NCBI GenBank assembly: GCA_029194665.1
Contig: JARFXO010000002.1
Coordinates: 124,001 to 188,000 of the forward strand
DNA length: 64,000 bases
Source of the DNA: Nitrospira sp.
GTDB taxonomy: Bacteria; Nitrospirota; Nitrospiria; Nitrospirales; Nitrospiraceae
Direction of reading: 5' to 3'
A program made the translations under genes and the position numbers. Under the pieces are notes generated by a model that saw only the letters and a list, made by a program, of their open reading frames with translations, was not told where the DNA came from and made no database searches. This document shows, one piece after another, positions 1 through 64,000 of this stretch; the first letter of the stretch is position 1; every line of letters begins with the position of its first letter.

Positions 1-2
1 TC

Positions 3-869
3 GTGATGGATCTGACCGGGACCGGACGCCTCTTCGGACCTACCTATGACATTGCAGCGAAGGTCCAGCATGAAGTCCTCGCCCAATATCGACTTGATGG
101 GGTCGCCGGTGTGGGGAGCAACAAGCTGGTGGCTCAGACTGCGGCGACGTTGATTCAGCCTTCAGAACTGTATGATGTCCGACCTGGCTCTGAGCCGGTA
201 TTCATGGCGCCGCTCTTTGTACGCACCCTGCCAGGCATGCAGCGGCCATGCATGAGACAGGTCCTGACGCGGCTCGATGATCTGAACCTCGACCGGCTCG
301 GGGACGTGGCGGAGAGTCCCGTTGACGCGTTGGAAGTGGCGTTGGGGGATTATGCCAGGCAACTCTCCCGCTGGGCGCAGGGAATCGATTTCGTACCGGT
401 ATTGCCACAGGCGAGTCAGCCCCAGCTCGAAGAGACGGTCCTCCTCGATCCAGATGAAATCGATGATCCGGTGCTGACCGGTCGGTCGCTGGATGCCCTG
501 CAAAGGCTCTGCCGGACGCTGCGGAGTCAGCGTCGTGTCTGTGGCCGTCTATCCCTCACCATCCGCTATAGCGATGACCTCGAAGTAACCAAACACGAGC
601 GCGTCACGCCTGAGACCTGCTGGGAATGTGATCTGTCTCACGTGGTGCGATCACTCTTTCAGAAGTGTATGCGTCGGCGAATTCGACTTCGCGCGATGAC
701 GCTCAGTATGGCTGGCTTGACCGGCTTTGCCGAGCAAGGCCTGCTGTTCGATGCTCGGCCTGTTGAGGAACAGCGTCTGCAAGAACGGGCCAAGAAGCTC
801 GCCGTCGCGCTCGATCAGCTCCATGCCCGATTCGGTGAGCAGGTCATTTGGTATGGCAGGAGTAGTTGA
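3..869 (+). CDS. Y-family DNA polymerase (ImuB/DinB-like), C-terminal part, 5' end outside window
   Basis: Carboxy-terminal 288 residues of a Y-family lesion-bypass polymerase; the gene is already open at the window edge. The segment begins inside the palm at LDLTGTGRLFG, the usual sequence after the catalytic DE pair, followed by GVGSNKLVAQTAA (the conserved 'G.a.nK..Ak.A' stretch) and then the thumb and little-finger regions. The nucleotide-binding N-terminus and acidic residues are not visible. The stop codon abuts the GTG start of the DnaE-type polymerase gene, so the two are translationally coupled. That pairing is known from imuA-imuB-dnaE2 mutagenesis cassettes, where the Y-family member recruits the alpha subunit to damaged DNA. 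The family is clear. Whether it is an active polymerase or an inactive ImuB cannot be judged without the N-terminus. Confidence 0.85.
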   Translation: MMDLTGTGRLFGPTYDIAAKVQHEVLAQYRLDGVAGVGSNKLVAQTAATLIQPSELYDVRPGSEPVFMAPLFVRTLPGMQRPCMRQVLTRLDDLNLDRLGDVAESPVDALEVALGDYARQLSRWAQGIDFVPVLPQASQPQLEETVLLDPDEIDDPVLTGRSLDALQRLCRTLRSQRRVCGRLSLTIRYSDDLEVTKHERVTPETCWECDLSHVVRSLFQKCMRRRIRLRAMTLSMAGLTGFAEQGLLFDARPVEEQRLQERAKKLAVALDQLHARFGEQVIWYGRSS

Positions 870-3800
870 GTGGCCTTTGTCCACCTGCATACGCATTCAT
901 GTTATTCGCCGATGTGGGGTATACCGACAGTGGAGGCCCTCTGTCAGGCCGCTCAATCACAGGGACAGGACTATCTCGCGCTCACTGATACCAATGGACT
1001 CTATGGAGCAATTCGCTTTCTAGAGGTCGCACGTGAGCATGGACTGAAGCCGATCTTGGGAGCCGAGCTGGTTTGCGGTCGGCACCGGGCCGTGCTGCTT
1101 GCGAAGACCTCCAATGGGTACGCCAATCTCTGCCGAATTCTGTCCGCCCGCCACTGTGATGCGTCCTTTGATTTCATCGAAACCGTAGCGCAGCATCGAG
1201 CGGGACTAATGATCCTGTCTGATGATCCAATTGCCCTGCCGGTGTGGCAGGCGGAGTCGGAAGAGGATCTCTACGTCGAGCTTACGCCTGGTCCAGCCTT
1301 ATCAGACTCGGTCGCATTGAGCCATCGGCTCAGACTCCCGCCGGTGGCCACAACCCGCGCCGCGTTCCTGCATCCCACGGACTATCAGGCCCATCGGCTG
1401 CTACGCGCGATCGCCGAGAACACCACCCTCTCGCGACTCAAGGCCAATCACTGTGCACTCCCCTCTCACTGGCTCATGCCGGAACCGGTGCTCGCGCGCC
1501 ATCTGCCTCATATTCCAGAGGCCATCACCAACCAGCGGCAGATTGCCGAATCGTGCTACACGGAGTGGGACTTCAAACAAACCATCTTTCCCTCTTTCCG
1601 TCAGCTCTCCTCAGACGCCGCCTTTGAAACCCTGCACCACAAAGCCTACGAAGGCGCCATCTGGCGCTATGGTGCCTTGTCTCCCGTGGTCCGCCAACGG
1701 ATCGAAAAGGAACTCGCGGTGATCCGGGAGAAGGGCTATGCCGATTACTTTCTCGTGGTGGATGAGATCGTGCGGCAAGCGCCACGGACCTGTGGTCGAG
1801 GGTCAGCCGCGGCGTCAATCGTCTCCTACTGTCTCGGCATCACCCATGTGGATCCGATCAAGCACCATCTCTTCTTTGAACGGTTTCTCAATCCCGGTCG
1901 CCACGATCCGCCGGACATCGACATTGATTTCCCGTGGGATGAGCGACCGAAGATTCTCGACTGGGTGTTCACGCACTATGGACACCAACACACAGCCATG
2001 GTCGCCAATCAGAACACGCTTGCCTCTCGTGCCGCCTTGCGGGAGATCGCCAAGGTCTATGGCCTGCCTGCCGGAGAGATCGGCAAGGCGCTGAACTTTC
2101 TCCAGCGACGAGCCGACTTCGTCGAGGTGCAACCCGGCATGACGGTGCAAGACTGGGCGCGGGACGTCTGCCAGGCCTTGAACCTCAGAAACCCTTGGCC
2201 GGAGATTCTCTATTGGTCCACGAAATTGGACGGCCACTTCAGAAATCTTGGTCTCCATCCTGGCGGGGTTGTGTTGGTTCCAGATGAGATCCGACGCTAT
2301 GTGCCGGTCGAGATCTCCGCCTCCAACTTACCGGTGATTCAATGGGAGAAGGATCAGACAGAAGAGGCTGGGCTGGTCAAGATCGACCTCTTAGGCAATC
2401 GCTCGCTCGCCGTCATCCGTGACGCCATCGCAGCCGCCGCGCGTAATACCGGACGTGTCATTGATTATGCAACCTGGGACCCGCTCAGTGATCCAGCCAC
2501 GAACGAGTTGATTCGACGAGGAGACACCATGGGCTGTTTCTATGTCGAGTCTCCCGCGACGCGGCTCTTGCTCAAGAAGCTCTGGGTTGGGATGCCGCCG
2601 GCGCGACGTGCCATGGCCGATGTCTTTGAGTATCTCGTGGTCGTGTCGTCGATCATCCGTCCCGCTGCGAATGTGTTCGCCGATGAATTCGTGCGTCGAG
2701 CCCATGGCCAGCGCTATCAGTCGCTTCATCCGCTGCTCGATGAGGTCCTCGCTGAGACGCACGGCATCATGGTGTATCAGGAAGATGTGATGAAGGTGGC
2801 GGTCACCTTGGGTGGATTCTCGGTTGAAGACGGCGATCAGCTGCGGAAGGTGTTGAGCAAGAAGCACAAGGCACGGCAACTGCGAGACTATCAACGCCAG
2901 TTCTATCAGGGAGCCACAGCTCGTGGTGTGGAAGGTCGCGTGATCGATGCGATCTGGGTCATGATCATGAGCTTTGCGGGCTATAGCTTCTGTAAGCCGC
3001 ATAGTGCGAGCTATGCGCAAGTGAGCTTCAAGTCCGCCTATCTCCGAGCGCACTATCCAGCAGAGTTCATCGCCGCAGTCGTGAGTAATCAAGGCGGGTA
3101 CTATTCGGCCTTCGCCTATCTGTCTGAAGGGAGACGCATGGGACTGACCATCCTTCCGCCTGACATCAACGCCAGTACCTGGGCCTACACGGGATCTGGC
3201 AAGACGGTTCGTGTCGGGTTCATGCAGATCAAAGATCTTCAGGAAGACCTCGCCAAGCAGATCATTGGGGAACGAGAAGCGGATGGTTCGTACCGATCGC
3301 TGTCAGATTTCTTGAGTCGCGTGAAGCTGGACTATCCCCAAGCCAAATTGTTGATCAAAGCCGGATGCTTTGATTCGATTGCCGGTGAACTCACCAGACC
3401 GGCCCTCCTCTGGCGCGTGTTTGCCGCGCAGGCGACGAAACCACCGAGCTCCATCCCGATTCCCACGGAATATTCAGCCCAGAAGAATCTACAGCATGAG
3501 CTCGCCCTCTTCGGCTTTCCACTCCAATGCCATCCGCTCGATCTGTTCACGGAGGCATTGGCTGCGACTCCTCACATGTTCGCCAAGGACTTAGATCAGT
3601 ATGTGGGAAAGGAAGTCACTCTAATCGGTTGGCTCCTGACGGAGAAGATCGTCTCTACCAAGAAAGGTGAGCCGATGGAGTTCATGACCTTAGAGGATCA
3701 AAACGCGATGTATGATGCCACCGTGTTTCCAACTACCTATCAGCGCTACTGTCATCTCCTAGCGACAAACCAAGCCTATGTGGTGACGGGCTCGGTCGAA

Positions 3801-3902
3801 GAGCATTTTGCGACCGTCACGGTCACCGTGAAAACACTACAACTCCTCACCACCGGTGGAATCCCGGCACCGAGTGAGCCTCTTGAGGAGTTAAGCGTGT
3901 AG
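870..3902 (+). CDS. dnaE2: DNA polymerase III alpha subunit, error-prone DnaE2/ImuC-like
   Basis: C-family polymerase of 1010 residues, shorter than replicative DnaE (about 1160) and in the range of DnaE2/ImuC. It starts at GTG directly after the upstream stop. The N-terminal PHP domain begins FVHLHTHSCYSP. The polymerase palm carries PPDIDIDFPWDERP (the two catalytic aspartates of the PDxDxDF motif) and a third acidic residue in VKIDLLGNRS. The fingers contain GYSFCKPHSASYAQ. An OB-fold lies near residues 900-960 (VTLIGWLLTEKI). The likely role is translesion synthesis together with the coupled Y-family protein, usually under SOS control; the promoter lies to the left and is not visible. The context (Y-family partner upstream) favours DnaE2 over the replicative enzyme. 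The symbol is assigned by family resemblance. Confidence 0.85.
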   Translation: MAFVHLHTHSCYSPMWGIPTVEALCQAAQSQGQDYLALTDTNGLYGAIRFLEVAREHGLKPILGAELVCGRHRAVLLAKTSNGYANLCRILSARHCDASFDFIETVAQHRAGLMILSDDPIALPVWQAESEEDLYVELTPGPALSDSVALSHRLRLPPVATTRAAFLHPTDYQAHRLLRAIAENTTLSRLKANHCALPSHWLMPEPVLARHLPHIPEAITNQRQIAESCYTEWDFKQTIFPSFRQLSSDAAFETLHHKAYEGAIWRYGALSPVVRQRIEKELAVIREKGYADYFLVVDEIVRQAPRTCGRGSAAASIVSYCLGITHVDPIKHHLFFERFLNPGRHDPPDIDIDFPWDERPKILDWVFTHYGHQHTAMVANQNTLASRAALREIAKVYGLPAGEIGKALNFLQRRADFVEVQPGMTVQDWARDVCQALNLRNPWPEILYWSTKLDGHFRNLGLHPGGVVLVPDEIRRYVPVEISASNLPVIQWEKDQTEEAGLVKIDLLGNRSLAVIRDAIAAAARNTGRVIDYATWDPLSDPATNELIRRGDTMGCFYVESPATRLLLKKLWVGMPPARRAMADVFEYLVVVSSIIRPAANVFADEFVRRAHGQRYQSLHPLLDEVLAETHGIMVYQEDVMKVAVTLGGFSVEDGDQLRKVLSKKHKARQLRDYQRQFYQGATARGVEGRVIDAIWVMIMSFAGYSFCKPHSASYAQVSFKSAYLRAHYPAEFIAAVVSNQGGYYSAFAYLSEGRRMGLTILPPDINASTWAYTGSGKTVRVGFMQIKDLQEDLAKQIIGEREADGSYRSLSDFLSRVKLDYPQAKLLIKAGCFDSIAGELTRPALLWRVFAAQATKPPSSIPIPTEYSAQKNLQHELALFGFPLQCHPLDLFTEALAATPHMFAKDLDQYVGKEVTLIGWLLTEKIVSTKKGEPMEFMTLEDQNAMYDATVFPTTYQRYCHLLATNQAYVVTGSVEEHFATVTVTVKTLQLLTTGGIPAPSEPLEELSV

Positions 3903-3920
3903 CCAGTACACTCCCACTCC

Positions 3921-4814
3921 ATGCCGCTCTCACCGCTCATTCGGTTCGGGACGTCCACCTGGACGTATGAAGGCTGGCAAGGCCAGGTTTACCTGAAGAA
4001 GTATGCCAAGACGACCTTTGCGCGAGAATGTTTAGGCGAATACTGCCAGTACCTCCACAACGGTGAACCTTGCTTTCGCACGGTCGGGAATGACTCCACC
4101 TTCTATCGGCCACCGACCCCGAATCAGCTTCGGCACTATTTGAATCAGATCCCGGAAGACTTCGAGATGTGCTTCAAGGTCTGGGAAGAACTTACTATCC
4201 AGCAATTTGCGCGGCAGGCCCGCTATGGCGTGAAGGCCGGACAACCGAATCCTCGATTTCTTGATGCGAAGCTATTTAATGATCTCGTGCTCACACCCTA
4301 TCGCGAGGCAAAGTTTGAACCGCACGCGGGCCCCTTTCTGTTAGAGTTCCAACGTCACGGTATGTCGAGCGAGGAGTTCTGTTCGCGTCTCGATAAATTC
4401 TTCAGTCAACTGCCGAAAGACTTCATGTACGCGGTCGAAATTCGGAACGCCGGTCTCGTGGGCGTTGAGTATCGGCAGGTATTGGAGCGCCATGGGGTGG
4501 CCCACGTCTATAATCACTGGTCCTACATGCCGTCCTTGAGTGAACAACATCAGCGCATGGAGTCCTTCACCGCACCCTTTACGGTTCTGCGCCTGCTCAC
4601 CCCATTAAAAATGTCATATGAAGCGGCCAAGAAGCGGGCCGAGCCCTACACCAAAATTGTCGGAGAACTTCCCGAAATGCGGAAGGACACCGTTGATCTG
4701 GTCAGGAAGGCGATGGAAGACAAGCGGCGTTCCTATGTGATCGTGAATAACCGGTCGGAAGGTAATGCGCCGTTGACGATTCAGGCATTGATGACAGTCT
4801 TGCGGGCCAGCTAG
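3921..4814 (+). CDS. DUF72 (YecE-like) family protein
   Basis: 297-residue DUF72 protein, a TIM-barrel family of unknown biochemical role. The hallmark is near the N-terminus, RFGTSTWTYEGWQGQVY. The C-terminal block VIVNNRSEGNAPLTIQALM matches the usual 'NN...g.AP.na..l' ending. It begins 18 bp after the dnaE2-like stop and is probably co-transcribed; DUF72 genes are repeatedly found near DNA repair genes, but that link is only associative. The last ~60 bp of this gene recur, diverged, at 10909-10982. The start at 3921 gives MPLSPLIRFGTS, of normal length. Confidence 0.85.
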   Translation: MPLSPLIRFGTSTWTYEGWQGQVYLKKYAKTTFARECLGEYCQYLHNGEPCFRTVGNDSTFYRPPTPNQLRHYLNQIPEDFEMCFKVWEELTIQQFARQARYGVKAGQPNPRFLDAKLFNDLVLTPYREAKFEPHAGPFLLEFQRHGMSSEEFCSRLDKFFSQLPKDFMYAVEIRNAGLVGVEYRQVLERHGVAHVYNHWSYMPSLSEQHQRMESFTAPFTVLRLLTPLKMSYEAAKKRAEPYTKIVGELPEMRKDTVDLVRKAMEDKRRSYVIVNNRSEGNAPLTIQALMTVLRAS

Positions 4815-4885
4815 GACTTAACAGCTTTCCGTATAGGAGGTTGTGACAAAACATCGCGTCATGACAATTTTGTTCCTCCGCTGTT

Positions 4886-5248
4886 TTATTTTTGGGCCTC
4901 CGGCGGGAAAGCTTCATCATAAATTTGTTCGACGCCTCGTTCCAAAGTTTTGTATCTCTCCAATGAAAGGCCGGCTATTTTTTGTGTATCAAGAGCGCGC
5001 GAACTAATGGCAATCGTGATCCTGAATAGAATGCTGAGGTAATTCCATGGAATTTCAAAAATCTGTTCTTGGCTGCCAATCAAAGCTTCGCCGACTTTTT
5101 CAGCAATTTCAGGCGTTACCCCGTTGGCATACGTATCAAGGTGGTCGACATGTCTGGCTGCACCGAAAACGATCGCAGCGAGATCATGACGTTCATCGCC
5201 CGGCATTTCCACGACGACATTGTCGCCGTTCATTCCACGGAATCGCAT
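4886..5248 (-). CDS. small hypothetical protein (~120 aa)
   Basis: Unrecognised protein of about 120 residues starting MRFRGMNGDNVVVE (an alternative start is the second Met, 15 bp in). The same frame stays open up to 5707, but the upstream translation (RSRTRCC and similar) is low-complexity noise over a duplicated scrap, so I use the internal start. No motif is recognised. The C-terminal half, EQIFEIPWNYLSILFRI followed by an acidic helical tail, has the same order of strand and helices as the three ~115-residue paralogues at 8.5, 11.4 and 11.7 kb and the protein at 6.5 kb. That resemblance is inference from pattern, not an alignment. Confidence 0.45.
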   Translation of the reverse strand: MRFRGMNGDNVVVEMPGDERHDLAAIVFGAARHVDHLDTYANGVTPEIAEKVGEALIGSQEQIFEIPWNYLSILFRITIAISSRALDTQKIAGLSLERYKTLERGVEQIYDEAFPPEAQK

Positions 5249-5265
5249 CGATAAATCCACATGGG

Positions 5266-5440
5266 GCAGGCAGCAACGTGTTCGTGATCTCGATGACTGA
5301 GCCGCGATCCGATTCAAACTCGCCCTGAAGGATTTCTGCCAATCCAGCATAGCAAATTCCCCAGATTGTCCGAAAGGTGGGGCAGCATGTGGGCGCCCGC
5401 GGCGTTCTGCCGCGCCGAGGTCTACTCCGCTTCGCTCCGC
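5266..5440. repeat. internally deleted copy of the 11.76-12.28 kb block
   Basis: 5266-5330 matches 11762-11817 (GGCAGCAAcGTGTTCGTGATC type sequence, the 3' end of the small gene at 11748-12089), and 5332-5440 matches 12178-12275 (CAGCATAGCAAATTC, then GTCCGAAAGGT). The ~360 bp that separate the two matches at 12 kb, holding most of that gene, are absent here. The copy is therefore a deletion derivative or was built from two recombination events. No gene is encoded. Confidence 0.7.
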
Positions 5441-5743
5441 CAAGCCCCTCTCAGGGTCTTGGCCTCCCGGTAACGATCCCTGGCGCAAGCAGTGAATGAG
5501 CAGCACACGGCTCATCGGTCTTTTTGTCCTGGCCCCTTCGGCCCATCCGTCAAGGCAACCCTTCGGGCGGAAATCGCGGGACCGTGCCTCGCCGCTGAAA
5601 ACGCGGCTGCGGCCGCACCACTCCCGAATGATTTCCGGCCTGTGACGGATTTCCCCCCGCTTGGTTTTTAGGCACCCATCGGGGTGCATGCGTACCCCGC
5701 TTTCCAATTAACCGGGGACGAAGCAACAGAAAGGCAGCGAGAC

Positions 5744-5983
5744 GTGACGACCGATGAGAAATTACTGAATCCCCTTAAGGCCATTGCCACCATCCCGCTA
5801 TGGGGAGAACCGATTACTAACCCTGAGCACGGAGATAAGGAGGAATTGGCCGAGTTCGGCGAGTACGACCTGGATAATGATTTATATCAGCCAAGTGTAG
5901 ATGCGGAATCCAGTTGGTTGACTTACGCCGTTGAAACCGCGCGTGCAGCATTTGAAGATGAAACCGAGGCAATACGGGACTAA
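5744..5983 (+). CDS. hypothetical protein (79 aa)
   Basis: Short acidic reading frame from a GTG at 5744, with AAAGG about 10 bp upstream, to TAA at 5983. The product (TTDEKLLNPLKAIATIPLW ... AFEDETEAIRD) looks like soluble, coding-quality sequence, but no family is recognised. The same frame is open from 5684; that longer start lacks a ribosome site. 5450-5740 upstream is GC-rich and shows no gene. Confidence 0.35.
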   Translation: MTTDEKLLNPLKAIATIPLWGEPITNPEHGDKEELAEFGEYDLDNDLYQPSVDAESSWLTYAVETARAAFEDETEAIRD

Positions 5984-6515
5984 GATGAACGCCAGATGGC
6001 GCAGGCGCCGAAGGGCGGCTGCGCCTCTCACCTCTGCATCTAGGCGTCCGCGAACTAATCTCGGCTTCGAGATTGGCGAGAGAGGCAAGGCACGTGGGCT
6101 GATCGGCGCTGTGCGGTCTGCAACGACAGAAGGCGTTGAGGGTGTCGCGGTGAAGCGCGTACAGCTCACTTGTGCTGCGCGATGCCGGTTCAAAACGTGT
6201 GATGAGTTTCACTGGTACCTCCGTTTGTTGGAGGCCCAGATCACCGGAGCCTTTCTGGACCCGGACACAGATCATCACAGGCGAAAGGCGCGGATGGGCT
6301 GAGGGTCGATCAATGAATTAAGGAGGAAATGAAAGTTGGGAAACGTTGTGAGATGAGACGCTGTTCAATAGTGTCATTCGCCCGCGATAGCTGGCAACGC
6401 ATTGATTGATTATGTGTATTTAGCGCATTATTCCCGGTCCCCGGCAGCAAGGCGCCATGCACATTTAGTGACGGATGCTTATCGTGGGTAACTTGTAAAA
6501 CAACAGAACGATGTG

Positions 6516-6902
6516 ATGGGTCCAGTGAAAGAAATTAATGTCGAACTCGACCAGAACACGCTCGGCATCGTGCTGAGAACATTCACTTACATGCGCGATC
6601 ATTTTGACGACCCGAATGCCTGGGATCCCGCCGCCCAGATGATCAGCCTGGATGACATTAACCAGATACTGCAAAAAATGACGCCTTATCAAAATTCAGG
6701 AGAAAGTCCTGTTGTCATTCCCATGAATTTCCACAGCTGGGTAAATTACACGGGCCTGCTCCATGCCGTGAGCAACAAGATTCCGCAAAGAGACAAAAGA
6801 GATTATGAGATTCTTGACGATCTGCTGGTGAAATGCGGCGAAATGGATAACGCCGGATTAGTGCCAACGGGACCACAGGTTTCAAAAAAGACCGGCGCAT
6901 AA
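6516..6902 (+). CDS. hypothetical protein (128 aa)
   Basis: Unrecognised acidic, soluble protein: MGPVKEINVELDQNTLG near the start, then a helix ending DHFDDPNAWDP, a short strand segment SPVVIPMNFHSWVNYTGLL, and a charged C-terminus. It starts at the ATG at 6516 (a GTG lies immediately before it at 6513). It stands alone; 5990-6510 upstream carries overlapping low-quality frames and no gene I would call. The layout (helix, W, hydrophobic strand, helix) resembles the small paralogues at 8.5 and 11.4-12.1 kb, which face the other way. Confidence 0.55.
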   Translation: MGPVKEINVELDQNTLGIVLRTFTYMRDHFDDPNAWDPAAQMISLDDINQILQKMTPYQNSGESPVVIPMNFHSWVNYTGLLHAVSNKIPQRDKRDYEILDDLLVKCGEMDNAGLVPTGPQVSKKTGA

Positions 6903-6915
6903 ATAAGAAAGGGTG

Positions 6916-7326
6916 CTAACGCTCAGGTGTATAATCGATATCGCGCTGCTTTTGACGGGGGGTAAATGCTTCCTGAGGCGCTTTAGGAGGTGTTCCGCCC
7001 AGAACGCTCGCAGGGACCTGATGATCCTTGGCCGGGCGTGTGGCTTTCCTTGTAGGACGGTCGGAGGCCGGTTTGTCGGATAGCTTGAACCGGATATAGG
7101 TCCCAAGGGGCATGTCTCCGGCTTCTCGTTCCAGCCGAGCCCGTTCCTCGAAGGTCAGGCGCAGGGAGAATGGCGGCGGGGTTCCCTTGTCAGATTTGGC
7201 ATGTGATTGGCTTGGTTTGCAGCCCCTTGGAACACCCCGGACAGCGGCGGAGCAGCCTGTGAGTCCAGTAAATCGCTCATGGCGAGTAGGCTTGGAGAGG
7301 AGGAGCAAGGGCATTAAGACAGGCAT
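6916..7326 (-). pseudogene. truncated MobC-like mobilisation accessory protein
   Basis: The middle of this frame, FSLRLTFEERARLEREAGDM followed by PLGTYIRFKLSD, is the ribbon-helix-helix DNA-binding start typical of plasmid MobC-type relaxosome proteins. After about VLGG the sequence no longer resembles the family, where an N-rich 'NNLNQLA' helix is expected, and it ends early in QRDIDYTPER. The first ~45 residues look frame-shifted, so the start is unclear. It is distinct from the intact MobC at 23.4-23.9 kb and indicates remains of a second mobilisable element. Confidence 0.5.
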
Positions 7327-7364
7327 TCCATTCTGCTAGCGTTTTGAAGAGATTTTCGGTATCT

Positions 7365-7655
7365 ATGGGCGTCGGCGGGTTCGAACTTTCTCCTGCCGGG
7401 CGCACCAACATTGAAAAAGAAGACGATGCGGTTTTGGGACCAAAAACAAATCTCGAGGATCGTTGGTGCAAATACACCTATGCCGAGCTGATGGCGTGAG
7501 ATAAAACCAACCTCGATATATTCTGGGTGAAGGATAAGAGCCTTACGGACATGGATAACCTGCCGGAACCGGATGGGCTGGTTCAAGAGATCATCGAAAA
7601 CCTCGAAGCGGGACTCAACAGTTTTCGAGAAACCGCCGCCGCACTAGTGTCCTAG
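7365..7655 (+). pseudogene. 3' remnant of a type I methyltransferase gene (hsdM), in-frame TGA
   Basis: One continuous frame reads TNIEKEDDAVLGPKTNLEDR, then CKYTYAELMA, a TGA at 7497-7499, then DKTNLDIFWVKDKSLTDMDN and LPEPDGLVQEIIENLEAGL to TAG at 7653. This is the C-terminus of N-6 adenine HsdM subunits (usual form 'LDIFWLrD.SLed.dnLP.P..ia.EI.e.LeaAl'). The interrupting codon most likely replaced CGA (Arg), a single C-to-T change. The catalytic domain is missing, so this is a dead relic of another type I system than the one at 54-64 kb. Confidence 0.75.
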
Positions 7656-7673
7656 CTTCATCCTGCCTGATTC

Positions 7674-7979
7674 TCACGCCGATACATACGGCAAAATCTT
7701 GATCTTCTTCGCCTGTTTGCGCATCTCCGTGCCGTCATACCAGGCCTGCATCTGAAGCAACATCTCCATATTCAGATGAAACGCTTTTTCCAATCGCAAC
7801 GCCATTTCAGGGCAGAGCGCCGCTTTTTCATGCACAAGATCCGAGAACGTCGCACGGCGCACGCCCAAAATTTCAGCGGCCTTGGTGACGCTTAACCCTA
7901 GCTCGTCGAGGATTTCCGTCTTGATGAAGCCTCCCGGATGGGAAGGTGTCATGCCTATTTTCATGCCTTTTCGTGCCAT
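7674..7979 (-). CDS. higA: HigA-family antitoxin (XRE helix-turn-helix)
   Basis: 101-residue HigA antitoxin. It shows the family signature 'hPGe.l..E.l...gls...lA..Lgv.r..' as SHPGGFIKTEILDELGLSV followed by TKAAEILGVRRATFSDLVHE, a helix-turn-helix that binds the toxin and the operon's own promoter. The start codon overlaps the toxin stop (TAATG), so the pair is coupled with the toxin first, the usual HigBA order. Length and motif are complete and it looks functional. Confidence 0.9.
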   Translation of the reverse strand: MARKGMKIGMTPSHPGGFIKTEILDELGLSVTKAAEILGVRRATFSDLVHEKAALCPEMALRLEKAFHLNMEMLLQMQAWYDGTEMRKQAKKIKILPYVSA

Positions 7980-8269
7980 TAGTGATAGTCCTCCAAATCC
8001 AAGAAATCCAAATACCCATTCTCCTCTTCAAATGTGATCCGCCAGTTGCCCGAGGTCGAGATGCTCCAGGTGCCTTTGCGGTCGCCTGAGAGCTGGTGCA
8101 CACGCCAGCCCGGTGGCGCTCCTTCCCGGAGCATCTTCATATCCTCAGCCACAATTAGGGCCGTCAGGATATTGCGAACCCGGTTCACCAGGTCGGGCCG
8201 CAGTCCCCTGGTTTGATCGTCCTCTATGAGGCGTCTGAGGCCCCGGTGGCGCACGGATCGGATAATCAT
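7979..8269 (-). CDS. higB: HigB-family toxin (RelE superfamily mRNA interferase)
   Basis: 96-residue RelE/ParE-fold toxin of the HigB type, cleaving mRNA on the ribosome in characterised relatives. It reads MIIRSVRHRGLRRLIEDDQT, then GWRVHQLSGDRKGTWSISTS, GNWRITFEEENGYLDFLDLE and the typical DYH ending. A GAAAGAAG ribosome site precedes the ATG. Upstream at 8283-8295, ACGG-N5-CCGT is a candidate operator half-site pair for HigA. Both genes are intact, so this module is probably active and may stabilise the element. Confidence 0.9.
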   Translation of the reverse strand: MIIRSVRHRGLRRLIEDDQTRGLRPDLVNRVRNILTALIVAEDMKMLREGAPPGWRVHQLSGDRKGTWSISTSGNWRITFEEENGYLDFLDLEDYH

Positions 8270-8518
8270 CTTCTTTCAGTGTACGGAATAACCGTTCATA
8301 TGCCAAGCTTATTCTAGGCGTCTTTGCCTCATTTCCTGGTCTGTTCCTTGATGCGAAACTGGTTTTTGCCGTTATATAACTGCCCAGAGGTCGTCATCAA
8401 GCACACGCTTTTGGTGCGCATGGTCATTGCCGATGATCGTGGTGATCTGTTGTATTGAAGGATTAGTCGTCAATCACACACCCCATTACACGCAATTACA
8501 ATTTGTACTTTCGCCCTC

Positions 8519-8866
8519 TTAGAGGGACTGTGTGAGAATATCAGCGATATGAATGATCGCGTCGCCGTCTTGTTCAAATTCTTCATTCATAAATCCGTCG
8601 GCGAAATTTATGACTCTGCGGAGGACTTTATAATTTTCATCGTTGATCTCGAGAACGACATGGCCATCATTATATGCGGCACCGGAGAAGGCGGCGCTTA
8701 ATGTCGTCAGCTGGCTCTTTTCGACGCTTTCGAGCGTCCAGAAATCGAGATCGTCAAAATCCTGGGCAATACGGCCGGTCACTTTTTGGATGATCTGGAA
8801 CTCAGCCTCGCTCATTGCGAGCTGCCATATATGATCGCTTGATTTTGTCAGTTTCATGGGTTGCAT
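8519..8866 (-). CDS. small paralogous protein A (~115 aa, unknown family)
   Basis: Unrecognised 115-residue acidic protein, MQPMKLTKSSDHIWQLAMSE onward, with DDLDFWTLESVEKSQLTTLS in the middle and INFADGFMNEEFEQDGDAII near the end. I start it at MQPMK because the paralogue at 11388-11735 begins there. The two are close copies, including the flanking CCCTCTTAG downstream, and a third, more distant member follows at 11748-12089. Soluble, no cysteines, no signal peptide. The arrangement recalls arrays of immunity genes, but no toxin is visible beside it. 8870-9270 upstream shows no convincing gene. Confidence 0.6.
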   Translation of the reverse strand: MQPMKLTKSSDHIWQLAMSEAEFQIIQKVTGRIAQDFDDLDFWTLESVEKSQLTTLSAAFSGAAYNDGHVVLEINDENYKVLRRVINFADGFMNEEFEQDGDAIIHIADILTQSL

Positions 8867-9273
8867 TGCTCCACCATTTTTGCACAACATACATATTCGT
8901 GGCTAATAGTCAGACGGTTGATTTCTCGTCTTTGACGGCTCGCCTCTGGGTCTCTTAGCATCCCTTCGCGCCACCTCCGAGCCAGCGAAATTGGCCCAAG
9001 CCATTTCTTGGCCGGACATCCTGTTCGGTGAGAAGTTCTCGCGGGCAACCCTTTCCTTTAATGACGCACTAGCCCGTCTCCTTTGATTGTGATTTCCGAG
9101 GGGATTGTATTTGCCGTGCGGCCTGCATCGCCGCATGCCAGCAGAGCTGTCATTTGCGCTGCTGGTAGGGCCGCTGGCGGTTCCGTTGCCGCTGTGTTCT
9201 CCCGGTCGTTGAAATTGGCTTCCGCGTCCGGGTGAGAAGCCAATGTTCAACAACCCAGAAAGGAAAACACATC

Positions 9274-9500
9274 ATGGCAACTACACAAAAACCCCTCCAT
9301 CACATCCGTATCGGTAACGTCCGGCTTCCATCTGGAAGCAGACTAGCGAGAAAGGGTCGTTCCTTACGGTCACCTTCTCAAGGTCCTACAAGGACAAGTC
9401 CGATCAATGGAAGAACGGACATTCCTATCTTAGCCATGACCTGGAGGCGCTGATCGAATGCGCCCAGTTGGCCAGGAACTGGAGACGTCTGCAACGCTAA
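9274..9500 (+). pseudogene. frameshifted copy of the small element protein found intact at 25754-25996
   Basis: ATG at 9274 opens MATTQKPLHHIRIGNVR. A one-base loss near 9323 shifts the frame, and the +1 frame then reads ASIWKQTSEKGSFLTVTFSR, SYKDKSDQWKNGHSYLS and HDLEALIECAQLARNW to TAA at 9498-9500. This matches the intact product at 25754-25996 (ASIWKNE..., RSYKDRDGVWKNSESF) along its length. The family is a short, single-domain conserved hypothetical common on plasmids and integrated elements. As read here the gene is broken; a sequencing indel is the alternative. Confidence 0.75.
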
Positions 9501-9594
9501 TCAACCAGAGGGGGGCCTCACGGCCACCCTCTCACTCTAAAGGAATTTGACGTGAAACTCGTGCATGTTTTGCGAAGCAGCAGAAAAGTTTGAG

Positions 9595-10377
9595 CTAGTT
9601 TTTCAATGGGATTGTCTTGAGATTTCTTGAAAACTTTTCCAGAGTTGCGACCTGCACGTTGATGAGCAGAACAGACAGCCGATTCACGATCTCTTGCGTT
9701 TCTTCCTCCAAGAAAACACCGCTATGACGTGAGTGGTAATCGTCAGCATACTTCTTCGCATACGTGAACACGGCATTCTCAGCGTCGTGAAATTCCTGAA
9801 TCTGTTCGTGATGAAACAGGTACTCCAAAGTTTTCTCTGTTGCGTCCGTCCACACTCCCAGTTCCCAGTCTGGTGTAGGGCCACTCGGATTGGCAATCAT
9901 GTTCTGAGACAGTCGTAAACCTTCGGCACGGAGTATCGCTAATCGGGCTCTTGCCGAAGAAGCTCGCTGTTTCTCCTTCAAAGTGCCCAAACTGTACCGC
10001 GCCGTCCGATATTGGGCTTCAAGCGATGCCAGAGCGGTAGATTTGGCGTTCAACCCCTTTTCCTGTTCCTCTACCAGTTTCGAAAGCTTATCGACTTGGT
10101 CGGCTAAAGTAGCTTTTTCCGTGTCAGAGGCGTGAAGCCTCTTCTCATAGTCACGGATCAGGAGGTATTGCTCCTGCCAGGCAACAAAACAGGCCGAAAC
10201 GACGCAGAGAATAAGGATCAACATGTAACTCAGGCGAGAAGCTTTGCGACGGAGCACCATCGTTTCAAACCACAGGAGCAGGCCTGCTAGGACACCGCCG
10301 CTGGCCAACAACCCCCAGGCATTCCAGAACGAACTGAAAAATAGTCCCACCGATGACCATTCGTGACCGATCGCCAT
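9595..10377 (-). CDS. membrane-anchored coiled-coil protein, unknown function
   Basis: 260 residues with two N-terminal membrane segments (about residues 22-38, LLASGGVLAGLLLWF, and 49-66, YMLILILCVVSACFVAW), followed by a long heptad-like coiled coil (about 75-155, ASDTEKATLADQVDKLSKLV and onward) and a C-terminal helical domain containing WELGVWTDATEKTLEYLFHH. No catalytic motif is seen. The topology places the coiled-coil part on one side of the inner membrane, probably the cytoplasm. It has no obvious operon partner; the divergent strand at 10.4-10.9 kb carries only scraps. The start is the ATG at 10377. Confidence 0.6.
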   Translation of the reverse strand: MAIGHEWSSVGLFFSSFWNAWGLLASGGVLAGLLLWFETMVLRRKASRLSYMLILILCVVSACFVAWQEQYLLIRDYEKRLHASDTEKATLADQVDKLSKLVEEQEKGLNAKSTALASLEAQYRTARYSLGTLKEKQRASSARARLAILRAEGLRLSQNMIANPSGPTPDWELGVWTDATEKTLEYLFHHEQIQEFHDAENAVFTYAKKYADDYHSRHSGVFLEEETQEIVNRLSVLLINVQVATLEKFSRNLKTIPLKN

Positions 10378-10588
10378 ATGTCACCACCTTCCATGAGAGG
10401 GTCCGGTCCAATTTACCGATCCTTCTATACCATGAGTATGTCCGCAACGGGTGGCTTCATCCCGTCCGTGAAATCACCAGGCGAGCGGTGCGGTCAATAT
10501 TGAGAGGCGGAAGGTTAGGCTCAGGCTATGGGCCTCTGTCCCAGCTTACGGGCCATGTCCCTGATATGTTCTTCCTTCCGGCGAACCG

Positions 10589-10621
10589 CAAGATGTGTGT
10601 TGTACTACAACACACATCTTG
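10589..10621. repeat. 33-bp near-perfect palindrome (16-bp arms, 1-nt centre)
   Basis: Left arm CAAGATGTGTGTTGTA, centre C, right arm TACAACACACATCTTG. It is too tight to be a hairpin terminator loop and has no T-tract. It reads more like a dimeric regulator's operator or a recombination site. It sits in a stretch (10380-10900) that contains only degenerate coding scraps, including a minus-strand tail EEHIRDMARKLGQRP. Confidence 0.7.
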
Positions 10622-10908
10622 GCAAGGGGCGTGTGCTGCCCCTCTAGACCACCCCATGACCAACCCTGCGGATGGGATACGCCCAACCTCATCGTGCTTA
10701 GATTGCGACCGGGCTTTCACGCTGCCCCCCGGCCTCTACAAGCTGGGGTTTTTCCGTACATTCATGGTGAGCCCGTACGCGCCGGATAGCTCTGTTGTTC
10801 TATGTTTACGTAATAACCTAGAAGTCGTAATGCGTCAAAACCTAGAGAAACACCAGACCTATGGCCACACCAACCCACAAAACTCGCCGCCTCGCGGCGT
10901 GCTTATAT

Positions 10909-10982
10909 TTCGGTCAGAGGGTAATGCACCGTGGACGATCCAGGCCATGATGACAGCCTTGCAGGGTGGAATTGCTTTATAA
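10909..10982 (+). pseudogene. 3' remnant of a DUF72 gene
   Basis: The frame ends RSEGNAPWTIQAMMTALQGG, which matches the C-terminus of the DUF72 protein at 3921-4814 (RSEGNAPLTIQALMTVL), and the DNA is similar base for base over ~60 bp (GGTAATGC.CCGT.GACGAT). Nothing upstream resembles the rest of DUF72. The copy lies 6.1 kb from the complete gene, in the same orientation. Confidence 0.7.
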
Positions 10983-11387
10983 GACCGGGGAGAATTTCCC
11001 CACTTCGACAACCCATTGTCCGTTTAACTTATGCACTTCGCAGGGAATGACGCCGAGCAAATCGTCATCTGGAGATTCTTTCGAAACCCCAGCGTAAGGA
11101 GAAACCATAGGCAATTGTTTTCATTGCCTGAAAATTATTCACTGAGCGCGCCTGGAATTTGTTCTCTTAGCCCGCACACGGAAGTGCTGATGAACAACAC
11201 AGGATCGGAAAATTGCGGAAAGTTCACCGCAACTGTCTCGTTCTCAACTCCACTTACTACGCCCTTGATACTGACCATGTTTCACTCGGCTTATTGGGAT
11301 TGGAGATGCGGATCACTATTCGTGACTACCAGTCTCGCCGGGTAATTTCAATTCTTGTTTAGGTTTGTGATGGTAGTCTTAGCCCTC

Positions 11388-11735
11388 TTAGCTGGGCTGT
11401 GTCAGAATATCCGCGATTTGAATGATTGCATCTCTTTCTTGTTCGAATTCTTCGTTCATAAATCCGTCGGCGAAATCCATGACATCGCGCAGAACTTTGT
11501 AATTCGCATCACTAATATCGAGAACAATATGGCCGTCGTTACGTACGGCACTGGAGAAGGCGGCGCTCAATGTCGTCAACTGGATTTTTTCGATGCTCTC
11601 GAGCGTCCAGAAATCGAGCCTGTCAAAATCCAGGGCAATACGGTCGGTCACCTTTTGGATGATCTGGAACTCGGCCTCGCTCATTTCGAGCTGCCGTGTA
11701 TGATCGCTGGGTTTTGTCAGTTTCATCGGTTGCAT
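11388..11735 (-). CDS. small paralogous protein B (115 aa, unknown family)
   Basis: Close paralogue of the product at 8519-8866: MQPMKLTKPSDHTRQLEMSE, the block DRLDFWTLESIEKIQLTTLS, and MDFADGFMNEEFEQERDAII near the end. It is full length with a normal ATG start. It lies 12 bp downstream of the third family member, so the two are likely one transcript. Function unknown. Conserved aromatic and acidic positions (W in DFW, F in FADGF, the EEFE tail) suggest a compact helical fold that binds a basic partner; that is inference only. Confidence 0.65.
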   Translation of the reverse strand: MQPMKLTKPSDHTRQLEMSEAEFQIIQKVTDRIALDFDRLDFWTLESIEKIQLTTLSAAFSSAVRNDGHIVLDISDANYKVLRDVMDFADGFMNEEFEQERDAIIQIADILTQPS

Positions 11736-11747
11736 TGTCCCGTTTAT

Positions 11748-12089
11748 CTAGTCTCGCGCAGGCAGCAATACGTTCGTGATCTCGATGATTGAGCCGTGAT
11801 CCGATTCAAATTCTTCGTTGAGAAACCCATCAGCAAAATCCATCACATCGAAGAGCACTTCAAAATTCACGGTATCGATCTCCAGCGTGACGCCGTTCGG
11901 CACGGGAGCTACAGCGGAAAGCAACGAGGAAAGACCGTCGACCTTCGCCTTGCTGGTGTTCTTTACTGTCCAGAAGTCGAGGTCGCTGAATTCCTGGCTT
12001 ATATACGATGCGACATTCCGGATGATGCGAAGCTCGTCTTCGGTCATCGACAATTGCTTGTAGCCCTGCCGGACGATTGATACTTGCAA
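11748..12089 (-). CDS. small paralogous protein C (113 aa, unknown family)
   Basis: More diverged member of the same family: YKQLSMTEDELRIIRNVASY, SDLDFWTVKNTSKAKVDGLS, VMDFADGFLNEEFESDHGSI, ending EITNVLLPARD. The shared positions (DLDFW.., FADGF.NEEFE.D...I.I..)  make the relationship clear. It is the first gene of a two-gene run with the paralogue downstream. Its 3' end is duplicated at 5266-5330. Confidence 0.65.
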   Translation of the reverse strand: MQVSIVRQGYKQLSMTEDELRIIRNVASYISQEFSDLDFWTVKNTSKAKVDGLSSLLSAVAPVPNGVTLEIDTVNFEVLFDVMDFADGFLNEEFESDHGSIIEITNVLLPARD

Positions 12090-12199
12090 CGGTCTCCTCT
12101 ATTTCGCTGACACGATCAGGCGATTGCAGTGCTCTCCTGTTCGTTGAAGAACACGTCACAGCCGTGGCCGTGTAGGAATCCTCAGCCAGACCAGCATAG

Positions 12200-12345
12200 C
12201 AAATTCATCACATCGTCCGAAAGGTCCGCAGCATGCGAGCGCCCCGGCGTTCCGCCTGGCCGGGCTCGAACGCGCCAGCGTGGATGGCGATATCAAGCCG
12301 TTTGCAAAGTTTCTTGCCGGGCTGGTGAGAGCGGGCAGGCTCTGA
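12200..12345 (+). pseudogene. possible Fic-family C-terminal remnant
   Basis: The + frame ends RLAGLERASVDGDIKPFAKF followed by LAGLVRAGRL and TGA at 12343. This is the kind of sequence at the C-terminus of some Fic proteins. No HPFxxGNGR motif and no start are present, so at best it is a scrap. The upstream half of the segment is duplicated at 5332-5440. Confidence 0.35.
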
Positions 12346-13031
12346 GCCTCCTTCATCGGCGAGCGAATTTCGTTGCAGTCCAGCCAAAAACAAACATCAA
12401 GAATTGCGCGATGGTGGGTCTAATCAGCCCGGATTCCTCAGTAGATAATGCAGGCCCAAAACCATTTCCTGAAACACCTTGATTGCCAAGGCCTTAAGCT
12501 GCCAAGTTTGAACTGCGCCGCAGTTGAACTCGGTGAAAATCGGTCTCGGTGGTGATGCAAGAATTCATTCGGATTGCTCGAAGTATTTGAACGTACCTTG
12601 GATTTCAACTGCGGAATCCGGGATCAGTCCGGCAGGTGAGGACCCCATGGCCGGACTGGGGTAGGGTGTTCACTCTTGCACGACGACTAAGGCAATCTTT
12701 CTGTACACTCCATCATTGATGATGAATGCCAAGAGCAGTTAGATGCGATTTGGCAGCCAGGAGAAACGCTTCTCGATGCGATTGGTCTTCGGTACGAAAC
12801 TCATATGTTTGAATATGCCCGGCAAGCTGTTCAAGATCGTCGAAGACATTGACAACACACGCATAACGCCACGCTGCAAACCCTCCGCCACAAGGTCTTG
12901 GTCATGCCTGAATAGTTGCCGCGCGCCGAAAATCTCCCAGCTTGGCCTTGCCCCCAAGTGCCCCCGAGAAGCGGCCTGGCGATAGGCATTGCAGAAGATT
13001 GAGAGACTGAAGCTATGAGCCATCACGGATC
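12346..13031. other. ~690 bp without a confident gene
   Basis: The longest minus-strand frame (12739-13026) looks non-coding. A different minus frame, about 12880 to 12713, reads VNVFDDLEQLAGHIQTYEF and then RTEDQSHREAFLLAAKSHL before a stop, which has the character of a real C-terminus. I take this as a decayed gene end of unknown family. Confidence 0.4.
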
Positions 13032-15905
13032 CTACTGGGAACAGATTAAAGAGAGGAGATTAAGATTGAAGAATGACAGAGGGATCGGGTAAAAACGGGT
13101 CGGCGCTTCGCTCGCATCGGAGTGGGTCCCTAAACTGCCCAAGAGGAGGAAAGTGCACATGACGAATATAGCTTCAGTTAGTATCGTTCTTGCTGCCGCT
13201 TGGCTCGTTGGTTTCAGTGATGGGAACGACCTAGTGGGCAGTTGGAGGGCCACTTCCATAGACATGTCGTTTGCGGAAGGGCGAATTCCACCGGAGAGAA
13301 TGAATACCATAAGACAAGATGTTTTGAAGAATGCCGCTGGAAAGGTTTGCAACGACCAGGCATTCTGGTTGAACAGTGCGACTTGCCATTCGATGAGCAA
13401 TGGCTGGCCTTTACGGTTCGGGATAAGCCCCATAAGAATGAAGGCCTGCTCCCCATCTGCAAGTTGTGGACAGTGAATCACAGGAACGCGATGTCGTCCG
13501 AACGCCGTCAGGACCCGGTCTGACAGCCAGCCCATAATAGGATGTTGCGGCCAGAGATAGTGCAACGTGGGCCAGCTGTCCTCTTCTTGTTTGGCCTGGC
13601 GGGCCGTTTCAATTGCTTGCGCCACCTGGTCTTTGCGCGCGCATAACGCATACCGATGATCGCTGTCGCGTACTTCTAATGGGAGGGTGACACGCAATCG
13701 TTCCTGCAAGTCCAGTGGAGCAGTCAGCGTAATGGTTTGGCTCTGATCATCAGCGCCAAACTGCGCAATGGGATCGTGATTTGATAGCTGCTGTAGTGCA
13801 GTCTTGGCAAAGGCGTAGTCGCCACTCAGTTGGGCATTGCCAAACAATGACAGACCATCGCGGATAGAGTCGGTACTGGACGAGCGCAGGTTTGCCGCAC
13901 CTCCTGATGATTCGGCCTGACTGAACAACTTCAGTAGCCAGTCGCCATCGTCTTCTCCCATGCTCTGTGAAGCTGCCTGGTTCCCATCAATCTTTGCCTC
14001 AAATTGCTCGGGGCTTGTCCCGGCCGCCATGACTTCGGCGACCTTGGCCGCTTCTTTTTCAGGATCAAACACGTGCAGAAAAGAGGCTGGGTCCCCTAGA
14101 TTCTTGTTTGCTTGCTCATCCTTCTTCTGCAGGATTTCCAGTATGCGGAGATCGCCTTTGATGCGCTCAACATCCGTCTCCGTAAACACATAGACGATGC
14201 GTGGCTGTTGTTTTTGGCCGTAGCGATCCACGCGGCCATTCCGCTGCTGAAAGACCATCAGCGACCAGGGCAGATCAAAGTGGACCAGCCTATGGCAAAA
14301 GTAATGCAGATTCAGTCCCTCTGAAGCCACATCCGAGCAGAGCAACACACGGATCGGGTCAGCATGCCGACCGAAACGCTCGACCAACTCCTGCTGCTCA
14401 GTATCCGACATCTCTCCCCATAAGAGGTCTACCTGATTCGCCTTCAAGCCAACTGCTTTGGGAAGTTCTTCCTGGAGCCACCGGATCGTTTGAATCCGCT
14501 CGGAGAATATAACCAAGCGATCATTTGGGTCAGTCGGCTTCCAGTTAAACTGCGGACTCTTCAGATGCTGGACCAAACGCTGGAATTTGCAAAAGCTGGC
14601 TGCGTCTATCTTGCGCAAAGTCGCTGCAAACTCTTGGAGGGCGGCAATTTCGACCTGCTCGTCGGCGCTAACAGAAGGCTTGCTTTGTAGCGATCTCATT
14701 CGATTTTCCGTGGATTCCAAAGCAGCAACAGGACTAGAGAAAATGGCCTTTTGCATCCCCACGCGTTGTAGTTCCTGCTGTCTTCCCGCTTTGCGTTGGC
14801 CTCCCTGCGTGAATGGAATCCGCAGCAGGGCTTCGTAGGCAGCCTCTTCCTGGGGACTGGCCGTTTGCCTGAGCTGCTCAGTGACGCGCTCTTGGAAGTC
14901 CTCCTTGACCTGATCCCGTATGTCTTTTTTGAATCGCCTGATGACGAGGCCTTTGTCGCGAAAATCGGCAGGGGTATAGTCGTCTGGATCACTGATGGCA
15001 GTCGGGTCCAGCAGGGTCATGAGAGACGCGAAGCTGCGTGCTGAGCCGTCATGCGGCGTGGCCGACAACAGAATCATGGTGTCCGAGCGCCCTGCGAGCA
15101 ACCGTGCCAGACGCGCCCGTCTGGCTAAGCCCTCCTCGCTTGCCCGGGCTGCCACGTTCTGGCATTCGTCGATGATGATGATGTCCCACCAGGCATTTTC
15201 CAGATAGTTGCGGTACTCGAGATTGTTCTTGAGTGTATCGATGGAGATAATGGTGCGGTCGTAATAGTTGAACGGGTTGTGGTTACTCGGAATGTTGTTG
15301 CGAACCCGTTGCAAGCCTACCGAATCCAGCCGTACCAACGGAATTGAAAAGCGACACCAGAACTCCTTTTGGAACTGGGTCAACATGCTCTTCAGTGCGA
15401 CCACCAGAATGCGCTGGCCCCGCCCACGCTGAATCAACTCCGTGGTCAGAATGCCGGCTTCGAGCGTCTTCCCTAAGCCCGTTGCATCGGCAATCAAGAT
15501 GCGCTGCCGTGGCTGTCTGAGCGCTTGCAGAGCTGGATCAAGCTGGTACGGTACCAAATCCATGACCCCTCGGTGCCCCAGATGGATCATCTGATCGTTG
15601 GGGGTACTGCGCCGCAGTTGGGCCTCAAGGTACAAGAATGTGCTATTGAAATGGGAACTCGTATCAGGGACGAGTTCTGTCTTGGCGGGATCGAGAACGG
15701 TAATCTCCCCTTCAAGCTCCGTCAGAAAAAGCGCTGTTCTGCCTCTCACCAGGTGGGATACTCCGTCGCAGGTGAGTAAATAACCGCCGTCTGTCGACGG
15801 ATCGACTCGCCGGACAAGCCATTCTTCGTCTCGGATAACGACCCGAGAGCCGGGGGCGTAAGAAAGAATGGAAGAATTCATGTTCATGGATAAAGGGCTT
15901 TCCAT
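13032..15905 (-). CDS. SNF2/RapA-like helicase (DrmD-like), C-terminus probably replaced
   Basis: About 957-residue Swi2/Snf2 superfamily-2 translocase. Motif I is LIADATGLGKTLEAG, motif II is an unusual DECQ (IIIIDECQNVA), motif III SATPHDGSARSF, and the second lobe carries LCSDVASEGLNL and QQRNGRVDRYGQ. This combination is found in RapA-like helicases and in DrmD of DISARM defence. The predicted Snf2 region ends near residue 620; the rest is a helical tail. The last ~40 residues (TFLLLGSLGTHSDASE and on) do not look native, so the gene has probably lost its true 3' end at about 13.16 kb. I use the ATG at 15905; the frame is open to a TTG at 15926. It lies downstream of the AddAB-like pair, likely co-transcribed (180-bp gap). 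Confidence 0.8.
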   Translation of the reverse strand: MESPLSMNMNSSILSYAPGSRVVIRDEEWLVRRVDPSTDGGYLLTCDGVSHLVRGRTALFLTELEGEITVLDPAKTELVPDTSSHFNSTFLYLEAQLRRSTPNDQMIHLGHRGVMDLVPYQLDPALQALRQPRQRILIADATGLGKTLEAGILTTELIQRGRGQRILVVALKSMLTQFQKEFWCRFSIPLVRLDSVGLQRVRNNIPSNHNPFNYYDRTIISIDTLKNNLEYRNYLENAWWDIIIIDECQNVAARASEEGLARRARLARLLAGRSDTMILLSATPHDGSARSFASLMTLLDPTAISDPDDYTPADFRDKGLVIRRFKKDIRDQVKEDFQERVTEQLRQTASPQEEAAYEALLRIPFTQGGQRKAGRQQELQRVGMQKAIFSSPVAALESTENRMRSLQSKPSVSADEQVEIAALQEFAATLRKIDAASFCKFQRLVQHLKSPQFNWKPTDPNDRLVIFSERIQTIRWLQEELPKAVGLKANQVDLLWGEMSDTEQQELVERFGRHADPIRVLLCSDVASEGLNLHYFCHRLVHFDLPWSLMVFQQRNGRVDRYGQKQQPRIVYVFTETDVERIKGDLRILEILQKKDEQANKNLGDPASFLHVFDPEKEAAKVAEVMAAGTSPEQFEAKIDGNQAASQSMGEDDGDWLLKLFSQAESSGGAANLRSSSTDSIRDGLSLFGNAQLSGDYAFAKTALQQLSNHDPIAQFGADDQSQTITLTAPLDLQERLRVTLPLEVRDSDHRYALCARKDQVAQAIETARQAKQEEDSWPTLHYLWPQHPIMGWLSDRVLTAFGRHRVPVIHCPQLADGEQAFILMGLIPNRKGQPLLIEWQVALFNQNAWSLQTFPAAFFKTSCLMVFILSGGIRPSANDMSMEVALQLPTRSFPSLKPTSQAAARTILTEAIFVMCTFLLLGSLGTHSDASEAPTRFYPIPLSFFNLNLLSLICSQ

Positions 15906-16105
15906 GATCCATCGGTTACGATCCAAAGGAGATAAGAACCGTTGGGAAGAATAGCTGCATTCATCTCAAAAATCAGCCCACTCCTTTGAGAAGGAATCTG
16001 ACTGAGACACACAATACATTGCATCTATTTGTCTCGGATGCCGCGTCAACTACCACCTAGAATATTCCCCTCACGACAATTCTTCCTTGCTCCGGCATCT
16101 TCATA

Positions 16106-19100
16106 TCACTCACCTATCGCTATCCGAACTGCTCCAGCCGCGACTGGCAGCACAAGCCAGCTTTCTCTAACCGAGCGGCCGGTGACCCGAACCAGCGCCT
16201 CGGTATAGCAGGATAATTGTCCACTGTGTTCGGAAGCCACATCGTTCCACTTGTCTCTGGATGCTGGATTGGCCTTATGGTCAAGGACTACCCACCCCTC
16301 CGGCACTTCAAGCAGGAGATCGATCCGCCCCTGCAAGATTTGGCCGTTGAAAAGAACAGACTCGATCGTGATCTCCGCATGACGGCGACAATCAGGCCAC
16401 CGAGCAGCAACCCAGGTTTCTATCGCCTTGATCTGACGGCCGAGTTCGGTCGGATCGATCGCACTGGCCAAGCCAAAACCGTCGAGGATACGTGTGACCC
16501 GAGTCTCATCGAGCGTTGTTTGGGGATCGGTGAATGCTGTCGCCATGCAGGCATGCACGGCGTTGCCCAATGCTGTCATGTCGATCTCCGCCTTCAGCTT
16601 GATTCGCTCTCCCAGTGATAGGGTTTCCATAACCTTGCAGGGTTGGCTCACGGAAGCCGACGCGAGGAAGACTGCCGGCAAGCGTTCCGTGCGCGAATCG
16701 GGAACGGGAAACCACCGAAGGGCTGTATCGGGTTCCATCGTGGCTGCCATTGCGCTGGGAGCCTGAAGACTCCGGAATTGAAATGGAATCTTGGAGTCAT
16801 CCGGCAGCACGATCGAATCAGTCGCAGCGTCTGGCGCCAGCCATGGGGCATTCAGGGAACCCAGCCATTCACACGAGCCTCTTTTCGCGGGCAATCCAAA
16901 GACGAGACAGTCACGCGCTCGCGTCATGCTCACGTAGAGGAGACGCTTGGCCTCATCAATCGCTTCTGCACGCAAGCGCACCCCCTCGGGTGATTGGGCA
17001 ATCCTATCGGCAATGTCGACTTTCTGCTGGGCACCAAAGGGCCAAGGCCAATAGCGGATCCACCGGTCCTTGAGCGGGGCGGCAACGTCGAGATCTACAT
17101 CGGACCTGGCGCTGACGGACCAGAGCCGGTCCTGGATGTCCTTCTCTAAATCGAGGAGAATGACGATCGGCCATTCCAGCCCTTTGGCCGCGTGATGCGT
17201 CATGACTTTCACTGCATCAACAGGCGGCTCGGCAAGGATGTCGAGCTTCCCTCGCGCTTGTTCACCGAACCAGAGGATCAGGCCGGACAAGGCCGCCGGT
17301 TCACGTCGCGCCAGACAGGTCTCTTCATAGGATCGCGCCAGATTGCGCAACGCATCCAGGTTGGCCAGACGCACTCTCGCCACGAGTTCGTCCCGCCGCC
17401 AGCGGAGGACCCTGCCTGCGAGATCGCATTGCGTGATGATCAGTTCCATCGCTGCATACGGAGACAGCAAGGATGCCTGCGCACGCAACTCTGCAATTCT
17501 CGTCAGCAGCGGATGACCGCCCTTGCCCTCATCCCGCCAACGTGCCTTGTCCCCATCCTTTTCCAGATACTGCAACCGATCGGACAACCAGGCCTCCGGT
17601 TCCTCACAGTCTGCCAGCGATAGGATCTCGGCGCTTGCAAGGGTATCCCTCGGATCGTTCAGCCGTCTGAGACAGGCAAGCGCCAACACCGCCTCTGGGG
17701 TGGAGAGTAGTCCGGATTGTTGCGTCGCCCATGGCACGGAGGCGGCGCGAAGGGCTTCCGCCACCGTCTGCACTCGATCATTGGTCTTGCAGAGTACGGC
17801 AAAATCACCAAAATGAGCCGCGCGGGGACTGCCCGTTTTGGGATCGACGATGCAATATCCCGAGCCAACCAATGCCTTTATGCCTTCGGCGAGGGCTGCA
17901 GCTCTTTCCTCTGCGTTCTTGCCGTTCAGAGTCCAGCCGGCGAAGGGTGGGTCTTGGACTTTCTCATCCCGCACCGGTGTCAGTTCCACCTCATTGCGCG
18001 AGAATCCAGGGGAGAAGACCTCACCGAACGCGGCGTTGACCAATCGGACTAAAGAAGGCCGAGAGCGGCGGGATTGCCCGAGAATCTCTTTGGTGCCTCC
18101 GAGACTGGACAGTCTTCCAATGACGGCTTTCATGAGTTCGCCGTCACTGCCCCGGAATCCGTAGATCGCCTGTTTCACGTCTCCGACCCAGACCGTTTCT
18201 CTGGCAATGCGTGAGAGCCGCACGAAGATTTCGAGTTGAATAGGGCTCGTGTCTTGAAACTCGTCGACCAAAAGGAGTTCCAGCTCTTCCGACAAGACCT
18301 CACGGACGGAAGGGTTTTCCAACAAGCCAAGAAACAGATGCTCCTGGTCCACGAAGTCGAGGACACCCAGTTCCCGTTTTCTCTGCGCGTAGGCCTCCAG
18401 CGTCTTTGCACCCAACCTAAAGATGGCGGACAAATACTCCACGATATCTTCTCGAAGTTTCGGATGGGCGGCAAATCGGCCGGCGATGTCCGTCACCGGT
18501 TGGGCCTGTGTCTTGAGTCCCGACTCTGGTGCGGCCTTGGAGAGTTTGACCCAGTCGGCCCAGGTGGTGTTGCCGTTTTTCACGGCGCGCATCGTCTCGC
18601 GCGCCAGCGTCATATACTCGGCTGTATTCTTTTTTCCGGTTGCGCGTTGATCGAGTTCGGGAAGCACGCGCTCAATGGTTCGGACAAGCGCCGCATCAAG
18701 GTCTTCCACGCTCGGAGCGGGAAGGTGCGTGAGGAGATCCTTGGCATTGCGGGCGCCGAAGGTTGCACAACGGTCTGGTGCGATATCGTTTGCTCGGGCC
18801 TGGTCAATGAGCAACTTGAGTTTCTCATCCCAATCGTCGATGCCCAATCTCCGAGCGGGCGAGTTGATCCTCTGTAACGTCTCGGTGTCGGACACCGCAT
18901 CAAGCGCTTCCCGCACGAGCGCGCCAGCCTGTGCCTCCTCAAGCACCCGTTGCACCGGAGCTAATCCTGCCTCGAAGGCAAATCGCTCCAGCAGTCCCCC
19001 ACTCACACTATTGACCGTGCCGATGCGTGCCTGACCCATGGAATTGGCCAGGGTTACTTCACCATTCTCAAGAAGCGCGATCCGGACCCTCTCGCGCAGC

Positions 19101-19249
19101 TCCGTTGCCGCCTTCCGTGTAAAGGTCGTCGCAATGACGCCGCTGGGCGAGACTTGCTCGGAGCTGAGCTTTTCGTGAAGGATCTGCGTGAGCCGGTAGG
19201 TCTTCCCGCTTCCTGCGCCTGCACTGACAAATGTGATCCTGCCAGCCAT
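16106..19249 (-). CDS. UvrD/AddA-like ATP-dependent helicase with C-terminal PD-(D/E)XK nuclease
   Basis: 1047-residue superfamily-1 helicase-nuclease of the AddA/RecB type. Helicase motifs in order: Walker A VSAGAGSGKTYRL (residues ~8-20), motif II LLLVDEFQDTSP (~350), motif V MTHHAAKGLEWPIV, motif VI LYVSMTRARDCL. The C-terminal nuclease shows RIDLLLEVPEGWVVLDHKAN (D...D-x-K) and a QLSCY helix, near the end as in AddA. It starts 3 bp after the AddB-like stop. Canonical AddAB repairs double-strand breaks and degrades linear DNA; here the pair stands in an accessory region with a SNF2 protein, so a defence role is plausible. The intact motifs argue for activity. Confidence 0.88.
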   Translation of the reverse strand: MAGRITFVSAGAGSGKTYRLTQILHEKLSSEQVSPSGVIATTFTRKAATELRERVRIALLENGEVTLANSMGQARIGTVNSVSGGLLERFAFEAGLAPVQRVLEEAQAGALVREALDAVSDTETLQRINSPARRLGIDDWDEKLKLLIDQARANDIAPDRCATFGARNAKDLLTHLPAPSVEDLDAALVRTIERVLPELDQRATGKKNTAEYMTLARETMRAVKNGNTTWADWVKLSKAAPESGLKTQAQPVTDIAGRFAAHPKLREDIVEYLSAIFRLGAKTLEAYAQRKRELGVLDFVDQEHLFLGLLENPSVREVLSEELELLLVDEFQDTSPIQLEIFVRLSRIARETVWVGDVKQAIYGFRGSDGELMKAVIGRLSSLGGTKEILGQSRRSRPSLVRLVNAAFGEVFSPGFSRNEVELTPVRDEKVQDPPFAGWTLNGKNAEERAAALAEGIKALVGSGYCIVDPKTGSPRAAHFGDFAVLCKTNDRVQTVAEALRAASVPWATQQSGLLSTPEAVLALACLRRLNDPRDTLASAEILSLADCEEPEAWLSDRLQYLEKDGDKARWRDEGKGGHPLLTRIAELRAQASLLSPYAAMELIITQCDLAGRVLRWRRDELVARVRLANLDALRNLARSYEETCLARREPAALSGLILWFGEQARGKLDILAEPPVDAVKVMTHHAAKGLEWPIVILLDLEKDIQDRLWSVSARSDVDLDVAAPLKDRWIRYWPWPFGAQQKVDIADRIAQSPEGVRLRAEAIDEAKRLLYVSMTRARDCLVFGLPAKRGSCEWLGSLNAPWLAPDAATDSIVLPDDSKIPFQFRSLQAPSAMAATMEPDTALRWFPVPDSRTERLPAVFLASASVSQPCKVMETLSLGERIKLKAEIDMTALGNAVHACMATAFTDPQTTLDETRVTRILDGFGLASAIDPTELGRQIKAIETWVAARWPDCRRHAEITIESVLFNGQILQGRIDLLLEVPEGWVVLDHKANPASRDKWNDVASEHSGQLSCYTEALVRVTGRSVRESWLVLPVAAGAVRIAIGE

Positions 19250-19252
19250 CGG

Positions 19253-21883
19253 TCAGTTCTCCCACCCGACAAGCCAGCGGTACTCGTCATATTCTTCAGA
19301 CAACGCTTCCGGTACGAGGGCGCCGGGAGGTGCTTCCGAATCCGGGGTCGGCTCGATGTCTTCGACGGCAATCTCGATCTTTCCTCCGTCGATTTGGGAA
19401 CGGCGCCATCTCCAAGTCGCGACGAGTTGATCCCACAGTTGCTGGGTGGTTCCCGTAGAGTTTGATTGCACGGTTTGCGCTTGGGGAAAGAATGTTGCAT
19501 CGGGCGCGAGGAGGCGCGACGCCTCAAGGATGAAATAGGCAACCTCCGGCCAGGTTCCTGTTTCCTGTCGCAACAGCTCTGCATACAGAGCCAACTGCAG
19601 ATGCCTATTCTTAGCGAGGCGATCCTTGTGTGTGTTGGCACCTGCCCATTTCATATCGACGATGGCCTGGCCGCCCGCTTGCTTGCGCACGACGAGATCG
19701 GCTTGTCCTTCGAGGTTGCCTCCAGCAAACTTTCCGGTCAGACTGCGCTCCGATTCCACCACAACAATACCGGCGGCAGAGAATTGTCGCTGGATCTCTT
19801 CAAGCGCGCGGCCCAACGCTGCGCGAAGCCACTCTCGATCCATGCGACGGCCCGGCATCAGCAGGACAGCACCCTCCTCCGCCACGACAGACTCGAATTC
19901 CTGCAACAACCAACCTGCCAGCGCATCCCCATGAAGCTCATGCGCATTCCCGACATGAAAAAATCGGTCAACGATCCGATGCGCGAGATTACCGTAGAGC
20001 CGATTCTCATCGGTCACGGCAAGAAGGTTCGACGGATTAAGTCGAGCCGCGTACTTCAAGACCCATTGATGGGGCGCATTGAGGAACAGGTTGAGGCTCG
20101 AATAGGACTCGCTGGGCCGACGCGCAATTGCGACCTCACGAGGGAGCTGCCACCATCGCCTGCGTTGCGGGAGCGGCACATGGGCCACTTGCTGCAGGTC
20201 TTTCCCGGCATGACCATTCACCAGGACTTCGAGCGGCTCCGGCCGGAGATCGCTGATGAGCCCTTGAATTTCAAGCCAAATCGGGTGCACTTCCACACCC
20301 GGAGGAGGAAGCACAAGCACCAGCTGCTTCCGAACGCTGAGGATGGGGCGAAGCCAATCATGGCTTTGATGTGCCAGGACCTTATCAAGAGGCGGGAGTT
20401 CGACACCGGCTCGCGCGAGCATGTCCAGTTCGCGGCGACTCCAAGGATAGCGGTTAGGCAGCGAGGGTGCTCCCATCTGCCACCAAATCACCTGATCAAA
20501 GGGTTCAATCACTGCGGCAGGGTTAGATGCAGAAGGCACACATCCGACCTGAGCATGCATCGCGAAGTTCGGCGCGCCTCGGCCTGTGCAATGAGCCACC
20601 AGGGTTTCAATCGCGACCGGCTTGATGGAGGTTTCCCCCTGAGCAGCCAACGCTTCAAGCGAGGCGGCCACCGCCATGGCCTGCCTGTATCCTGTGGCAT
20701 TCGCCAGACTGAGAACGGAGTCCTGATCGTACATACCAGCTTGGAAGTAGTCGCGAACCCTCCAGATGCGTTCGAGCACCGTCGCAATCGGGGCACCTTG
20801 CATAGGGCTATAGCGGGGATGTTCGATCCAGCCTGCCAAAGAATCGCGGATCTCCGCAACACGATCCGGATACTGTCTTTCGAGGTGATCGATAGTTTCC
20901 CGCCAGCGAGGTCCGCCGATTCCTGGGGTTTCTGCAATAACCTCAGCCAATCGTCTGCGGACATATCCAGGCACAGGTCCAATGGGGTGAGAGAGAAATT
21001 CCAGAAGGGCGTAGACATCAAGCGGTTCCCAGATGATGGCGAGGGCGAGAGGCAACACTTGCAGCGCAGGGACTAACGGGCTCGAATCCTGACATCCCTG
21101 CCTGGGGACGTCGGCTGCATTAAACGTAGCATCAAGTAACGAACCGTCATGCTCAGCGACAATTGCGACCTCCTGCTGATGTGCAGTAAGCAATTGTGCC
21201 ACCCATCGTGCCGCAAGCAGACTGGTCTCTGCACACACCACACGCAGACTCCCATCGTCCGACCAGGCAACCTTCCCATTTGGTTTCTTGCCCTCATGGG
21301 CCACCTTGAGGACACGCTGAAGCTTCCCCAGAACGGTGTGTTCGGACGCTTGAGGTTCATAGGCTCGTGGAGATTGGACCGGCAGCTTCGCGAGGACTTC
21401 CCGCCAGCGCTTCGAAAAGGCTTCTACCGAATCGACGAGCTTGAGAGTTTCGATTCCAGATTTCTGTCCAGAAAGCGCCTCCGCCAACTGGCCCAGTCGT
21501 TCCCCTAGCGAAGGAAACACTACCTCCCGGGCAACCTTCTCCACCGCCGCTATGTCGCCGATTCGCAGTTCTGCTCCAGGTGGCGCATTGCCATTCCAGC
21601 CACCCAGATACCACTCGTCTCGCCATGACAAGAGTGAAGCGGATACTCCGATCGGATCGACAGCGAACGATGCATGATAGAAGCGCTCTGGCGTATCGCA
21701 ACGCTTGAGACATTCACGATACTGGGTGATTCGTTGTGCCTGCGTGCATTCCGCACGCGGCAATCCAACCCTCGTCTCAAGGAGGTTCAACAATCCTAGG
21801 GGGCCAAGAACAGGCTCCCCCAATCGATTGGCCGGGCGCCAGCCGTGTTCACCATCCAAGTGGAGTCCGAACACGACTTTCAT
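19253..21883 (-). CDS. AddB-like nuclease subunit
   Basis: 876 residues starting MKVVFGLHLDGEHGW, first gene of the operon. The N-terminal and middle parts resemble an inactivated helicase as in AddB (no clear Walker A). The C-terminal PD-(D/E)XK nuclease is GNLEGQADLVVRKQAGGQAI, then VDMKWAG (D...D-x-K) and LQLALYAELLRQ. The four cysteines of the AddB iron-sulphur cluster are not seen around this domain, which sets it apart from Bacillus AddB. With the adjacent AddA-like protein it would form a heterodimeric helicase-nuclease with two nuclease sites. No partner gene lies upstream on this strand. Confidence 0.8.
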   Translation of the reverse strand: MKVVFGLHLDGEHGWRPANRLGEPVLGPLGLLNLLETRVGLPRAECTQAQRITQYRECLKRCDTPERFYHASFAVDPIGVSASLLSWRDEWYLGGWNGNAPPGAELRIGDIAAVEKVAREVVFPSLGERLGQLAEALSGQKSGIETLKLVDSVEAFSKRWREVLAKLPVQSPRAYEPQASEHTVLGKLQRVLKVAHEGKKPNGKVAWSDDGSLRVVCAETSLLAARWVAQLLTAHQQEVAIVAEHDGSLLDATFNAADVPRQGCQDSSPLVPALQVLPLALAIIWEPLDVYALLEFLSHPIGPVPGYVRRRLAEVIAETPGIGGPRWRETIDHLERQYPDRVAEIRDSLAGWIEHPRYSPMQGAPIATVLERIWRVRDYFQAGMYDQDSVLSLANATGYRQAMAVAASLEALAAQGETSIKPVAIETLVAHCTGRGAPNFAMHAQVGCVPSASNPAAVIEPFDQVIWWQMGAPSLPNRYPWSRRELDMLARAGVELPPLDKVLAHQSHDWLRPILSVRKQLVLVLPPPGVEVHPIWLEIQGLISDLRPEPLEVLVNGHAGKDLQQVAHVPLPQRRRWWQLPREVAIARRPSESYSSLNLFLNAPHQWVLKYAARLNPSNLLAVTDENRLYGNLAHRIVDRFFHVGNAHELHGDALAGWLLQEFESVVAEEGAVLLMPGRRMDREWLRAALGRALEEIQRQFSAAGIVVVESERSLTGKFAGGNLEGQADLVVRKQAGGQAIVDMKWAGANTHKDRLAKNRHLQLALYAELLRQETGTWPEVAYFILEASRLLAPDATFFPQAQTVQSNSTGTTQQLWDQLVATWRWRRSQIDGGKIEIAVEDIEPTPDSEAPPGALVPEALSEEYDEYRWLVGWEN

Positions 21884-22410
21884 CAGAACAACTCAGCCAT
21901 AAGAAAATGAAATCCAGATTGCCTTAACTACCGAGAGCCACTGGCGAGAAAGAACGAAAAATACTCCACTATTTGCTGCTCATCGATAATTGTGCAACGT
22001 GGCACGTTTCACCGCTCAGAATACTTCCATTCGCAAACGAAGTCACTCTCTATCCAGTTCTCCGAGTTGGACTTGCAGGAACAACAACGACACCACATCT
22101 ATTCCTGTTGGCGGTTTACCGGAGCCGCGCTAGATTGCTTTCTTTACTACATGCCTCCGTTATCCCGGCATCTCCACCTGCAGGTGGGATATGTTGCCGC
22201 ACCATCGGCTGCCCATACGCCAGGCAGTTTGAGCGATTTGCCAGGCAGACACTGAAGCAACCGGTCATTCCGATTTCAGTTGGGCAGTGCGATGCATCGC
22301 GATGGCCGGATTGGGTTCAAGGACTGTGACGTCCAGAGAGATGCGATAGCCGCTCACTTCAGATTGATCAAGTCCAGCCGCATGAGCGTAGCACAGGGCG
22401 GTGTATTACC
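21884..22410. other. ~530 bp intergenic, no gene recognised
   Basis: Lies between the 5' end of the AddAB-SNF2 operon and the 3' end of the relaxase gene, so it must hold the operon promoter. Short + frames here (for example 21992-22255) give no recognisable protein. No clear terminator or repeat was found. Confidence 0.5.
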
Positions 22411-23391
22411 TTAGGACCGGTCTCGCTCCGGCGAACGAGTCTTTAGAACGCCCCGCGACCGCTCACTCAAGTAGCGGACAAGGTCTGCGGCCAGTTGCCG
22501 ATCCTCCCCACGGTCTGACCGGGCTAACGTCCGCATCACCTGCTCATAATTCCGCATGACGTCCTGGGTTCGTCCAGGTCGGCGCGTGGTGCGTTTCAGT
22601 CGCTCCAACGTCTCCCCTTTCCTACTCACCTCATGCAGGTGCCGCACCGTCCAACGTTCATGCGTCGTGCGGTGAATCCGGCTCGTAGTGGTGGCCTCGA
22701 TGCCATGCTCGCGTAAGGCTTCCGCAAACCCCTCCCGCCAACGTTGCAGATCGGCCTTTCTCGGATTCAAGCGGACCCCATCGAGGCCTGCTGCTTTCAC
22801 TGTAAGATGCACATGTGGATGCGGAGAGGGGTGCGGATCTGGATCGGTCTCAAACGTGTGCAGCACCATCGCGTACTGAAACCCTGAGAACTCCCGCATC
22901 GCAAAGTCACGGGCCGCGCGTTGAACAGACAACGGATCGGTGCGTGTCGGCATGGAGAGGACGAGATGAAAGGCATCGCGCATGGTCGAATTTGCCGCGA
23001 TCGGCATCCCTCCATCCCGCCATTCGTCTTTCAGATCGGCCACTGCCTCCTTCCCGAGAATCACCTGACCGTCTTGATCTTCGATCTCGAGAAGCCCATC
23101 GCGCGAAATGTAGGTGAGGTTGTTCGAGATGCCCTTCATCCCTTTCGGCGCCCTGACGAGTTTCACCACGACTTGGGGTGAACGCCGAACCATCGCTTGT
23201 AATTTCCGCCGCACATAGGTCGCCCGAGCCTGTGACGTGCTAAGCCGTCCGCCGGTACTCACGCGCTTGGCGGAACTCAGACGAACACTCCTGCTGGACC
23301 TCGGTCGTGGGAGGGTCTCCGTTGAGACATTGAAGAGCCGACTCCCCCACTCATCGAGCTTCTCGTCAATCTGGTTGGTTGGCGGGGTCAT
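22411..23391 (-). CDS. VirD2-like (MOBP) relaxase
   Basis: 326-residue mobilisation relaxase. It shows GISNNLTYISRDG (motif I, with the Y..R stretch) and HPSPHPHVHLTVKA (motif III, the metal-binding histidines), both in the N-terminal half, followed by a basic tail. The protein would nick at oriT and attach to the 5' end through a tyrosine. I take the ATG at 23391, which overlaps the MobC stop in an ATGA; the open frame further upstream only shadows mobC. No type IV secretion genes are present, so this is a mobilisable element that would need a helper. Confidence 0.87.
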   Translation of the reverse strand: MTPPTNQIDEKLDEWGSRLFNVSTETLPRPRSSRSVRLSSAKRVSTGGRLSTSQARATYVRRKLQAMVRRSPQVVVKLVRAPKGMKGISNNLTYISRDGLLEIEDQDGQVILGKEAVADLKDEWRDGGMPIAANSTMRDAFHLVLSMPTRTDPLSVQRAARDFAMREFSGFQYAMVLHTFETDPDPHPSPHPHVHLTVKAAGLDGVRLNPRKADLQRWREGFAEALREHGIEATTTSRIHRTTHERWTVRHLHEVSRKGETLERLKRTTRRPGRTQDVMRNYEQVMRTLARSDRGEDRQLAADLVRYLSERSRGVLKTRSPERDRS

Positions 23392-23939
23392 TGGAGGTGC
23401 CAGCGCTCCACGGTCCCGCGTAAGACATCGGACACTTTCTTCGTATGGGCCTGGATGACGCGAGATAGTTCGGTGATGACTTCGACCCGAAAGGCGGTCC
23501 GATTCTGAGGCGCGGTATTCAAGACTTTTGCAATCTGGTTCAGGTTCCTGCCCAAAGCCAGCAGTTGTTGGTTCGAGCGGGCCAATGTCTCCAATTCCGG
23601 CTGTCCGACCTGCGGTTGCCCGGTCAACTTGGTGCGCACCATTGCCACCACCCATTTCGTCGGCACGTAACCTTCGTGACCGGCCATCTTCTTCAGGGCG
23701 GCGAGCTCTGAGGTCGTCAGGTTCAGTTCGATGCGAGCGGTCGCTCGTTCTCGCTTTGGGATGGCGCGACTCCGAGTCATCGGGGCCCGCGTCGCTCGCC
23801 GGTCCATGGCCTGCCGAAGGGCGTTCCGGAATGCATGGCTCGGAGTGATACCTTGCTGCTCACACCAGGCCTGCCATGGCGCTTTGAGTTCACCCAAATC
23901 CACCGTGACCGTGGTCGTCCGTTTCGCCCGCTGCCCCAT
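23388..23939 (-). CDS. mobC: MobC-like relaxosome accessory protein
   Basis: 183 residues. N-terminal part RTTTVTVDLGELKAPWQAWC, then a ribbon-helix-helix-like region RATARIELNLTTSELAALKK, and the MobC helix LLALGRNLNQIAKVLNTAPQ. MobC proteins bind near nic and help the relaxase open the strands. Start at MGQRAKRT (23939); a Met 12 codons upstream is the alternative. The gene is translationally coupled to the relaxase and lies 115 bp from the candidate oriT, the expected order. Confidence 0.83.
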   Translation of the reverse strand: MGQRAKRTTTVTVDLGELKAPWQAWCEQQGITPSHAFRNALRQAMDRRATRAPMTRSRAIPKRERATARIELNLTTSELAALKKMAGHEGYVPTKWVVAMVRTKLTGQPQVGQPELETLARSNQQLLALGRNLNQIAKVLNTAPQNRTAFRVEVITELSRVIQAHTKKVSDVLRGTVERWHLQ

Positions 23940-24053
23940 CAGCTCACCTGCACCAGCCCAAATTGAGACACCCAACTCCCCTCACCGACCTGTGGCTGAT
24001 TCCGGTCATGAGGGATCAAAGCACAATACGCACAAGAATACGATAAACCCAGA

Positions 24054-24123
24054 ATGTAAGACAACTACGGGCAACAGCCATATCCTGAAAACCTCTTACA
24101 ACCTCTTAAAATCGGTCTTACAT
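24054..24123. other. oriT: candidate oriT with VirD2/RK2-type nic core
   Basis: TATCCTG at 24081-24087 matches the MOBP nic consensus YATCCTG/Y in its first seven bases; the base after the nick would be A instead of a pyrimidine. It sits between inverted repeat arms ATGTAAGAC (24054-24062) and GTCTTACAT (24115-24123), 115 bp upstream of mobC and the VirD2-like relaxase. Position, core and flanking repeat together make this the likely transfer origin. Confidence 0.65.
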
Positions 24124-24357
24124 CATACCTATGCCGACACAGACCAAGACCAGGGATCAACCGCTCACGCCGTGCGAAAGACGCCCGAAACGGGCTCGGA
24201 TCAGTCGCTCAGTGGAGCCTCCGGCAAGGTGGGCTGGCTGGCATTGGGAGTCGGCTTGTCCGGTTTCCAGCAATTCGGGGTCCCCCATATGAGGCGGATT
24301 CTCTTCTTGATATCCTGGGTCACAGGGCACAGCCTGTGCGTTATTGAGGCGACTCTC

Positions 24358-25173
24358 ATGCGCCTGAATTGGATGAATGGTCTTCTATGCCTTCTGACCA
24401 TCTGCTTGATGAGCGGGCTCGTGGCCTGTGGAAGCCTGGCGAGCTGCTTCAACAGTGGGTTCGCTCCTATCGCCTGTGGCGGCGGGTATGGCGAGAGCGA
24501 CGTTTCTTCTCTGCCTCAACCCACGGCCACGTCGGCGGAAGGTCGCTGGACGGGCGCGACGCCCACAGGTCGCATCGTCACTGGGCTGGTCCTCGATGAC
24601 GGCTCGTATTGGGTGTTCTATACGGCACGAGGTAATCCCAACTTCCTGGCTGGGCTGGTTCAGGGAACTGGCACCTCCCACTCCAGCTCTTTCGGTTCCT
24701 CGAACACGAGAGATTTCAATGTGGAAGGCGGAGGTATTCGCGCGGCGACGATGCGTGGCACCTATGTGCCGAACAAGAGCTTTCACGGGACGATCACCTA
24801 CTTCAACGGCGACACAGAGAACTTTACGAGGACGTACGATGGGGACTCTGAGTTGGCTCCGAATCTGAATCTGGTGGCCGGGACCTATGCTGGGCTCCGC
24901 ACCGACAATCACACGGTGACAGTGACCGTAGATTCAGCTGGCACACTGTCAGGTCATTCATCCGACGGCTGCACCGTTGCTGGAACCTTGTCTCCTCGTG
25001 CAACGGGCAATGTGTTTCATGCCTCGGTTACATTCGGAGGTAGCGCCTGTCGCGATGGAACCGAGACAGTCAGGGGAGTGGCCTTTTACGATGCCGCGAC
25101 CGACCGGCTTTACGGTGCCGCTCTCAACAGGGCCAGGACCAATAGCTTTATCTTTTTCGGCACGAAGCGGTAA
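24358..25173 (+). CDS. predicted lipoprotein, unknown function
   Basis: 271 residues from the ATG at 24358. The N-terminus is a lipoprotein signal: hydrophobic LLCLLTICLMSGL followed by the lipobox LVAC, so the mature protein starts at that Cys and is lipid-anchored. The mature part is rich in G, S and T with repeated strand-like blocks (GSYWVFYTARGNPNFLAGLV, GTYAGLRTDNHTVTVTVDSA), consistent with an all-beta domain of about 230 residues; no family is recognised. A longer open frame upstream is not coding-like. No neighbour shares its direction. Confidence 0.7.
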   Translation: MRLNWMNGLLCLLTICLMSGLVACGSLASCFNSGFAPIACGGGYGESDVSSLPQPTATSAEGRWTGATPTGRIVTGLVLDDGSYWVFYTARGNPNFLAGLVQGTGTSHSSSFGSSNTRDFNVEGGGIRAATMRGTYVPNKSFHGTITYFNGDTENFTRTYDGDSELAPNLNLVAGTYAGLRTDNHTVTVTVDSAGTLSGHSSDGCTVAGTLSPRATGNVFHASVTFGGSACRDGTETVRGVAFYDAATDRLYGAALNRARTNSFIFFGTKR

Positions 25174-25261
25174 GCCTCACCGGTTCCATGTTCTGTAAGA
25201 GCTTCCTTTTTGACGAGAGCATGATCGCAACACATCATGCCCTCTGAATGGATCGAGGAGA

Positions 25262-25687
25262 CTACGGAGATAAGATCTCTCGAACCGCAGTGGGGGCAAA
25301 GAAGCCCTGATCTCGGAGCGTGGCAAGCCAGGCCCAGGCAAACTCCTTCAAGTCCTGCTTCAGCGCGGGCACGACGTGCGTACGCCTGCCCGCCTCGTCA
25401 TACCGATAGACGTCTTGAACGATCCCCAGGTAGTCGTTCCTATACCACACCGGTTCGGCTACCGCGCCGTCGGGTAAGTTGTGATACAGGAACACCATGT
25501 CGGGATCGCGCATCAGATCGCCGTTCTGTTCCCCGTAATGGCACAGCGACACCAGCCGGTGTCCGTCTTCACTGGATCCAATCTCCTCGACAGACAGCGG
25601 CAAATAGCCAGGGACCGTGATACGCACCGCACGTGCGCCGTTGAGCAAGCAATTCAAATCCGTGGCAAAGGCTCGATACAGTTTCAT
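25262..25687 (-). CDS. DUF6908-like element protein
   Basis: About 141 residues, MKLYRAFATDLNCLLNG, with SLCHYGEQNGDLMRDPDMVF in the middle, the stretch typical of DUF6908-type proteins carried by plasmids and integrative elements. No enzymatic motif and no membrane segment. It is followed upstream (same strand) by another small element gene, so both are probably accessory genes of the mobilisable unit. The second of two adjacent Met codons is used. The family name is from memory of the motif. Confidence 0.65.
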   Translation of the reverse strand: MKLYRAFATDLNCLLNGARAVRITVPGYLPLSVEEIGSSEDGHRLVSLCHYGEQNGDLMRDPDMVFLYHNLPDGAVAEPVWYRNDYLGIVQDVYRYDEAGRRTHVVPALKQDLKEFAWAWLATLRDQGFFAPTAVREILSP

Positions 25688-25753
25688 CATCGTGTTCCTT
25701 TCTTGGCGTGCAGGAAGCCCCCGACCGGAGGGCCGGAGGCTTCCACACTGCGG

Positions 25754-25996
25754 TCAGCGACCTGACCGATCAGTAACCCAGAGTTTCGCCTGTTGGGCGA
25801 CCGCGACAAGCGCGTCAAGGTCCGCCAGGCCGAAAGATTCGGAATTCTTCCAAACTCCATCTCGGTCCTTGTACGAGCGGGCGACGGTTACGTTGTAGAA
25901 CGAACCGTTCATGCCCTCGTTCTTCCAGATGCTCGCCTTGATGCTGCTGCATCGAAGCGTGGTGACCGGCTTGGGTTTCTTGTCTTGAGGTGCCAT
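25754..25996 (-). CDS. small conserved element protein (80 aa)
   Basis: 80 residues, MAPQDKKPKPVTTLRCSSIK, then ASIWKNEGMNGSFYNVTVAR and SYKDRDGVWKNSESFG. A strong ribosome site (AAAGGAGACACACC) decides the start at 25996; the open frame runs further upstream but is not used. This short one-domain family is frequent in plasmids and islands and has no assigned role. The beta-rich pattern suggests a small nucleic-acid-binding fold; that is inference. A frameshifted paralogue lies at 9274-9500. Confidence 0.75.
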   Translation of the reverse strand: MAPQDKKPKPVTTLRCSSIKASIWKNEGMNGSFYNVTVARSYKDRDGVWKNSESFGLADLDALVAVAQQAKLWVTDRSGR

Positions 25997-26633
25997 GGTG
26001 TGTCTCCTTTGGTTAGAGTTGATGTGTTGGCCTCTCACGAGGAGGGGGAGGCCACACAGCGACGACAAAGGAGACAGAGAGGACGCCGCCACCTGGCGGG
26101 CCGGCGGGCGCGATGCGGAGGAATGCCCGCGAAAGACGACGCGGGTTCTCGCGGCGTGCGGGCATGATCGACGCAGCCCGCCGGGGGAAAGCCAGGGCGA
26201 AGGCCGGATGCGCACAGGCACCGAGACTACCAGCCGGGCCACACGCACCGAGAGCACGGCATGATCAGAAGGAAGATATGAGGCGAGAAGGTCCTCTTCA
26301 GATAGACCGAAGAGACCAAGCCCGTTCGCCAAAGTGGAAGAAGATCAACGAGTCGGCTTCGAGACGGTCTTGTGAGCTTGACGCGGCTGTCGGCTAGCAG
26401 GCGATTGAGCACATCTCACGGGAGTCGATGAACGCCGTGGCATGCTGGACGGCCCGAGTCGGCGAAAGGCGAAATGTTCCGTGATCAAGCGGGAACTCTG
26501 GAGCCTACGGACACATGTCGTCGCACACGATCCCTCGCCACCTAGCATGACCGGTGCTCCGCCCCTACCGAAGTCTTCGCAACCGCTCGCATGGTTGACT
26601 TGCATAGCACGACAAAAGTAGTTACACTCTCTC
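25997..26633. other. ~640 bp without a recognised gene
   Basis: GC-rich, with short frames in several registers but none with coding character. The end next to the BrnT gene has TTGACT at 26595-26600 and TAGTTA at 26619-26624 with 18 bp between, a plausible promoter for the toxin-antitoxin pair. Confidence 0.4.
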
Positions 26634-26881
26634 GTGCGTTATGAATGGGACGAAGCCAAGAACCGCAGCAATCGTGCCAAGCACGGCTTGGACTTTGCCG
26701 ATGCCGAACAGGTCTTCGCCGGCCGCTGCGTCAGCTTTATCGATGACCGTTTCGACTATGGAGAGAAACGGCTGGTTACTCTCGGAATGCTCGCGGGGCG
26801 TGTCGTGGTGATGGCTCAGCCCCGCGCAAGCACGAGGTGACGCGCATGATCTCCATGAGAAAGGCGAACCGAGGTGAGTAG
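26634..26881 (+). pseudogene. brnT: BrnT toxin gene with a frameshift near its 3' end
   Basis: GTG start, MRYEWDEAKNRSNRAKHGLD, then FADAEQVFAGRCVSFIDDRF: the BrnT ribonuclease-type toxin start ('f.WD..K...N..KHgv.F..A..vF.d'). After VVVMA the frame ends in QPRASTR. The next frame continues KHEVTRMISMRKANRGE, the normal BrnT ending, to TAG at 26879-26881. One base missing near 26818 explains this. As read, the toxin lacks its correct C-terminus and is probably inactive. The corrected gene overlaps the brnA start at 26874. Confidence 0.75.
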
Positions 26882-27185
26882 AAAATCTATCAAAAGCGAC
26901 GTGGCGAGACTTGACCGACTAAAGGATCGGGACATCAACTATTCGGAGATTCCACCGCTGGATCCTTCGTTTTTCAAGAAGGCGACCCAGGCCTGGCCAC
27001 CGGCGAAGCAACAAGTCACGGTGCGCCTGGACGTCGATGTGCTCAACTGGCTCAAACTGCACGGGAAGGGCTATCAGACTCGACTGAACCGCATTTTGCG
27101 CGCAGCCATGGAGCACCAGACTCAGCACCAGCAACACATGCCGAAAAATCGTACACGATCGCGTCGGCGCCCCCATGCGGCGTAA
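26874..27185 (+). CDS. brnA: BrnA-family antitoxin
   Basis: 103 residues from GTG. N-terminal linker SRKSIKSDVARLDRL, DRDINYSEIPPLDPSFFKKA (the 'DiDfSdiPelte' stretch common in BrnA), then the ribbon-helix-helix KQQVTVRLDVDVLNWLKLHG followed by KGYQTRLNRILRAAM. It neutralises BrnT and represses the operon in characterised pairs. The reading frame is intact although its toxin is broken upstream. Confidence 0.85.
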   Translation: MSRKSIKSDVARLDRLKDRDINYSEIPPLDPSFFKKATQAWPPAKQQVTVRLDVDVLNWLKLHGKGYQTRLNRILRAAMEHQTQHQQHMPKNRTRSRRRPHAA

Positions 27186-27269
27186 CGAAGGGGGATCTCG
27201 CCCTCATCCGCGCAACAGCCATCCGGTGCCGAATCAAGCTGTGACTTGATGACACTCGTATCGGCCTCC

Positions 27270-27530
27270 GATCAGTTCCGTTCTGCTCCTCGACCAGCAC
27301 TGTAGAACCGTCGCGTGCACGTTCATCCATGAGGTCACTCGTGCGACCGAGCTGCACAGCAGTGAGGTCTGGTCGATCCTGAAGTACCGCCCATATCCAC
27401 TCGTCATGAATGCGTGAGGACCATTTGGCTCGAAACAGATCCGTGAGAGCCAGTTCGAGGAGCAAATCACGGAGCGAGCAGGATACAGGACGCAGGCATC
27501 GTAGAGCTTGGTGAAGGTGGCCACATTCAA
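27270..27530 (-). pseudogene. PIN-domain toxin gene, frameshifted and truncated
   Basis: A TTG or GTG start gives NVATFTKLYDACVLYPA, the PIN N-terminus with the first catalytic Asp. A shift of frame follows and the other frame continues LRDLLLELALTDLFRAKWSS, RIHDEWIWAVLQDRPDLTAV and LGRTSDLMDERARDG. After this the sequence leaves the family (EEQNGTDRR...), so the C-terminal acidic residues are lost. The break coincides with a short stretch that recurs at 29.62 kb. The TTG overlaps the antitoxin stop at 27527-27529, as expected for a coupled pair. Confidence 0.75.
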
Positions 27531-27985
27531 TAGCCCATCTTCAGTGCTTGCGCATCTTGGGTCAATTGATCGAGGGTCGCACGGCGGTCCGCGTCGAGCT
27601 GATGCTTATAGCGCATGAGATCTGTGAAGAAAATGCGTCGATGGGTGCCAACCTTGCGGTAGGGGACTCTCTGTTCGTCTAATAGATTTACGAGGAACGG
27701 ACCGGAGACGTTCAGCACGTCAGCAGCCTCTTGGGTCGTGAGTTCGGCACGGACCGGAATAAGTGTGACGGCATTGCCATCCGACATTTCCTCAAGGATC
27801 GTGAACAGGAGTCGCACAGCGGAAGGAGGCAACAATAGACGTTCAGTGGGGTTCCGCTTCTGAATAATCTGAACGTAGAGATCCATGGATTGGTCTTGAT
27901 GCGATGCCAGGACCTGTCGCGCTTTCTTCGCGAGCGCGATGTCCTCGGCGGTCGGTTCAATCGGTTCTCTGGTCGAAGTGGTCAT
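27527..27985 (-). CDS. helix-turn-helix (excisionase-type) antitoxin of a PIN toxin
   Basis: 152 residues. The C-terminal half is a MerR/Xis-like winged helix: ELTTQEAADVLNVSGPFLVN followed by LLDEQRVPYRKVGTHRRIFF. This domain is found in antitoxins paired with PIN toxins of the type encoded next. It would bind both the toxin and its own promoter. The frame is intact. The toxin gene downstream is broken, so this is an orphan in effect. Confidence 0.8.
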   Translation of the reverse strand: MTTSTREPIEPTAEDIALAKKARQVLASHQDQSMDLYVQIIQKRNPTERLLLPPSAVRLLFTILEEMSDGNAVTLIPVRAELTTQEAADVLNVSGPFLVNLLDEQRVPYRKVGTHRRIFFTDLMRYKHQLDADRRATLDQLTQDAQALKMGY

Positions 27986-28023
27986 GGATTCGTTCGTCTC
28001 TTCTCATCCCAAAATCGCTGCAG

Positions 28024-28359
28024 TCAACTGCCTTCCGGTAGTGGCGTTTTGCGATCGGCTCCTCGTGCCAGGCCGAGACGCTTATTTCGCTTTCGATACG
28101 AGGCAAGAGCCTTCCTGAGCCGGGCGTTTGGAGGAGGTGGCTTTTCGAGCAACTTTAGCAGCGTGAGGCTGTCCCGCTCCGACAACGTGATGCGTTCAGC
28201 TTTTTCGATCACACTCTCAGCTTCGCGCAAGGCCGATCGCAGCACAAAATCCGTCAGCTCCGTGTATCTCAACGCCGCCGCCCGCAGGAGCATGGCCTTC
28301 TGCTCCGTCCGCACCCGGAGATTGATCCGCTTATTACACTCTACAGCAACTCGAAGCAT
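28024..28359 (-). CDS. DUF1778 (TacA-like) antitoxin
   Basis: 111 residues from the ATG at 28359 (a GTG at 28386 is possible). The ribbon-helix-helix start NKRINLRVRTEQKAMLLRAA is followed by ELTDFVLRSALREAESVIEK and ITLSERDSLTLLKLLEKPPP, the DUF1778 pattern. Such antitoxins normally pair with a GNAT acetyltransferase toxin; none follows here. Instead the gene lies 23 bp downstream of an unknown 358-residue gene, which may be its partner. Confidence 0.8.
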   Translation of the reverse strand: MLRVAVECNKRINLRVRTEQKAMLLRAAALRYTELTDFVLRSALREAESVIEKAERITLSERDSLTLLKLLEKPPPPNARLRKALASYRKRNKRLGLARGADRKTPLPEGS

Positions 28360-28382
28360 GACTTCTCTTCTGTTGTGGCGGA

Positions 28383-29459
28383 TCACAACAACTCGTTGAG
28401 TGCGCCGTCGGCGATGATGATCTTGTTCTTCTTGCGGAATGGGGCGACCTTGGGATCAAAGTTGGTACAGATATCCAGGCAGACGGATTCTAAGTAGACA
28501 TCGAGCGCCTGGCATTCACGGTTGATGACCACATCGAGTTCTGCACGATCGGCAACGAGAGGACGGCAGTCGCGCATGAAATGCCGGAATCGCACGGCTT
28601 GTAAGGCGGTCTTGTCGCTAAAGATGAACGTCATGTGTGGGTCGTTGTGACGGCTGAGATCCTCCATGTAGACAGCCTTCCGAGCCTCACCGTTAAATTC
28701 AGTGCAGAGGGCATCGTAGCGTTGTGACAGGTAGTCCCAGAACCTCCGTAGCAATTCCTCGGCCTGCACTTCCTTTCCATCCGCATCGATCCGCTGGCTA
28801 AAGATCGTCCCCTTGCCCTCACGCTTGCCGTGATCCTTGGCATTCACGTAGCGGTGTGGAATGAGCGTGGACACCTTCTCCTGTCCGAACTCCTTGATGC
28901 GGCTGTAGACGTAGCCAGCCGCCATGCAGAGCGAGGCGTAGTGAAAGACACCATCGATAAACACGCGGGCCCAGGCATAGTAGAGTGCGCCACGGTACGG
29001 TTTGACGACGTACTCCGGGGTCTGCTCCTTGCGCGCCTGTTCTTGAAAACAGTGGTCGTCGTAGTCGTACGCGTAGAGCGTGTCGAAATCGAGCAGGGTC
29101 TTGTCCTTGTCCAGATATTCATTCAGGAAGAAGTAATCCTCGCCCACCCCAGTGGCGGGCAACAGTACTCGATTGAACACCAGATGCTCTTGATCGCCGA
29201 ACTGGTCGCTGATCCGTGAAAGGTCTTCATCTGTTTTTGCGTGGAGACCAAACAGCGCCTTGACCAACTCCTGACGGAGACGGAACGCGTCCTGTTCCGG
29301 CATGCTGACACGGTAGCGTTCCTGCGCCTCAATGGACCAGGCGAAGTATTCCGGGTTCACTCGCATGAGGGCTTGGCGGAGCGCGGGGTCGAGCGCACCA
29401 AACCCAGTGGTCGGTGGATGAATATCATGACTTGTTCTGGCTGGCCGTTGGTTCTCCAT
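28383..29459 (-). CDS. unknown protein (358 aa), partner of a DUF1778 antitoxin?
   Basis: Start MENQRPARTSHDIHPPTTGF at 29459. I do not recognise the family. It is a soluble mixed alpha/beta protein with blocks LLDFDTLYAYDYDDHCFQEQ, LYYAWARVFIDGVFHYASLC and RHNDPHMTFIFSDKTALQAV, and an acidic region VADRAELDVVINRECQALDV. The several Asp and His pairs could build a metal or nucleotide site, but no named motif fits. It is the first gene of a two-gene run ending in a DUF1778 antitoxin. A 12-bp palindrome CACACATGTGTG at 29475-29486 lies just upstream of the start and may be the operator. Confidence 0.6.
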   Translation of the reverse strand: MENQRPARTSHDIHPPTTGFGALDPALRQALMRVNPEYFAWSIEAQERYRVSMPEQDAFRLRQELVKALFGLHAKTDEDLSRISDQFGDQEHLVFNRVLLPATGVGEDYFFLNEYLDKDKTLLDFDTLYAYDYDDHCFQEQARKEQTPEYVVKPYRGALYYAWARVFIDGVFHYASLCMAAGYVYSRIKEFGQEKVSTLIPHRYVNAKDHGKREGKGTIFSQRIDADGKEVQAEELLRRFWDYLSQRYDALCTEFNGEARKAVYMEDLSRHNDPHMTFIFSDKTALQAVRFRHFMRDCRPLVADRAELDVVINRECQALDVYLESVCLDICTNFDPKVAPFRKKNKIIIADGALNELL

Positions 29460-29474
29460 ACGGGTTTGATATAC

Positions 29475-29486
29475 CACACATGTGTG
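29475..29486. promoter_or_regulatory. 12-bp palindrome, candidate operator of the unknown/DUF1778 pair
   Basis: CACACATGTGTG lies 16 bp before the ATG at 29459 on the minus strand, with TATATC between it and the gene. Ribbon-helix-helix antitoxins such as DUF1778 bind short palindromes in their own promoter. Assignment by position only. Confidence 0.4.
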
Positions 29487-29709
29487 TCAGGCATTCAAGT
29501 GCGGGAGTCTACGAGAAGATGATGAGCGAGATCATGGCCCTCGTGAAGAATGCAGGCTACGTCAAGAACGCCGTTCTCACGGCAGCGAGAGAGCAGGAAA
29601 GGGCACGGTGATACGCGTCTGTACTCCCGATCAGTTCTGTTCTGCTCCTCGATCTTCAGTGAAAAGCCAACGCGAGCCTGAACGGACTCAGACATCGGAC
29701 TCGCGTGGC

Positions 29710-29957
29710 GACCTCTTTCTAACACATTGTTGCGCCCCTCACCTACCCCGGGGCGCAACTGAATCTCCCTGTTTGTGGCCACGTGCGGCTGCAGGCGTGA
29801 CATCGTTCGCGATGGCGCGGTTGCCACGGGCGTGCCACACCCCTTAATGGGCGACGGCTGATCTCTTGGCACCGTCGAGTCGCATTGTGCGACACGACGG
29901 TGCCGGCCCCCCTGGCACGGCGTCTCTGGACGCGGTGCCTCAGAGACCTGACTGGCA
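29710..29957. repeat. hairpin-rich direct repeat, copy 1 (left of AbiE)
   Basis: About 248 bp repeated at 31847-32095. Three stem-loops: GTTGCGCCCC (29729-29738) with GGGGCGCAAC (29750-29759); a long stem at 29868-29904, GGCACCGTCG paired with CGACGGTGCC plus five inner pairs; and 29914-29939, GGCAC.GCGTC paired with GACGC.GTGCC. Stems are kept between copies while loops vary (TCTG against TCCG in the third). No protein is encoded. Confidence 0.8.
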
Positions 29958-30023
29958 AAGTCTCCGCCCAGAGAGGCCTTCTGGGCAATTCCTCCAGACC
30001 CGAACTGGCCGGGAGTGGTCTAT

Positions 30024-30077
30024 GTATGGATAAAACCGTTTGCATTTAATTGTAAGTGCATGCATATTTATCCATAC
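30024..30077. promoter_or_regulatory. inverted repeat operator of the AbiE operon
   Basis: GTATGGATAAA at 30024-30034 and TTTATCCATAC at 30067-30077 are perfect 11-bp arms, 32 bp apart, ending 2 bp before the AbiEi ATG. AbiEi proteins repress their operon by binding inverted repeats in the promoter; the position fits. TTTAAT between the arms may be the -10 box, which would make the transcript nearly leaderless. Confidence 0.65.
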
Positions 30078-30079
30078 CT

Positions 30080-30688
30080 ATGAAGCACGTTGAGCTGAAT
30101 CGCCGAGCTGAAGCTGTGTTCCGCCGCCATCGAGGCGTGCTACGGACTTCTCATGCCCTGAAGCTTGGGATCCATCCACGCATTCTCTACCGCCTTCGTG
30201 ACGCCGGACGACTTGTTGCAGTGACACGGGGAGTCTATCGGCTGGCCGACCTCCCTGAGCCGAGCCATCCGGATCTTCTTGTCGTGGCACGCCGAGTCCC
30301 GCAGGCCGTGATGTGTCTCATCTCGGCACTCTCCTTCCATGGCCTCACCACCCAAATCCCGCACGAGGTCCAGATTGCGTTGCCTCGTCGGACCCGGTAT
30401 CCACGGCTCGACCATCCTCCGCTTCGCGTCTTTCTGATGACGGGTGCTGCGTACACTGAAGGGGTCGAAACGCATTCTATCGAGGGAATTCCGCTTCGCG
30501 TCTATGACCCAGCAAAGACGGTGGTGGACTGCTTCAAGTTTCGGAACAAAATCGGCATTGATGTGGCCGTTGAGGCACTGCGACTGGCCCGTGAGCGGAA
30601 ACGCGTGACGCCCCGTGCGCTGCTTCAGTATGCGCGCCTCTGCCGAGTGGAACGTGTGATGCGTCCGTATCTGGAGGCACTCACATAA
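30080..30688 (+). CDS. abiEi: AbiEi-family antitoxin (type IV toxin-antitoxin)
   Basis: 202 residues from MKHVELNRRA; a start at 30056 is possible but would run through the operator arm. N-terminal winged helix FRRHRGVLRTSHALKLGIHP followed by YRLRDAGRLVAVTRGVYRLA, the AbiEi DNA-binding domain, then the C-terminal antitoxin domain with CLISALSFHGLTTQIPHEVQ and YDPAKTVVDCFKFRNKIGID. It represses its own operon and counteracts the toxin without stable binding in studied systems. Its stop overlaps the toxin start by one base (TAATG). Confidence 0.9.
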   Translation: MKHVELNRRAEAVFRRHRGVLRTSHALKLGIHPRILYRLRDAGRLVAVTRGVYRLADLPEPSHPDLLVVARRVPQAVMCLISALSFHGLTTQIPHEVQIALPRRTRYPRLDHPPLRVFLMTGAAYTEGVETHSIEGIPLRVYDPAKTVVDCFKFRNKIGIDVAVEALRLARERKRVTPRALLQYARLCRVERVMRPYLEALT

Positions 30689-31602
30689 TGGCCGGTCATC
30701 CATCCAATCTGCCGGCATCGATTCATCAGCGGCTGCTCAACCACGCGAAACAGCAAGGCCGGCCTCTTCAAGAGCTGCTCCAGTATTTTGCCATTGAACG
30801 ATTCCTGTTCCGTCTCAGTCAATCGCCGCATGCCACCCGATTTTATCTCAAGGGGGCGCTCATGCTTCGGCTCTGGGATGCACCCCTGTCGCGTCCAACG
30901 ATCGATGTGGATCTGATGGGGCGACAGATCTTGTCCCAGGATGAGCTGGAGCAGGTCATCAAGGACATCTGTGTGCACGCGGTGCCGGATGACGGCTGCC
31001 GCTTCGAGGCAGCCACCGTGCGAGCCCAGCCCATTCGGCTTGAAGATCAGTATGGGGGCATCCGTGTCGCATTCATGTCCCATATTGGGAAGATGCGGCT
31101 CAACATGCAGGTGGATGTCGGATTTGGTGACGTCATCGTTCCAGGACCGATTCCGATTGATTTCCCGGTACTCCTGGATTTTCAGGCCCCTCATCTTCTG
31201 GCGTACTCCCCTGAGAGTGCGATCGCGGAAAAATTTCAGGCGATGGTGCTGCTGGATTCAGCGAATAGCCGAATGAAGGATTTTTATGACATTTGGCTGC
31301 TTGCCAGCGGTCATCCATTTGAGGGCTCTGTTGTGAGCCACGCACTCCAGGCCACGTTTACGCGGCGACAGACCCCTTTCCCATTGGACATTCCCACTGC
31401 ACTGACGGACCTTTTTGTGAAGGATCGCCTCAAACAGACACAGTGGAATGCCTTTGTCCGGAAAGGCCATTTTGCTGCTGAGCAGATGTCACTCAGTGCA
31501 GTTGTGGAGTTACTGCGAGACTTCCTGATGCCTCCCATGCGAGCCGTGGCCAACAGCGAGCGCTTTGACCGCCATTGGCCAGCCGGCGGGCCTTGGACGT
31601 GA
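30688..31602 (+). CDS. abiEii: AbiEii-family nucleotidyltransferase toxin
   Basis: 304 residues of the AbiEii/MenT family, a polymerase-beta-like nucleotidyltransferase that blocks growth by modifying an RNA target (tRNA in MenT relatives). Motif I region FYLKGALMLRLWDAPLSRPT followed by IDVDLMG carries the D-x-D metal ligands; a further acidic site lies in MQVDVGFGD; the K and D in SAIAEKFQAMVLL and RMKDFYDIWLL complete the family pattern. All look intact, so the system is probably functional. With AbiEi it gives phage abortive infection in Lactococcus. Confidence 0.92.
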   Translation: MAGHPSNLPASIHQRLLNHAKQQGRPLQELLQYFAIERFLFRLSQSPHATRFYLKGALMLRLWDAPLSRPTIDVDLMGRQILSQDELEQVIKDICVHAVPDDGCRFEAATVRAQPIRLEDQYGGIRVAFMSHIGKMRLNMQVDVGFGDVIVPGPIPIDFPVLLDFQAPHLLAYSPESAIAEKFQAMVLLDSANSRMKDFYDIWLLASGHPFEGSVVSHALQATFTRRQTPFPLDIPTALTDLFVKDRLKQTQWNAFVRKGHFAAEQMSLSAVVELLRDFLMPPMRAVANSERFDRHWPAGGPWT

Positions 31603-31846
31603 CATCCTGACTCAGAGTTCGGCCCCCAATTCAGAGCAGATCATTGAGACGGGGCCTGTTTAGAGAACGGACAGTGATACGTTGTGCACGTCAATTGGAA
31701 TGCCGTTGCCCGAGTTCGCGTCATAATCACAGACTTCCAAAAGATGTCGTCCTGGTCGAATTCCAAGTCATGAAGATTGTCCTCCACGTTCCCCACTGAA
31801 AAGCCAAGCCGATCATGAATGGCCTCACACAACGGATTTGCGAACT

Positions 31847-32095
31847 GACCTCTTCGTTAACACATTGTTGCGCCCCTCACCTACACCGGGGCGCAACAGA
31901 ATCTCCCTGTCTGTGGCAAAGCACGGCTGCAAGCGTGACACCGCCTCGGTGGCGCGGTTGCTTAGGGCGTGCCACACCCCTTAATGGGCGACGGCCGTTC
32001 TCTTGGCACGGTCGAGTCGCCTTTCGCGACACGACGGTGCCAAACTCCGCCTGGCACGGCGTCTCCGGACGCGGTGCCTCAGATGCGTGACTGCC
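31847..32095. repeat. hairpin-rich direct repeat, copy 2 (right of AbiE)
   Basis: Second copy of 29710-29957, same orientation, about 85-90% alike by eye. Hairpins at 31867-31897 (arms identical to copy 1), 32005-32041 (one arm base changed, making G opposite G) and 32053-32078. 31603-31846 before it also shares fragments with the sequence left of copy 1 (CACTGAAAAGCCAA against CAGTGAAAAGCCAA). From 32096 to 32440 no gene is seen. Confidence 0.8.
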
Positions 32096-32440
32096 GAAGT
32101 TACTCACCCAGCGGAGGTCAGTGCCCTCTCTGCAGACACCCGTTCGACACTTTGCTTTTGGATCCTTCGGGATGATTTTCTGGAATTGTTCTTTGCGGTG
32201 AGTATGAGCTGACAGCGGGTGTCTAAAGAGCCGTGTCGTCTTTACAGCAATGCGTTAGATCCCTCCACTGACAGATGTGTATGCCGGATGCTGCTCCGTA
32301 GCGTGCCTTTGGCGAGTGCGGTGTGATGAGAACGGGTGAGTTGATGACTCAAGAAGGCAGAGCATGGGAGGTCTGCTCAAAAGACCTGCCTCTCAGACGG
32401 TTGGGGATATGGGGCATATCTCACGCCTACTGCGGGTCTC

Positions 32441-32680
32441 TTACACCGCCACGTCGTATTGTTTAGCGTACGCATCGATGAGACCCCGTAACATGCGTTG
32501 ATAGGGGACACGTGCACGCTTGGCTTGCTTCTTGAAAAACGCCAGACTGCTCTGCGTCAACTCCAGCGTGACTTTTGTGGTCGGCTCACGTTTGACTAAG
32601 GCCGACGGTGGCGGCAGAAAATCCGTGACACGTTCCCCCATGGCCAACCGCTCATCGGTGTATCTGATTTTCTTGCTCAT
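32441..32680 (-). CDS. brnA: BrnA-family antitoxin (second pair)
   Basis: 79 residues from MSKKIRYTDERLAMG; a longer start at 32716 lies inside the toxin gene. The ribbon-helix-helix is TTKVTLELTQSSLAFFKKQA followed by KRARVPYQRMLRGLIDAYA. This short type with VPYQRMLR is common for BrnA/CopG-like partners of BrnT. The start overlaps the end of brnT by 29 bp, a coupled pair. Confidence 0.85.
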   Translation of the reverse strand: MSKKIRYTDERLAMGERVTDFLPPPSALVKREPTTKVTLELTQSSLAFFKKQAKRARVPYQRMLRGLIDAYAKQYDVAV

Positions 32681-32942
32681 AGCGTTTCCTCCCTTGCCTC
32701 CAGTAGCCTGCTCCATAAATGCGGATCCGCTTTTTCCTATACGAAAATCGTACCGTTAGCACATTGCCCTCGACCACTCCAAGACAGAAGAACCGCTTCT
32801 CCCCTTTTTCATGATCGAGATCTCGGATAACGATGCGTCTGGGATCATCAAAGGCGTTTTGCGCGTCTTCAAACGACACACCATGCTTCTTTTGGTTGAG
32901 GAGATCTTTTCCGTCATCCCATTCAAAGGTGGGCTTTGGCAT
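32652..32942 (-). CDS. brnT: BrnT-family toxin (second pair)
   Basis: 96 residues: FEWDDGKDLLNQKKHGVSFE, DAQNAFDDPRRIVIRDLDHE, KGEKRFFCLGVVEGNVLTVR and YRKKRIRIYGAGYWRQGRKR, the full BrnT pattern with its catalytic Arg and His residues in place. BrnT is a RelE-fold ribonuclease that lowers translation. Intact, unlike the copy at 26.6 kb. A palindromic operator lies 18 bp upstream. Confidence 0.9.
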   Translation of the reverse strand: MPKPTFEWDDGKDLLNQKKHGVSFEDAQNAFDDPRRIVIRDLDHEKGEKRFFCLGVVEGNVLTVRFSYRKKRIRIYGAGYWRQGRKRYEQENQIHR

Positions 32943-32959
32943 TTCATACTACCATATAA

Positions 32960-32977
32960 TTGTATGGGACCATACAA
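32960..32977. promoter_or_regulatory. operator palindrome of the second BrnTA pair
   Basis: TTGTATGG-GA-CCATACAA, perfect 8-bp arms, 18 bp before the brnT start. A further half-site ACCATATAA lies at 32951-32959, between it and the gene. BrnTA complexes autorepress through such repeats. Confidence 0.65.
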
Positions 32978-33259
32978 CACTGACGCTCTCCTTGTAAACG
33001 AGGCATTGTTTCGTGATGCCGTTCAGTTAAACCTACTGCAGCAGAAAAGTTTATAGATGATCTGATTGAACAAGAACACCTTGTTATATGAGAACAATAA
33101 TAAACCGAGACGAGTTGAAGGCTGAACCGCTCCTGACTATCGAGTGAGGAGATTCAGGAGACAATCCTAGGAGCGTCTTTCAGAAGTATGCAGAGATGCA
33201 ACGGGTCGCTTGGCGAAGGAAGGAAGGAAATCCACATGCGCGTAAAAGCTTCTCGCCGC

Positions 33260-33353
33260 CTCGTCTTTGGCAAGGACCATTGAGTTTGTCCAGACCACAA
33301 TCGAACGGTTCAATGGCATAATGCCGCCGAAGTTTTTCGATCGGCCGGGTCAA
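33260..33353 (-). pseudogene. N-terminal stub of a GNAT (TacT-like) toxin
   Basis: From a TTG overlapping the antitoxin stop the frame reads TRPIEKLRRHYAIEPFDCGL followed by DKLNGPCQR. This is the start of TacT-type acetyltransferases ('l...H....FdCg...Ln..L'). After ~30 residues the similarity ends and the acetyl-CoA-binding part is missing. The toxin is dead. Confidence 0.65.
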
Positions 33354-33664
33354 CGCTTCTTTGCCGTTGCAGAAGAAGTATCAGCGTCAAAGAATCCCGG
33401 CTCGGTCAAGAGACGCTGTATACGGGGGTTGTGCCGAGTTGGAGCATCCAGGGCGGCTTGAAACTCAACCCACTTGGACTGACTCAAGACGAACATGCGA
33501 CGATCAGCCAGCATTTCATCCGCACGAGACAAGGCACTGTCCCGGACAAACTCACTCACGGAACGATTGGACATGGAGGCAGCGGCTTCCAAGGTCCGCT
33601 CATCTGCAGAACTCAATCGAAGATCCAGCTTTTCCCTACGAACTGACCGGACCGGCATTTTCAT
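33350..33664 (-). CDS. DUF1778 / TacA-like antitoxin
   Basis: 104 residues from the ATG at 33664. RREKLDLRLSSADERTLEAA and NRSVSEFVRDSALSRADEML form the ribbon-helix-helix; RRMFVLSQSKWVEFQAALDA is the toxin-binding tail. The pattern is the normal TacA type. Its toxin gene follows directly but is reduced to a stub, so the antitoxin is orphaned. The region 32980-33250 upstream on the + side has no gene. Confidence 0.82.
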   Translation of the reverse strand: MKMPVRSVRREKLDLRLSSADERTLEAAASMSNRSVSEFVRDSALSRADEMLADRRMFVLSQSKWVEFQAALDAPTRHNPRIQRLLTEPGFFDADTSSATAKKR

Positions 33665-33787
33665 ACCTCTACTTGAAGGTGAGCCTAGCCCAAGTAACAG
33701 ATCTTGCCAATACATGGTCATAACAAATTAGGTATTGAGTTTCGTGTTACATAGGAACACTAAGATGATTGGAAACAAGCAAAATGG

Positions 33788-33842
33788 AGGTGCCAGTAGT
33801 GGCACCTGCTTCTGTAACTCATTGATTTTTCATGACATGAAA
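33788..33842. repeat. two palindromes next to the att site
   Basis: AGGTGCCA-GTAG-TGGCACCT (33788-33807) and TTTCATGACATGAAA (33828-33842). They lie 60-115 bp inside the element from the tRNA fragment, where integrase arm or excisionase sites are usually found; the first could also be a weak terminator. Confidence 0.45.
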
Positions 33843-33903
33843 TGTCACTTTTTGCACTGCGTTTTCGTCTTATCTATTTGATCTTGCTCACTTTCTTCTA
33901 ATC

Positions 33904-33948
33904 CTGAAAAGGCTGGTGTCGACAGTTCGATTCTGTCCCTCGGCACCA
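33904..33948 (+). tRNA. 3' half of tRNA-Phe(GAA), attachment-site duplicate (not a functional tRNA)
   Basis: CTGAAAA (anticodon loop with GAA), GGCTG (3' anticodon stem), GTGTC (variable loop), GACAG-TTCGATT-CTGTC (T arm), CCTCGGC, A, CCA. The bases before CTGAAAA do not pair with GGCTG, and no D arm or acceptor 5' strand exists, so this is only the 3' half. It is the classical scar of integration into a tRNA gene. With the tRNA on the + strand, the intact gene should lie at the left end of the element. Confidence 0.8.
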
Positions 33949-34097
33949 CATTCCGGTCCAACTTCTACTGTTTGATTGATGATGTCAGCAGTACCGGCAA
34001 CGTCCTCCGGATCAACCCGCGGCAAAGAGTAGCCATGAGACCTGTGCTTGGCTATGACAGCGGCTGAAACGTGGTGCGAGTAGCGGGCTGGATCTCT

Positions 34098-34490
34098 CTA
34101 CTTTGCCAACGTCCGGATATAGGCCAGTACGGCGCGACTGTCCCGTTCCGACAAGCGAACTTTCCATGAAGGCATGTTGGGCTTTCCTTCGTGGATGGTT
34201 TGAAGCAGGGCTGCATCCGACTTTGTCTTCGTCGCCGGCTTTGTAAGATTGGCCGGTTCAGGACCGAGCAGGACATACCCATCCCCTTTTCCTGCTGTCC
34301 CATGACATCCTGCGCAATGCTGGGCAAAAATTCTTTTCCCTTTGGTCTGGTCAACACTCGATGAATCGGCTGCTTTCGGCGAAGCGATCGCGAGCTGACT
34401 TCCCGCTACGATCGCCGCCAGCCCCATGACCATCTTGATGAATATCTTGCCCATCTCTAGGCGATTCATTTTGGGACGGTTCCTCATCAT
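34098..34490 (-). CDS. class I c-type cytochrome, small, periplasmic
   Basis: 130 residues with an N-terminal signal (MGLAAIVAGSQLAIA) and one haem site CAGCH in GKRIFAQHCAGCHGTAGKGD; the distal ligand is probably the Met in NMPSW. The mature domain is about 95 residues, typical of a mono-haem class I cytochrome. Its start overlaps the stop of the RND pump gene (ATGA), so it is the last gene of the efflux operon, an unusual partner. It could pass electrons in periplasmic metal oxidation, but nothing here shows that. Confidence 0.85.
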   Translation of the reverse strand: MMRNRPKMNRLEMGKIFIKMVMGLAAIVAGSQLAIASPKAADSSSVDQTKGKRIFAQHCAGCHGTAGKGDGYVLLGPEPANLTKPATKTKSDAALLQTIHEGKPNMPSWKVRLSERDSRAVLAYIRTLAK

Positions 34491-37400
34491 GTCGATGGTA
34501 TCTCGCCGGGACGGCGAGAGAAGCGTGGTTCACCGATACCATGAGGAGTTTTGCCCGTTGTTCGGTGTCCATCAACTGTCGATTCGGTTTGTGGCCCCCC
34601 CGGATGCATCGGGTGATTCGAGCGGCCTTCCAGCCACCGATAGAGGACCGGCAGCATGATCAAGGTCAACAGCGTTGAACTCACGAGGCCGCCGATGACG
34701 ACCACCGCCAATGGCCGCTGCACCTCGGACCCGATCCCATTGGCAAATGCAAGTGGGACAAGCCCTAACAGCGCCACCAGAGCGGTCATCAAGACAGGAC
34801 GCAACCGAAGCAGAGCGCCTGAGATGACGGCGTCATCCAAACTATGGCCGTCCTCTCGCAATTTATTCATATAGGAAACAAGCACAATCCCGTTCAACAC
34901 AGCCACGCCGAAGAGATTGATGAAGCCGACGGACGCCGGCACGCTGAGATATTCCCCTGTCAGCCAGAGGGCGACAATGCCTCCGATCAACGCGAACGGC
35001 AGATTCAAGATGATCAGCGCCGCATGGCGCAGCGAATTGAACGAGGCGAACAACAACAAAAAAATCAGGCCAATGGTGATCGGCAGGATGATCTTCAGCC
35101 TCGCCATGGCTCGCTGCATGTTCTCGAACGAGCCGCCCCAGGTGATTTGGTAGCCGGAAGGAAGTTTGACCTCCTTGTCGATCTTGGCTTGAGCTTCCGC
35201 AACGATACTCTCGATATCGCGCCCGACTGTGTTGAACCCCACGTAGATTCGCCGTTTCAGCCCTTCTCGGCTGATCAGGGAGGGTCCTTCGCGTAGTTCA
35301 ACCGTGGCGAGATCACCGAGCGGAATCAGCGCCCCGGTGGCGGTCGTCAGGAGAATATTGCTGATCGTCTCGACGCTGTCCCGGTATTTTTCAGGGTATC
35401 GAAACGTCAAGTCGAAGCGCTTTTGCCCCTCATAGACACGAGTGGCCGCTTCTTGGCCGATTGCCGTGGTGATGATTTCCTGAATATGCGCAACATTAAT
35501 ACCGTGCCGGGCGATCTTGCTGCGGTTGATATCGATCGTCAGATAGGTCTGACCAAACAATTGCTCGACACGAATATCGCCGACGCCTCGTATACTGCTC
35601 ATGATCGCCTGAATTTTTTCTGCAAGGGTTCTCAACTCTTTCAGATCGTCACCGAGAATTTTCACCGTCGCTTCAGATCGGACTCCTGACACCAGCTCGT
35701 CAACCCGCTGCTGAATCGGCTGACTGATGAGAAAATTCGCGCCGGGCACCTTTTCAATACGTTTGCGGACGGCGTCATCGAGTGCCTGCTTCGTTTTGGC
35801 AGTCGTCCATTGATCTATCGGAACCAGGCTGATCACCGGATCGCTGGCGTTCGGTTCCTGGGGATCGTTCCCAAGCTCAGTACGCCCGATCTTGGAAACC
35901 ACCATCCGAACTTCCGGCAACTCAAGCACGGCCCGCTGCATTTGCTTCTCGATCTCGATGGACCGTTCCAACGCAATGCTCGGATACCGGATCATTTGGG
36001 GAGCGATGGCCGCTTCGTTCAGGATCGGGATGAACTCTCCCCCCAGGAACGGGAACAGGGATAAGCTGGCTCCAAGAAGCACCAGCGCACTCGTCAAGAC
36101 CGTGCGACGATGGGCCATGGCCCAATTCAACATGGGAAGGTACGCGCGTTTGATCGACCGCAACAGCCAGGTATCTTCTTCGCTCCCCTTGTTCAGCGCC
36201 ATGGCGCAGAGCACGGGAGACAACGTCAGCGAGAACGCCAGCGACACGACCAACGCAATCATGATCGTATAGGCCAAGGGTTGGAACATTTTCCCTTCCA
36301 TGCCCTGCAGGGTGAGAATCGGCAGGAAGACCAGAATGATGATCAGGATCCCGAAAATGACCGGCTGCCCCACTTCGGTCACCGCTCGGACGATGAGGCC
36401 GCTTCGGTCCACTTGATCCCCGCGATGTTCGGATAGATGGCGATACACGTTCTCGACGACGACCACGGAGCCATCCACCATCATCCCGACCGCGATCACC
36501 AGTCCGCCGAGTGACATGAGATTGGCCGTCAGCCCAGCGCGGTCCATGATGATAAAGGTGACCAGCGGCGTCACGATCAACGTGGCTGTCACGATGAGCG
36601 CGCTGCGCACGTTGCCGAGGAACAAGAATAAGATCGCCACCACCAGGACGATGCCTTCCATCAGTGCCTTATAGACCGTGTTTAATGCCGCGGTGATCAG
36701 TTCGATGCGGTCATAAAACGGCACGATGCGCAGGCCTCCGGGCAAGACGTCATTGTGGTGGATTTCTTCCACTTTGTCCTTGATGGATTGCACCACGTCC
36801 CTGGCATTGCCGCCTCGGAGCATCAGTACAATGCCGGCGACCGCTTCACGATCACCGTTGACGACGACGGCGCCATGCCGAACGGCGTGACCGATCCGCA
36901 CTTCCGCCACGTCACGGACATAGACCGGTGTTCCGTGTGCCTCTTTGACGACGATATTCTCAATATCCGCCAGCGTCTTAATGAGTCCCACCCCACGGAC
37001 CACATACTTCTCGTCGTCCTTCTCAAGAATGTTTCCTCCGGCATTGGCGTTGTTCTTGGCGACGGCACCAAACACATCGTGCAGCGCAAGGCCATATTTC
37101 CTGAGCATTCCCGGTTCGACGAGCACCTGATATTGTTTGACGAAACCGCCCATCGAATTGACATCCACAACGTCTGGCAGTCCCTTGAGCAGGGGCCTGA
37201 TCACCCAGTCTTCAAGCGTGCGCCGTTCCATCAGATCGGCTTCCGAGATCACGAACCCGGGCTGATTGTCGCGAGGTCCTTCCAGATAAAATTGATAGAC
37301 CTCCCCTAACCCTGTCGTGTTCGGAACAAGCTGTGAGATGGCCCCCGGCGGGAGCAGTTCCTGAACCTCGAGGATGCGTTCGAGGACGACTTGGCGAGCC

Positions 37401-37714
37401 AGATAAATATCGATGTCGTCCCGAAAGGTTACGGTAATCATGGACAGGCCCACCTTGGAGAGCGATCGGATATCGGTGAGTCCCGGCGCCCCGGTCAATT
37501 GCAACTCCATGGGAAACGTCACGAATCGTTCAATTTCGGCGGGTGACAATCCCGGAACCTTGGTGACCACTTGCACCAACACAGTGGTCACATCGGGAAA
37601 GGCATCGATCGCGATGGTCCGGAAGGCATAGAACCCTCCGGCACCCAGCAGGCAGGTCAGGGCCACGACAAGAACCCGTTGACGGAGGGAGAACTCCAGA
37701 ATGGAGGCGAGCAT
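34487..37714 (-). CDS. heavy-metal efflux RND transporter (CusA/CzcA family)
   Basis: 1075 residues, inner-membrane proton-driven RND pump of the HME type. MLASILEFSLRQRVLVVAL opens the first membrane helix; GLVIAVGMMVDGSVVVVENV contains the TM4 acidic residues that carry protons; SLAFSLTLSPVLCAMAL and the C-terminal FINLFGVAVLNGIVLVSYMN are RND signatures. The methionine-triad of CusA could not be confirmed, so Cu/Ag against Zn/Co/Cd substrate is open. It lies 4 bp after the adaptor gene. The last ~30 residues after HPMHPGG are polar and may bind metal (His). Confidence 0.92.
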   Translation of the reverse strand: MLASILEFSLRQRVLVVALTCLLGAGGFYAFRTIAIDAFPDVTTVLVQVVTKVPGLSPAEIERFVTFPMELQLTGAPGLTDIRSLSKVGLSMITVTFRDDIDIYLARQVVLERILEVQELLPPGAISQLVPNTTGLGEVYQFYLEGPRDNQPGFVISEADLMERRTLEDWVIRPLLKGLPDVVDVNSMGGFVKQYQVLVEPGMLRKYGLALHDVFGAVAKNNANAGGNILEKDDEKYVVRGVGLIKTLADIENIVVKEAHGTPVYVRDVAEVRIGHAVRHGAVVVNGDREAVAGIVLMLRGGNARDVVQSIKDKVEEIHHNDVLPGGLRIVPFYDRIELITAALNTVYKALMEGIVLVVAILFLFLGNVRSALIVTATLIVTPLVTFIIMDRAGLTANLMSLGGLVIAVGMMVDGSVVVVENVYRHLSEHRGDQVDRSGLIVRAVTEVGQPVIFGILIIILVFLPILTLQGMEGKMFQPLAYTIMIALVVSLAFSLTLSPVLCAMALNKGSEEDTWLLRSIKRAYLPMLNWAMAHRRTVLTSALVLLGASLSLFPFLGGEFIPILNEAAIAPQMIRYPSIALERSIEIEKQMQRAVLELPEVRMVVSKIGRTELGNDPQEPNASDPVISLVPIDQWTTAKTKQALDDAVRKRIEKVPGANFLISQPIQQRVDELVSGVRSEATVKILGDDLKELRTLAEKIQAIMSSIRGVGDIRVEQLFGQTYLTIDINRSKIARHGINVAHIQEIITTAIGQEAATRVYEGQKRFDLTFRYPEKYRDSVETISNILLTTATGALIPLGDLATVELREGPSLISREGLKRRIYVGFNTVGRDIESIVAEAQAKIDKEVKLPSGYQITWGGSFENMQRAMARLKIILPITIGLIFLLLFASFNSLRHAALIILNLPFALIGGIVALWLTGEYLSVPASVGFINLFGVAVLNGIVLVSYMNKLREDGHSLDDAVISGALLRLRPVLMTALVALLGLVPLAFANGIGSEVQRPLAVVVIGGLVSSTLLTLIMLPVLYRWLEGRSNHPMHPGGPQTESTVDGHRTTGKTPHGIGEPRFSRRPGEIPST

Positions 37715-37718
37715 CCGG

Positions 37719-38918
37719 CTAGACCTGCTCCCCGAGAAGCTCGGACTTGAGCACGAACGCGCCCTTCGTCACGACCGATTCCCCTTCTCGAAGCCCATCC
37801 AGCACCTTGACCTCATGGCCGTTGGAATCGCCCAGCTTCACATCGCGGACCTCGAAGACGCTCGGCTCACGTTGCACAAACACGAATTTTCGTTCCCGAT
37901 CTCGCTGGACGGAGGCTTCCGCCACGACCAAAACGTTCGGCTCCGGCTCGGAATACACCCGGATCGTCGCGAACATTTCCGGCTTCAGCTTTTTGTCCGG
38001 ATTGGGGAGTTCAAGCCGCAGATTCATCGTCCTCGTGGCGACATCGAGCACGTCGCCGACATACGTGATCTCCCCGTGGAAGACTTGGTTCGGATAGGCA
38101 TTGACGAGTACTTCGACGCGCTGATTTTCCGGGGTCGGACCGGCACTGATATAGGGAATGTCCTTTTCAGGAATGTTGGCAAGCACCCATACCTCTGAAA
38201 GATCCGCGACGACGAACAACTTTTCTGTCGTCTCGACGACCTCTCCTTTGGTCAGATTCCTGCCGATCACCCGGCCGTCGAACGGCGCCACGATCGGCAC
38301 GAACGATCGAATCGAGTGGTCGCCATCGAGTTGGCGAATCTGCTTTTCCGACATCCCATACAATTCCAATCGATCCCGAGCTTCTCGTTTTTCCGCCCGA
38401 ATACTGAGCATTTCTCCCTTACGCCGTTGAGACTCAGCCAAGCCGATGACCTTTTCGGTCAACAGCATCTTTGCCCGTTCGTAGGATTGTTCCGCAACGT
38501 ACAGCCTGGCAGCCGCCTTCAGATAAGCCGATTGCGCGATGCCCAATTCGCCGCTGTATAAGAGAGCGAGCAGGTCACCCCCCTTCACCTGTTGGCCTAG
38601 ATCCGCATACACTTCTGTAACCCGTCCACGTACCAGAGTCGTGACTTCCGCCAAGGCATGTTGGTTCGGCGCGATAGTGCCGGGGAAGTCCCGATGGGTT
38701 CGAAATTCCTTGCGAACGACGGGATGGATCTCTATCCCGGCACTGACTACCTGGTCACTCGGCAATCGAACGATCCCCTCGGACGGTGTCGGCACCGGAG
38801 GCTTCGGAGCCGCGTCCCCGGAAGCAGAAAACTCGCAACCGCTCCCCACGGTCATGAGACTCATGACAAGACATGCGAGAATGTGAATCAGTCTGATCCT
38901 CCGGTGGTCCTTCCTCAC
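37719..38918 (-). CDS. RND periplasmic adaptor (CusB/CzcB family), lipoprotein-like
   Basis: 399 residues from a GTG that overlaps the upstream stop. N-terminal hydrophobic segment ending SLMTVGSGCEF, a probable lipobox-type Cys. The barrel-sandwich and hairpin parts follow (VRGRVTEVYADLGQQVKGGD, then SYERAKMLLTEKVIGLAESQ), then FVPIVAPFDGRVIGRNLTKG and the beta-barrel AYPNQVFHGEITYVGDVLDV. It links the pump to the outer-membrane channel and may hand over metal. Confidence 0.9.
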   Translation of the reverse strand: MRKDHRRIRLIHILACLVMSLMTVGSGCEFSASGDAAPKPPVPTPSEGIVRLPSDQVVSAGIEIHPVVRKEFRTHRDFPGTIAPNQHALAEVTTLVRGRVTEVYADLGQQVKGGDLLALLYSGELGIAQSAYLKAAARLYVAEQSYERAKMLLTEKVIGLAESQRRKGEMLSIRAEKREARDRLELYGMSEKQIRQLDGDHSIRSFVPIVAPFDGRVIGRNLTKGEVVETTEKLFVVADLSEVWVLANIPEKDIPYISAGPTPENQRVEVLVNAYPNQVFHGEITYVGDVLDVATRTMNLRLELPNPDKKLKPEMFATIRVYSEPEPNVLVVAEASVQRDRERKFVFVQREPSVFEVRDVKLGDSNGHEVKVLDGLREGESVVTKGAFVLKSELLGEQV

Positions 38919-40171
38919 AACAATCCTCCCACCGCCTGTTCAAGCCGAGCCAGCGAGACAGAGAGATCGTGCCGCGCCAGCGCATAGTCCAGCAAGATCT
39001 GTCGCTGCACACGTTGCGCATCCAATACTTCGAGCAAGCTGGAGGCCCCTTGCTGGAAGCTAAACTGTGCAATCCTCAGAGCCTCCTGAGCCTGTCTCAG
39101 CAGACCCTTGTCGAACACCTCAATCAACTCCCCCGTGGTACGGACATCCTGAAAGTGCTGAGAGATGGCTCGTCCCAGATCGTTGCGCATCCGAAGCAGC
39201 TCGGCTTCCTCTCGACGCTTCGCGCCTAACGATGCAGCAATTTCTCCTTGACGGCGGTACCAAAGCGGCATCGGCACAGACAGGCCCCCTTGGACCGCTT
39301 CCCGTCCGATCTCGCGCCAAAAGCCACCGTTGAGGGTCACCGTCGGCATCCGCGCCTGCCGTTCGAATTCAATCTTCCAGTCAGACTGTTCCACGGATTT
39401 CATCAAACGCTGGATGCTTGGATGCTGCTCCATCATGCGAGCCATTAACCGTTCAATCTGCAAATCTCGAGGAAGCATTCTGAATTCACCGTGGACCATA
39501 TAGGTTGGCCCAAGCGCACCGCCGGTCAAGGTGTCCACGACCACACGGCTGTTCCGAACGAAATTGTCCGCGCGTGCGAGATGCTGACGAGCCTTCAGGA
39601 CTTCGACCTCGGCCTTGATGGATTCGAATTGAGGGGCTTCACCTGACTTGACGCGTGTGTTGACGATCCTTGTCACACCTTCAACGATGTCCAGGTTCTG
39701 GCGTGCGAGATCGGCGCCTTGTTGCGCCAAGAGCAGATCATAGAAGGCCACCTTCACTTGCGAAACCAAATTCAACCGTGTTTCCACCATGCCGACATTG
39801 GCGGTCACTACCCCGAGATCCGCCACTTGTCGCCGTGCGGCCCGCATGGCCGGCCATTCGATCGGCTGCCCCACCATGACGTTATATTCGGTGACTGACA
39901 AAATATTCTCCGGTGGTCCCACGATCGTGTCTTTAAGCTTACCCTGACCACCGTGGCCTGTCACAGTCGGGTTGGGGTACGCGCCCGCCGTTGTCTGGTT
40001 CCCCTTCTGCTGGTCGATGTTTCCCTCAGCGATCGAAACCAAGGGATTTCGTGCCAAGGCCAGATTGACGATCATGTCGAGGTTGTAGATCTGTTCTAGG
40101 GATTCGGCAGAAGCCGTTGCCATGCTAAGGCTGATAGTCATCCCACAAACCAGAGCCGGAATCAGTCTCAT
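38915..40171 (-). CDS. outer-membrane efflux protein (TolC/CusC family)
   Basis: 418 residues with a signal peptide (LVCGMTISLSMATASAES). Two OEP repeats of long helices: NLVSQVKVAFYDLLLAQQGA and AQEALRIAQFSFQQGASSLL followed by EVLDAQRVQRQILLDYALAR. First gene of the operon, which runs outer membrane, adaptor, pump, cytochrome. About 110 bp separate it from the next gene on the same strand, and the operon promoter should lie there. Confidence 0.9.
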   Translation of the reverse strand: MRLIPALVCGMTISLSMATASAESLEQIYNLDMIVNLALARNPLVSIAEGNIDQQKGNQTTAGAYPNPTVTGHGGQGKLKDTIVGPPENILSVTEYNVMVGQPIEWPAMRAARRQVADLGVVTANVGMVETRLNLVSQVKVAFYDLLLAQQGADLARQNLDIVEGVTRIVNTRVKSGEAPQFESIKAEVEVLKARQHLARADNFVRNSRVVVDTLTGGALGPTYMVHGEFRMLPRDLQIERLMARMMEQHPSIQRLMKSVEQSDWKIEFERQARMPTVTLNGGFWREIGREAVQGGLSVPMPLWYRRQGEIAASLGAKRREEAELLRMRNDLGRAISQHFQDVRTTGELIEVFDKGLLRQAQEALRIAQFSFQQGASSLLEVLDAQRVQRQILLDYALARHDLSVSLARLEQAVGGLL

Positions 40172-40280
40172 CGTGCGCTCCTATTTCAGTACAACTTCTG
40201 TAGAACAGAGACTGCAAATCATCGGTCGATCGATCATAATAGTCCGAATGTGGTTGAGTTTCAAATAACTAGCCAGACCA

Positions 40281-41114
40281 TTACGGCATCTTCGATGCGA
40301 CCTGAGAATCGGGCCGCAATCCTCCGAAGTAGAAGGCCGAAATCGCCGCTGTCGCTGCAACGTTCAATGACTCCACCCCCTCGGCCATTGGAATAGAAAA
40401 CCTGACGCGGGACGCCTTCACGATGTCCGGATCCAACCCCGCTCCTTCGTTTCCAACAGCAATCATGAGGCGGCTTGGTATTGTCCGAATATCCCTGATC
40501 GAGACTCTCTCGACCAAAGCCATGACTGCTGAATAGATGTCACATCCATACGAGCAGAAAGCTCGAAAGTCCTGCGCCTGGAAGACCGGAAGGCTCAGGA
40601 TCGTGCCGGCCGTGGCGCGGATGACTTTAGGGCTGAAAGGATCAGCGGAATCGACACTCAACCATACTCCGGATAGCTTCAGTGCTGCGGCTGTTCGGAT
40701 AATCGCTCCCACATTCGCTGGATCTTGGAGCCTGTCTCCGTAGATTCCCAATACTCTCGATTGCTTGAACACCTGCTCCTCGTCCCATCGAGGCTGACGG
40801 ACGACCGCAAGTATCCCTTGCGGCGCTTCCACATCAGTCAGTTTTTCAAAGCCGGCGTCCGGGCAAACGAACTGGCGCACAGACAGTTTCGTGCGCACTC
40901 TGCGGGCCGCCTCGGCCTCGTCACAGAGAAACCGCGGCGATACGATCAGGCTGAGGATGGACTGTGGATGTCGATGCATCAGATCGAGACAGGACTTGGT
41001 CCCTTCAAGGACAAAGGCTCCTTCTCTCGATCTGGTTTTCTTATCGCAAAACAGTTGCCGGATCAGGGAGGCCTGTGCACGGGTGAGAGCCGGAAGCTTC
41101 GGCACGGCGCCCAC
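40281..41114 (-). CDS. SpoU/TrmH-family RNA 2'-O-methyltransferase
   Basis: 277 residues, SPOUT-fold methyltransferase acting on rRNA or tRNA. An N-terminal substrate-binding domain is followed by motif 1 GDRLQDPANVGAIIRTAAAL (Asn and Arg of N-x-G-x(3)-R), motif 2 MIAVGNEGAGL and motif 3 IPMAEGVESLNVAATAAISA, the S-adenosylmethionine knot. Complete. The exact target cannot be read from sequence; RlmB-like and TsnR-like forms are alternatives. Confidence 0.9.
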   Translation of the reverse strand: MGAVPKLPALTRAQASLIRQLFCDKKTRSREGAFVLEGTKSCLDLMHRHPQSILSLIVSPRFLCDEAEAARRVRTKLSVRQFVCPDAGFEKLTDVEAPQGILAVVRQPRWDEEQVFKQSRVLGIYGDRLQDPANVGAIIRTAAALKLSGVWLSVDSADPFSPKVIRATAGTILSLPVFQAQDFRAFCSYGCDIYSAVMALVERVSIRDIRTIPSRLMIAVGNEGAGLDPDIVKASRVRFSIPMAEGVESLNVAATAAISAFYFGGLRPDSQVASKMP

Positions 41115-41169
41115 TATACACCCATCATCACACTGAGGAACCTACTACTAAGACAGCTGCGGCCGTCGA

Positions 41170-41511
41170 TCACCGGCGCCTTCGTTCGGAGGCTGCTTCC
41201 GCCGCACGGATACGCTGCGCCCTCGCCTTGGCTCGCTTCAGTGCAGTCAGTTTTCCCCTGGTCCGAGTTTGCTCGAACTGCAACTGTTCAAGCTGAGACT
41301 TCAAGTGGGCTTTTTCCTGTTTATGCAGACTTGCGCATTCCGCCTTGGACAGCTGTGTCCAATCCCCGCTGCTTCTGGCACGCTTGATTCGTTCCTCCAA
41401 GGATTCTCGAAGCTGCCTGGCCCTCATCGTCATGAGAGATTTAAGAGCCTCCTGACGACGTTGGACCTCCTCTTCTTCAGCCATGATCCCACGAATATCG
41501 GTCCCTAACAT
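41170..41511 (-). CDS. small charged coiled-coil protein, unknown
   Basis: 113 residues with a strong ribosome site (AAGGAGGTGGGGACCT) before the ATG at 41511. Almost wholly helical and highly charged: EEEEVQRRQEALKSLMTMRA, then EKAHLKSQLEQLQFEQTRTR and a basic R/A-rich tail. No family recognised. The basic end may bind nucleic acid. The gene precedes the RNA methyltransferase gene by 55 bp and may share its transcript. Confidence 0.65.
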   Translation of the reverse strand: MLGTDIRGIMAEEEEVQRRQEALKSLMTMRARQLRESLEERIKRARSSGDWTQLSKAECASLHKQEKAHLKSQLEQLQFEQTRTRGKLTALKRAKARAQRIRAAEAASERRRR

Positions 41512-41672
41512 AGGTCCCCACCTCCTTCAACGAGATGAAACTTGCGGCAGCATTATACCGATTTCAGACCTGATCTTGAAGTAGCACATAAGATGTTCAT
41601 ATTACTGATCAAATCTCGTTTTGCTCGCGCAATGTGATTGAAGATCACCCCTTCGTTGTGTATTATGGCCCT

Positions 41673-42134
41673 ATGTCGATAGGGCAATTCATCCGGGGCT
41701 GGAGAATCTCGAGGAACCAATCCATCCAATCGCTTTCAGACGCGGCAGGTATTGCCCAGAGCTTCCTTGAGCAGATCGAGGCAGATCAGGCGGACCCCAC
41801 GGCCGGTACGATTGAAGCGGTTGCCTCCGTCTTGCGCATTCCTCCCTCATGGCTGTTCGACAGTCCCCACTCCTTCGAATGTCTGTTCGCAGAGGCAGAT
41901 GGGATGGAAGAGCCGTGCGCTTCTCAGGTAGATCCGGTTACAGAACGGATCTTAGCGGGATGTCGCACTGATCGATCCCTCTATGTCCTTTTGACGACGC
42001 TCATGCAAGCCGGTGACCCAAGATTCTTGCGGGCCGCCGAGATGAGTCTCCGCAGTTTGGTGAAACAATCTCGGGAAACGTCCGTGCCGTGGCAACAACG
42101 CCCTTCTGGACACTTCGAGCCCCCCAGTGATTAG
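41673..42134 (+). CDS. XRE-family helix-turn-helix regulator
   Basis: 153 residues from MSIGQFIRGWRIS (the frame opens at a GTG at 41634). The DNA-binding domain is SIQSLSDAAGIAQSFLEQIE followed by AVASVLRIPPSWLF. The C-terminal half (DRSLYVLLTTLMQAGDPRFL and RAAEMSLRSLVKQSRE) is helical and unassigned. It is convergent with the giant RTX gene, which ends 41 bp downstream, so it may control other genes. No ligand site is recognised. Confidence 0.75.
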   Translation: MSIGQFIRGWRISRNQSIQSLSDAAGIAQSFLEQIEADQADPTAGTIEAVASVLRIPPSWLFDSPHSFECLFAEADGMEEPCASQVDPVTERILAGCRTDRSLYVLLTTLMQAGDPRFLRAAEMSLRSLVKQSRETSVPWQQRPSGHFEPPSD

Positions 42135-42175
42135 ATCGGTCGTCTGAATCCCTCTGAGCCAATCCTACTCCTCAT

Positions 42176-45100
42176 CTATTGCCAGCTGGCAGCAAGCACG
42201 GCCTGCACATCTTGCGGCTGCTGATCGATGGCCTGATCCCAGGGAAGACCGGTCTGCTGCGTAAAACCCGCCATCGCTTGGATGAGCTGGTCCACTTGTG
42301 TACTGAGCAGAATCTCTCCGTTGCCTGCTTGAATCGTTTCCGTACGATTCGCTGTACTCGTATACCAGTTCTGGATCGTGACCATATCCGTCGAACCATG
42401 GATGGCCAATCGCAGGTCATTGGCCTGGCGGCTAATCACGAGATCAAGCGGATCGATCCCGGTGTCATAGCGCAGCTTGTCAGTCGTGCCACTCTTGTCT
42501 TGTAAGAGATCTTGTCCGTCTCCCCGGCTCAAGAGATAGGTATCGTTGCCGCTGCCACCGTTGAGCCTGTCGTCGCCCTCATTGCCTCGAAGCGTATCGT
42601 TACCACCGGCTCCAGTCAAAACATTGTTGGAGCTGTTGCCCATGAGCGTATTATTCAGTCCATTTCCCGTCCCGTTGATGACATCAGCCCCGGTCAACGT
42701 CAGGTTTTCCACGTTGGCACCGAGGGTATGAGTCGCACTGGTCTGAACTGTGTCCGTTCCCTCACCCGCAGCTTCTACCACGGTGTCTCTCGAACCAATG
42801 ATGTAGGTATCGTCGCCGGCTCCTCCTGTCAGGGTATTGCGTCCTAGGCTAAGCAGACCATTCAGCACATTGGCCCGCTCGTTGCCGGTTCCATTGATCG
42901 CGCTGAAGCCCACCAGGGTCAGATTCTCCACGTCGGCAGCAAGGTTGTGGGTGAGGGCGCTGACTACCGTGTCCGTGCCGCTGTTTACCTCTTCAATGAC
43001 GGTATCATCGACACCAATCACATAGGTGTCATTGCCTGCCAGTCCCGCCAGCACGTTGGCGCCACTATTGCCCGTGAGCTTGTTGTCAAGATCGTTTCCG
43101 ATCCCGTTGATCGCCGCCGAGCCGGTCAAAACCAGGTGTTCTACATTCACCCCAAGACCATAGGTCACGGAGCTGGCGACTATGTCGAAGCCTTCGTTGG
43201 TCGCTTCGGTCACAACATCACCGACCTGATCCACTATATACAAGTCATTCCCCGCACCACCGACCATAGTATCGGCTCCGGCCTTGCCGTCTAGCAGATT
43301 GGCCTCGTTGTTTCCAGACAACTGATTACTTAGGGCATTCCCAATGCCTGTGCTTGGTCCTGTCCCTGTCAGCGTCAAATTCTCAAGATTCGCACCCAGG
43401 GTGTATCTGAGGAGCGAGGTCTGCACCGTATCGGTTCCCTCGTCGGCCAGTTCGGTCACGACATCACCCGCGACGTCCACAATGTAGGTATCGTTGCCGG
43501 TCCCTCCGCGCATCGTGTCTGTGCCGGATCCGCCGTCGAGAAGATCGTGGCCCTGTCCACCGGCTAGGCTATCGTCGCCGGCTAGAGCCGTGATCCGATC
43601 AACCACATTCGTGCCGGTGATAGAGTCATTGCCGCCCGTCCCTGTCAGATCAAACCCACGTTGGACAAGCTGGTCATAGGACAGGACGGTGCCATCAGCA
43701 AACCTGAAGGTTTCGATCGTGCGAGGCCCCAACACATTGTTCGGGTCAAAATACGAGAGATGAAGAGCATCGCCGCTGGTCCCGATATGCAGCAGCAGCG
43801 AACCTACATCTAGGCTGAGATCAGCGGGATCGATGCCCGCACCAAATTCGAGCGTATTCGTACCGCTAGGTAGGCTCGAATCGTTAATCGTATCGACTCC
43901 GTCACCAATATTATAGACATAGGTGTCGTCGCCGGAACCGCCCAGAAGCGTATCGTTCCCGATTCCTCCGGCAATGGTGTCGTTGCCTGCACCGGCATCC
44001 ACGATATCGTCTCCACCGAGGGCGTCGATGACATCATCCCCTGCGGCGGTCGTGATTGTGTCGTCCCCTTCGGTGATGGTCGGTCTGAAGAAACTGTTGA
44101 TACCTGTCGTGCTGCCATCGGCAAAGGCCAAGGTCTCCACCACCAGCGAACCGTTCGCCCCTGTGAGATCGAAATTGTTCAGTACCAGTCGATCTGTCCC
44201 GCTCGTGCCGACTTGAATGATGAGCGTTCGAGCGACTTCATCATGCCTTACGATAAGGTCATTCCGGCTGATCCCTACGCCGAATTGGATAAGGTTTCCC
44301 TCGCCGACAGCCGCGACATCCTCGATCATATCGATGCCATCACCGAGGTTGAAGAGATAGGTGTCGTGACCGGTCCCACCGCGGAGCACGTCGTTGTCGA
44401 GCCCGCCGACGAGAGTATCGCGACCAGTAAGGCCGGATAGGACATTGCCATCCTCCGAGCCGATCAAGACGTTGTCCAGCTCGTTGCCTGTTCCATTGAG
44501 CGGTGGCGGAGAGATGAGGTTATCCTGATCGTCGAAGCTGGCCGGTGGTGAGACGAGTTCCAAATTTTCAAGATGCTCCCCCAATATATAGGAAACCGTG
44601 CTCTTCACCGTGTCGGTTCCTTCATTCTCCAGCTCCGCCGCCGTTTGCTCTTGGCTATGGACGATGTAGGTATCGTTGCCGAGCCCTCCGATTAAAAGAT
44701 CGTCGGTTTCACGTGGGACTGCGTCTCGTCTATCCAGCCCCCCGCCTAGAAATGGTATCCCCCCAACAAACGAGAGGTTTCCAGCATCCTCCATCAGAAT
44801 GTCATCACCCTCTCCACCGATCAAAATATCGCTGCCGGTTCCTTCGATGTAGGGTGGCCCTTCCAGCTCACGAAAGATCCCTCCAACCAACACATCGTTC
44901 CCGGCACCGCCGTCCAGAATGTTGTCACGTGTATTGCCCACGATGAGATTATCAAGTTCATTTCCGACCCCGTTGTCGGCGGTGAAGTCGGCAAGGACAA
45001 GATTCTCGACGTTGTCGGGCAAGGTGTAGTCCTGCGCACTCTGAACAGTATCAATCCCACCGCCCGGCGCCTCGATAACCTCATAATTCCCCGGGATGCT

Positions 45101-48100
45101 CGAGCTTCCCAACAGGTAGGTATCATCTCCATCCAACCCGACTAGGGAGGCTGGGAAAGATGTTTCAAGCACATCGTCGGATGAAGTAGCTGTAGAGATA
45201 CCGACGTTCGAAGATGACCAAGCCAAATTCCACTCAGTACCATCGGCGAATCGCACGATTGCTTGTGTGGTTTCCGGCCCCACCGCGAACCAATCCGTTG
45301 AGAGCTGTACTGTCAGTCTATCTCCACTGTCAGGAATAAGAATGTCCGCCACGGAAGGAGCGCGCCACGTCATTACAACATCGGCAGGAATAATCTCCGC
45401 GGCCATCTCGATGAGATCGATGTCGTTCCTGTTATTGTCGAGCGTCACGTGATCATCGCCGGATCCTCGACCGAAGAGAACCCGATCGACACCTGTCCCG
45501 AGAATCAGCGTATCGTCCCCTGCCCCTCCATCGAAAACGTTATTTCCTCTGAAATCGATGAGGCTGTCGTCACCGACCCCTCCTATCAGCCGGTCGTCGC
45601 CAACAACCTGTTGTCCAGACTGCGGTTGGAACGTAAGATCTCCGTAGAGGGAGTCCTTGCCACGCCCTCCCATTAGCACATCGTTCCCGGACGATCCGAT
45701 CAACAGATCATGGCCGTCGCTTCCCAGAATGGTTTCGCTTTCGGATGAGCCTGTGACCACGTTGCCAATCAACGCTCGCGCGCTCAGCTCAGCACTGTTC
45801 CACAGCGTGTCATCGGCAAATCGCACCTGCTTCTGATCGTATTCGGGCGAACCAAAGAACGACAGAACCGTCAACTCGTCCGTGGTCCCGCTGATGACCA
45901 GTTCGAGGTTGAATCCATTGCGATAGACCTCGACATCTTCAGCAGCCACCGTCGAATTGAACTGAATCGTATCGATTTCACCGGCTAGTTCTGAATCGAA
46001 CACCGTATCGCGACCAGAGCCCAGGCCGAAGAGATACGTATCGGCCCCACCGAATCCAAGCAGCGCATCATCCCCAGCCCCTCCGTCGAGCACGTTTGAT
46101 GCCTCGTTGCCTCTTAATTCATTATTCAGCTCGTTGCCGGTTCCGTTAACAGGAGTGATGCCGATTAACGTGAGATTCTCGACATTCGCGCTGAGACTGT
46201 AACTTACAATGCTCTGCACCGTGTCTACACCTTCACTTGCTTCCTCGATGGCCATGTCGCCGACATGGTCCACGACATAGGTGTCATTGCCGTCGCCACC
46301 AATCAACCTATCCGCACCGAGTCCGCCATCCAGCACGTTGTTTGTTCGACCGCCGATCAACGTATTCGCTAAATTGTTCCCATATCCCGTCACGGACTGT
46401 TCGAATGAACCGTATGGGATGAGTGAAAAGCTCGCGAAATCCGGCACGCGAGGATCGAGAAGGGTGAGATTTTCGATGTTCACCGGCAGACGATAGTCGT
46501 GGCCGGCGATCACTGTATCGATGCCGCCTGTGACGGTTTCAATAAGAATATCGTCATCGCCGTTCGGTCCGATGACATAGGTGTCGTTGCCGTCACCGCC
46601 CGCCAGCACACTGATTGACCCATCGGCCTTCAGCACGTTGGCCAGTTCATTTCCTACTCCGATCAATGAAGCACTACCGGTCAGCGTCAGGTTCTCAACA
46701 TTGGTCCCAAGCGTTGAGCTTGCACCAGTCTGCACCCCGTCGATACCTTCTCCGGCTGACTCAACCACCGTATCGTCCGCGCCGATCACATAGGAATCGT
46801 TCCCCGATCCCCCTGTCAGGACGTTGGCGCCACTATTGCCGATCAGCACATTGTCAAGTGCATTGCCGGTGCCATGAATAGCCGCGCTCCCCGTCAATGT
46901 AAGATTCTCGACATCGGTTTCCAGGGTGCGAGTCACACTACTCCGCACCGTATCAATTCCTTCATTCGCCGACTCTGTGACCACATCCCCCTGATCATCC
47001 ACAATGTACGTATCGTCACCCGAGTTGCCGGCAAGCTGATCGACTCCAGGCCCTCCATCGAGTAAATCGCTACCAGCCAACCCGGTCAGTTGATCGTCCC
47101 CGGCTAGGCCGACCAAACGATCGTGACCATTGGTGCCGACGAGAAAATCTGGTCCCGCTGTTCCGCTAATGACCGGCCGCGTGAGATTCTCAATAAGGGC
47201 CTGGTCCCAAACCGTTCCATCGGAAAACTGCACCAGCTCGGTCTGGAGCGGAGGAGCGAGGAAGTAGAGGGACACCGTCAGCCGGTCGGCACCCCCGTTG
47301 AGACTCAGGACAAGGTCATTATTGTTCCGGGAAACGACAACATCTGAGGGAGCCACTCCTGGTGCCATGCGAATCACATCCGAGCTGCCCTGAAATTCTA
47401 CAATCGTGTCTTGCCCGGCCCCTGGACCAAAGAGATACGTGTCGTTGCCCCGCCCGCCGAACAACCGATCAGCCCCCAACCCGCCATCGAGTCTGTCGTC
47501 TCCCAGTCCGCTCCTAAGCACATCGGCACCGTCACCGGTAACAATCCGATCCATCACGTTCGTTCCGGTGATTTGGTCATCGCCGTCAGTTCCGGTCAGA
47601 TCGAACCCACCGGCAAGCAGCTGCTCATACCTCAGCGTGCTGGCGTCGGCGAATCGAAACGACTCCACAGTGCGAGGGCCGAACACATGGTTGCGATCAA
47701 AACTATCGAGCTGTATCGCATCGCCATTTGTCCCCATGCGAATCAGCAAATCGCTCTGATCGGGATCTGATTGATCGAGAGTGAGATCGAGGCGGAGATC
47801 GGCGTATGTGATTCCGGCACCGAACACGATCTCATTCCCCGCGTCGGCCGACGCCATATCCATAATCGTATCGATCCCGTCGCCGACATTGAAGAAGTAG
47901 GAATCATGTCCTTCAGCACCCTCCAGTCGATCATTGCCCAACCCACCGCGGAAGCGATCGGCCAGATCGGTGCCTGATAAAAAGTCGTCGAACTCGGTAC
48001 CATCGATATTGAACCCTTGTGCCACCAGATCAGCAAAGGAGAGCACCGTACCATCTGCGAATTGGAACTGCTCGATCGTCTGCGATCCAAACACATCGAA

Positions 48101-51100
48101 GGCAGAGCCTGACTGAATCCCGTCTGAACCGGTTCCCACGTTGATCACGATCTGACCGAACTGCGGAGAGAGCGAGACCGAATCGGACGTGATACCGCTA
48201 CCGAACAGGACCGTATCGGTATCAGCGCCAGCACCGGAATCAAACAGAGAATCGAGCCCGTCTCCTATGTTGAAGCGATAGGTATCGCTCCCGTCCCCGC
48301 CGAGCAATTGATCGTCCCCGGCTCCACCAACCAGTACATCATCGCCTGCCTCTCCTTCGAGCGAATCATTCCCAGCCTCCCCGTTCAGTACATCGTTGCC
48401 GTCGCCGCCTCGCAGGACATCGTCTCCGGTCGCGCCGAAAATCTGATCAAACCCACCGTTGCCGAGAAGCACATCGCGTCCATCGCCCCCGTCGATCACA
48501 TTGTCGATCGTCCCTCCCATCAGCACATCGTCGCCGGCAAGCCCCCGAATCGTGCGGTAGATCTCTTGGCCGTCCAGGGTGTCGAATCCGGCCGTACCCA
48601 CTAGTTCCAATCCATTCGCAAGTAGCTGGGAAGCTGTCAACATGGTCCCGTCCGCAAACACGAACTGGTCAACTCCAAGGGATGCCAACTGGTTAGCGGG
48701 GTCGAACCATTGAATCTCCACCGCATCACCCGTGCCTCCCGGGCGTAGGACCAGGTAATTAATGACAGTGCCGGGATCTCCCTCCTCCTCTCCGCCTCCA
48801 CCAGGAATCGTGACTTGTTTGAAGCTGAGACTGAGATTGGCTTGTGAAATCCCTGATCCAAAGACCAGCCGGTTACCTTCTCCTGGCCGGTCCTGGATGC
48901 TGTCGAACCCGCCGCCCTTAGCAAAGATATACGTATCCTGCCCTGCCTCACCAAACAGCGTGTCGTTGCCGGCAGCGCCCATCAATACGTCGTTTCCAGC
49001 CCCTGCGTTGACCACATCATTACCGGCCCCTCCAAAAATCCGTTCTCCCTGAGCGGTACCGGCGAGTTGGTCGTCTCCCAACCAACCCGAGATGGCCAAA
49101 CCTGTTGCGGCAAGTTGTGCGTACGTGAGGATAGTGCCATCGGAGAATTCGAATGACTCGATAGGATGCGGCCCATTCAGGTTACCGACTCCAAAGTTCT
49201 GGATCTGAACCGCCTCTTCTCCTATCCCTGTGCGCAATACGAGAGAGTCGTCAGGTCCCATCGCTGCGATCATTGCGGTCGAACTGATTCCTGCACCGAA
49301 CACCAGCCGGTTCCCCTCCCCAGCGGCTTCTTCGATAACATCAAACCCGTCGCCTAACTCATAGAGATAGGTATCTTGTCCACCGCCGCCGACAAGCGTA
49401 TCGTTTCCGGCACCACCGACGAGAATATCGTTGCCTCCGCTTCCCCCAATCTGTCCATCCACGTCGCCGACAAGAATATCGTCGCCCGCTCCTCCATCAA
49501 GCTCGTCATTACCGTCGTCGCCCCTCAACCCATCATTGCCATCGCCACCGAATATCTGATCGTTGTCCTCTTCACCGAAGATTCTATCGTCGCCGGCATC
49601 ACCAGCGAGGACATCATTGCCCAATCCGCCTTGGAGTTCGTCGTTCCCTTCTCCGCCGAAGATTGTGTCCGCATCTGCCCCGCCACCAAAGAGGTCATCG
49701 CCCGCACCTCCGTCCAGTTCATCCAATCCATCGCCGCCGAGCAGGAGATCGTTTCCCTCATCGCCAAATACGACATCGTTGCCGCTTTCCCCATCGAACT
49801 GATCGATCCCCTCTCCCGCAATAATCTCATCATCTCCTGTTCCGCCGAACCCTACATCATTCCCCTCACCACCGATCAAACTATCGTTCCCTACCCCACC
49901 ATACAGGGCATCTACGCCGGCATCGCCGAGCAAAGTATCATCACCACCACGGCCAAGCAGGACATCATCCCCGTCGCCCCCTTCCAACCAGTCGGCCCCT
50001 TCCTGGGACGAATCCACCCCATCATCGTCACCGGACAACTGATCATTGCCCGATCCACCGAGCAACACATCATCCCCGGCATTCCCATCCAATTGATCAT
50101 TCCCGGCACCGCCGGTCAGAAAGTCATTGCCGGGCGTTGTAGGATAAATCAAATTCAGACCTTGCTCCGTGTCCCCGACAAGAATATCGTTCCCCTCACC
50201 ACCATCGAGCACGTCGTCTCCACCATCGCCACTGAGCGCATCGTTGCCCTCGCCCCCTTCCAAGACATCGTTACCGGGGTAAAGCACTCCGGTAAGATAT
50301 TGGATCACATATTCATTAAAGTTTTGCTCGATGATACGGCCGGCCGTGTAAACGTCACCCCAGAGCACATCATCACCAACGCCTCCAATCAACCGATCGT
50401 CATTCCCACCTCCACCGAGCCGATCGTTCCCAGCTCCGCCATCCAGGTAGTCCTTACCATCTTGCGTACTCCGAGGATCAGGGACTTCATGCCACGGCTG
50501 GTCAACACGGTCATCAATGTTGTCTCCGAATAACGTGTCATTGCCCGCCCCTCCATCCAGCAGATCATGGCCCCGTCCACCGAAGAAGGAATCATTCCCT
50601 CCGTTACCGTAGAACTTGTCATCGCCGTACACAGTTCCTGGAGCATTCGCGTCCGGCCCTGCTCCCCCGATGAGGGTTTGATGATAAAAGCCTCCAGCGG
50701 TTCCCATCGCCACACCAACCGTCGGATCGGTGATCGACGACCAATCCTCGGTATACGTCCCATACCGGTCATCGGTGGTACCGACGAAGGGCTTCACGCT
50801 CACTACGCTTTCAATCTGTGTCGTATGCGTCGCGTCACCATTCACATCCACCAGCGTGGCGGAGAGTGTGACGGTGGCGTCGGCTGACACCTCGTCGCTC
50901 GCGACCAGAGTAAACAGCACTTGATCGGCGCCCTCCGGTACGGTCACTTGGAATGTCCCATCAGCACCGATGACCTGTGCACCGTCATCCGTCGCAACAG
51001 TAAGTTGGTCGGCCTGCGGACCTTGCAATCGCAGAGAGACGCGCTGTCCGCCCGCCCCAGCCGCAAAGGGTACCGAAAGCCGGAATAACTCTCCGAGGCG

Positions 51101-52618
51101 TTCCTCCACTGTGGCACTGGATGCCCCACCTGGCGCATAGCCAGGTGTATGAAACGGATTCGGCCCCACTCCTGTCTGGATCACCACCGTTTGGCCGGCC
51201 TGTTGGACAATGGCTTGGGCCTCTTCAAGGGCTGTCCGAAGGGTGGGGTCCAGTTTCGGGTCGTCCAGTGCCTGCGCGTAGGTGTTGGTGAAGGGATTGA
51301 GATCTGCAAAGCTGAGCGTGCGACCGAGATCGAAGAGGGTATCGGGAACATTGTGGAAAAACTCTGACATCGCGTTGCCGATGCCATGCGCCACGTCCGT
51401 CAACCAGGAAACCAGTCTGTCCTCAATGATTGTTCCCACTACTCCAACAGTACCCTGGATGCGCTCTCCCACACTGACCAATGCCGAGCTCACTAGCTTC
51501 TGAAGTTGCACCACACTCTGTCCAGCCGCATCCGCTGCTTGAGTGAGTATGTTCAAGGCTTGATTGATTCCAACCCCTGGAATCGCTAACGTGTTCGCAA
51601 ACATGTCACGATCAAACTGCAATCCCGCGAGTTGCGTGGCTGCCTCAGCTTGTTCTGCCAACTGACCAACCGAGAGCGCGACACCTAAAGACGACACATA
51701 CAGCGTCAATCGAACTACCGCTTCCGTATTACCCTCGACCGTGCCATCGGTGTTACCGAGTTGGGAATAGTGATTGGCGAATGATTGGGCGAAGGCCAGA
51801 TCGAGTTGCAATGGCGTGTATGGTACAACGGGCGAGGTCCAGTACTCAGGGACCTGAATGGTGTGCGCAAACAGTCCCGATTGTTGAAAGCTTGTGCTTA
51901 ACTCCGAAAACTCCACCTGATGACCGACCAATTGAGTGCCCGGTGCTCCCACATGTAGCCCACCCAATAAATGGATCGGATCGCCTTGAATGATGGGCGG
52001 TTGCCCGATCACGACGTGATGCTCCCCGACCACCGCAGAGGTGCGATCCGTAGCTGGAGTCGAGCCCCCTAAGACATGCGTGATCCCCGGCGCATTGAAG
52101 GTGGTGAAGTGGAGCTGCGACGGATCCAGTACGAAATCCCCATCGAGCTGCTTGGCTATCTCAAGGACAGAGATCAACGTTCCATCATTGTCTGCATTCT
52201 CTTCTCGCATGTTGGTGTCGTTAATAGCCCACTGAACTAAGGCCCCACCCAAACTGTGGCCCACGAGTTCCACGCGATTCCCCGTGACCAATTGTTGCGC
52301 GAGCCACTGGTTCACTCCATTCGCACCACCGCGCAACTCCTCGAACTGAATCCTTCCGATATCAGTCATATCGGCAAAAAGATCTTTCAGATTCGTGAGT
52401 GTGAGTTCAGTGCCGCGAAACACCAGCATCCGCTGGCCATCGTCGGTGCCAGCCGGTTTCAGCGCATAGACATAGCCGCCGGCAGAGCCAGTGACTTGTC
52501 CGCTCCCATTTAGTCCGAATGTCGCATCGATGGTCCATCCTGTAGGTAAGGAACCGAGCTCATTGTAGACTCTATCTGCTGCTTCACGAGCCTCTACAAG
52601 ACTGACAACCGCTGTCAT
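42176..52618 (-). CDS. giant RTX calcium-binding protein with N-terminal lipase-like domain
   Basis: 3480 residues. The first ~250 form a class-3 lipase-like alpha/beta hydrolase: RMLVFRGTELTLTNLKDLFA and the nucleophile elbow VELVGHSLGGALVQW (Ser122). A helical region (~270-480) follows. From about residue 640 to 3400 the protein is a mosaic of RTX nonapeptides (GGxGxDxL, as in DGGAGNDTLFGD), long 'VTE..NEGIDTV.SSV..TL...VENLTLTG' spacers, and several HCBP-related blocks (RFADGTVL...). RTX repeats fold on binding calcium outside the cell; export would use type I secretion through an uncleaved C-terminal signal. No secretion genes are in the window. The start overlaps the upstream stop (ATGA) behind AAAGGAGTGACGCC. 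Confidence 0.9.
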   Translation of the reverse strand: MTAVVSLVEAREAADRVYNELGSLPTGWTIDATFGLNGSGQVTGSAGGYVYALKPAGTDDGQRMLVFRGTELTLTNLKDLFADMTDIGRIQFEELRGGANGVNQWLAQQLVTGNRVELVGHSLGGALVQWAINDTNMREENADNDGTLISVLEIAKQLDGDFVLDPSQLHFTTFNAPGITHVLGGSTPATDRTSAVVGEHHVVIGQPPIIQGDPIHLLGGLHVGAPGTQLVGHQVEFSELSTSFQQSGLFAHTIQVPEYWTSPVVPYTPLQLDLAFAQSFANHYSQLGNTDGTVEGNTEAVVRLTLYVSSLGVALSVGQLAEQAEAATQLAGLQFDRDMFANTLAIPGVGINQALNILTQAADAAGQSVVQLQKLVSSALVSVGERIQGTVGVVGTIIEDRLVSWLTDVAHGIGNAMSEFFHNVPDTLFDLGRTLSFADLNPFTNTYAQALDDPKLDPTLRTALEEAQAIVQQAGQTVVIQTGVGPNPFHTPGYAPGGASSATVEERLGELFRLSVPFAAGAGGQRVSLRLQGPQADQLTVATDDGAQVIGADGTFQVTVPEGADQVLFTLVASDEVSADATVTLSATLVDVNGDATHTTQIESVVSVKPFVGTTDDRYGTYTEDWSSITDPTVGVAMGTAGGFYHQTLIGGAGPDANAPGTVYGDDKFYGNGGNDSFFGGRGHDLLDGGAGNDTLFGDNIDDRVDQPWHEVPDPRSTQDGKDYLDGGAGNDRLGGGGNDDRLIGGVGDDVLWGDVYTAGRIIEQNFNEYVIQYLTGVLYPGNDVLEGGEGNDALSGDGGDDVLDGGEGNDILVGDTEQGLNLIYPTTPGNDFLTGGAGNDQLDGNAGDDVLLGGSGNDQLSGDDDGVDSSQEGADWLEGGDGDDVLLGRGGDDTLLGDAGVDALYGGVGNDSLIGGEGNDVGFGGTGDDEIIAGEGIDQFDGESGNDVVFGDEGNDLLLGGDGLDELDGGAGDDLFGGGADADTIFGGEGNDELQGGLGNDVLAGDAGDDRIFGEEDNDQIFGGDGNDGLRGDDGNDELDGGAGDDILVGDVDGQIGGSGGNDILVGGAGNDTLVGGGGQDTYLYELGDGFDVIEEAAGEGNRLVFGAGISSTAMIAAMGPDDSLVLRTGIGEEAVQIQNFGVGNLNGPHPIESFEFSDGTILTYAQLAATGLAISGWLGDDQLAGTAQGERIFGGAGNDVVNAGAGNDVLMGAAGNDTLFGEAGQDTYIFAKGGGFDSIQDRPGEGNRLVFGSGISQANLSLSFKQVTIPGGGGEEEGDPGTVINYLVLRPGGTGDAVEIQWFDPANQLASLGVDQFVFADGTMLTASQLLANGLELVGTAGFDTLDGQEIYRTIRGLAGDDVLMGGTIDNVIDGGDGRDVLLGNGGFDQIFGATGDDVLRGGDGNDVLNGEAGNDSLEGEAGDDVLVGGAGDDQLLGGDGSDTYRFNIGDGLDSLFDSGAGADTDTVLFGSGITSDSVSLSPQFGQIVINVGTGSDGIQSGSAFDVFGSQTIEQFQFADGTVLSFADLVAQGFNIDGTEFDDFLSGTDLADRFRGGLGNDRLEGAEGHDSYFFNVGDGIDTIMDMASADAGNEIVFGAGITYADLRLDLTLDQSDPDQSDLLIRMGTNGDAIQLDSFDRNHVFGPRTVESFRFADASTLRYEQLLAGGFDLTGTDGDDQITGTNVMDRIVTGDGADVLRSGLGDDRLDGGLGADRLFGGRGNDTYLFGPGAGQDTIVEFQGSSDVIRMAPGVAPSDVVVSRNNNDLVLSLNGGADRLTVSLYFLAPPLQTELVQFSDGTVWDQALIENLTRPVISGTAGPDFLVGTNGHDRLVGLAGDDQLTGLAGSDLLDGGPGVDQLAGNSGDDTYIVDDQGDVVTESANEGIDTVRSSVTRTLETDVENLTLTGSAAIHGTGNALDNVLIGNSGANVLTGGSGNDSYVIGADDTVVESAGEGIDGVQTGASSTLGTNVENLTLTGSASLIGVGNELANVLKADGSISVLAGGDGNDTYVIGPNGDDDILIETVTGGIDTVIAGHDYRLPVNIENLTLLDPRVPDFASFSLIPYGSFEQSVTGYGNNLANTLIGGRTNNVLDGGLGADRLIGGDGNDTYVVDHVGDMAIEEASEGVDTVQSIVSYSLSANVENLTLIGITPVNGTGNELNNELRGNEASNVLDGGAGDDALLGFGGADTYLFGLGSGRDTVFDSELAGEIDTIQFNSTVAAEDVEVYRNGFNLELVISGTTDELTVLSFFGSPEYDQKQVRFADDTLWNSAELSARALIGNVVTGSSESETILGSDGHDLLIGSSGNDVLMGGRGKDSLYGDLTFQPQSGQQVVGDDRLIGGVGDDSLIDFRGNNVFDGGAGDDTLILGTGVDRVLFGRGSGDDHVTLDNNRNDIDLIEMAAEIIPADVVMTWRAPSVADILIPDSGDRLTVQLSTDWFAVGPETTQAIVRFADGTEWNLAWSSSNVGISTATSSDDVLETSFPASLVGLDGDDTYLLGSSSIPGNYEVIEAPGGGIDTVQSAQDYTLPDNVENLVLADFTADNGVGNELDNLIVGNTRDNILDGGAGNDVLVGGIFRELEGPPYIEGTGSDILIGGEGDDILMEDAGNLSFVGGIPFLGGGLDRRDAVPRETDDLLIGGLGNDTYIVHSQEQTAAELENEGTDTVKSTVSYILGEHLENLELVSPPASFDDQDNLISPPPLNGTGNELDNVLIGSEDGNVLSGLTGRDTLVGGLDNDVLRGGTGHDTYLFNLGDGIDMIEDVAAVGEGNLIQFGVGISRNDLIVRHDEVARTLIIQVGTSGTDRLVLNNFDLTGANGSLVVETLAFADGSTTGINSFFRPTITEGDDTITTAAGDDVIDALGGDDIVDAGAGNDTIAGGIGNDTLLGGSGDDTYVYNIGDGVDTINDSSLPSGTNTLEFGAGIDPADLSLDVGSLLLHIGTSGDALHLSYFDPNNVLGPRTIETFRFADGTVLSYDQLVQRGFDLTGTGGNDSITGTNVVDRITALAGDDSLAGGQGHDLLDGGSGTDTMRGGTGNDTYIVDVAGDVVTELADEGTDTVQTSLLRYTLGANLENLTLTGTGPSTGIGNALSNQLSGNNEANLLDGKAGADTMVGGAGNDLYIVDQVGDVVTEATNEGFDIVASSVTYGLGVNVEHLVLTGSAAINGIGNDLDNKLTGNSGANVLAGLAGNDTYVIGVDDTVIEEVNSGTDTVVSALTHNLAADVENLTLVGFSAINGTGNERANVLNGLLSLGRNTLTGGAGDDTYIIGSRDTVVEAAGEGTDTVQTSATHTLGANVENLTLTGADVINGTGNGLNNTLMGNSSNNVLTGAGGNDTLRGNEGDDRLNGGSGNDTYLLSRGDGQDLLQDKSGTTDKLRYDTGIDPLDLVISRQANDLRLAIHGSTDMVTIQNWYTSTANRTETIQAGNGEILLSTQVDQLIQAMAGFTQQTGLPWDQAIDQQPQDVQAVLAASWQ

Positions 52619-53847
52619 GGCGTCACTCCTTTACGTTTGATCAGGATGAGTTGTGACGATTCTTTGGTCACGCTTATCCAACGACCATTCGGTGAGATAC
52701 GAAATCCTTGAAGCTCCTCTGGGGATACAACCTGCAACAGTTTGCTAACCATTTTTGATTGAGCGTCGTACATCCAAAGCCCGATAGCAGATCGATGGCC
52801 TCTCTCAATCATCAGGACATCGCCTTGTGCATTCACATCGAGAGCATGAAGACTAAATGGATCACGTGGGCTCTGTTGCACGCTCACCACTTCTTCCCAA
52901 CGTTGGTTCTGACCATCCAGGCGAAACCGGCAGATCCGCCCGCCAACGGTGTAGTGCTTATCGCCATGATCCCCAGCCTTGTAACAGACACCGTAGAGAT
53001 AAATTCCACGTGGATCCAGGTGGAAATCGACAACTTGATATGGGTCCTGCTTCATCGAGATTTCGTGCACAATCCGATTCTCCAGGTCTCGCAAGAGATA
53101 CCCCTGTTTGAGTTCGGTCCCATCAGCCAGCCTTAACGGGGGTTTTGGGTTGGGGATTCTCTTTACGTTCCCATCCTGTTCTCTAACCAAGATGGTTTCT
53201 CTCCAGAGATACTGATTAACTACAAGCTGTGGAGTTAACCACTGAGGGATAGTGTCTCTTGGCCAGCACAGCGCTTTCAGCCCCGGCTCTAAGAACTTGA
53301 CATCACAATCAGCTTGCTCCACCCAGACCCCCTTATCGACAGTCAACTTATTGCCAAGCACATACTGCCCCTTGAGACTGATTACCGCTGGCTTCGCCCA
53401 GCGCATGTCCGCAACTAATTTAGGCTGTGTCCCGATTTTGACCCTGTAAAGGCGGCTGGTTTTTCGATCGGGTGCCATTATGTCAAAGAGGATCGTTTGC
53501 TCCTGACACGTCACATCGCGAATCTGTTTCTGAAGAGTCGGCTCGATGGGCGACAGATCAATGCGCCGCAAGTCCTTCGGCTGGTTGGGATCGAGGTAGT
53601 AGAGCCCTTCCACCACAAACCCTTGTCCCGGAGCTGGCTGATGCCCCTGGATCACAACAAAGTGCGAATCGTCATACCAACACCCTCCGCCTTTAATCCC
53701 AGTGTTGATGATGTCATAGTCGCTCTTGGCTTCGGCGGTGAGTCCGAACCAGAGTAGGCTTCCTGCGAGGGCCAGCAGGAAAACAACGACGTGTCGCTGT
53801 GGACGCATGGCAATCCTTGGTAGATCACACACTCGACTATCCATCAT
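52615..53847 (-). CDS. secreted protein with propeller-like repeats, unknown
   Basis: 410 residues. A signal peptide, RHVVVFLLALAGSLLWFGLT ending AEA, is best served by the internal Met at 53808 (AAGGA six bases before it); the ATG at 53847 also has a ribosome site. The mature part has repeating beta blades with recurring 'D...V.I..G' turns (WYDDSHFVVIQGHQ, DFHLDPRGIYLYG, NAQGDVLMIERG, ISPNGRWISVTK), like a WD/TolB-type propeller. Translationally coupled to the RTX gene, so it may assist or modulate that exoprotein; no known chaperone is matched. Confidence 0.65.
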   Translation of the reverse strand: MMDSRVCDLPRIAMRPQRHVVVFLLALAGSLLWFGLTAEAKSDYDIINTGIKGGGCWYDDSHFVVIQGHQPAPGQGFVVEGLYYLDPNQPKDLRRIDLSPIEPTLQKQIRDVTCQEQTILFDIMAPDRKTSRLYRVKIGTQPKLVADMRWAKPAVISLKGQYVLGNKLTVDKGVWVEQADCDVKFLEPGLKALCWPRDTIPQWLTPQLVVNQYLWRETILVREQDGNVKRIPNPKPPLRLADGTELKQGYLLRDLENRIVHEISMKQDPYQVVDFHLDPRGIYLYGVCYKAGDHGDKHYTVGGRICRFRLDGQNQRWEEVVSVQQSPRDPFSLHALDVNAQGDVLMIERGHRSAIGLWMYDAQSKMVSKLLQVVSPEELQGFRISPNGRWISVTKESSQLILIKRKGVTP

Positions 53848-53859
53848 CTCTGTCCTTTC

Positions 53860-54186
53860 TTAAACTTCCCCCTTCGGCTTCCAAGCCTTCGTTGCTCGCA
53901 ACCCTCCCAACACCTGCTGGATCTGCTGCTGCAACCGAGCGAGCGCACCGATATCCATCGCCACACGGCTGACAAGATGCCCGTCCAAGCCTTTTGTGGC
54001 TGCTTGGCCATTCTTCGCGGCTTTCGCAATGGCAGCCAGTAGTGAAAGCTCGATGAAGCCGAAATCCAGATAGGCGATGCCCTGCGCGACTCCAACGTTG
54101 GTGTAATTCGCTGCACGTGGGTGGGCGGAGGACTCGGAGGGTTTCAATCGCACATTCAGCGCAATGGTGTCTTTGGATTCACCCAT
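53860..54186 (-). CDS. hypothetical protein (DUF3467-like?)
   Basis: 108 residues from MGESKDTIALNV with an AAGGAG ribosome site upstream. TIALNVRLKPSESSAHPRAA then NYTNVGVAQGIAYLDFGFIE recalls DUF3467 proteins ('ya N...v..s..ef.lDFg'), followed by a helical, basic C-terminus (LARLQQQIQQVLGGLRATKA). First gene of the run leading to the RTX gene (12 bp before the next start). The family link is tentative. Confidence 0.5.
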   Translation of the reverse strand: MGESKDTIALNVRLKPSESSAHPRAANYTNVGVAQGIAYLDFGFIELSLLAAIAKAAKNGQAATKGLDGHLVSRVAMDIGALARLQQQIQQVLGGLRATKAWKPKGEV

Positions 54187-55107
54187 AGATTCACACTCCT
54201 TTTGTAACGCGTGAAGGATCAAGAGGATACCGGCAATATAGGAACGGTTGAATACATTTGTGTTCCTAATCTAAAAGGTGCGTGAGTCTAAGAGGCTGTC
54301 AGTTGGCTGTCAAGAAAGTACTCGTCACACCGGCCTCAAAACTGGCCGGGTGGAATCTGCACGAAAACGCCGAGGGGTTGTAACTAGCCGAAAGAGGGGG
54401 AGAGGGTCACGCCGCCGAAGCCGTTGCCCGGACGGCCTCAAGCACGCGGATCAGCTCATCCATCTCCGCTGTCTTGAACAAGCCTTCCGGTCCACGTGGC
54501 GTGAGGTCCGTAAAGGGCGATTCGTAGAGTCGAGCCGGTTCCATCACGCCGTGCTCAGTGAGGTGATCCACGATCAGATTGACGAATTCCAGCTGGTTGC
54601 CAGTGAACGTCTTGTTTGCGATAAATCCGGCCAGCGCCTCTTTGGCAGCAGCCCGATCCATCCCAACCAGAGACCGCACGAATAGCCCAAGCCCTTTGGA
54701 TGCAGCTGTCGCTCGGCAGATGTCATCCGGCTCACCTGTGCCGCTCTTGCTCAACAACAGCTCCAGCTCGGCAAGGTCCGAGGCGGTCAGCGGCCTATTC
54801 ATCCGCAGCTTGGCAACCACGACGTGGTCAAGATGCCGACGTAGGAACGCTCGCGCTTTGGCGACAAACTTGGCTTGATCCGTACCCACAGCGAAGCCGG
54901 GCAAGGCAATACCAATCTCGCCTCCCATCAAATCCTCGAAGTCCGTATAGACGGGCTTGCGCTGGCGCTTGTCGATGAACTGCACCAACCCGCGCAAGCG
55001 ACGACGCATCACTTCCAGCATAGACACCGTCACATCCTGCCACCACTCATCGCTCTGCACGTCCTGAATCAGGACCATCTGTTCGCGGACCATCGGAATG
55101 GCGCTTT

Positions 55108-56118
55108 ATGCTTATTACTTTGACTCCGGTGACAGTAATTCGATGAGAGAAATGGGGCTTTTCTGTGCCGAGATTCCCAGCAAAGTTTGAAAAGCGGCCA
55201 TCGGGGTCTTACGCCGGTTGAAACGAAAGACAAACTCGTCCAAATAGCTCGGAAGATGCTTGGGGTCAACACCGTGATGCGTGCCGTTCAGCCACGCCTT
55301 GAGATTGCTGAATACGCGGTGGATGTGGGGAAACCGTCGCGCGGCTTGGCGAGGATCACCGACGACGCGGATGTGATGTTGGTACTCTCCCAGGGCTGAC
55401 TCCGAGTACCCACGCCAACCGTCGGTTCTTACTTTGCTGCCGCCTTCCACGTGTTGCGTCAGAAACGCACCCAGCGCCATCCCGCTGGCATCGGCAATCG
55501 GCGCGAGCCGGAGCCGGCCTGCGCGTTCTCGGCGCTTGCCCTGGACATCGGTGTAGACCAGCACTTCCACCGCACCGGCCACAAGGCTTTTATGCGCTCC
55601 TGCGGCAACTCCGCGGCCCTTCTTGCCTTTTACCGGTCCTCCGATGTGTGTTTCATCCACCTCCACAAGCCCCGAGAGTTGTGTGCGGTTGTCATTGACC
55701 ATCCCCTTGCGCAGCCGATGGAGCAGGTGCCAGGCGTGTTGATACCCGCCAATCCCAAGCTGTCGCTGTAGTTGCAATGCGCTGATTCCAGGAGTGTGCG
55801 TCGAAACCAAGTAGGCTGCCCAGAACCACTCTTGGATCGGTACGTGCGAACGATGCATGATCGTACCCGTGGTCGGTGAAGTTTGACGCCCGCACTGCGG
55901 GCATTCGAAGACGTAGCGCGTCTGATTCAGCCACGCCTTTTTACCCGAGCATGTCGGGCAAACGAAGCCATCGGGCCACCGGCATTGAACCAGGTAGTCC
56001 CGGCAGGCTTCGGAGGTCGAGAATCGCTGACGAAACTCCCGCACGTCCTTAGGATAACCCAGTCGCCCCATTGCTGGAGAGTGCCAAAAGAGCTAACCGG
56101 AGTCAAAGTAATAAGCAT
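55108..56118 (-). mobile_element. IS1595-family (ISXO2-like) insertion sequence inside hsdR
   Basis: 1011 bp with perfect 23-bp terminal inverted repeats beginning ATGCTTATTACTTTGACTCC. ATGGCGCTTT flanks both sides (55098-55107 and 56119-56128). This family usually makes 8-bp duplications, so two of the ten may be chance. One transposase gene, intact. Confidence 0.88.
55115..56071 (-). CDS. IS1595-family transposase
   Basis: 318 residues. N-terminal zinc ribbon CPTCSGKKAWLNQTRYVFEC then PQCGRQTS; the DDE-type catalytic domain shows LVEVDETHIGGPVKGKKGRG (first Asp) , VRTDGWRGYS (second Asp) and FSNLKAWLNGTHHGVDPKHL followed by YLDEFVFRFNRR, as in the ISXO2 branch. Complete and probably active. 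It reads in the same direction as the gene it interrupts. Confidence 0.92.
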   Translation of the reverse strand: MGRLGYPKDVREFRQRFSTSEACRDYLVQCRWPDGFVCPTCSGKKAWLNQTRYVFECPQCGRQTSPTTGTIMHRSHVPIQEWFWAAYLVSTHTPGISALQLQRQLGIGGYQHAWHLLHRLRKGMVNDNRTQLSGLVEVDETHIGGPVKGKKGRGVAAGAHKSLVAGAVEVLVYTDVQGKRRERAGRLRLAPIADASGMALGAFLTQHVEGGSKVRTDGWRGYSESALGEYQHHIRVVGDPRQAARRFPHIHRVFSNLKAWLNGTHHGVDPKHLPSYLDEFVFRFNRRKTPMAAFQTLLGISAQKSPISLIELLSPESK

Positions 56119-58825
56119 ATGGCGCTTTTCTCCTCCAGCAACGCGGCGATCTCCCTGACCCGGTCGCGCAGACGCGCGAACCCTGGCTCGGCACGCAGCA
56201 AGGCGAGCTGTAGACTCAGAGCGAGCAGATCGAAGCGTTTTGCTTCCTCGTTCTCGGGATCGAGTTCAGAGGGCAGCCCCGCGACCTCATGAGAAAGTTC
56301 GGCCAGCGCTTCGTTCGCCAGCACGACCCAGGCTTCGGGCTTCGCGTATTTTTCGACCAGACGCCGATGGGGCCGCACGACGAAGTTATCAAGGTTCATG
56401 GCAGCGACTTCCCGTTGCAGCAGATCCGCGACGGATCGTCTCAGGTCCTCCTTCGTCGCCGGTCCACCATAGGTTGCGAATGCTTCCTTCACCGCCGTCA
56501 CCAGCTTCTCGTGCGAAGCACAATCCAGTGCTGCAAGGAGTTCCAATCGTGCATTGAAGAGCCGCTTTCCCAGAGAAGCTCCCACCATGCCATCAGTCGC
56601 AGGAATGTCCTGACTGAAGTACTCGAGATTTTGGCAGTAATCGAAAAGATAGAAGGACTCCTTGTGTTGCCCTGGCCCGAGCAAGTCGAGACAGAGCCGC
56701 GTACCACGCCCCACCATCTGCCAGAACTTCGTCTTCGACCGCACCAGTTTGAAGAAGACGAGGTTCAGAACCTCCGGCACATCGATGCCCGTGTCGAGCA
56801 TGTCTACCGAGATCGCGATATGCGGCGCCTTGTCTTTGTTCGAGAAATTATCGATCAGGCTCTGTGCATACTCGGTCTTGAAGGTGATCACCCTCGCAAA
56901 TTCACCCCTGTAGTGCGGATAGTTGGCATTAAATCGTTCGGCGATGAAGTCCGCATGTTGCTGATCTTGGCAAAGATGATCGTCTTGCCCAACCGGTCGC
57001 CTCCGGCAATCGTGAGCCCGCGCGTCATCAGGTGTTCCAACACCTTGTCTACCGTGTCTTTGTTGAAGAGCCACTTGTTCACCGCCTCGGACTCCACGCG
57101 GCTAGGCACGGCGCCATCGTCGTCCCACTCCAGCGCGTCCCACTGGTCCTTTTCTTCCTCCGACAGGTCGGCGTACGTGATGCCCTCCCGCTGGAACCTC
57201 AGAGGTACTGAAACGGCCTGAGCCGGTACGAGAAATCCATCGCGGACTGCCTCTTCCAATGAGTAGGCATCGGTCGGTACGCCGTTTTCGAGATCGAAGA
57301 GGCTGTAGGTATTGCGATCGACCTCGTCCTTCGGCGTGGCCGTCAACCCGACGAGCAAAGAATCGAAGTAATCGAAGATCGCGCGGTACTTCTGGAATAC
57401 CGAGCGGTGCGCCTCGTCAATGATCACAAGATCAAAATGTCCGACGCCGAAGCGCCGCTGGCTATCTGCAGTCTCGTCGATCAACCCCATCATCGTCGGA
57501 TAGGTCGAGACGTAGACGCGCCCTTCGGCTTCTTTCTCGGTGACCAAATTTACCGGCGAAGCATCAGGTAGATAAGTTTTAAACGCATTGACTGCTTGGC
57601 GGACCAATGCCACGCGGTCGGCGAGGAAGAGCACGCGCTTGACCCAGTTGCAGCACAGCAACAGGTCGCAGAGGGCGATCACCGTGCGCGTCTTGCCGGC
57701 GCCGGTTGCCATGACGAGCAGAGCCTTGCGGTCGTGGTCGCGCTCGAACGCTTCGGCGATGCGCCGGATGGCCCGCGTCTGGTAATGGCGCTCGACGATT
57801 GTCGAGTTTATCGGGGCCTCCCCTAGCAATCGCCGCGTCTCGCGGCGCTGGATAACTAACTCAAGCTCTGCCTTCTTGTAGAAGCCTTGCACCCGACGTG
57901 GCGGGTAGCGAGCGTCGTCCCAGATCCAATGTTCGTAACCGTTGGAATAGAAGATGACTGGTCGCCGGCCTGACTGCTGTTCCAGGCAATCAGCATAGAG
58001 TTTCGCCTGCTGCTGCCCGACTCGCGCATCGCGTCTCGTGCGCTTGGCCTCCCCCAGTCCTAGCGGCTTGCCATCGTCACCCCACAGCACATAATCCACG
58101 AAACCCTTACCCTGATCGTTCGGCATGCCGCTGACCTCGAACTCCCGATCGCGTGGCTGATCGAGCAACCATCCCGCTTCTTTGAGTAAGAGGTCGATGA
58201 AGTAATCACGGGTCTCGGCCTCTGAGTAATCGTGGGTGTCGGGTTGTGCAACCGCTGCCTTCTTTGCTTGGGCGACTTCGGCGCGCAGGCGCTTCAGTTC
58301 ATCATCCAGCGCTGTCTTGTCGGCAAGCAGCGCTGCGAGGCTCTCGTCCTGTTCGCGCAGACGGGCTTCCAGCGTCTGCAACTGCTCGGAGGTGTGCCTC
58401 GCAGCCGGCACAGGCCGGGGAATCGCCGACAGATCGAAGGTGAGTCCGGCATCCGGTCGCTCGGAGCGAGCATAGGTGCGAGCGAACCAGTAGGCCACAT
58501 GGAACAGTTCCCGGATAGCAGCGAGCGCATCCGACTCCGGTACAGGACGATGACTATGCACCGCGCGGTTACCGAGCTGATTGATCACCCGTGCTTTGCT
58601 GAAGACGGCTTCACCTGCCACCAGCTTGAAGCTCGGCTCATGGATCAGCGCCGACAGGTTGTCTTGATAGGGGAGCTTCAGCGCCGCATCGTGCTTGTAG
58701 GCCCAACTCACCGCCAGCTCCAGCGTGCGACGGGCGTAGAAGCAGGCAGTTCGCGGATCGGCACGCCCCCTTCGATGCCGCCTCGAAGACGGCGGCCCAT
58801 TCGCGCCGGAGGAAGGCGAACTGGC

Positions 58826-59731
58826 TCACGGTGTGCTCTCCAGTTCCGCTGTCAGTTCGTCCACATAGCGTCGATAGCTGAACACTCGGTCACGCTGCCG
58901 GTTGGTCAACTCAGCAACAATACCGAGACGCTCCAAATGGGCGAGCGATTTGTTGACCGTCGCGGCGGTCAACCGCGTAGCCTTGACAAGTGCTGCGGAC
59001 GTCGCCAGCGGCTGCTTCTGCATGGCCTGATGCACGGCGAGGGCGGACGGCGCCGCCCGACCAAGCACCGCGATGCGGTCGCGGTCGGCGTTGACCAGTG
59101 ACAGCAGCGCATTCGCCGTACCCGTCGCCTGCGAGGCACTGACCTGTACGCCCTCGGCGAAGAAGTCCAACCAGCGCTCCCAGTCGCCGTGAAAACGCAC
59201 GCCGTTGAGCAGGTCGTAATACAACGCGCGGTGCGTCTTGAAGTACAGACTGGGGTAGAGCATCGGCGCGCGCAGCACGCCGTCGGCGACCAGCTGCAGC
59301 ACGATCAGCAACCGTCCCATGCGACCATTTCCATCCAGAAAGGGATGGATGGTCTCGAACTGCACATGCGCGAGCGCCGCCTTGATGAGCGGCGGCGTCG
59401 GCTCTGGCACGTCGTTCAAGAATTGCTCGAATCGCGTGAGACAGTCCGCCAGGGCGTCGACCGGGGGCGGCACGAACGCTGCCTTACCGGGCCGCGTGCC
59501 GCCGATCCAGACCTGCGAGCGTCGCACCTCACCCGGCGTCTTCCCGCGGCCGCGGGGATGCGACATCAAGACCTTGTGCATGCCGCACAGCAGCCGCATG
59601 GAGGGCGGCAGCCCGCCGCGCAACGATTTCAGTCCCTGTTCGAGTGCCGCGACACAGCGGCTCACTTCACGCGCATCCTCCACCGGCACGCCGGGCTGCT
59701 CGTCGATCTCGTAGAGCAAGAGATCCGCAAG
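58826..59731 (-). pseudogene. fic: fic gene, 3' part (split by IS21-family element)
   Basis: Carries the active-site motif HPFLDGNGRMGR (HPFx(D/E)GNGRxxR) in HVQFETIHPFLDGNGRMGRL, so the product would be an AMP- or other nucleotidyl-transferring Fic enzyme, plus a C-terminal winged helix (SAALVKATRLTAATVNKSLA). The first ~90 residues are on the far side of the insertion (61978-62244). A downstream Met (MLYEIDEQPGVPV lacks only the N-terminus) could yield a truncated protein that keeps the catalytic core but loses the inhibitory helix SSQIEG. The gene sits between hsdS and hsdR, a frequent location for Fic in type I loci. Confidence 0.85.
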
Positions 59732-59874
59732 TGTCAGCGGTCATGCAATAATCCCCAGATGTGGTCAATGAATTCTCCCCACCCTCTCACCGAAGGAGGG
59801 ATGTGATGGAACTTGACGATAGCAAGGAGACAACGATCATACCGTCCCAGGTAGACCACACTCGGGAGGTATGT

Positions 59875-61143
59875 ATGGTGGATCAAGAGCGGTGGGCGGA
59901 GATTCGACGGTTGCGTCATGAAGAGCGGGGATCCATTTCAGGGATTGCGCGGCGGTTGGACCTGGATCGGAAGACCGTGCGGCGCAGTCTGCAGCAGACG
60001 ACGTGGCAACCCTATCGCCGAGCGGCGATGACGGAGACGCTGCTGACCGCCCATGCCGACTTTGTGCGGACCCGTGCGTCGCAGGTTAATTATTCGGCGC
60101 GGATTCTCTATCAGGAACTGCGAGCGAGCCACGAGTACATCGGCAGTTATGAGACGGTGAAGCGAGGGGTGGCGCCGCTGCGTGAGGGTCAGCTGCAGGC
60201 GGAGCGGGCCCTCCTCCGCTTTGAGACACCGCCGGGCCAGCAGAGTCAGATTGATTGGGGCCAAGCCACCGTGCCCTTCCGCGCCGGCCCGACGGTGGTG
60301 CACGTGTTCGTGTTGACGTTGGGGTTCAGCCGACGTGGGTTCTATTACGCCTGTGCCGATGAGCGGCTGGCGCAGTTTCTCGAGGCCCATGAACGGGCTT
60401 TTGCGCATTTCGGTGGCCACACGCGAGAGCATCTGTATGACCGACCGCGAACCGTCTGTTATGCGGATGAGACGGGGCGGCGGCTCTGGAATCCCACCTT
60501 CAAAGCCTTCGCCGACTATTGGGGCTTTGAGCCGCGCGTGTGTCGGCCCTATCGGGCCCAGACCAAGGGTAAGGTCGAATCCGGCGTGAAATATCTGAAA
60601 CGGAACTTTCTGCCGGGACGAACGTTTGTCGATCTGGTGGACTTTCAAACCCAACTTGACGAATGGACCGCGACAATTGCCGACCGCCGCATCCATGGCA
60701 CGACGCATGAGGAGCCACTCGTCCGGTTTGCGCGAGAACGCAACCACCTGGTCCCGCTGGCGGACCAGCGCGCCTTCCAGCAGGAGGCGCGCGTCTCACG
60801 GATCGTGGCCGAGGACTATTTGGTCAGCCTGGCGACGAACCGCTACTCCGTGCCCTTCCGGCTCATTGGTCAGCGGGTTGAAGTGCAACGACGGGGGGAC
60901 ACGGTCCACATCTTTCACCGTGACCAAGAGATCGCGACGCACCCGGTGCTCCCGGGCCAGCACCAATTCCGAATCCAGCCCGAGCACGGCCCTGGAGCCA
61001 GTGCGCGTCTCGCCCGCCACCGTCGGTCCACGGTGAGCGATCGGTCCCCTCGCCCCGATGCCTTGCCGGAGGTCGAAGTGCGGGATCTGGCCTGGTACGA
61101 GGCGGTGTGTGAGCGCACGGCGTCGCAGGAGGGGCGGCCATGA
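59875..61143 (+). CDS. istA: IS21-family transposase IstA
   Basis: 422 residues from the ATG at 59875, chosen for the GGGAGG ribosome site; two earlier in-frame starts (59761, 59806) exist. N-terminal helix-turn-helix SISGIARRLDLDRKTVRRSL, then the integrase core QQSQIDWGQATVPFRAGPTV (first Asp), YADETGRRLWNPTFKAFADY and KGKVESGVKYLKRNFLPGRT (Asp-Asp-Glu pattern of IstA), and a basic C-terminus. Intact. Confidence 0.93.
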   Translation: MVDQERWAEIRRLRHEERGSISGIARRLDLDRKTVRRSLQQTTWQPYRRAAMTETLLTAHADFVRTRASQVNYSARILYQELRASHEYIGSYETVKRGVAPLREGQLQAERALLRFETPPGQQSQIDWGQATVPFRAGPTVVHVFVLTLGFSRRGFYYACADERLAQFLEAHERAFAHFGGHTREHLYDRPRTVCYADETGRRLWNPTFKAFADYWGFEPRVCRPYRAQTKGKVESGVKYLKRNFLPGRTFVDLVDFQTQLDEWTATIADRRIHGTTHEEPLVRFARERNHLVPLADQRAFQQEARVSRIVAEDYLVSLATNRYSVPFRLIGQRVEVQRRGDTVHIFHRDQEIATHPVLPGQHQFRIQPEHGPGASARLARHRRSTVSDRSPRPDALPEVEVRDLAWYEAVCERTASQEGRP

Positions 61144-61922
61144 ACGCGGCGCAACTGGAACGGCTCCGTGACCAACTCACGCGCCTACGGCTCTTGAAGA
61201 GTCGGGAGCGGCTGGAGGCCCTCTTACAAGAAGCGGCCGTCAAGGAGCTGCCCTATGCCGACTTCCTCGACCAGGTGCTCGGCGAAGAAGTCGCGTCCAA
61301 GACCGCGAAGAACATTGCGATGCGGACGAGTTTGGCGCGATTTCCATTCGTCAAGAGTCTGGAGGTCTTCGACTTCAGCTACCAGCCTTCGTTGGATAAG
61401 AAGCAGATTCAGCAGGTGGCGACCTGCCACTTCATCGAGCACGGCGAGAATGTCGTGATCTTGGGGCCGCCCGGTGTGGGCAAAAGCCACCTGGCCATCG
61501 GGCTAGGGCTGCAAGCCATTGCCCAGGGCTATCGGGTGTTGTTCACGACAGCCGCCGCCATGATCGCTACGCTGACTCGGGCGCTCACGGAGAATCGGCT
61601 GGAGGACAAGCTGAAGCTCTATACCATTCCCCGGTTGCTGATCATTGATGAGATCGGCTATCTGCCCATTGACCGCACCGGGGCCAACTTGTTCTTTCAG
61701 CTCATCTCACGCCGCTATGAGAAGGGGCCGATGATTTTGACCAGTAACCAGAGTTTCGGGGCTTGGGGCGAGGTGTTTGGCGACCGGGTGCTGGCGACTG
61801 CGATCCTGGATCGGGTGCTCCACCACGCGATCACCATCAACATCCGGGGCCATTCCTACCGGCTGAAGGAGAAACTCAAAGCCGGACTTGTGCGGGTCGA
61901 AGAAGCGTCAACGACAACCTAA
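61140..61922 (+). CDS. istB: IS21-family ATP-binding helper IstB
   Basis: 260-residue AAA+ protein of the DnaC/IstB class: Walker A ILGPPGVGKSHLAIGL, Walker B RLLIIDEIGYLPIDRTGAN, sensor ILTSNQSFGAWGEVF and the arginine near DRVLHHAITINIRGHSYRL. It oligomerises on DNA and activates IstA at the target. ATG overlaps the istA stop (ATGA). Intact. Confidence 0.94.
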   Translation: MNAAQLERLRDQLTRLRLLKSRERLEALLQEAAVKELPYADFLDQVLGEEVASKTAKNIAMRTSLARFPFVKSLEVFDFSYQPSLDKKQIQQVATCHFIEHGENVVILGPPGVGKSHLAIGLGLQAIAQGYRVLFTTAAAMIATLTRALTENRLEDKLKLYTIPRLLIIDEIGYLPIDRTGANLFFQLISRRYEKGPMILTSNQSFGAWGEVFGDRVLATAILDRVLHHAITINIRGHSYRLKEKLKAGLVRVEEASTTT

Positions 61923-61977
61923 CGGGGTGGGGAATTTTCGATGACCATAACTGGGGCAATTTGGATGACCCTTGACA

Positions 61978-62244
61978 CGCAAGTGAAGATTGCGTGCCCT
62001 CGATCTGCGAGGACAGGACCGCCTCCTTGCGGATGAAGCTGTAGAGCAACAGCGCGGCGTTGGGCAGATGCGCCGAGAGCGCATCCAGGCGACCCAATGC
62101 CACCAACGCATCGTCGAAACGCCGACGCAGCGCAGGCGACCAGGCGATGGCCGGCTCGGGCGGCAACGGCGCCGGCACAAACGCCTTGAACCGCTCGTCG
62201 GTCGTAGCGACCTCGACGTATGTTCCAGGTGGGCGTCTGTGCAT
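61978..62244 (-). pseudogene. fic: fic gene, 5' part (upstream of IS21 insertion)
   Basis: From the ATG at 62244: HRRPPGTYVEVATTDERFKA, then PEPAIAWSPALRRRFDDALV and the inhibitory-helix block KEAVLSSQIEGTQSSL, ending at the element. Joined to the part at 58826-59731 after removing one CGCAAG copy, it gives one Fic protein of about 390 residues. S/TxxxE(G/N)-type inhibition motif is SSQIEG. Confidence 0.85.
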
Positions 62245-62371
62245 GGCGACACACAACCTAAAATAAGGATGGGCGTTATTTTAGGATGTGCTGAGAAGGT
62301 AAATCAATGAGCGGGCTTGATTGAGGCTCGCCGGAGCATGGTAATGGTGAAGCGCGGGACGAAGGACATGG

Positions 62372-63475
62372 CTAGAGTTCTCCCCGGAAGGCGCGGAATT
62401 GCAGCGCGCCGAAAAGCCGGTCGATCCCAGCTACCGACCGGTAATGATCTGCCTTCAATTGCTCTATAGCAGCAATACGTCGTGCGAACTCACGTTGCAG
62501 AAGCAGTGGTGGAGCGGGCACTGGAATACGGTCCAGGTTACCCCGATTGAGTTTCGGTTGTGCCGTGCCGGACAGGAACGGCTTCAGATCGGTCCGTTCG
62601 ATTACATGTTCCAAGAACCGCAAGTCCGCACGATCATTTTCCGCGATCACGTGGGCATGGTTGTTCACCCAATACTTCCCGCGCGCCATGAAGGCGACGG
62701 GTGTCACGCGTGCGACGAGGTTTGCGCCATCCTCACCGATAAGGAGCCTTTCACCTTCAAAGATGAAGTCGTCCACCCAGTCAATAATTCCCGATGCGCC
62801 GTAGTAGGCGAACATACCCTGCCTACCATCACGATCAGATGCTTTTACAGGGACGCGAAGTGAATCCTGATTCTCACCGAGCTGGCCGAAAGACACGGTT
62901 GGCCATCCCTTCGGATTCGTGATCGGATCGCCGAACATGTCGAGGAAGATGGATTGGGTGAGGGTATCGAGCTTCGCGAGGGCAGCGCGGCGCTTGGCCC
63001 GCAATTCGTCCGCCTTGTCCAGGATCGCCGCAATCCGCCGCTGCTCGGGGAGGGACGGAAATGGAACTACAATTTGAGCCGCCCCCGCTTGAGTGAGCTT
63101 CCCTCGTGTTGTTCCCGTGACCCACGGAGTTACGTCATAGTTCTCAAGAACCCGGCAAAGGAATCGTAAATCCAGTTCCGCATGTGGCCGCAAAACGTGG
63201 GCGTGGTTGTTAACCCACGTTTTGCCGGATATCCCATAAGCAATTCCTCGCTCAGGATCTTCAAAATGCCCGCCATCTTCAGCAAGAAGAACGAGCGGTT
63301 CATCGAAAATGAATTCATCGATCGTCCCCTGCTGACCGTTGGCTCCGTAGTAGGGATATGGACCAGGACGCCGGTCTGACTCAGTGATGGGCCGGCGCAT
63401 GCTGTCCAGGAACTCCACAACGTCCCCGAGTCGCTTGGTCGGAAAAGTCCCTGCCACTGAACTGCGGGAGATCAT
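62372..63475 (-). CDS. hsdS: type I restriction specificity subunit HsdS
   Basis: 367 residues with two target-recognition domains. First TRD about 1-150 with PYPYYGANGQQGTIDEFIFD; central conserved spacer LPEQRRIAAILDKADELRAK then RRAALAKLDTLTQSIFLDMF; second TRD with MFAYYGASGIIDWVDDFIFE; C-terminal repeat LLLQREFARRIAAIEQLKAD. It gives the complex its DNA sequence specificity and overlaps the hsdM stop by 4 bp. Intact, so methylation by HsdM-HsdS may continue without restriction. Confidence 0.92.
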   Translation of the reverse strand: MISRSSVAGTFPTKRLGDVVEFLDSMRRPITESDRRPGPYPYYGANGQQGTIDEFIFDEPLVLLAEDGGHFEDPERGIAYGISGKTWVNNHAHVLRPHAELDLRFLCRVLENYDVTPWVTGTTRGKLTQAGAAQIVVPFPSLPEQRRIAAILDKADELRAKRRAALAKLDTLTQSIFLDMFGDPITNPKGWPTVSFGQLGENQDSLRVPVKASDRDGRQGMFAYYGASGIIDWVDDFIFEGERLLIGEDGANLVARVTPVAFMARGKYWVNNHAHVIAENDRADLRFLEHVIERTDLKPFLSGTAQPKLNRGNLDRIPVPAPPLLLQREFARRIAAIEQLKADHYRSVAGIDRLFGALQFRAFRGEL

Positions 63476-64000
63476 CCCAACATCCCTTCCAACTCCTTCA
63501 TCCCTCGCTGGATCTCCTCTTCCAGCTTCGCCAGCTCGGCGAGGATCTCCTTCGGCGGACGGTGTTCGACCGCCTCATGCACGACTTCCTTGTAGCGGTT
63601 CAATGAGAGGTCGTAGCCCTGGGCTGCAATGTCGGCCCTCGGCACGCAGAAACTCTGCGCGGTACGTGGGCGTTCTCGTTCAGACCCAGCGCGTTGGGTC
63701 CAGCGCGCGAGTACGTCCGGGAGGTTGTTCTTCGCATGTTCGTCTTCAGTGAACGGCGCGCGGGGCACTGGGCCGAGCTTGTCTTCGGGCAGGAGCGGCG
63801 TGCGCTTGTCGTCGAGGCTCCAGCCATCGGCCTCGACATCGTAGAACCAGACAAAGTCGGTACCACCTGAGTTTGTCTTGGTGAACACAAGAATCGCGGT
63901 CGAGACGCCTGCATAGGGCTTGAATACCCCGCCTGGCAGCTTGATCACTGCATCGAGCTTCTGCTCTTCCACCAGGATGCGTCGCAGTTCCTTGTGTGCC
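63472..64000 (-). CDS. hsdM: type I methyltransferase subunit HsdM, C-terminal part (5' end outside window)
   Basis: Last ~176 codons, still open at the window edge (HKELRRILVEEQKLDAVIKL). GGVFKPYAGVSTAILVFTKT and FVWFYDVEADGWSLDDKRTP are typical of HsdM after the NPPF motif, which is not visible. The C-terminus pairs with HsdS (DLSLNRYKEVVHEAVEHRPP). First of the operon hsdM-hsdS-fic-hsdR. Confidence 0.9.
   Translation of the reverse strand, partial: AHKELRRILVEEQKLDAVIKLPGGVFKPYAGVSTAILVFTKTNSGGTDFVWFYDVEADGWSLDDKRTPLLPEDKLGPVPRAPFTEDEHAKNNLPDVLARWTQRAGSERERPRTAQSFCVPRADIAAQGYDLSLNRYKEVVHEAVEHRPPKEILAELAKLEEEIQRGMKELEGMLG

Follow-up and report, generated by a model that had tools for sequence, protein, structure and literature searches.

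The window, by which we mean the whole 64,000-nucleotide stretch of Nitrospira DNA that we analyzed, contains three intact open reading frames that follow one another on the minus strand, where the first-pass annotation had placed them. In reading order these are B, which encodes an AddB-like protein; A, which encodes an AddA-like protein; and a SNF2 gene. These and the other features of the window are listed in Table 1.

Table 1. Features of the window, with the basis for each assignment
Feature	Position	Strand	Basis or remark
ORF pair with polymerase homolog	3-3902	plus	
PHP-type DNA polymerase III alpha homolog	870-3902	plus	directly behind another ORF
Three related ORFs, 113-123 aa	8519-8890, 11388-11735, 11748-12089	minus	
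SNF2 ORF	13032-15926	minus	Pfam SNF2-rel_dom and Helicase_C
False C-terminus of ArmA remnant (unrelated read-through sequence)	13032..13360	minus	no homology
Orphan 3'-truncated ArmA (SNF2/RapA-like motor of ARMADA type II)	13360..15887	minus	homology
A, AddA-like subunit (1047 aa)	16106..19249	minus	Pfam, NCBIfam, PDB match, motif counts
B, AddB-like subunit (876 aa)	19253..21883	minus	Pfam, alignments, AlphaFold2 model
Module with relaxase	22.3-29.4 kb		adjoins B
MobP1-like relaxase, upstream of B	22411..23655	minus	Pfam Relaxase 2.6e-9, MobP1 1.1e-22
MobC/NikA/DDP1-like accessory mobilization protein	23388..23975	minus	weak matches, below cut-offs
ORF just before AbiEii gene	30056-30688		may be its antitoxin
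AbiEii toxin-family protein	30688-31602	plus	E 1.4e-44
3480-aa ORF	42176-52618	minus	RTX repeats
HsdR-like ORF, shortened (607 aa)	56888-58711	minus	N-terminal and motor part
Fic-domain ORF	58826-59719		
IS21-type transposase/IstB pair	59761-61922	plus	

B consists of an inactive helicase-like N-terminal part and a RecB-family PD-(D/E)XK nuclease (PDDEXK_1 in Pfam, E = 4e-20), which is the arrangement of the B subunit in AddAB-type enzymes. In alignments, the window's B retains the nuclease residues H635, D729, D743, K745, Q763, and Y767. Of 36 accessory B proteins (the window's B and its relatives, as distinct from housekeeping AddBs), 35 have all of the nuclease residues H, E, D, D, K, Q, and Y, and the remaining one has aspartate instead of E712. 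None of the 42 B proteins that we compared (the 36 accessory ones plus 6 housekeeping ones, of which some are cut at the N-terminus) shows a Walker A pattern within its first 120 residues. An AlphaFold2 model of B (pLDDT 87, pTM 0.75) has AddB from the AddAB of B. subtilis as its best Foldseek match (E = 2.6e-22), and VIA-align gives Z = 20.4 over 775 residues for AddB versus 15.7 for the next family. A search of PDB sequences with a B profile found nothing under E = 0.01, and no NCBIfam model matched B. With PADLOC-DB 2023, B had only weak matches to nuclease domains, one to DruK (2.5e-12) and marginal ones to DruK and Cas4.

A is a UvrD-family SF1 helicase with a C-terminal PD-(D/E)XK nuclease, as is the A subunit in AddAB-type enzymes; Pfam identifies UvrD-helicase (3e-43), UvrD_C, and a C-terminal PDDEXK_1 (3e-11). 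The Walker A and B motifs are intact and the nuclease residues are retained. Across 31 A proteins, each helicase residue is present in 29–31 and each nuclease residue in 30–31; the single gap among the nuclease residues is in a gene that is split by other ORFs (L053). The closest PDB sequence match of A is AddA (3u44_A, E = 1.7e-24). A scores 203.7 bits against the NCBIfam model for AddA, whose cut-off is 707.65 bits, and it also matches GajB models (best E = 9.7e-32).

In the window, the stop codon of B lies 3 bp ahead of A. A start codon for A is possible from -19 to +3 bases around the stop of B in 24 of the 25 loci that we tabulated, and in the 25th (L070) the stop of B was misassigned. 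B and A are a translationally coupled pair. A comparison with the sister genome G276 gives dN/dS values of 0.18 (B) and 0.16 (A), which indicates that both have been maintained as functional genes. The ORFs, the Pfam domains, and the spacing all bear out the first-pass description of two AddAB-type PD-(D/E)XK proteins 3 bp apart.

The third gene had been described as a DrmD/RapA-like SNF2 protein with a DECQ box, and this is what we see: its best matches are to models of the DrmD/BrxH type, and its motif II is DECQ, versus DEAH in four aligned homologs. We considered whether it could be the DrmD of DISARM and rejected this, as it scores 340.6 bits and the equivalog cut-off is 610 bits. Residues 22–856 are 49% identical to the product of the first gene of four-gene loci on plasmids of E. 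coli and Klebsiella, and similar four-gene loci are present in Pseudanabaena, Microvirga, and Martelella. In these loci, the SNF2 gene is followed by genes for a large methyltransferase, a giant DEAD/DEAH helicase, and a UvrD helicase, which matches the ArmA-ArmB-ArmC-ArmD order of ARMADA type II. That system gives E. coli protection from 13 out of 80 phages and depends on the Walker motifs of its ArmA (Bell et al. 2025, PMC12458937).

The SNF2 protein is homologous to ArmA only up to residue ~856, or about 13.36 kb in the window, and beyond residue ~860 there is no homology to the four aligned ArmA proteins. The first-pass annotation was right that the C-terminus is damaged, but it put the break at 13.16 kb. 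Judging from the alignment, translation probably begins at the ATG near 15887 and not at the TTG at 15926. Using tblastn, we found nothing below E = 0.01 for ArmB, ArmC, or ArmD in the window; ArmC also had no match in this genome, in a search without a positive control. ArmA-type matches of at least 150 amino acids are absent from all 48 loci with B (described below), including the intact sister copy in G276, and the pair is absent from all five ARMADA loci. Given the truncation, the lack of any trace of ArmB-D, and the lack of linkage to the pair, we are confident that the SNF2 gene is the remnant of a separate ARMADA type II system. Near the remnant there are also three related small ORFs (Table 1); Pfam gave no match for the one that was scanned.

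A search of the genome (4.8 Mb in 17 contigs) with the PDDEXK_1 profile identified a second adjacent pair, on contig C5. It comprises an AddB with the C-terminal cysteine motif and an AddA of 1116 amino acids, which rules out the possibility that the pair in the window is the genome's only AddAB. The pair is also rare among relatives: B has a match in 5 of 59 genomes of the genus, including this one (G341 carries two copies), and in 5 of 295 genomes of the phylum at E = 1e-5, of which only three matches are strong, all in the same genus. In a phylogenetic tree, the 36 accessory B proteins and 6 housekeeping AddBs form separate clades with 100/100 support, although some of the housekeeping branches are long and some of the housekeeping rows are cut at the N-terminus. 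The window's B does not group with the AddB of its own genome, and A stays short of the AddA equivalog cut-off. Other PDDEXK_1 proteins are present in all 18 of the 18 host genomes. B and A are almost certainly an accessory AddAB-type pair. That they are not the housekeeping complex had been proposed from the sequence, along with a check for another AddAB in the genome; the AddAB on contig C5, the scarcity of B within the genus, and the defence genes that surround the pair elsewhere (see below) all agree with the proposal.

To describe the spread of the pair, we used 48 loci with B, of which 38 are genome loci and 10 are from plasmid or phage records and same-genus genomes; these are partly redundant, as L012 and L069 are the same, L036 and L062 are the same, and L056, L057, L058, and L065 are near-copies. 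Gene A comes after B in 42 of the 48 loci. Of the six that lack it, four are contigs whose sequence breaks off within B, and the remaining two are copies of a single same-genus locus (G258) in which B is truncated. A is reduced to 112 residues in L045 and is interrupted by other ORFs in L053. Based on record titles and tree origins, the hosts represent at least 8 phyla and include Pseudomonadota, Nitrospira, Myxococcota, Acidobacteriota, Walliibacteriota, Verrucomicrobiota, Thermodesulfobacteriota, and Bacillota. Using tblastn, we found B in 26 plasmid records, of which 17 were typed as conjugative. A search of viral contigs for B gave no match. One record with the pair is labelled as a phage (MT835507, L016), but we read it as bacterial DNA because its B is nearly the same as that of Pseudomonas laurylsulfatiphila (tree branches of 0.014 and 0.021). 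Searches of open-licence full text with our terms found no description of the pair as a system.

The module with the relaxase, which adjoins B in the window, is common, in whole or in part, to two other loci from the same genus (G258 and L068). Within the B of L068, a stretch of 157 bp has 99% identity, compared to ~83% in its surroundings, and this contrast is a sign of recombination.

The first-pass annotation saw no Fe-S cysteines in B, and the alignment confirms this: the window's B has none of the four cysteines that bind the 4Fe-4S cluster in AddB. All four are missing from 26 of the 36 accessory B proteins (the window's and 25 others), and they are present in the other 10 and in all 6 housekeeping AddBs. 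One of the cysteines is ahead of the nuclease motifs and three are at the C-terminus. On the tree of B, this pattern requires just one change. Apparently, the lineage of the window's B lost all four cysteines once and retained the catalytic residues. In AddAB, the cluster is said to be essential for binding DNA ends, a result ascribed to Yeeles and dated 2009. A single loss of the four cysteines with the nuclease residues retained is a natural test of the role of the cluster in AddB-type proteins.

Known defence genes lie near the pair in many lineages. In G276, the sister genome, a type 1 BREX locus comes directly after the intact pair, with PglZ at 1023 bits and BREX domains in BrxC, and there is a WYL regulator upstream. 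ZorA (787 bits) and ZorB (348 bits) come after the pair in L043, along with an EH_Signature protein. We also found ZacC in L054 (884 bits) and L059 (1069 bits), a type I methyltransferase in L076, a PDC-M27C-like helicase in L016, an MmeI-type RM protein in L052, and a BrxC gene in L073. In several loci, among them L066, L071, and L075, we found no clear defence gene near the pair. In 14 of the 48 loci, genes of the WYL cluster (domains were checked for six of them) lie upstream of B at a distance of no more than 4 kb; in six of those 14, four of which are near-copies, they are within ~110 bp of B.

As a control for these neighborhoods, we used 20-kb stretches taken from other places on contigs of these genomes. 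With PADLOC at E = 1e-20, we found 108 families in 103 flanking proteins, compared to 20 in 110 control proteins; these figures count models and not independent genes, and one BREX locus contributes many of the 108. WYL models matched up to 5 of the flanking proteins and none of the 110 control proteins.

A few other genes recur around the pair. Small secreted-looking proteins that share an 'AEDLGxLSANP' start and NPF repeats are encoded just 5' of B in two loci and after BREX in one (L034:13210-13707, L035:13490-13909, and L047:9070-9537). An AAA ATPase of ~700 amino acids (one was scanned) is beside a WYL regulator in four loci (L055:5799-7904, L060:3550-5637, L016:8546-10633, and L064:17976-20066). 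According to the record annotation, two rhizobial plasmid loci have ubiquitin-like conjugation genes (ThiF, Mov34/MPN, and multiubiquitin) near the pair (L012:6437-8648 and L013:20617-21820).

Elsewhere in the window, the shortened HsdR-like ORF and the Fic-domain ORF adjoin the IS21-type transposase/IstB pair, and they are probably further decayed restriction genes of the region. The window also encodes an AbiEii toxin-family protein and a very large protein with 29 stretches of RTX calcium-binding repeats. At the start of the window is the PHP-type DNA polymerase III alpha homolog; together with the ORF before it, it resembles an imuB-dnaE2 mutagenesis cassette.

What is the function of the accessory pair? 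The genes are coupled, form a separate clade, have intact motifs, are under purifying selection, are patchily distributed on plasmids and islands, and lie in defence-rich neighborhoods. The best explanation of these observations is that the pair works on its own, as an accessory helicase-nuclease dedicated to defence that degrades foreign linear DNA, and we consider this probable, with the defence role being suggested by the neighbors. A fuller account, which we give about the same chance of being right as of being wrong, is that the pair is an immune system in its own right, as yet without a name: a duplicate of AddAB now dedicated to destroying the ends of foreign DNA, carried by plasmids and islands in at least eight phyla, sometimes controlled by WYL proteins, and working, in one large branch, as an AddB-type nuclease that does without the Fe-S cluster.

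If so, A and B would assemble into a heterodimer and load on the free ends of double-stranded DNA. A would unwind the DNA by hydrolyzing ATP, and the two nucleases would each cut one strand. The targets would be foreign linear DNA such as phage genomes and perhaps entering plasmids, and the pair would act beside, or in place of, a host RecBCD or AddAB that phages inhibit. The host's DNA might be spared by recognition of Chi, by induction under the control of WYL proteins, or by competition with the host's enzyme. E129/R629 are the Chi recognition/ionic latch residues of AddAB (PMC4824097); WYL proteins are described as regulators of defence and of DNA-damage responses (PMC9122601); and competition with the host enzyme is proposed for Gabija (PMC12407980). 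In some hosts, the nearby WYL regulator would control the pair. The adjoining ArmA, decayed and with ArmB-D lost, would have no part in the pair's function.

The association with defence genes also fits with the pair being cargo of the elements that carry it, as most of the plasmids with B (17/26) were typed as conjugative and the window's copy adjoins a relaxase. The pair could be a second AddAB for repair or recombination that benefits the plasmids and islands themselves, by mending breaks in the element or by recombination after conjugation, with the defence neighbors being merely what islands collect. The AddAB architecture, the plasmid records, and the relaxase module beside B in three genomes of the genus speak for this. 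But the hosts already hold other PDDEXK_1 proteins of AddAB or RecB size; BREX, Zorya, Azaca, and RM genes directly adjoin the pair in different lineages, while the control from the same genomes is far poorer in defence genes; and WYL regulators are recurrent upstream of the pair. We think that a repair role is unlikely. It seems more doubtful still that the pair is a helper nuclease of BREX or of other large systems: although it is directly upstream of type 1 BREX in G276 and near a BrxC gene in L073, its neighbors elsewhere are Zorya, Azaca, type I or MmeI-type RM, or none of these, and the window has no recognized complete system beside it.

The proposal of the first-pass annotation, that the AddB-like, AddA-like, and SNF2 genes make up one DISARM-like system of three genes that could not be named, is almost certainly wrong, and as a conserved set it is refuted. 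In its favor, the three genes are consecutive on one strand in the window, the pair in Lysinibacillus has another SNF2-related gene behind it, and helicases of the ZacC type neighbor it in L054 and L059. Against this, none of the 48 loci has an ArmA-type match of at least 150 amino acids, and a lack of linkage elsewhere was what the first-pass annotation itself had named as grounds for refutation; moreover, the SNF2 gene can be named as ArmA from its own four-gene context, it is truncated, and the sister copy in G276 does without it. If instead the pair is a stand-alone immune system, as we favor, then housekeeping enzymes of end resection have been recruited whole into defence, and the pair offers a direct test of how an AddAB-type enzyme distinguishes the ends of phage DNA from those of the host, whether by Chi, by regulation, or by competition with RecBCD.

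Among known systems, DISARM (DrmD) and BREX (BrxHI/II) are related to this locus through the SNF2 gene, which scores with DrmD and BrxH models; it is nearer to ArmA, and no other DISARM gene was recognized near the pair. The locus resembles ARMADA type II in having a homolog of ArmA, but this lacks its C-terminus, has DECQ for DEAH, and is not accompanied by ArmB-D. Gabija (GajA-GajB) is a two-gene defence system with a helicase and a nuclease that acts on DNA ends (PMC12407980). The pair is likewise a helicase and a nuclease encoded by two genes, and A matches GajB models. However, the best solved relative of A is AddA, with GajB far weaker, and the partner of A is an AddB-type PD-(D/E)XK protein and not an OLD/TOPRIM protein of the GajA type.

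The closest likeness in plan is to AddAB of the B. subtilis type (and to AdnAB and RecBCD): two coupled subunits, with a motor and a nuclease in A and with an inactive helicase-like part and a nuclease in B, whose model matches AddB over nearly its full length. The pair differs from AddAB in that its B is shorter (876 amino acids, versus 1132–1156 in the solved chains) and belongs to its own clade, with the Fe-S cysteines lost in the window's part of it, and its A is below the cut-off of the AddA model. Also in contrast to AddAB, the pair is patchily distributed, mobile, and found beside defence genes.

Follow-up and report, generated by a model that had tools for sequence, protein, structure and literature searches.

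The AbiEi/AbiEii operon of a Nitrospira genomic island stands between two copies of a non-coding repeat that folds strongly and is apparently undescribed. Genome comparisons show that this repeat is a non-coding component conserved across a family of integrative mobilizable islands in Nitrospira, and that it has been a seam where crossovers joined cargo, on one side, to integrase or other modules, on the other. As judged from nic-like motifs, the repeat is shown to lie in the leading region of these elements, with its four hairpins folding on the strand that would be transferred. Our preferred explanation, held with about as much doubt as conviction, is that it is a leading-region element acting as folded single-stranded DNA (similar to ssi, sso or Frpo sites), a function that we infer from sequence, and that it would serve as a recombination seam because it is conserved.

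Structure and distribution of the repeat

In the window, by which we mean the whole stretch of 64,000 nucleotides analysed, sequence comparison places both repeat copies on the + strand, 2137-2139 bp apart, around the AbiE operon, in agreement with a first-pass annotation that had described same-orientation repeats of ~250 bp spaced by 2.1 kb. The limits given there (29710-29957 and 31847-32095) captured real copies of a longer unit (~29640-29997 and ~31777-32100), and of the four hairpins P1-P4 into which the conserved core of ~232 bp folds, it had recognised three per copy but overlooked P2 (29774-29839).

~29640..29997, + strand: repeat copy 1, extended unit (core 29713-29943)
29729..29759, + strand: P1 of copy 1 (GTTGCGCCCC/GGGGCGCAAC), 10-bp stem
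29774..29839, + strand: P2 of copy 1 (TGTGGC..ACG / CGTGCCACA, inner CATCG/CGATG), long and irregular
29868..29904, + strand: P3 of copy 1
29914..29939, + strand: P4 of copy 1
~31777..32100, + strand: repeat copy 2, extended unit (core 31850-32082)
31867-31897, + strand: P1 of copy 2
31912-31976, + strand: P2 of copy 2
32005-32041, + strand: P3 of copy 2
32053-32078, + strand: P4 of copy 2

Copies 1 and 2 are 87-90% identical across three ungapped core blocks, with weaker homology on the left side (73% from 29640/31777) and some further weaker homology to the right of the core. The loop difference formerly assigned to a third hairpin is present in the P4 loop (TCTG in copy 1, TCCG in copy 2), and single mismatches, as read from the alignment, are kept at fixed places in P2, P3 and P4. 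The further shared scraps noticed earlier are real as well: the window contains a broken PIN-type toxin ORF (27234-27530, - strand), and past its break the sequence (27250-27318) resembles copy 1 at its left edge.

Selection on structure, as had been claimed, is borne out by an alignment of 41 copies in which standard pairs fill 97.5% of the cells and double-change cells number 23, compared with 5.3 +/- 1.9 in shuffles (0/500 as high). Sliding the partners by 1-3 columns lowers pairing to 21-48%. The number of pairs with a double change (five) is, taken alone, not above shuffles (75/500); the clearest covariation is seen in P2 (C-G/U-A and G-C/U-A) and in P3 (U-A/C-G and C-G/U-A). Pairwise identity reaches 85-86% in P1, P2 and P3, 66% in the left extension and 45-53% on the right side. 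A coding role for the repeat was rejected, as no reading frame is conserved and each is open in at most 14 of the 41 copies, with varying lengths. With DNA parameters, 41/41 copies have their more stable fold on the + strand rather than the - strand; with RNA parameters 25/41 do, a difference that gives modest support to single-stranded DNA over RNA, the copies being related.

The repeat stands far above chance: its own genome has it at five places, and 18 of the 59 relatives searched gave matches; a repeat match is carried by 27 of the 59 genomes of the genus, most genomes being draft assemblies whose contigs often end at repeats. The covariance-model search recommended in the first-pass annotation, run with a model built from the 41 copies, found the repeat in 22/147 genomes of the order and 22/296 of the phylum; matches outside the genus came from one genome in another genus of the same family and, weakly (E 2e-4), from elsewhere in the class. 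When the exact P4 pattern was scanned over one genome per species (~85,000 species), 40 stretches were obtained, all in Nitrospira-named records except two from one record, 'Nitrosospira isolate CMX', and a genome placed in the window's genus (G080) holds a copy matching one of these two. The repeat had no match in PLSDB plasmids, phage records or IMG/VR, Rfam scans (gathering score, E-value) returned no family (sbcD alone appeared, with E 0.07 and under its gathering score), and the papers searched on Nitrospira islands or repeats contained no description of the element. With both copies elsewhere and compensatory changes found, the element survives the objection raised at its first description, namely a lack of both.

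Mobilizable islands and the transferred strand

The first-pass annotation was silent on the island, its relaxase and oriT, and the strand rule described below. An intact tRNA-Phe (G000:C2:121420-121496) and an att copy in the window bound the island, which is ~36.5 kb long and includes the following features:

22411..23463, - strand: MobA/VirD2-like relaxase (PF03432)
23388..23975, - strand: MobC-like relaxosome accessory protein, assigned from position and resemblance
24077..24087, + strand: nic-like motif GCCATATCCTG of a putative oriT, upstream of mobC; nick expected after G, T-strand = + strand
25262..25690, - strand: DUF6908 protein, common to many of these islands
28024-28386: TacA-like antitoxin, partner of the 364-aa ORF
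28383..29477, - strand: conserved 364-aa ORF left of copy 1, paired with the TacA-like antitoxin
30080..30688, + strand: AbiEi antitoxin (PF13338)
30688..31602, + strand: AbiEii nucleotidyltransferase toxin (PF08843)
32441..32942, - strand: BrnT toxin (PF04365) and adjoining BrnA-like antitoxin ORF, right of copy 2
33921..33948, + strand: att copy, the 3' end of tRNA-Phe (intact tRNA-Phe at the opposite island end)

With both domains in one operon, AbiE is a type IV toxin-antitoxin system, and the relaxase, putative oriT, integrase and att repeats at a tRNA identify the island as an integrative mobilizable element. The integrase is presumably the ORF adjoining tRNA-Phe, recognised by eye; the same left end of the island (L163 2432-3664 (-) and 4124-5870 (+), window 870-3902 (+)) holds, besides this ORF, what we take by eye to be a LexA/S24-like repressor, a DinB/ImuB-like polymerase and a DnaE-like polymerase. 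Repressor and polymerases may together form a cassette for SOS mutagenesis on a mobilizable island. A 3480-aa ORF (window 42176-52618, - strand), with a lipase/esterase-type start by eye, lies immediately to the right of the island.

Islands in other genomes follow a recurring order of relaxase, mobC, oriT, variable toxin-antitoxin genes, repeat, integrase and then tRNA or tmRNA, and the integrase next to the repeat varies among several tyrosine integrases or a serine recombinase. The smallest islands, of ~5 kb (L058, L063), hold hardly anything beyond relaxase, mobC, oriT, a MazEF-like pair, repeat and integrase, names being given by resemblance. Repeat and relaxase co-occur across the 59 genomes of the genus (22 with both, 2 with the relaxase only, 5 with the repeat only, 30 with neither; Fisher p = 2e-9); a 99% complete genome, G081, has the relaxase with the repeat undetected. 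Between the repeat and unrelated integrases, a conserved motif similar to CCCCTACTTTTTCGGTATGGTCATAAATTCTGAACC was seen in L038 (8820-8860), L048 (5325-5365), L049 (3885-3925), L051 (9605-9640) and L050 (4140-4180), which is possibly an integrase promoter or operator.

A motif conserved upstream of mobC, ATATCCTG, is similar to the nic site of MOB-P. Along the T-strand, the repeat is situated 0.9 to 7.3 kb downstream of the nic motif in 29/30 comparisons. Both lie on the same strand in 30/30, which do not amount to 30 independent events because all copies may share one ancestral arrangement. A fixed orientation relative to the transferred strand and non-coding stem-loops kept on one strand, both features of sso and ssi sites, are found in the repeat. 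The same-strand rule extends to a second family of elements that are RP4-like and have a different, TraI-like relaxase; these carry an RP4-like CACCTATCCTGCC.

In this second family, whose members have RP4-like TraI and TraM and relaxases other than those of the mobilizable islands, a divergent form of the repeat is located in the leading region and is accompanied by RadC, DUF4942 and antirestriction (ArdB) genes. It precedes leading genes that run leftward (a small ORF, RadC, DUF4942), and a copy consisting of P3-P4 only is found upstream of an antirestriction gene. An arrangement expected of Frpo-type promoters, in which leading genes with the T-strand as their template lie downstream, is seen in RP4-like elements, the picture in mobilizable islands being mixed. 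Some RP4-like elements possess, near the far end of DUF4942, an additional copy of the structure that is inverted and low-scoring (L158 5574-5769 (-), L159 10608-10810 (+), L072 9911-10121 (+)), and their leading genes are therefore bracketed on both sides. Such inverted copies, and the G081 genome, speak against the single-strand reading. One locus, L068, joins a 71%-identical mobilizable-island relaxase to a leading region of the RP4-like family.

Module exchange at the repeat

The early proposal that defence genes are exchanged at a cassette boundary holds as an evolutionary outcome, in that flanking modules reassort at the repeat. Core distances of the left and right halves correlate at 0.09 vs 0.38 for random halves of informative columns (0/500 as low); the low linkage inside the core could come partly from repeated mutation. 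Among copy pairs with common flanks, 86/101 share one side only (47 the left, 39 the right) and 15 share both. The unit of AbiE plus copy 2 (30001-32099) aligns at 90% with L037 and is found in G012 between different neighbours, and the right repeat (copy 2) of L037 is a chimera, window-like left of the repeat and L066-like from P3 on, with the crossover mapping to P2-P3. A search for other toxin-antitoxin genes between copies, likewise proposed at the outset, located them between copies or copy fragments in L036, L038, L048, L049 and L051. The P2-P3 part is interrupted by insertion-sequence genes in L041 (7489-9736) and L050 (2950-3983) (IstB-like; IS481-like).

Candidate functions and known parallels

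Integron attC sites are folded single strands, and a gene is exchanged with its downstream site as a unit. The repeat resembles them in its folded single strand and in the trading of a gene together with the downstream repeat, so that a dedicated attC-like site capturing cassettes of toxin-antitoxin gene plus repeat would fit the AbiE unit shared with L037 between differing neighbours, the toxin-antitoxin genes or insertion sequences that interrupt copies around P2-P3 in several islands, and the place of the L037 crossover. We nevertheless consider such a site improbable. An attC is defined by R/L core sites, a fixed crossover and a resident IntI, whereas the repeat has ~232 bp and four hairpins, junctions scattered over its length rather than at one base, and adjoining recombinases that differ among islands, tyrosine and serine types included; two of the interrupted copies contain insertion-sequence genes, and homologous recombination across ~230 bp of conserved sequence accounts for the mosaic without a dedicated enzyme. 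Hairpins at the ends of REP/RAYT and IS200/IS605 elements are conserved, bear mismatches and act as single-stranded DNA. A transposable element or its end (MITE, RAYT/REP unit or composite transposon) that carried AbiE would share with the repeat its several copies, its richness in palindromes and its conserved, mismatched hairpins, whose single-stranded action here is putative, and a RAYT-like N-terminal fragment does lie beside one interrupted copy (L048); context for these end hairpins is given in PMC6006769. It is hardly credible all the same that the repeat is the end structure of a hairpin-recognised mobile unit, as had been suggested, given that it keeps a fixed internal site in tRNA-integrated islands and is not scattered through the genome. 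PF01797 (Y1) genes are neither linked to the repeat nor correlated with it, as those of its own genome are far from all copies and others occur in G002, which has no copy, and in G001, which has divergent weak matches only. A RAYT-associated REP was rejected on the grounds that the copies are not dispersed and these genes are unlinked, and a composite transposon on the grounds that the AbiE unit has no transposase.

The main rival to a single-strand DNA function is a structured non-coding RNA encoded on the + strand, e.g. a regulator of island excision or transfer, which would explain why covarying stems include G-U pairs and why the repeat precedes xis/int on the same strand in many islands. 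There is also a weak + strand promoter-like match (TTGCCA-16-CTTAAT type) at the P2/P3 border, the best match in 22/41 copies. We still judge an RNA unlikely, as Rfam offers no match above threshold, no sigma-70 promoter-like site is present in 29450-32500, no terminator-like site is found at the 3' end of either copy, and no integrase follows the repeat in RP4-like elements within the stretch examined. Far less probable is an oriT or other double-stranded control site, such as a replication origin or partition site: while the repeat is non-coding, conserved, usually single in each island and associated with the relaxase, a distinct nic-like site is conserved upstream of mobC, the second family has its own RP4-like oriT, and a double-stranded site would need neither compensatory changes nor a fixed strand.

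If the repeat acts as a leading-region single-strand element, its hairpins would form when the T-strand enters the recipient as single-stranded DNA, serving as a single-strand initiation site that primes second-strand synthesis in the manner of sso/ssi. In RP4-like elements they possibly also start early, Frpo-like transcription of the leftward leading genes; such leftward transcription of single-stranded DNA would not express the toxin-antitoxin and integrase genes of small islands, because these genes have the sense of the T-strand. For copies 1 and 2 of the window, recombination between islands may have brought in AbiE with its downstream repeat, and the AbiE pair would guard the segment against deletion through recombination between the copies, as proposed for Frpo1-flmAB-Frpo2 of F.

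In F, Frpo1 and Frpo2 are 92% identical, ~5 kb apart and bracket the flmAB toxin-antitoxin genes, for which the authors suggest protection of the segment against deletion via Frpo1/Frpo2 recombination (PMC9849209); toxin-antitoxin genes are over-represented in leading regions (PMC11541004). Similar to the Frpo/ssi sites of F and ColIb-P9 (PMC9849209, PMC11541004), the repeat combines a leading-region position, structure on the T-strand and near-identical copies around a toxin-antitoxin locus with antirestriction and other establishment genes as neighbours. It differs from them in folding into several short GC-rich hairpins where they have a single promoter-like stem-loop, in having no DNA match in PLSDB plasmids and in the absence of clear -35/-10 boxes: the best matches to Frpo boxes are near shuffled level with no conserved -10, and because no -35/-10 pair is conserved, the repeat falls outside the strict definition of Frpo. 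The sso1 of ICEBs1 has three orientation-specific stem-loops (PMC4595007). Like sso1 and rolling-circle sso sites, the repeat is non-coding, with multiple one-strand stem-loops, and part of an integrated relaxase-dependent element (PMC4595007); unlike sso1, which is located just downstream of nicK, it lies on the other side of oriT, has no visible sequence relation, and its role is a predicted one. An sso or ssi site promotes second-strand synthesis in an orientation-specific manner, as would be predicted for the repeat.

Enterobacterial plasmids and one Bacillus ICE supply most of what is known about how mobile elements become established as single-stranded DNA. We tentatively propose, with slightly more doubt than confidence, that this structured element, which is specific to the lineage, has no entry in the RNA family library and shows no sequence relation to the searched plasmids that bear Frpo/ssi sites, is the single-strand initiation site of conjugative and mobilizable elements in Nitrospira, common to unrelated relaxase backbones, and also a joint for trading toxin-antitoxin, antirestriction and integrase modules. 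If this is true, a mostly uncultured nitrifier genus would have its own single-strand element, which would serve as a marker in the search for mobile islands of the genus and would show, in one worked case, how conserved non-coding DNA drives the exchange of modules around toxin-antitoxin genes.
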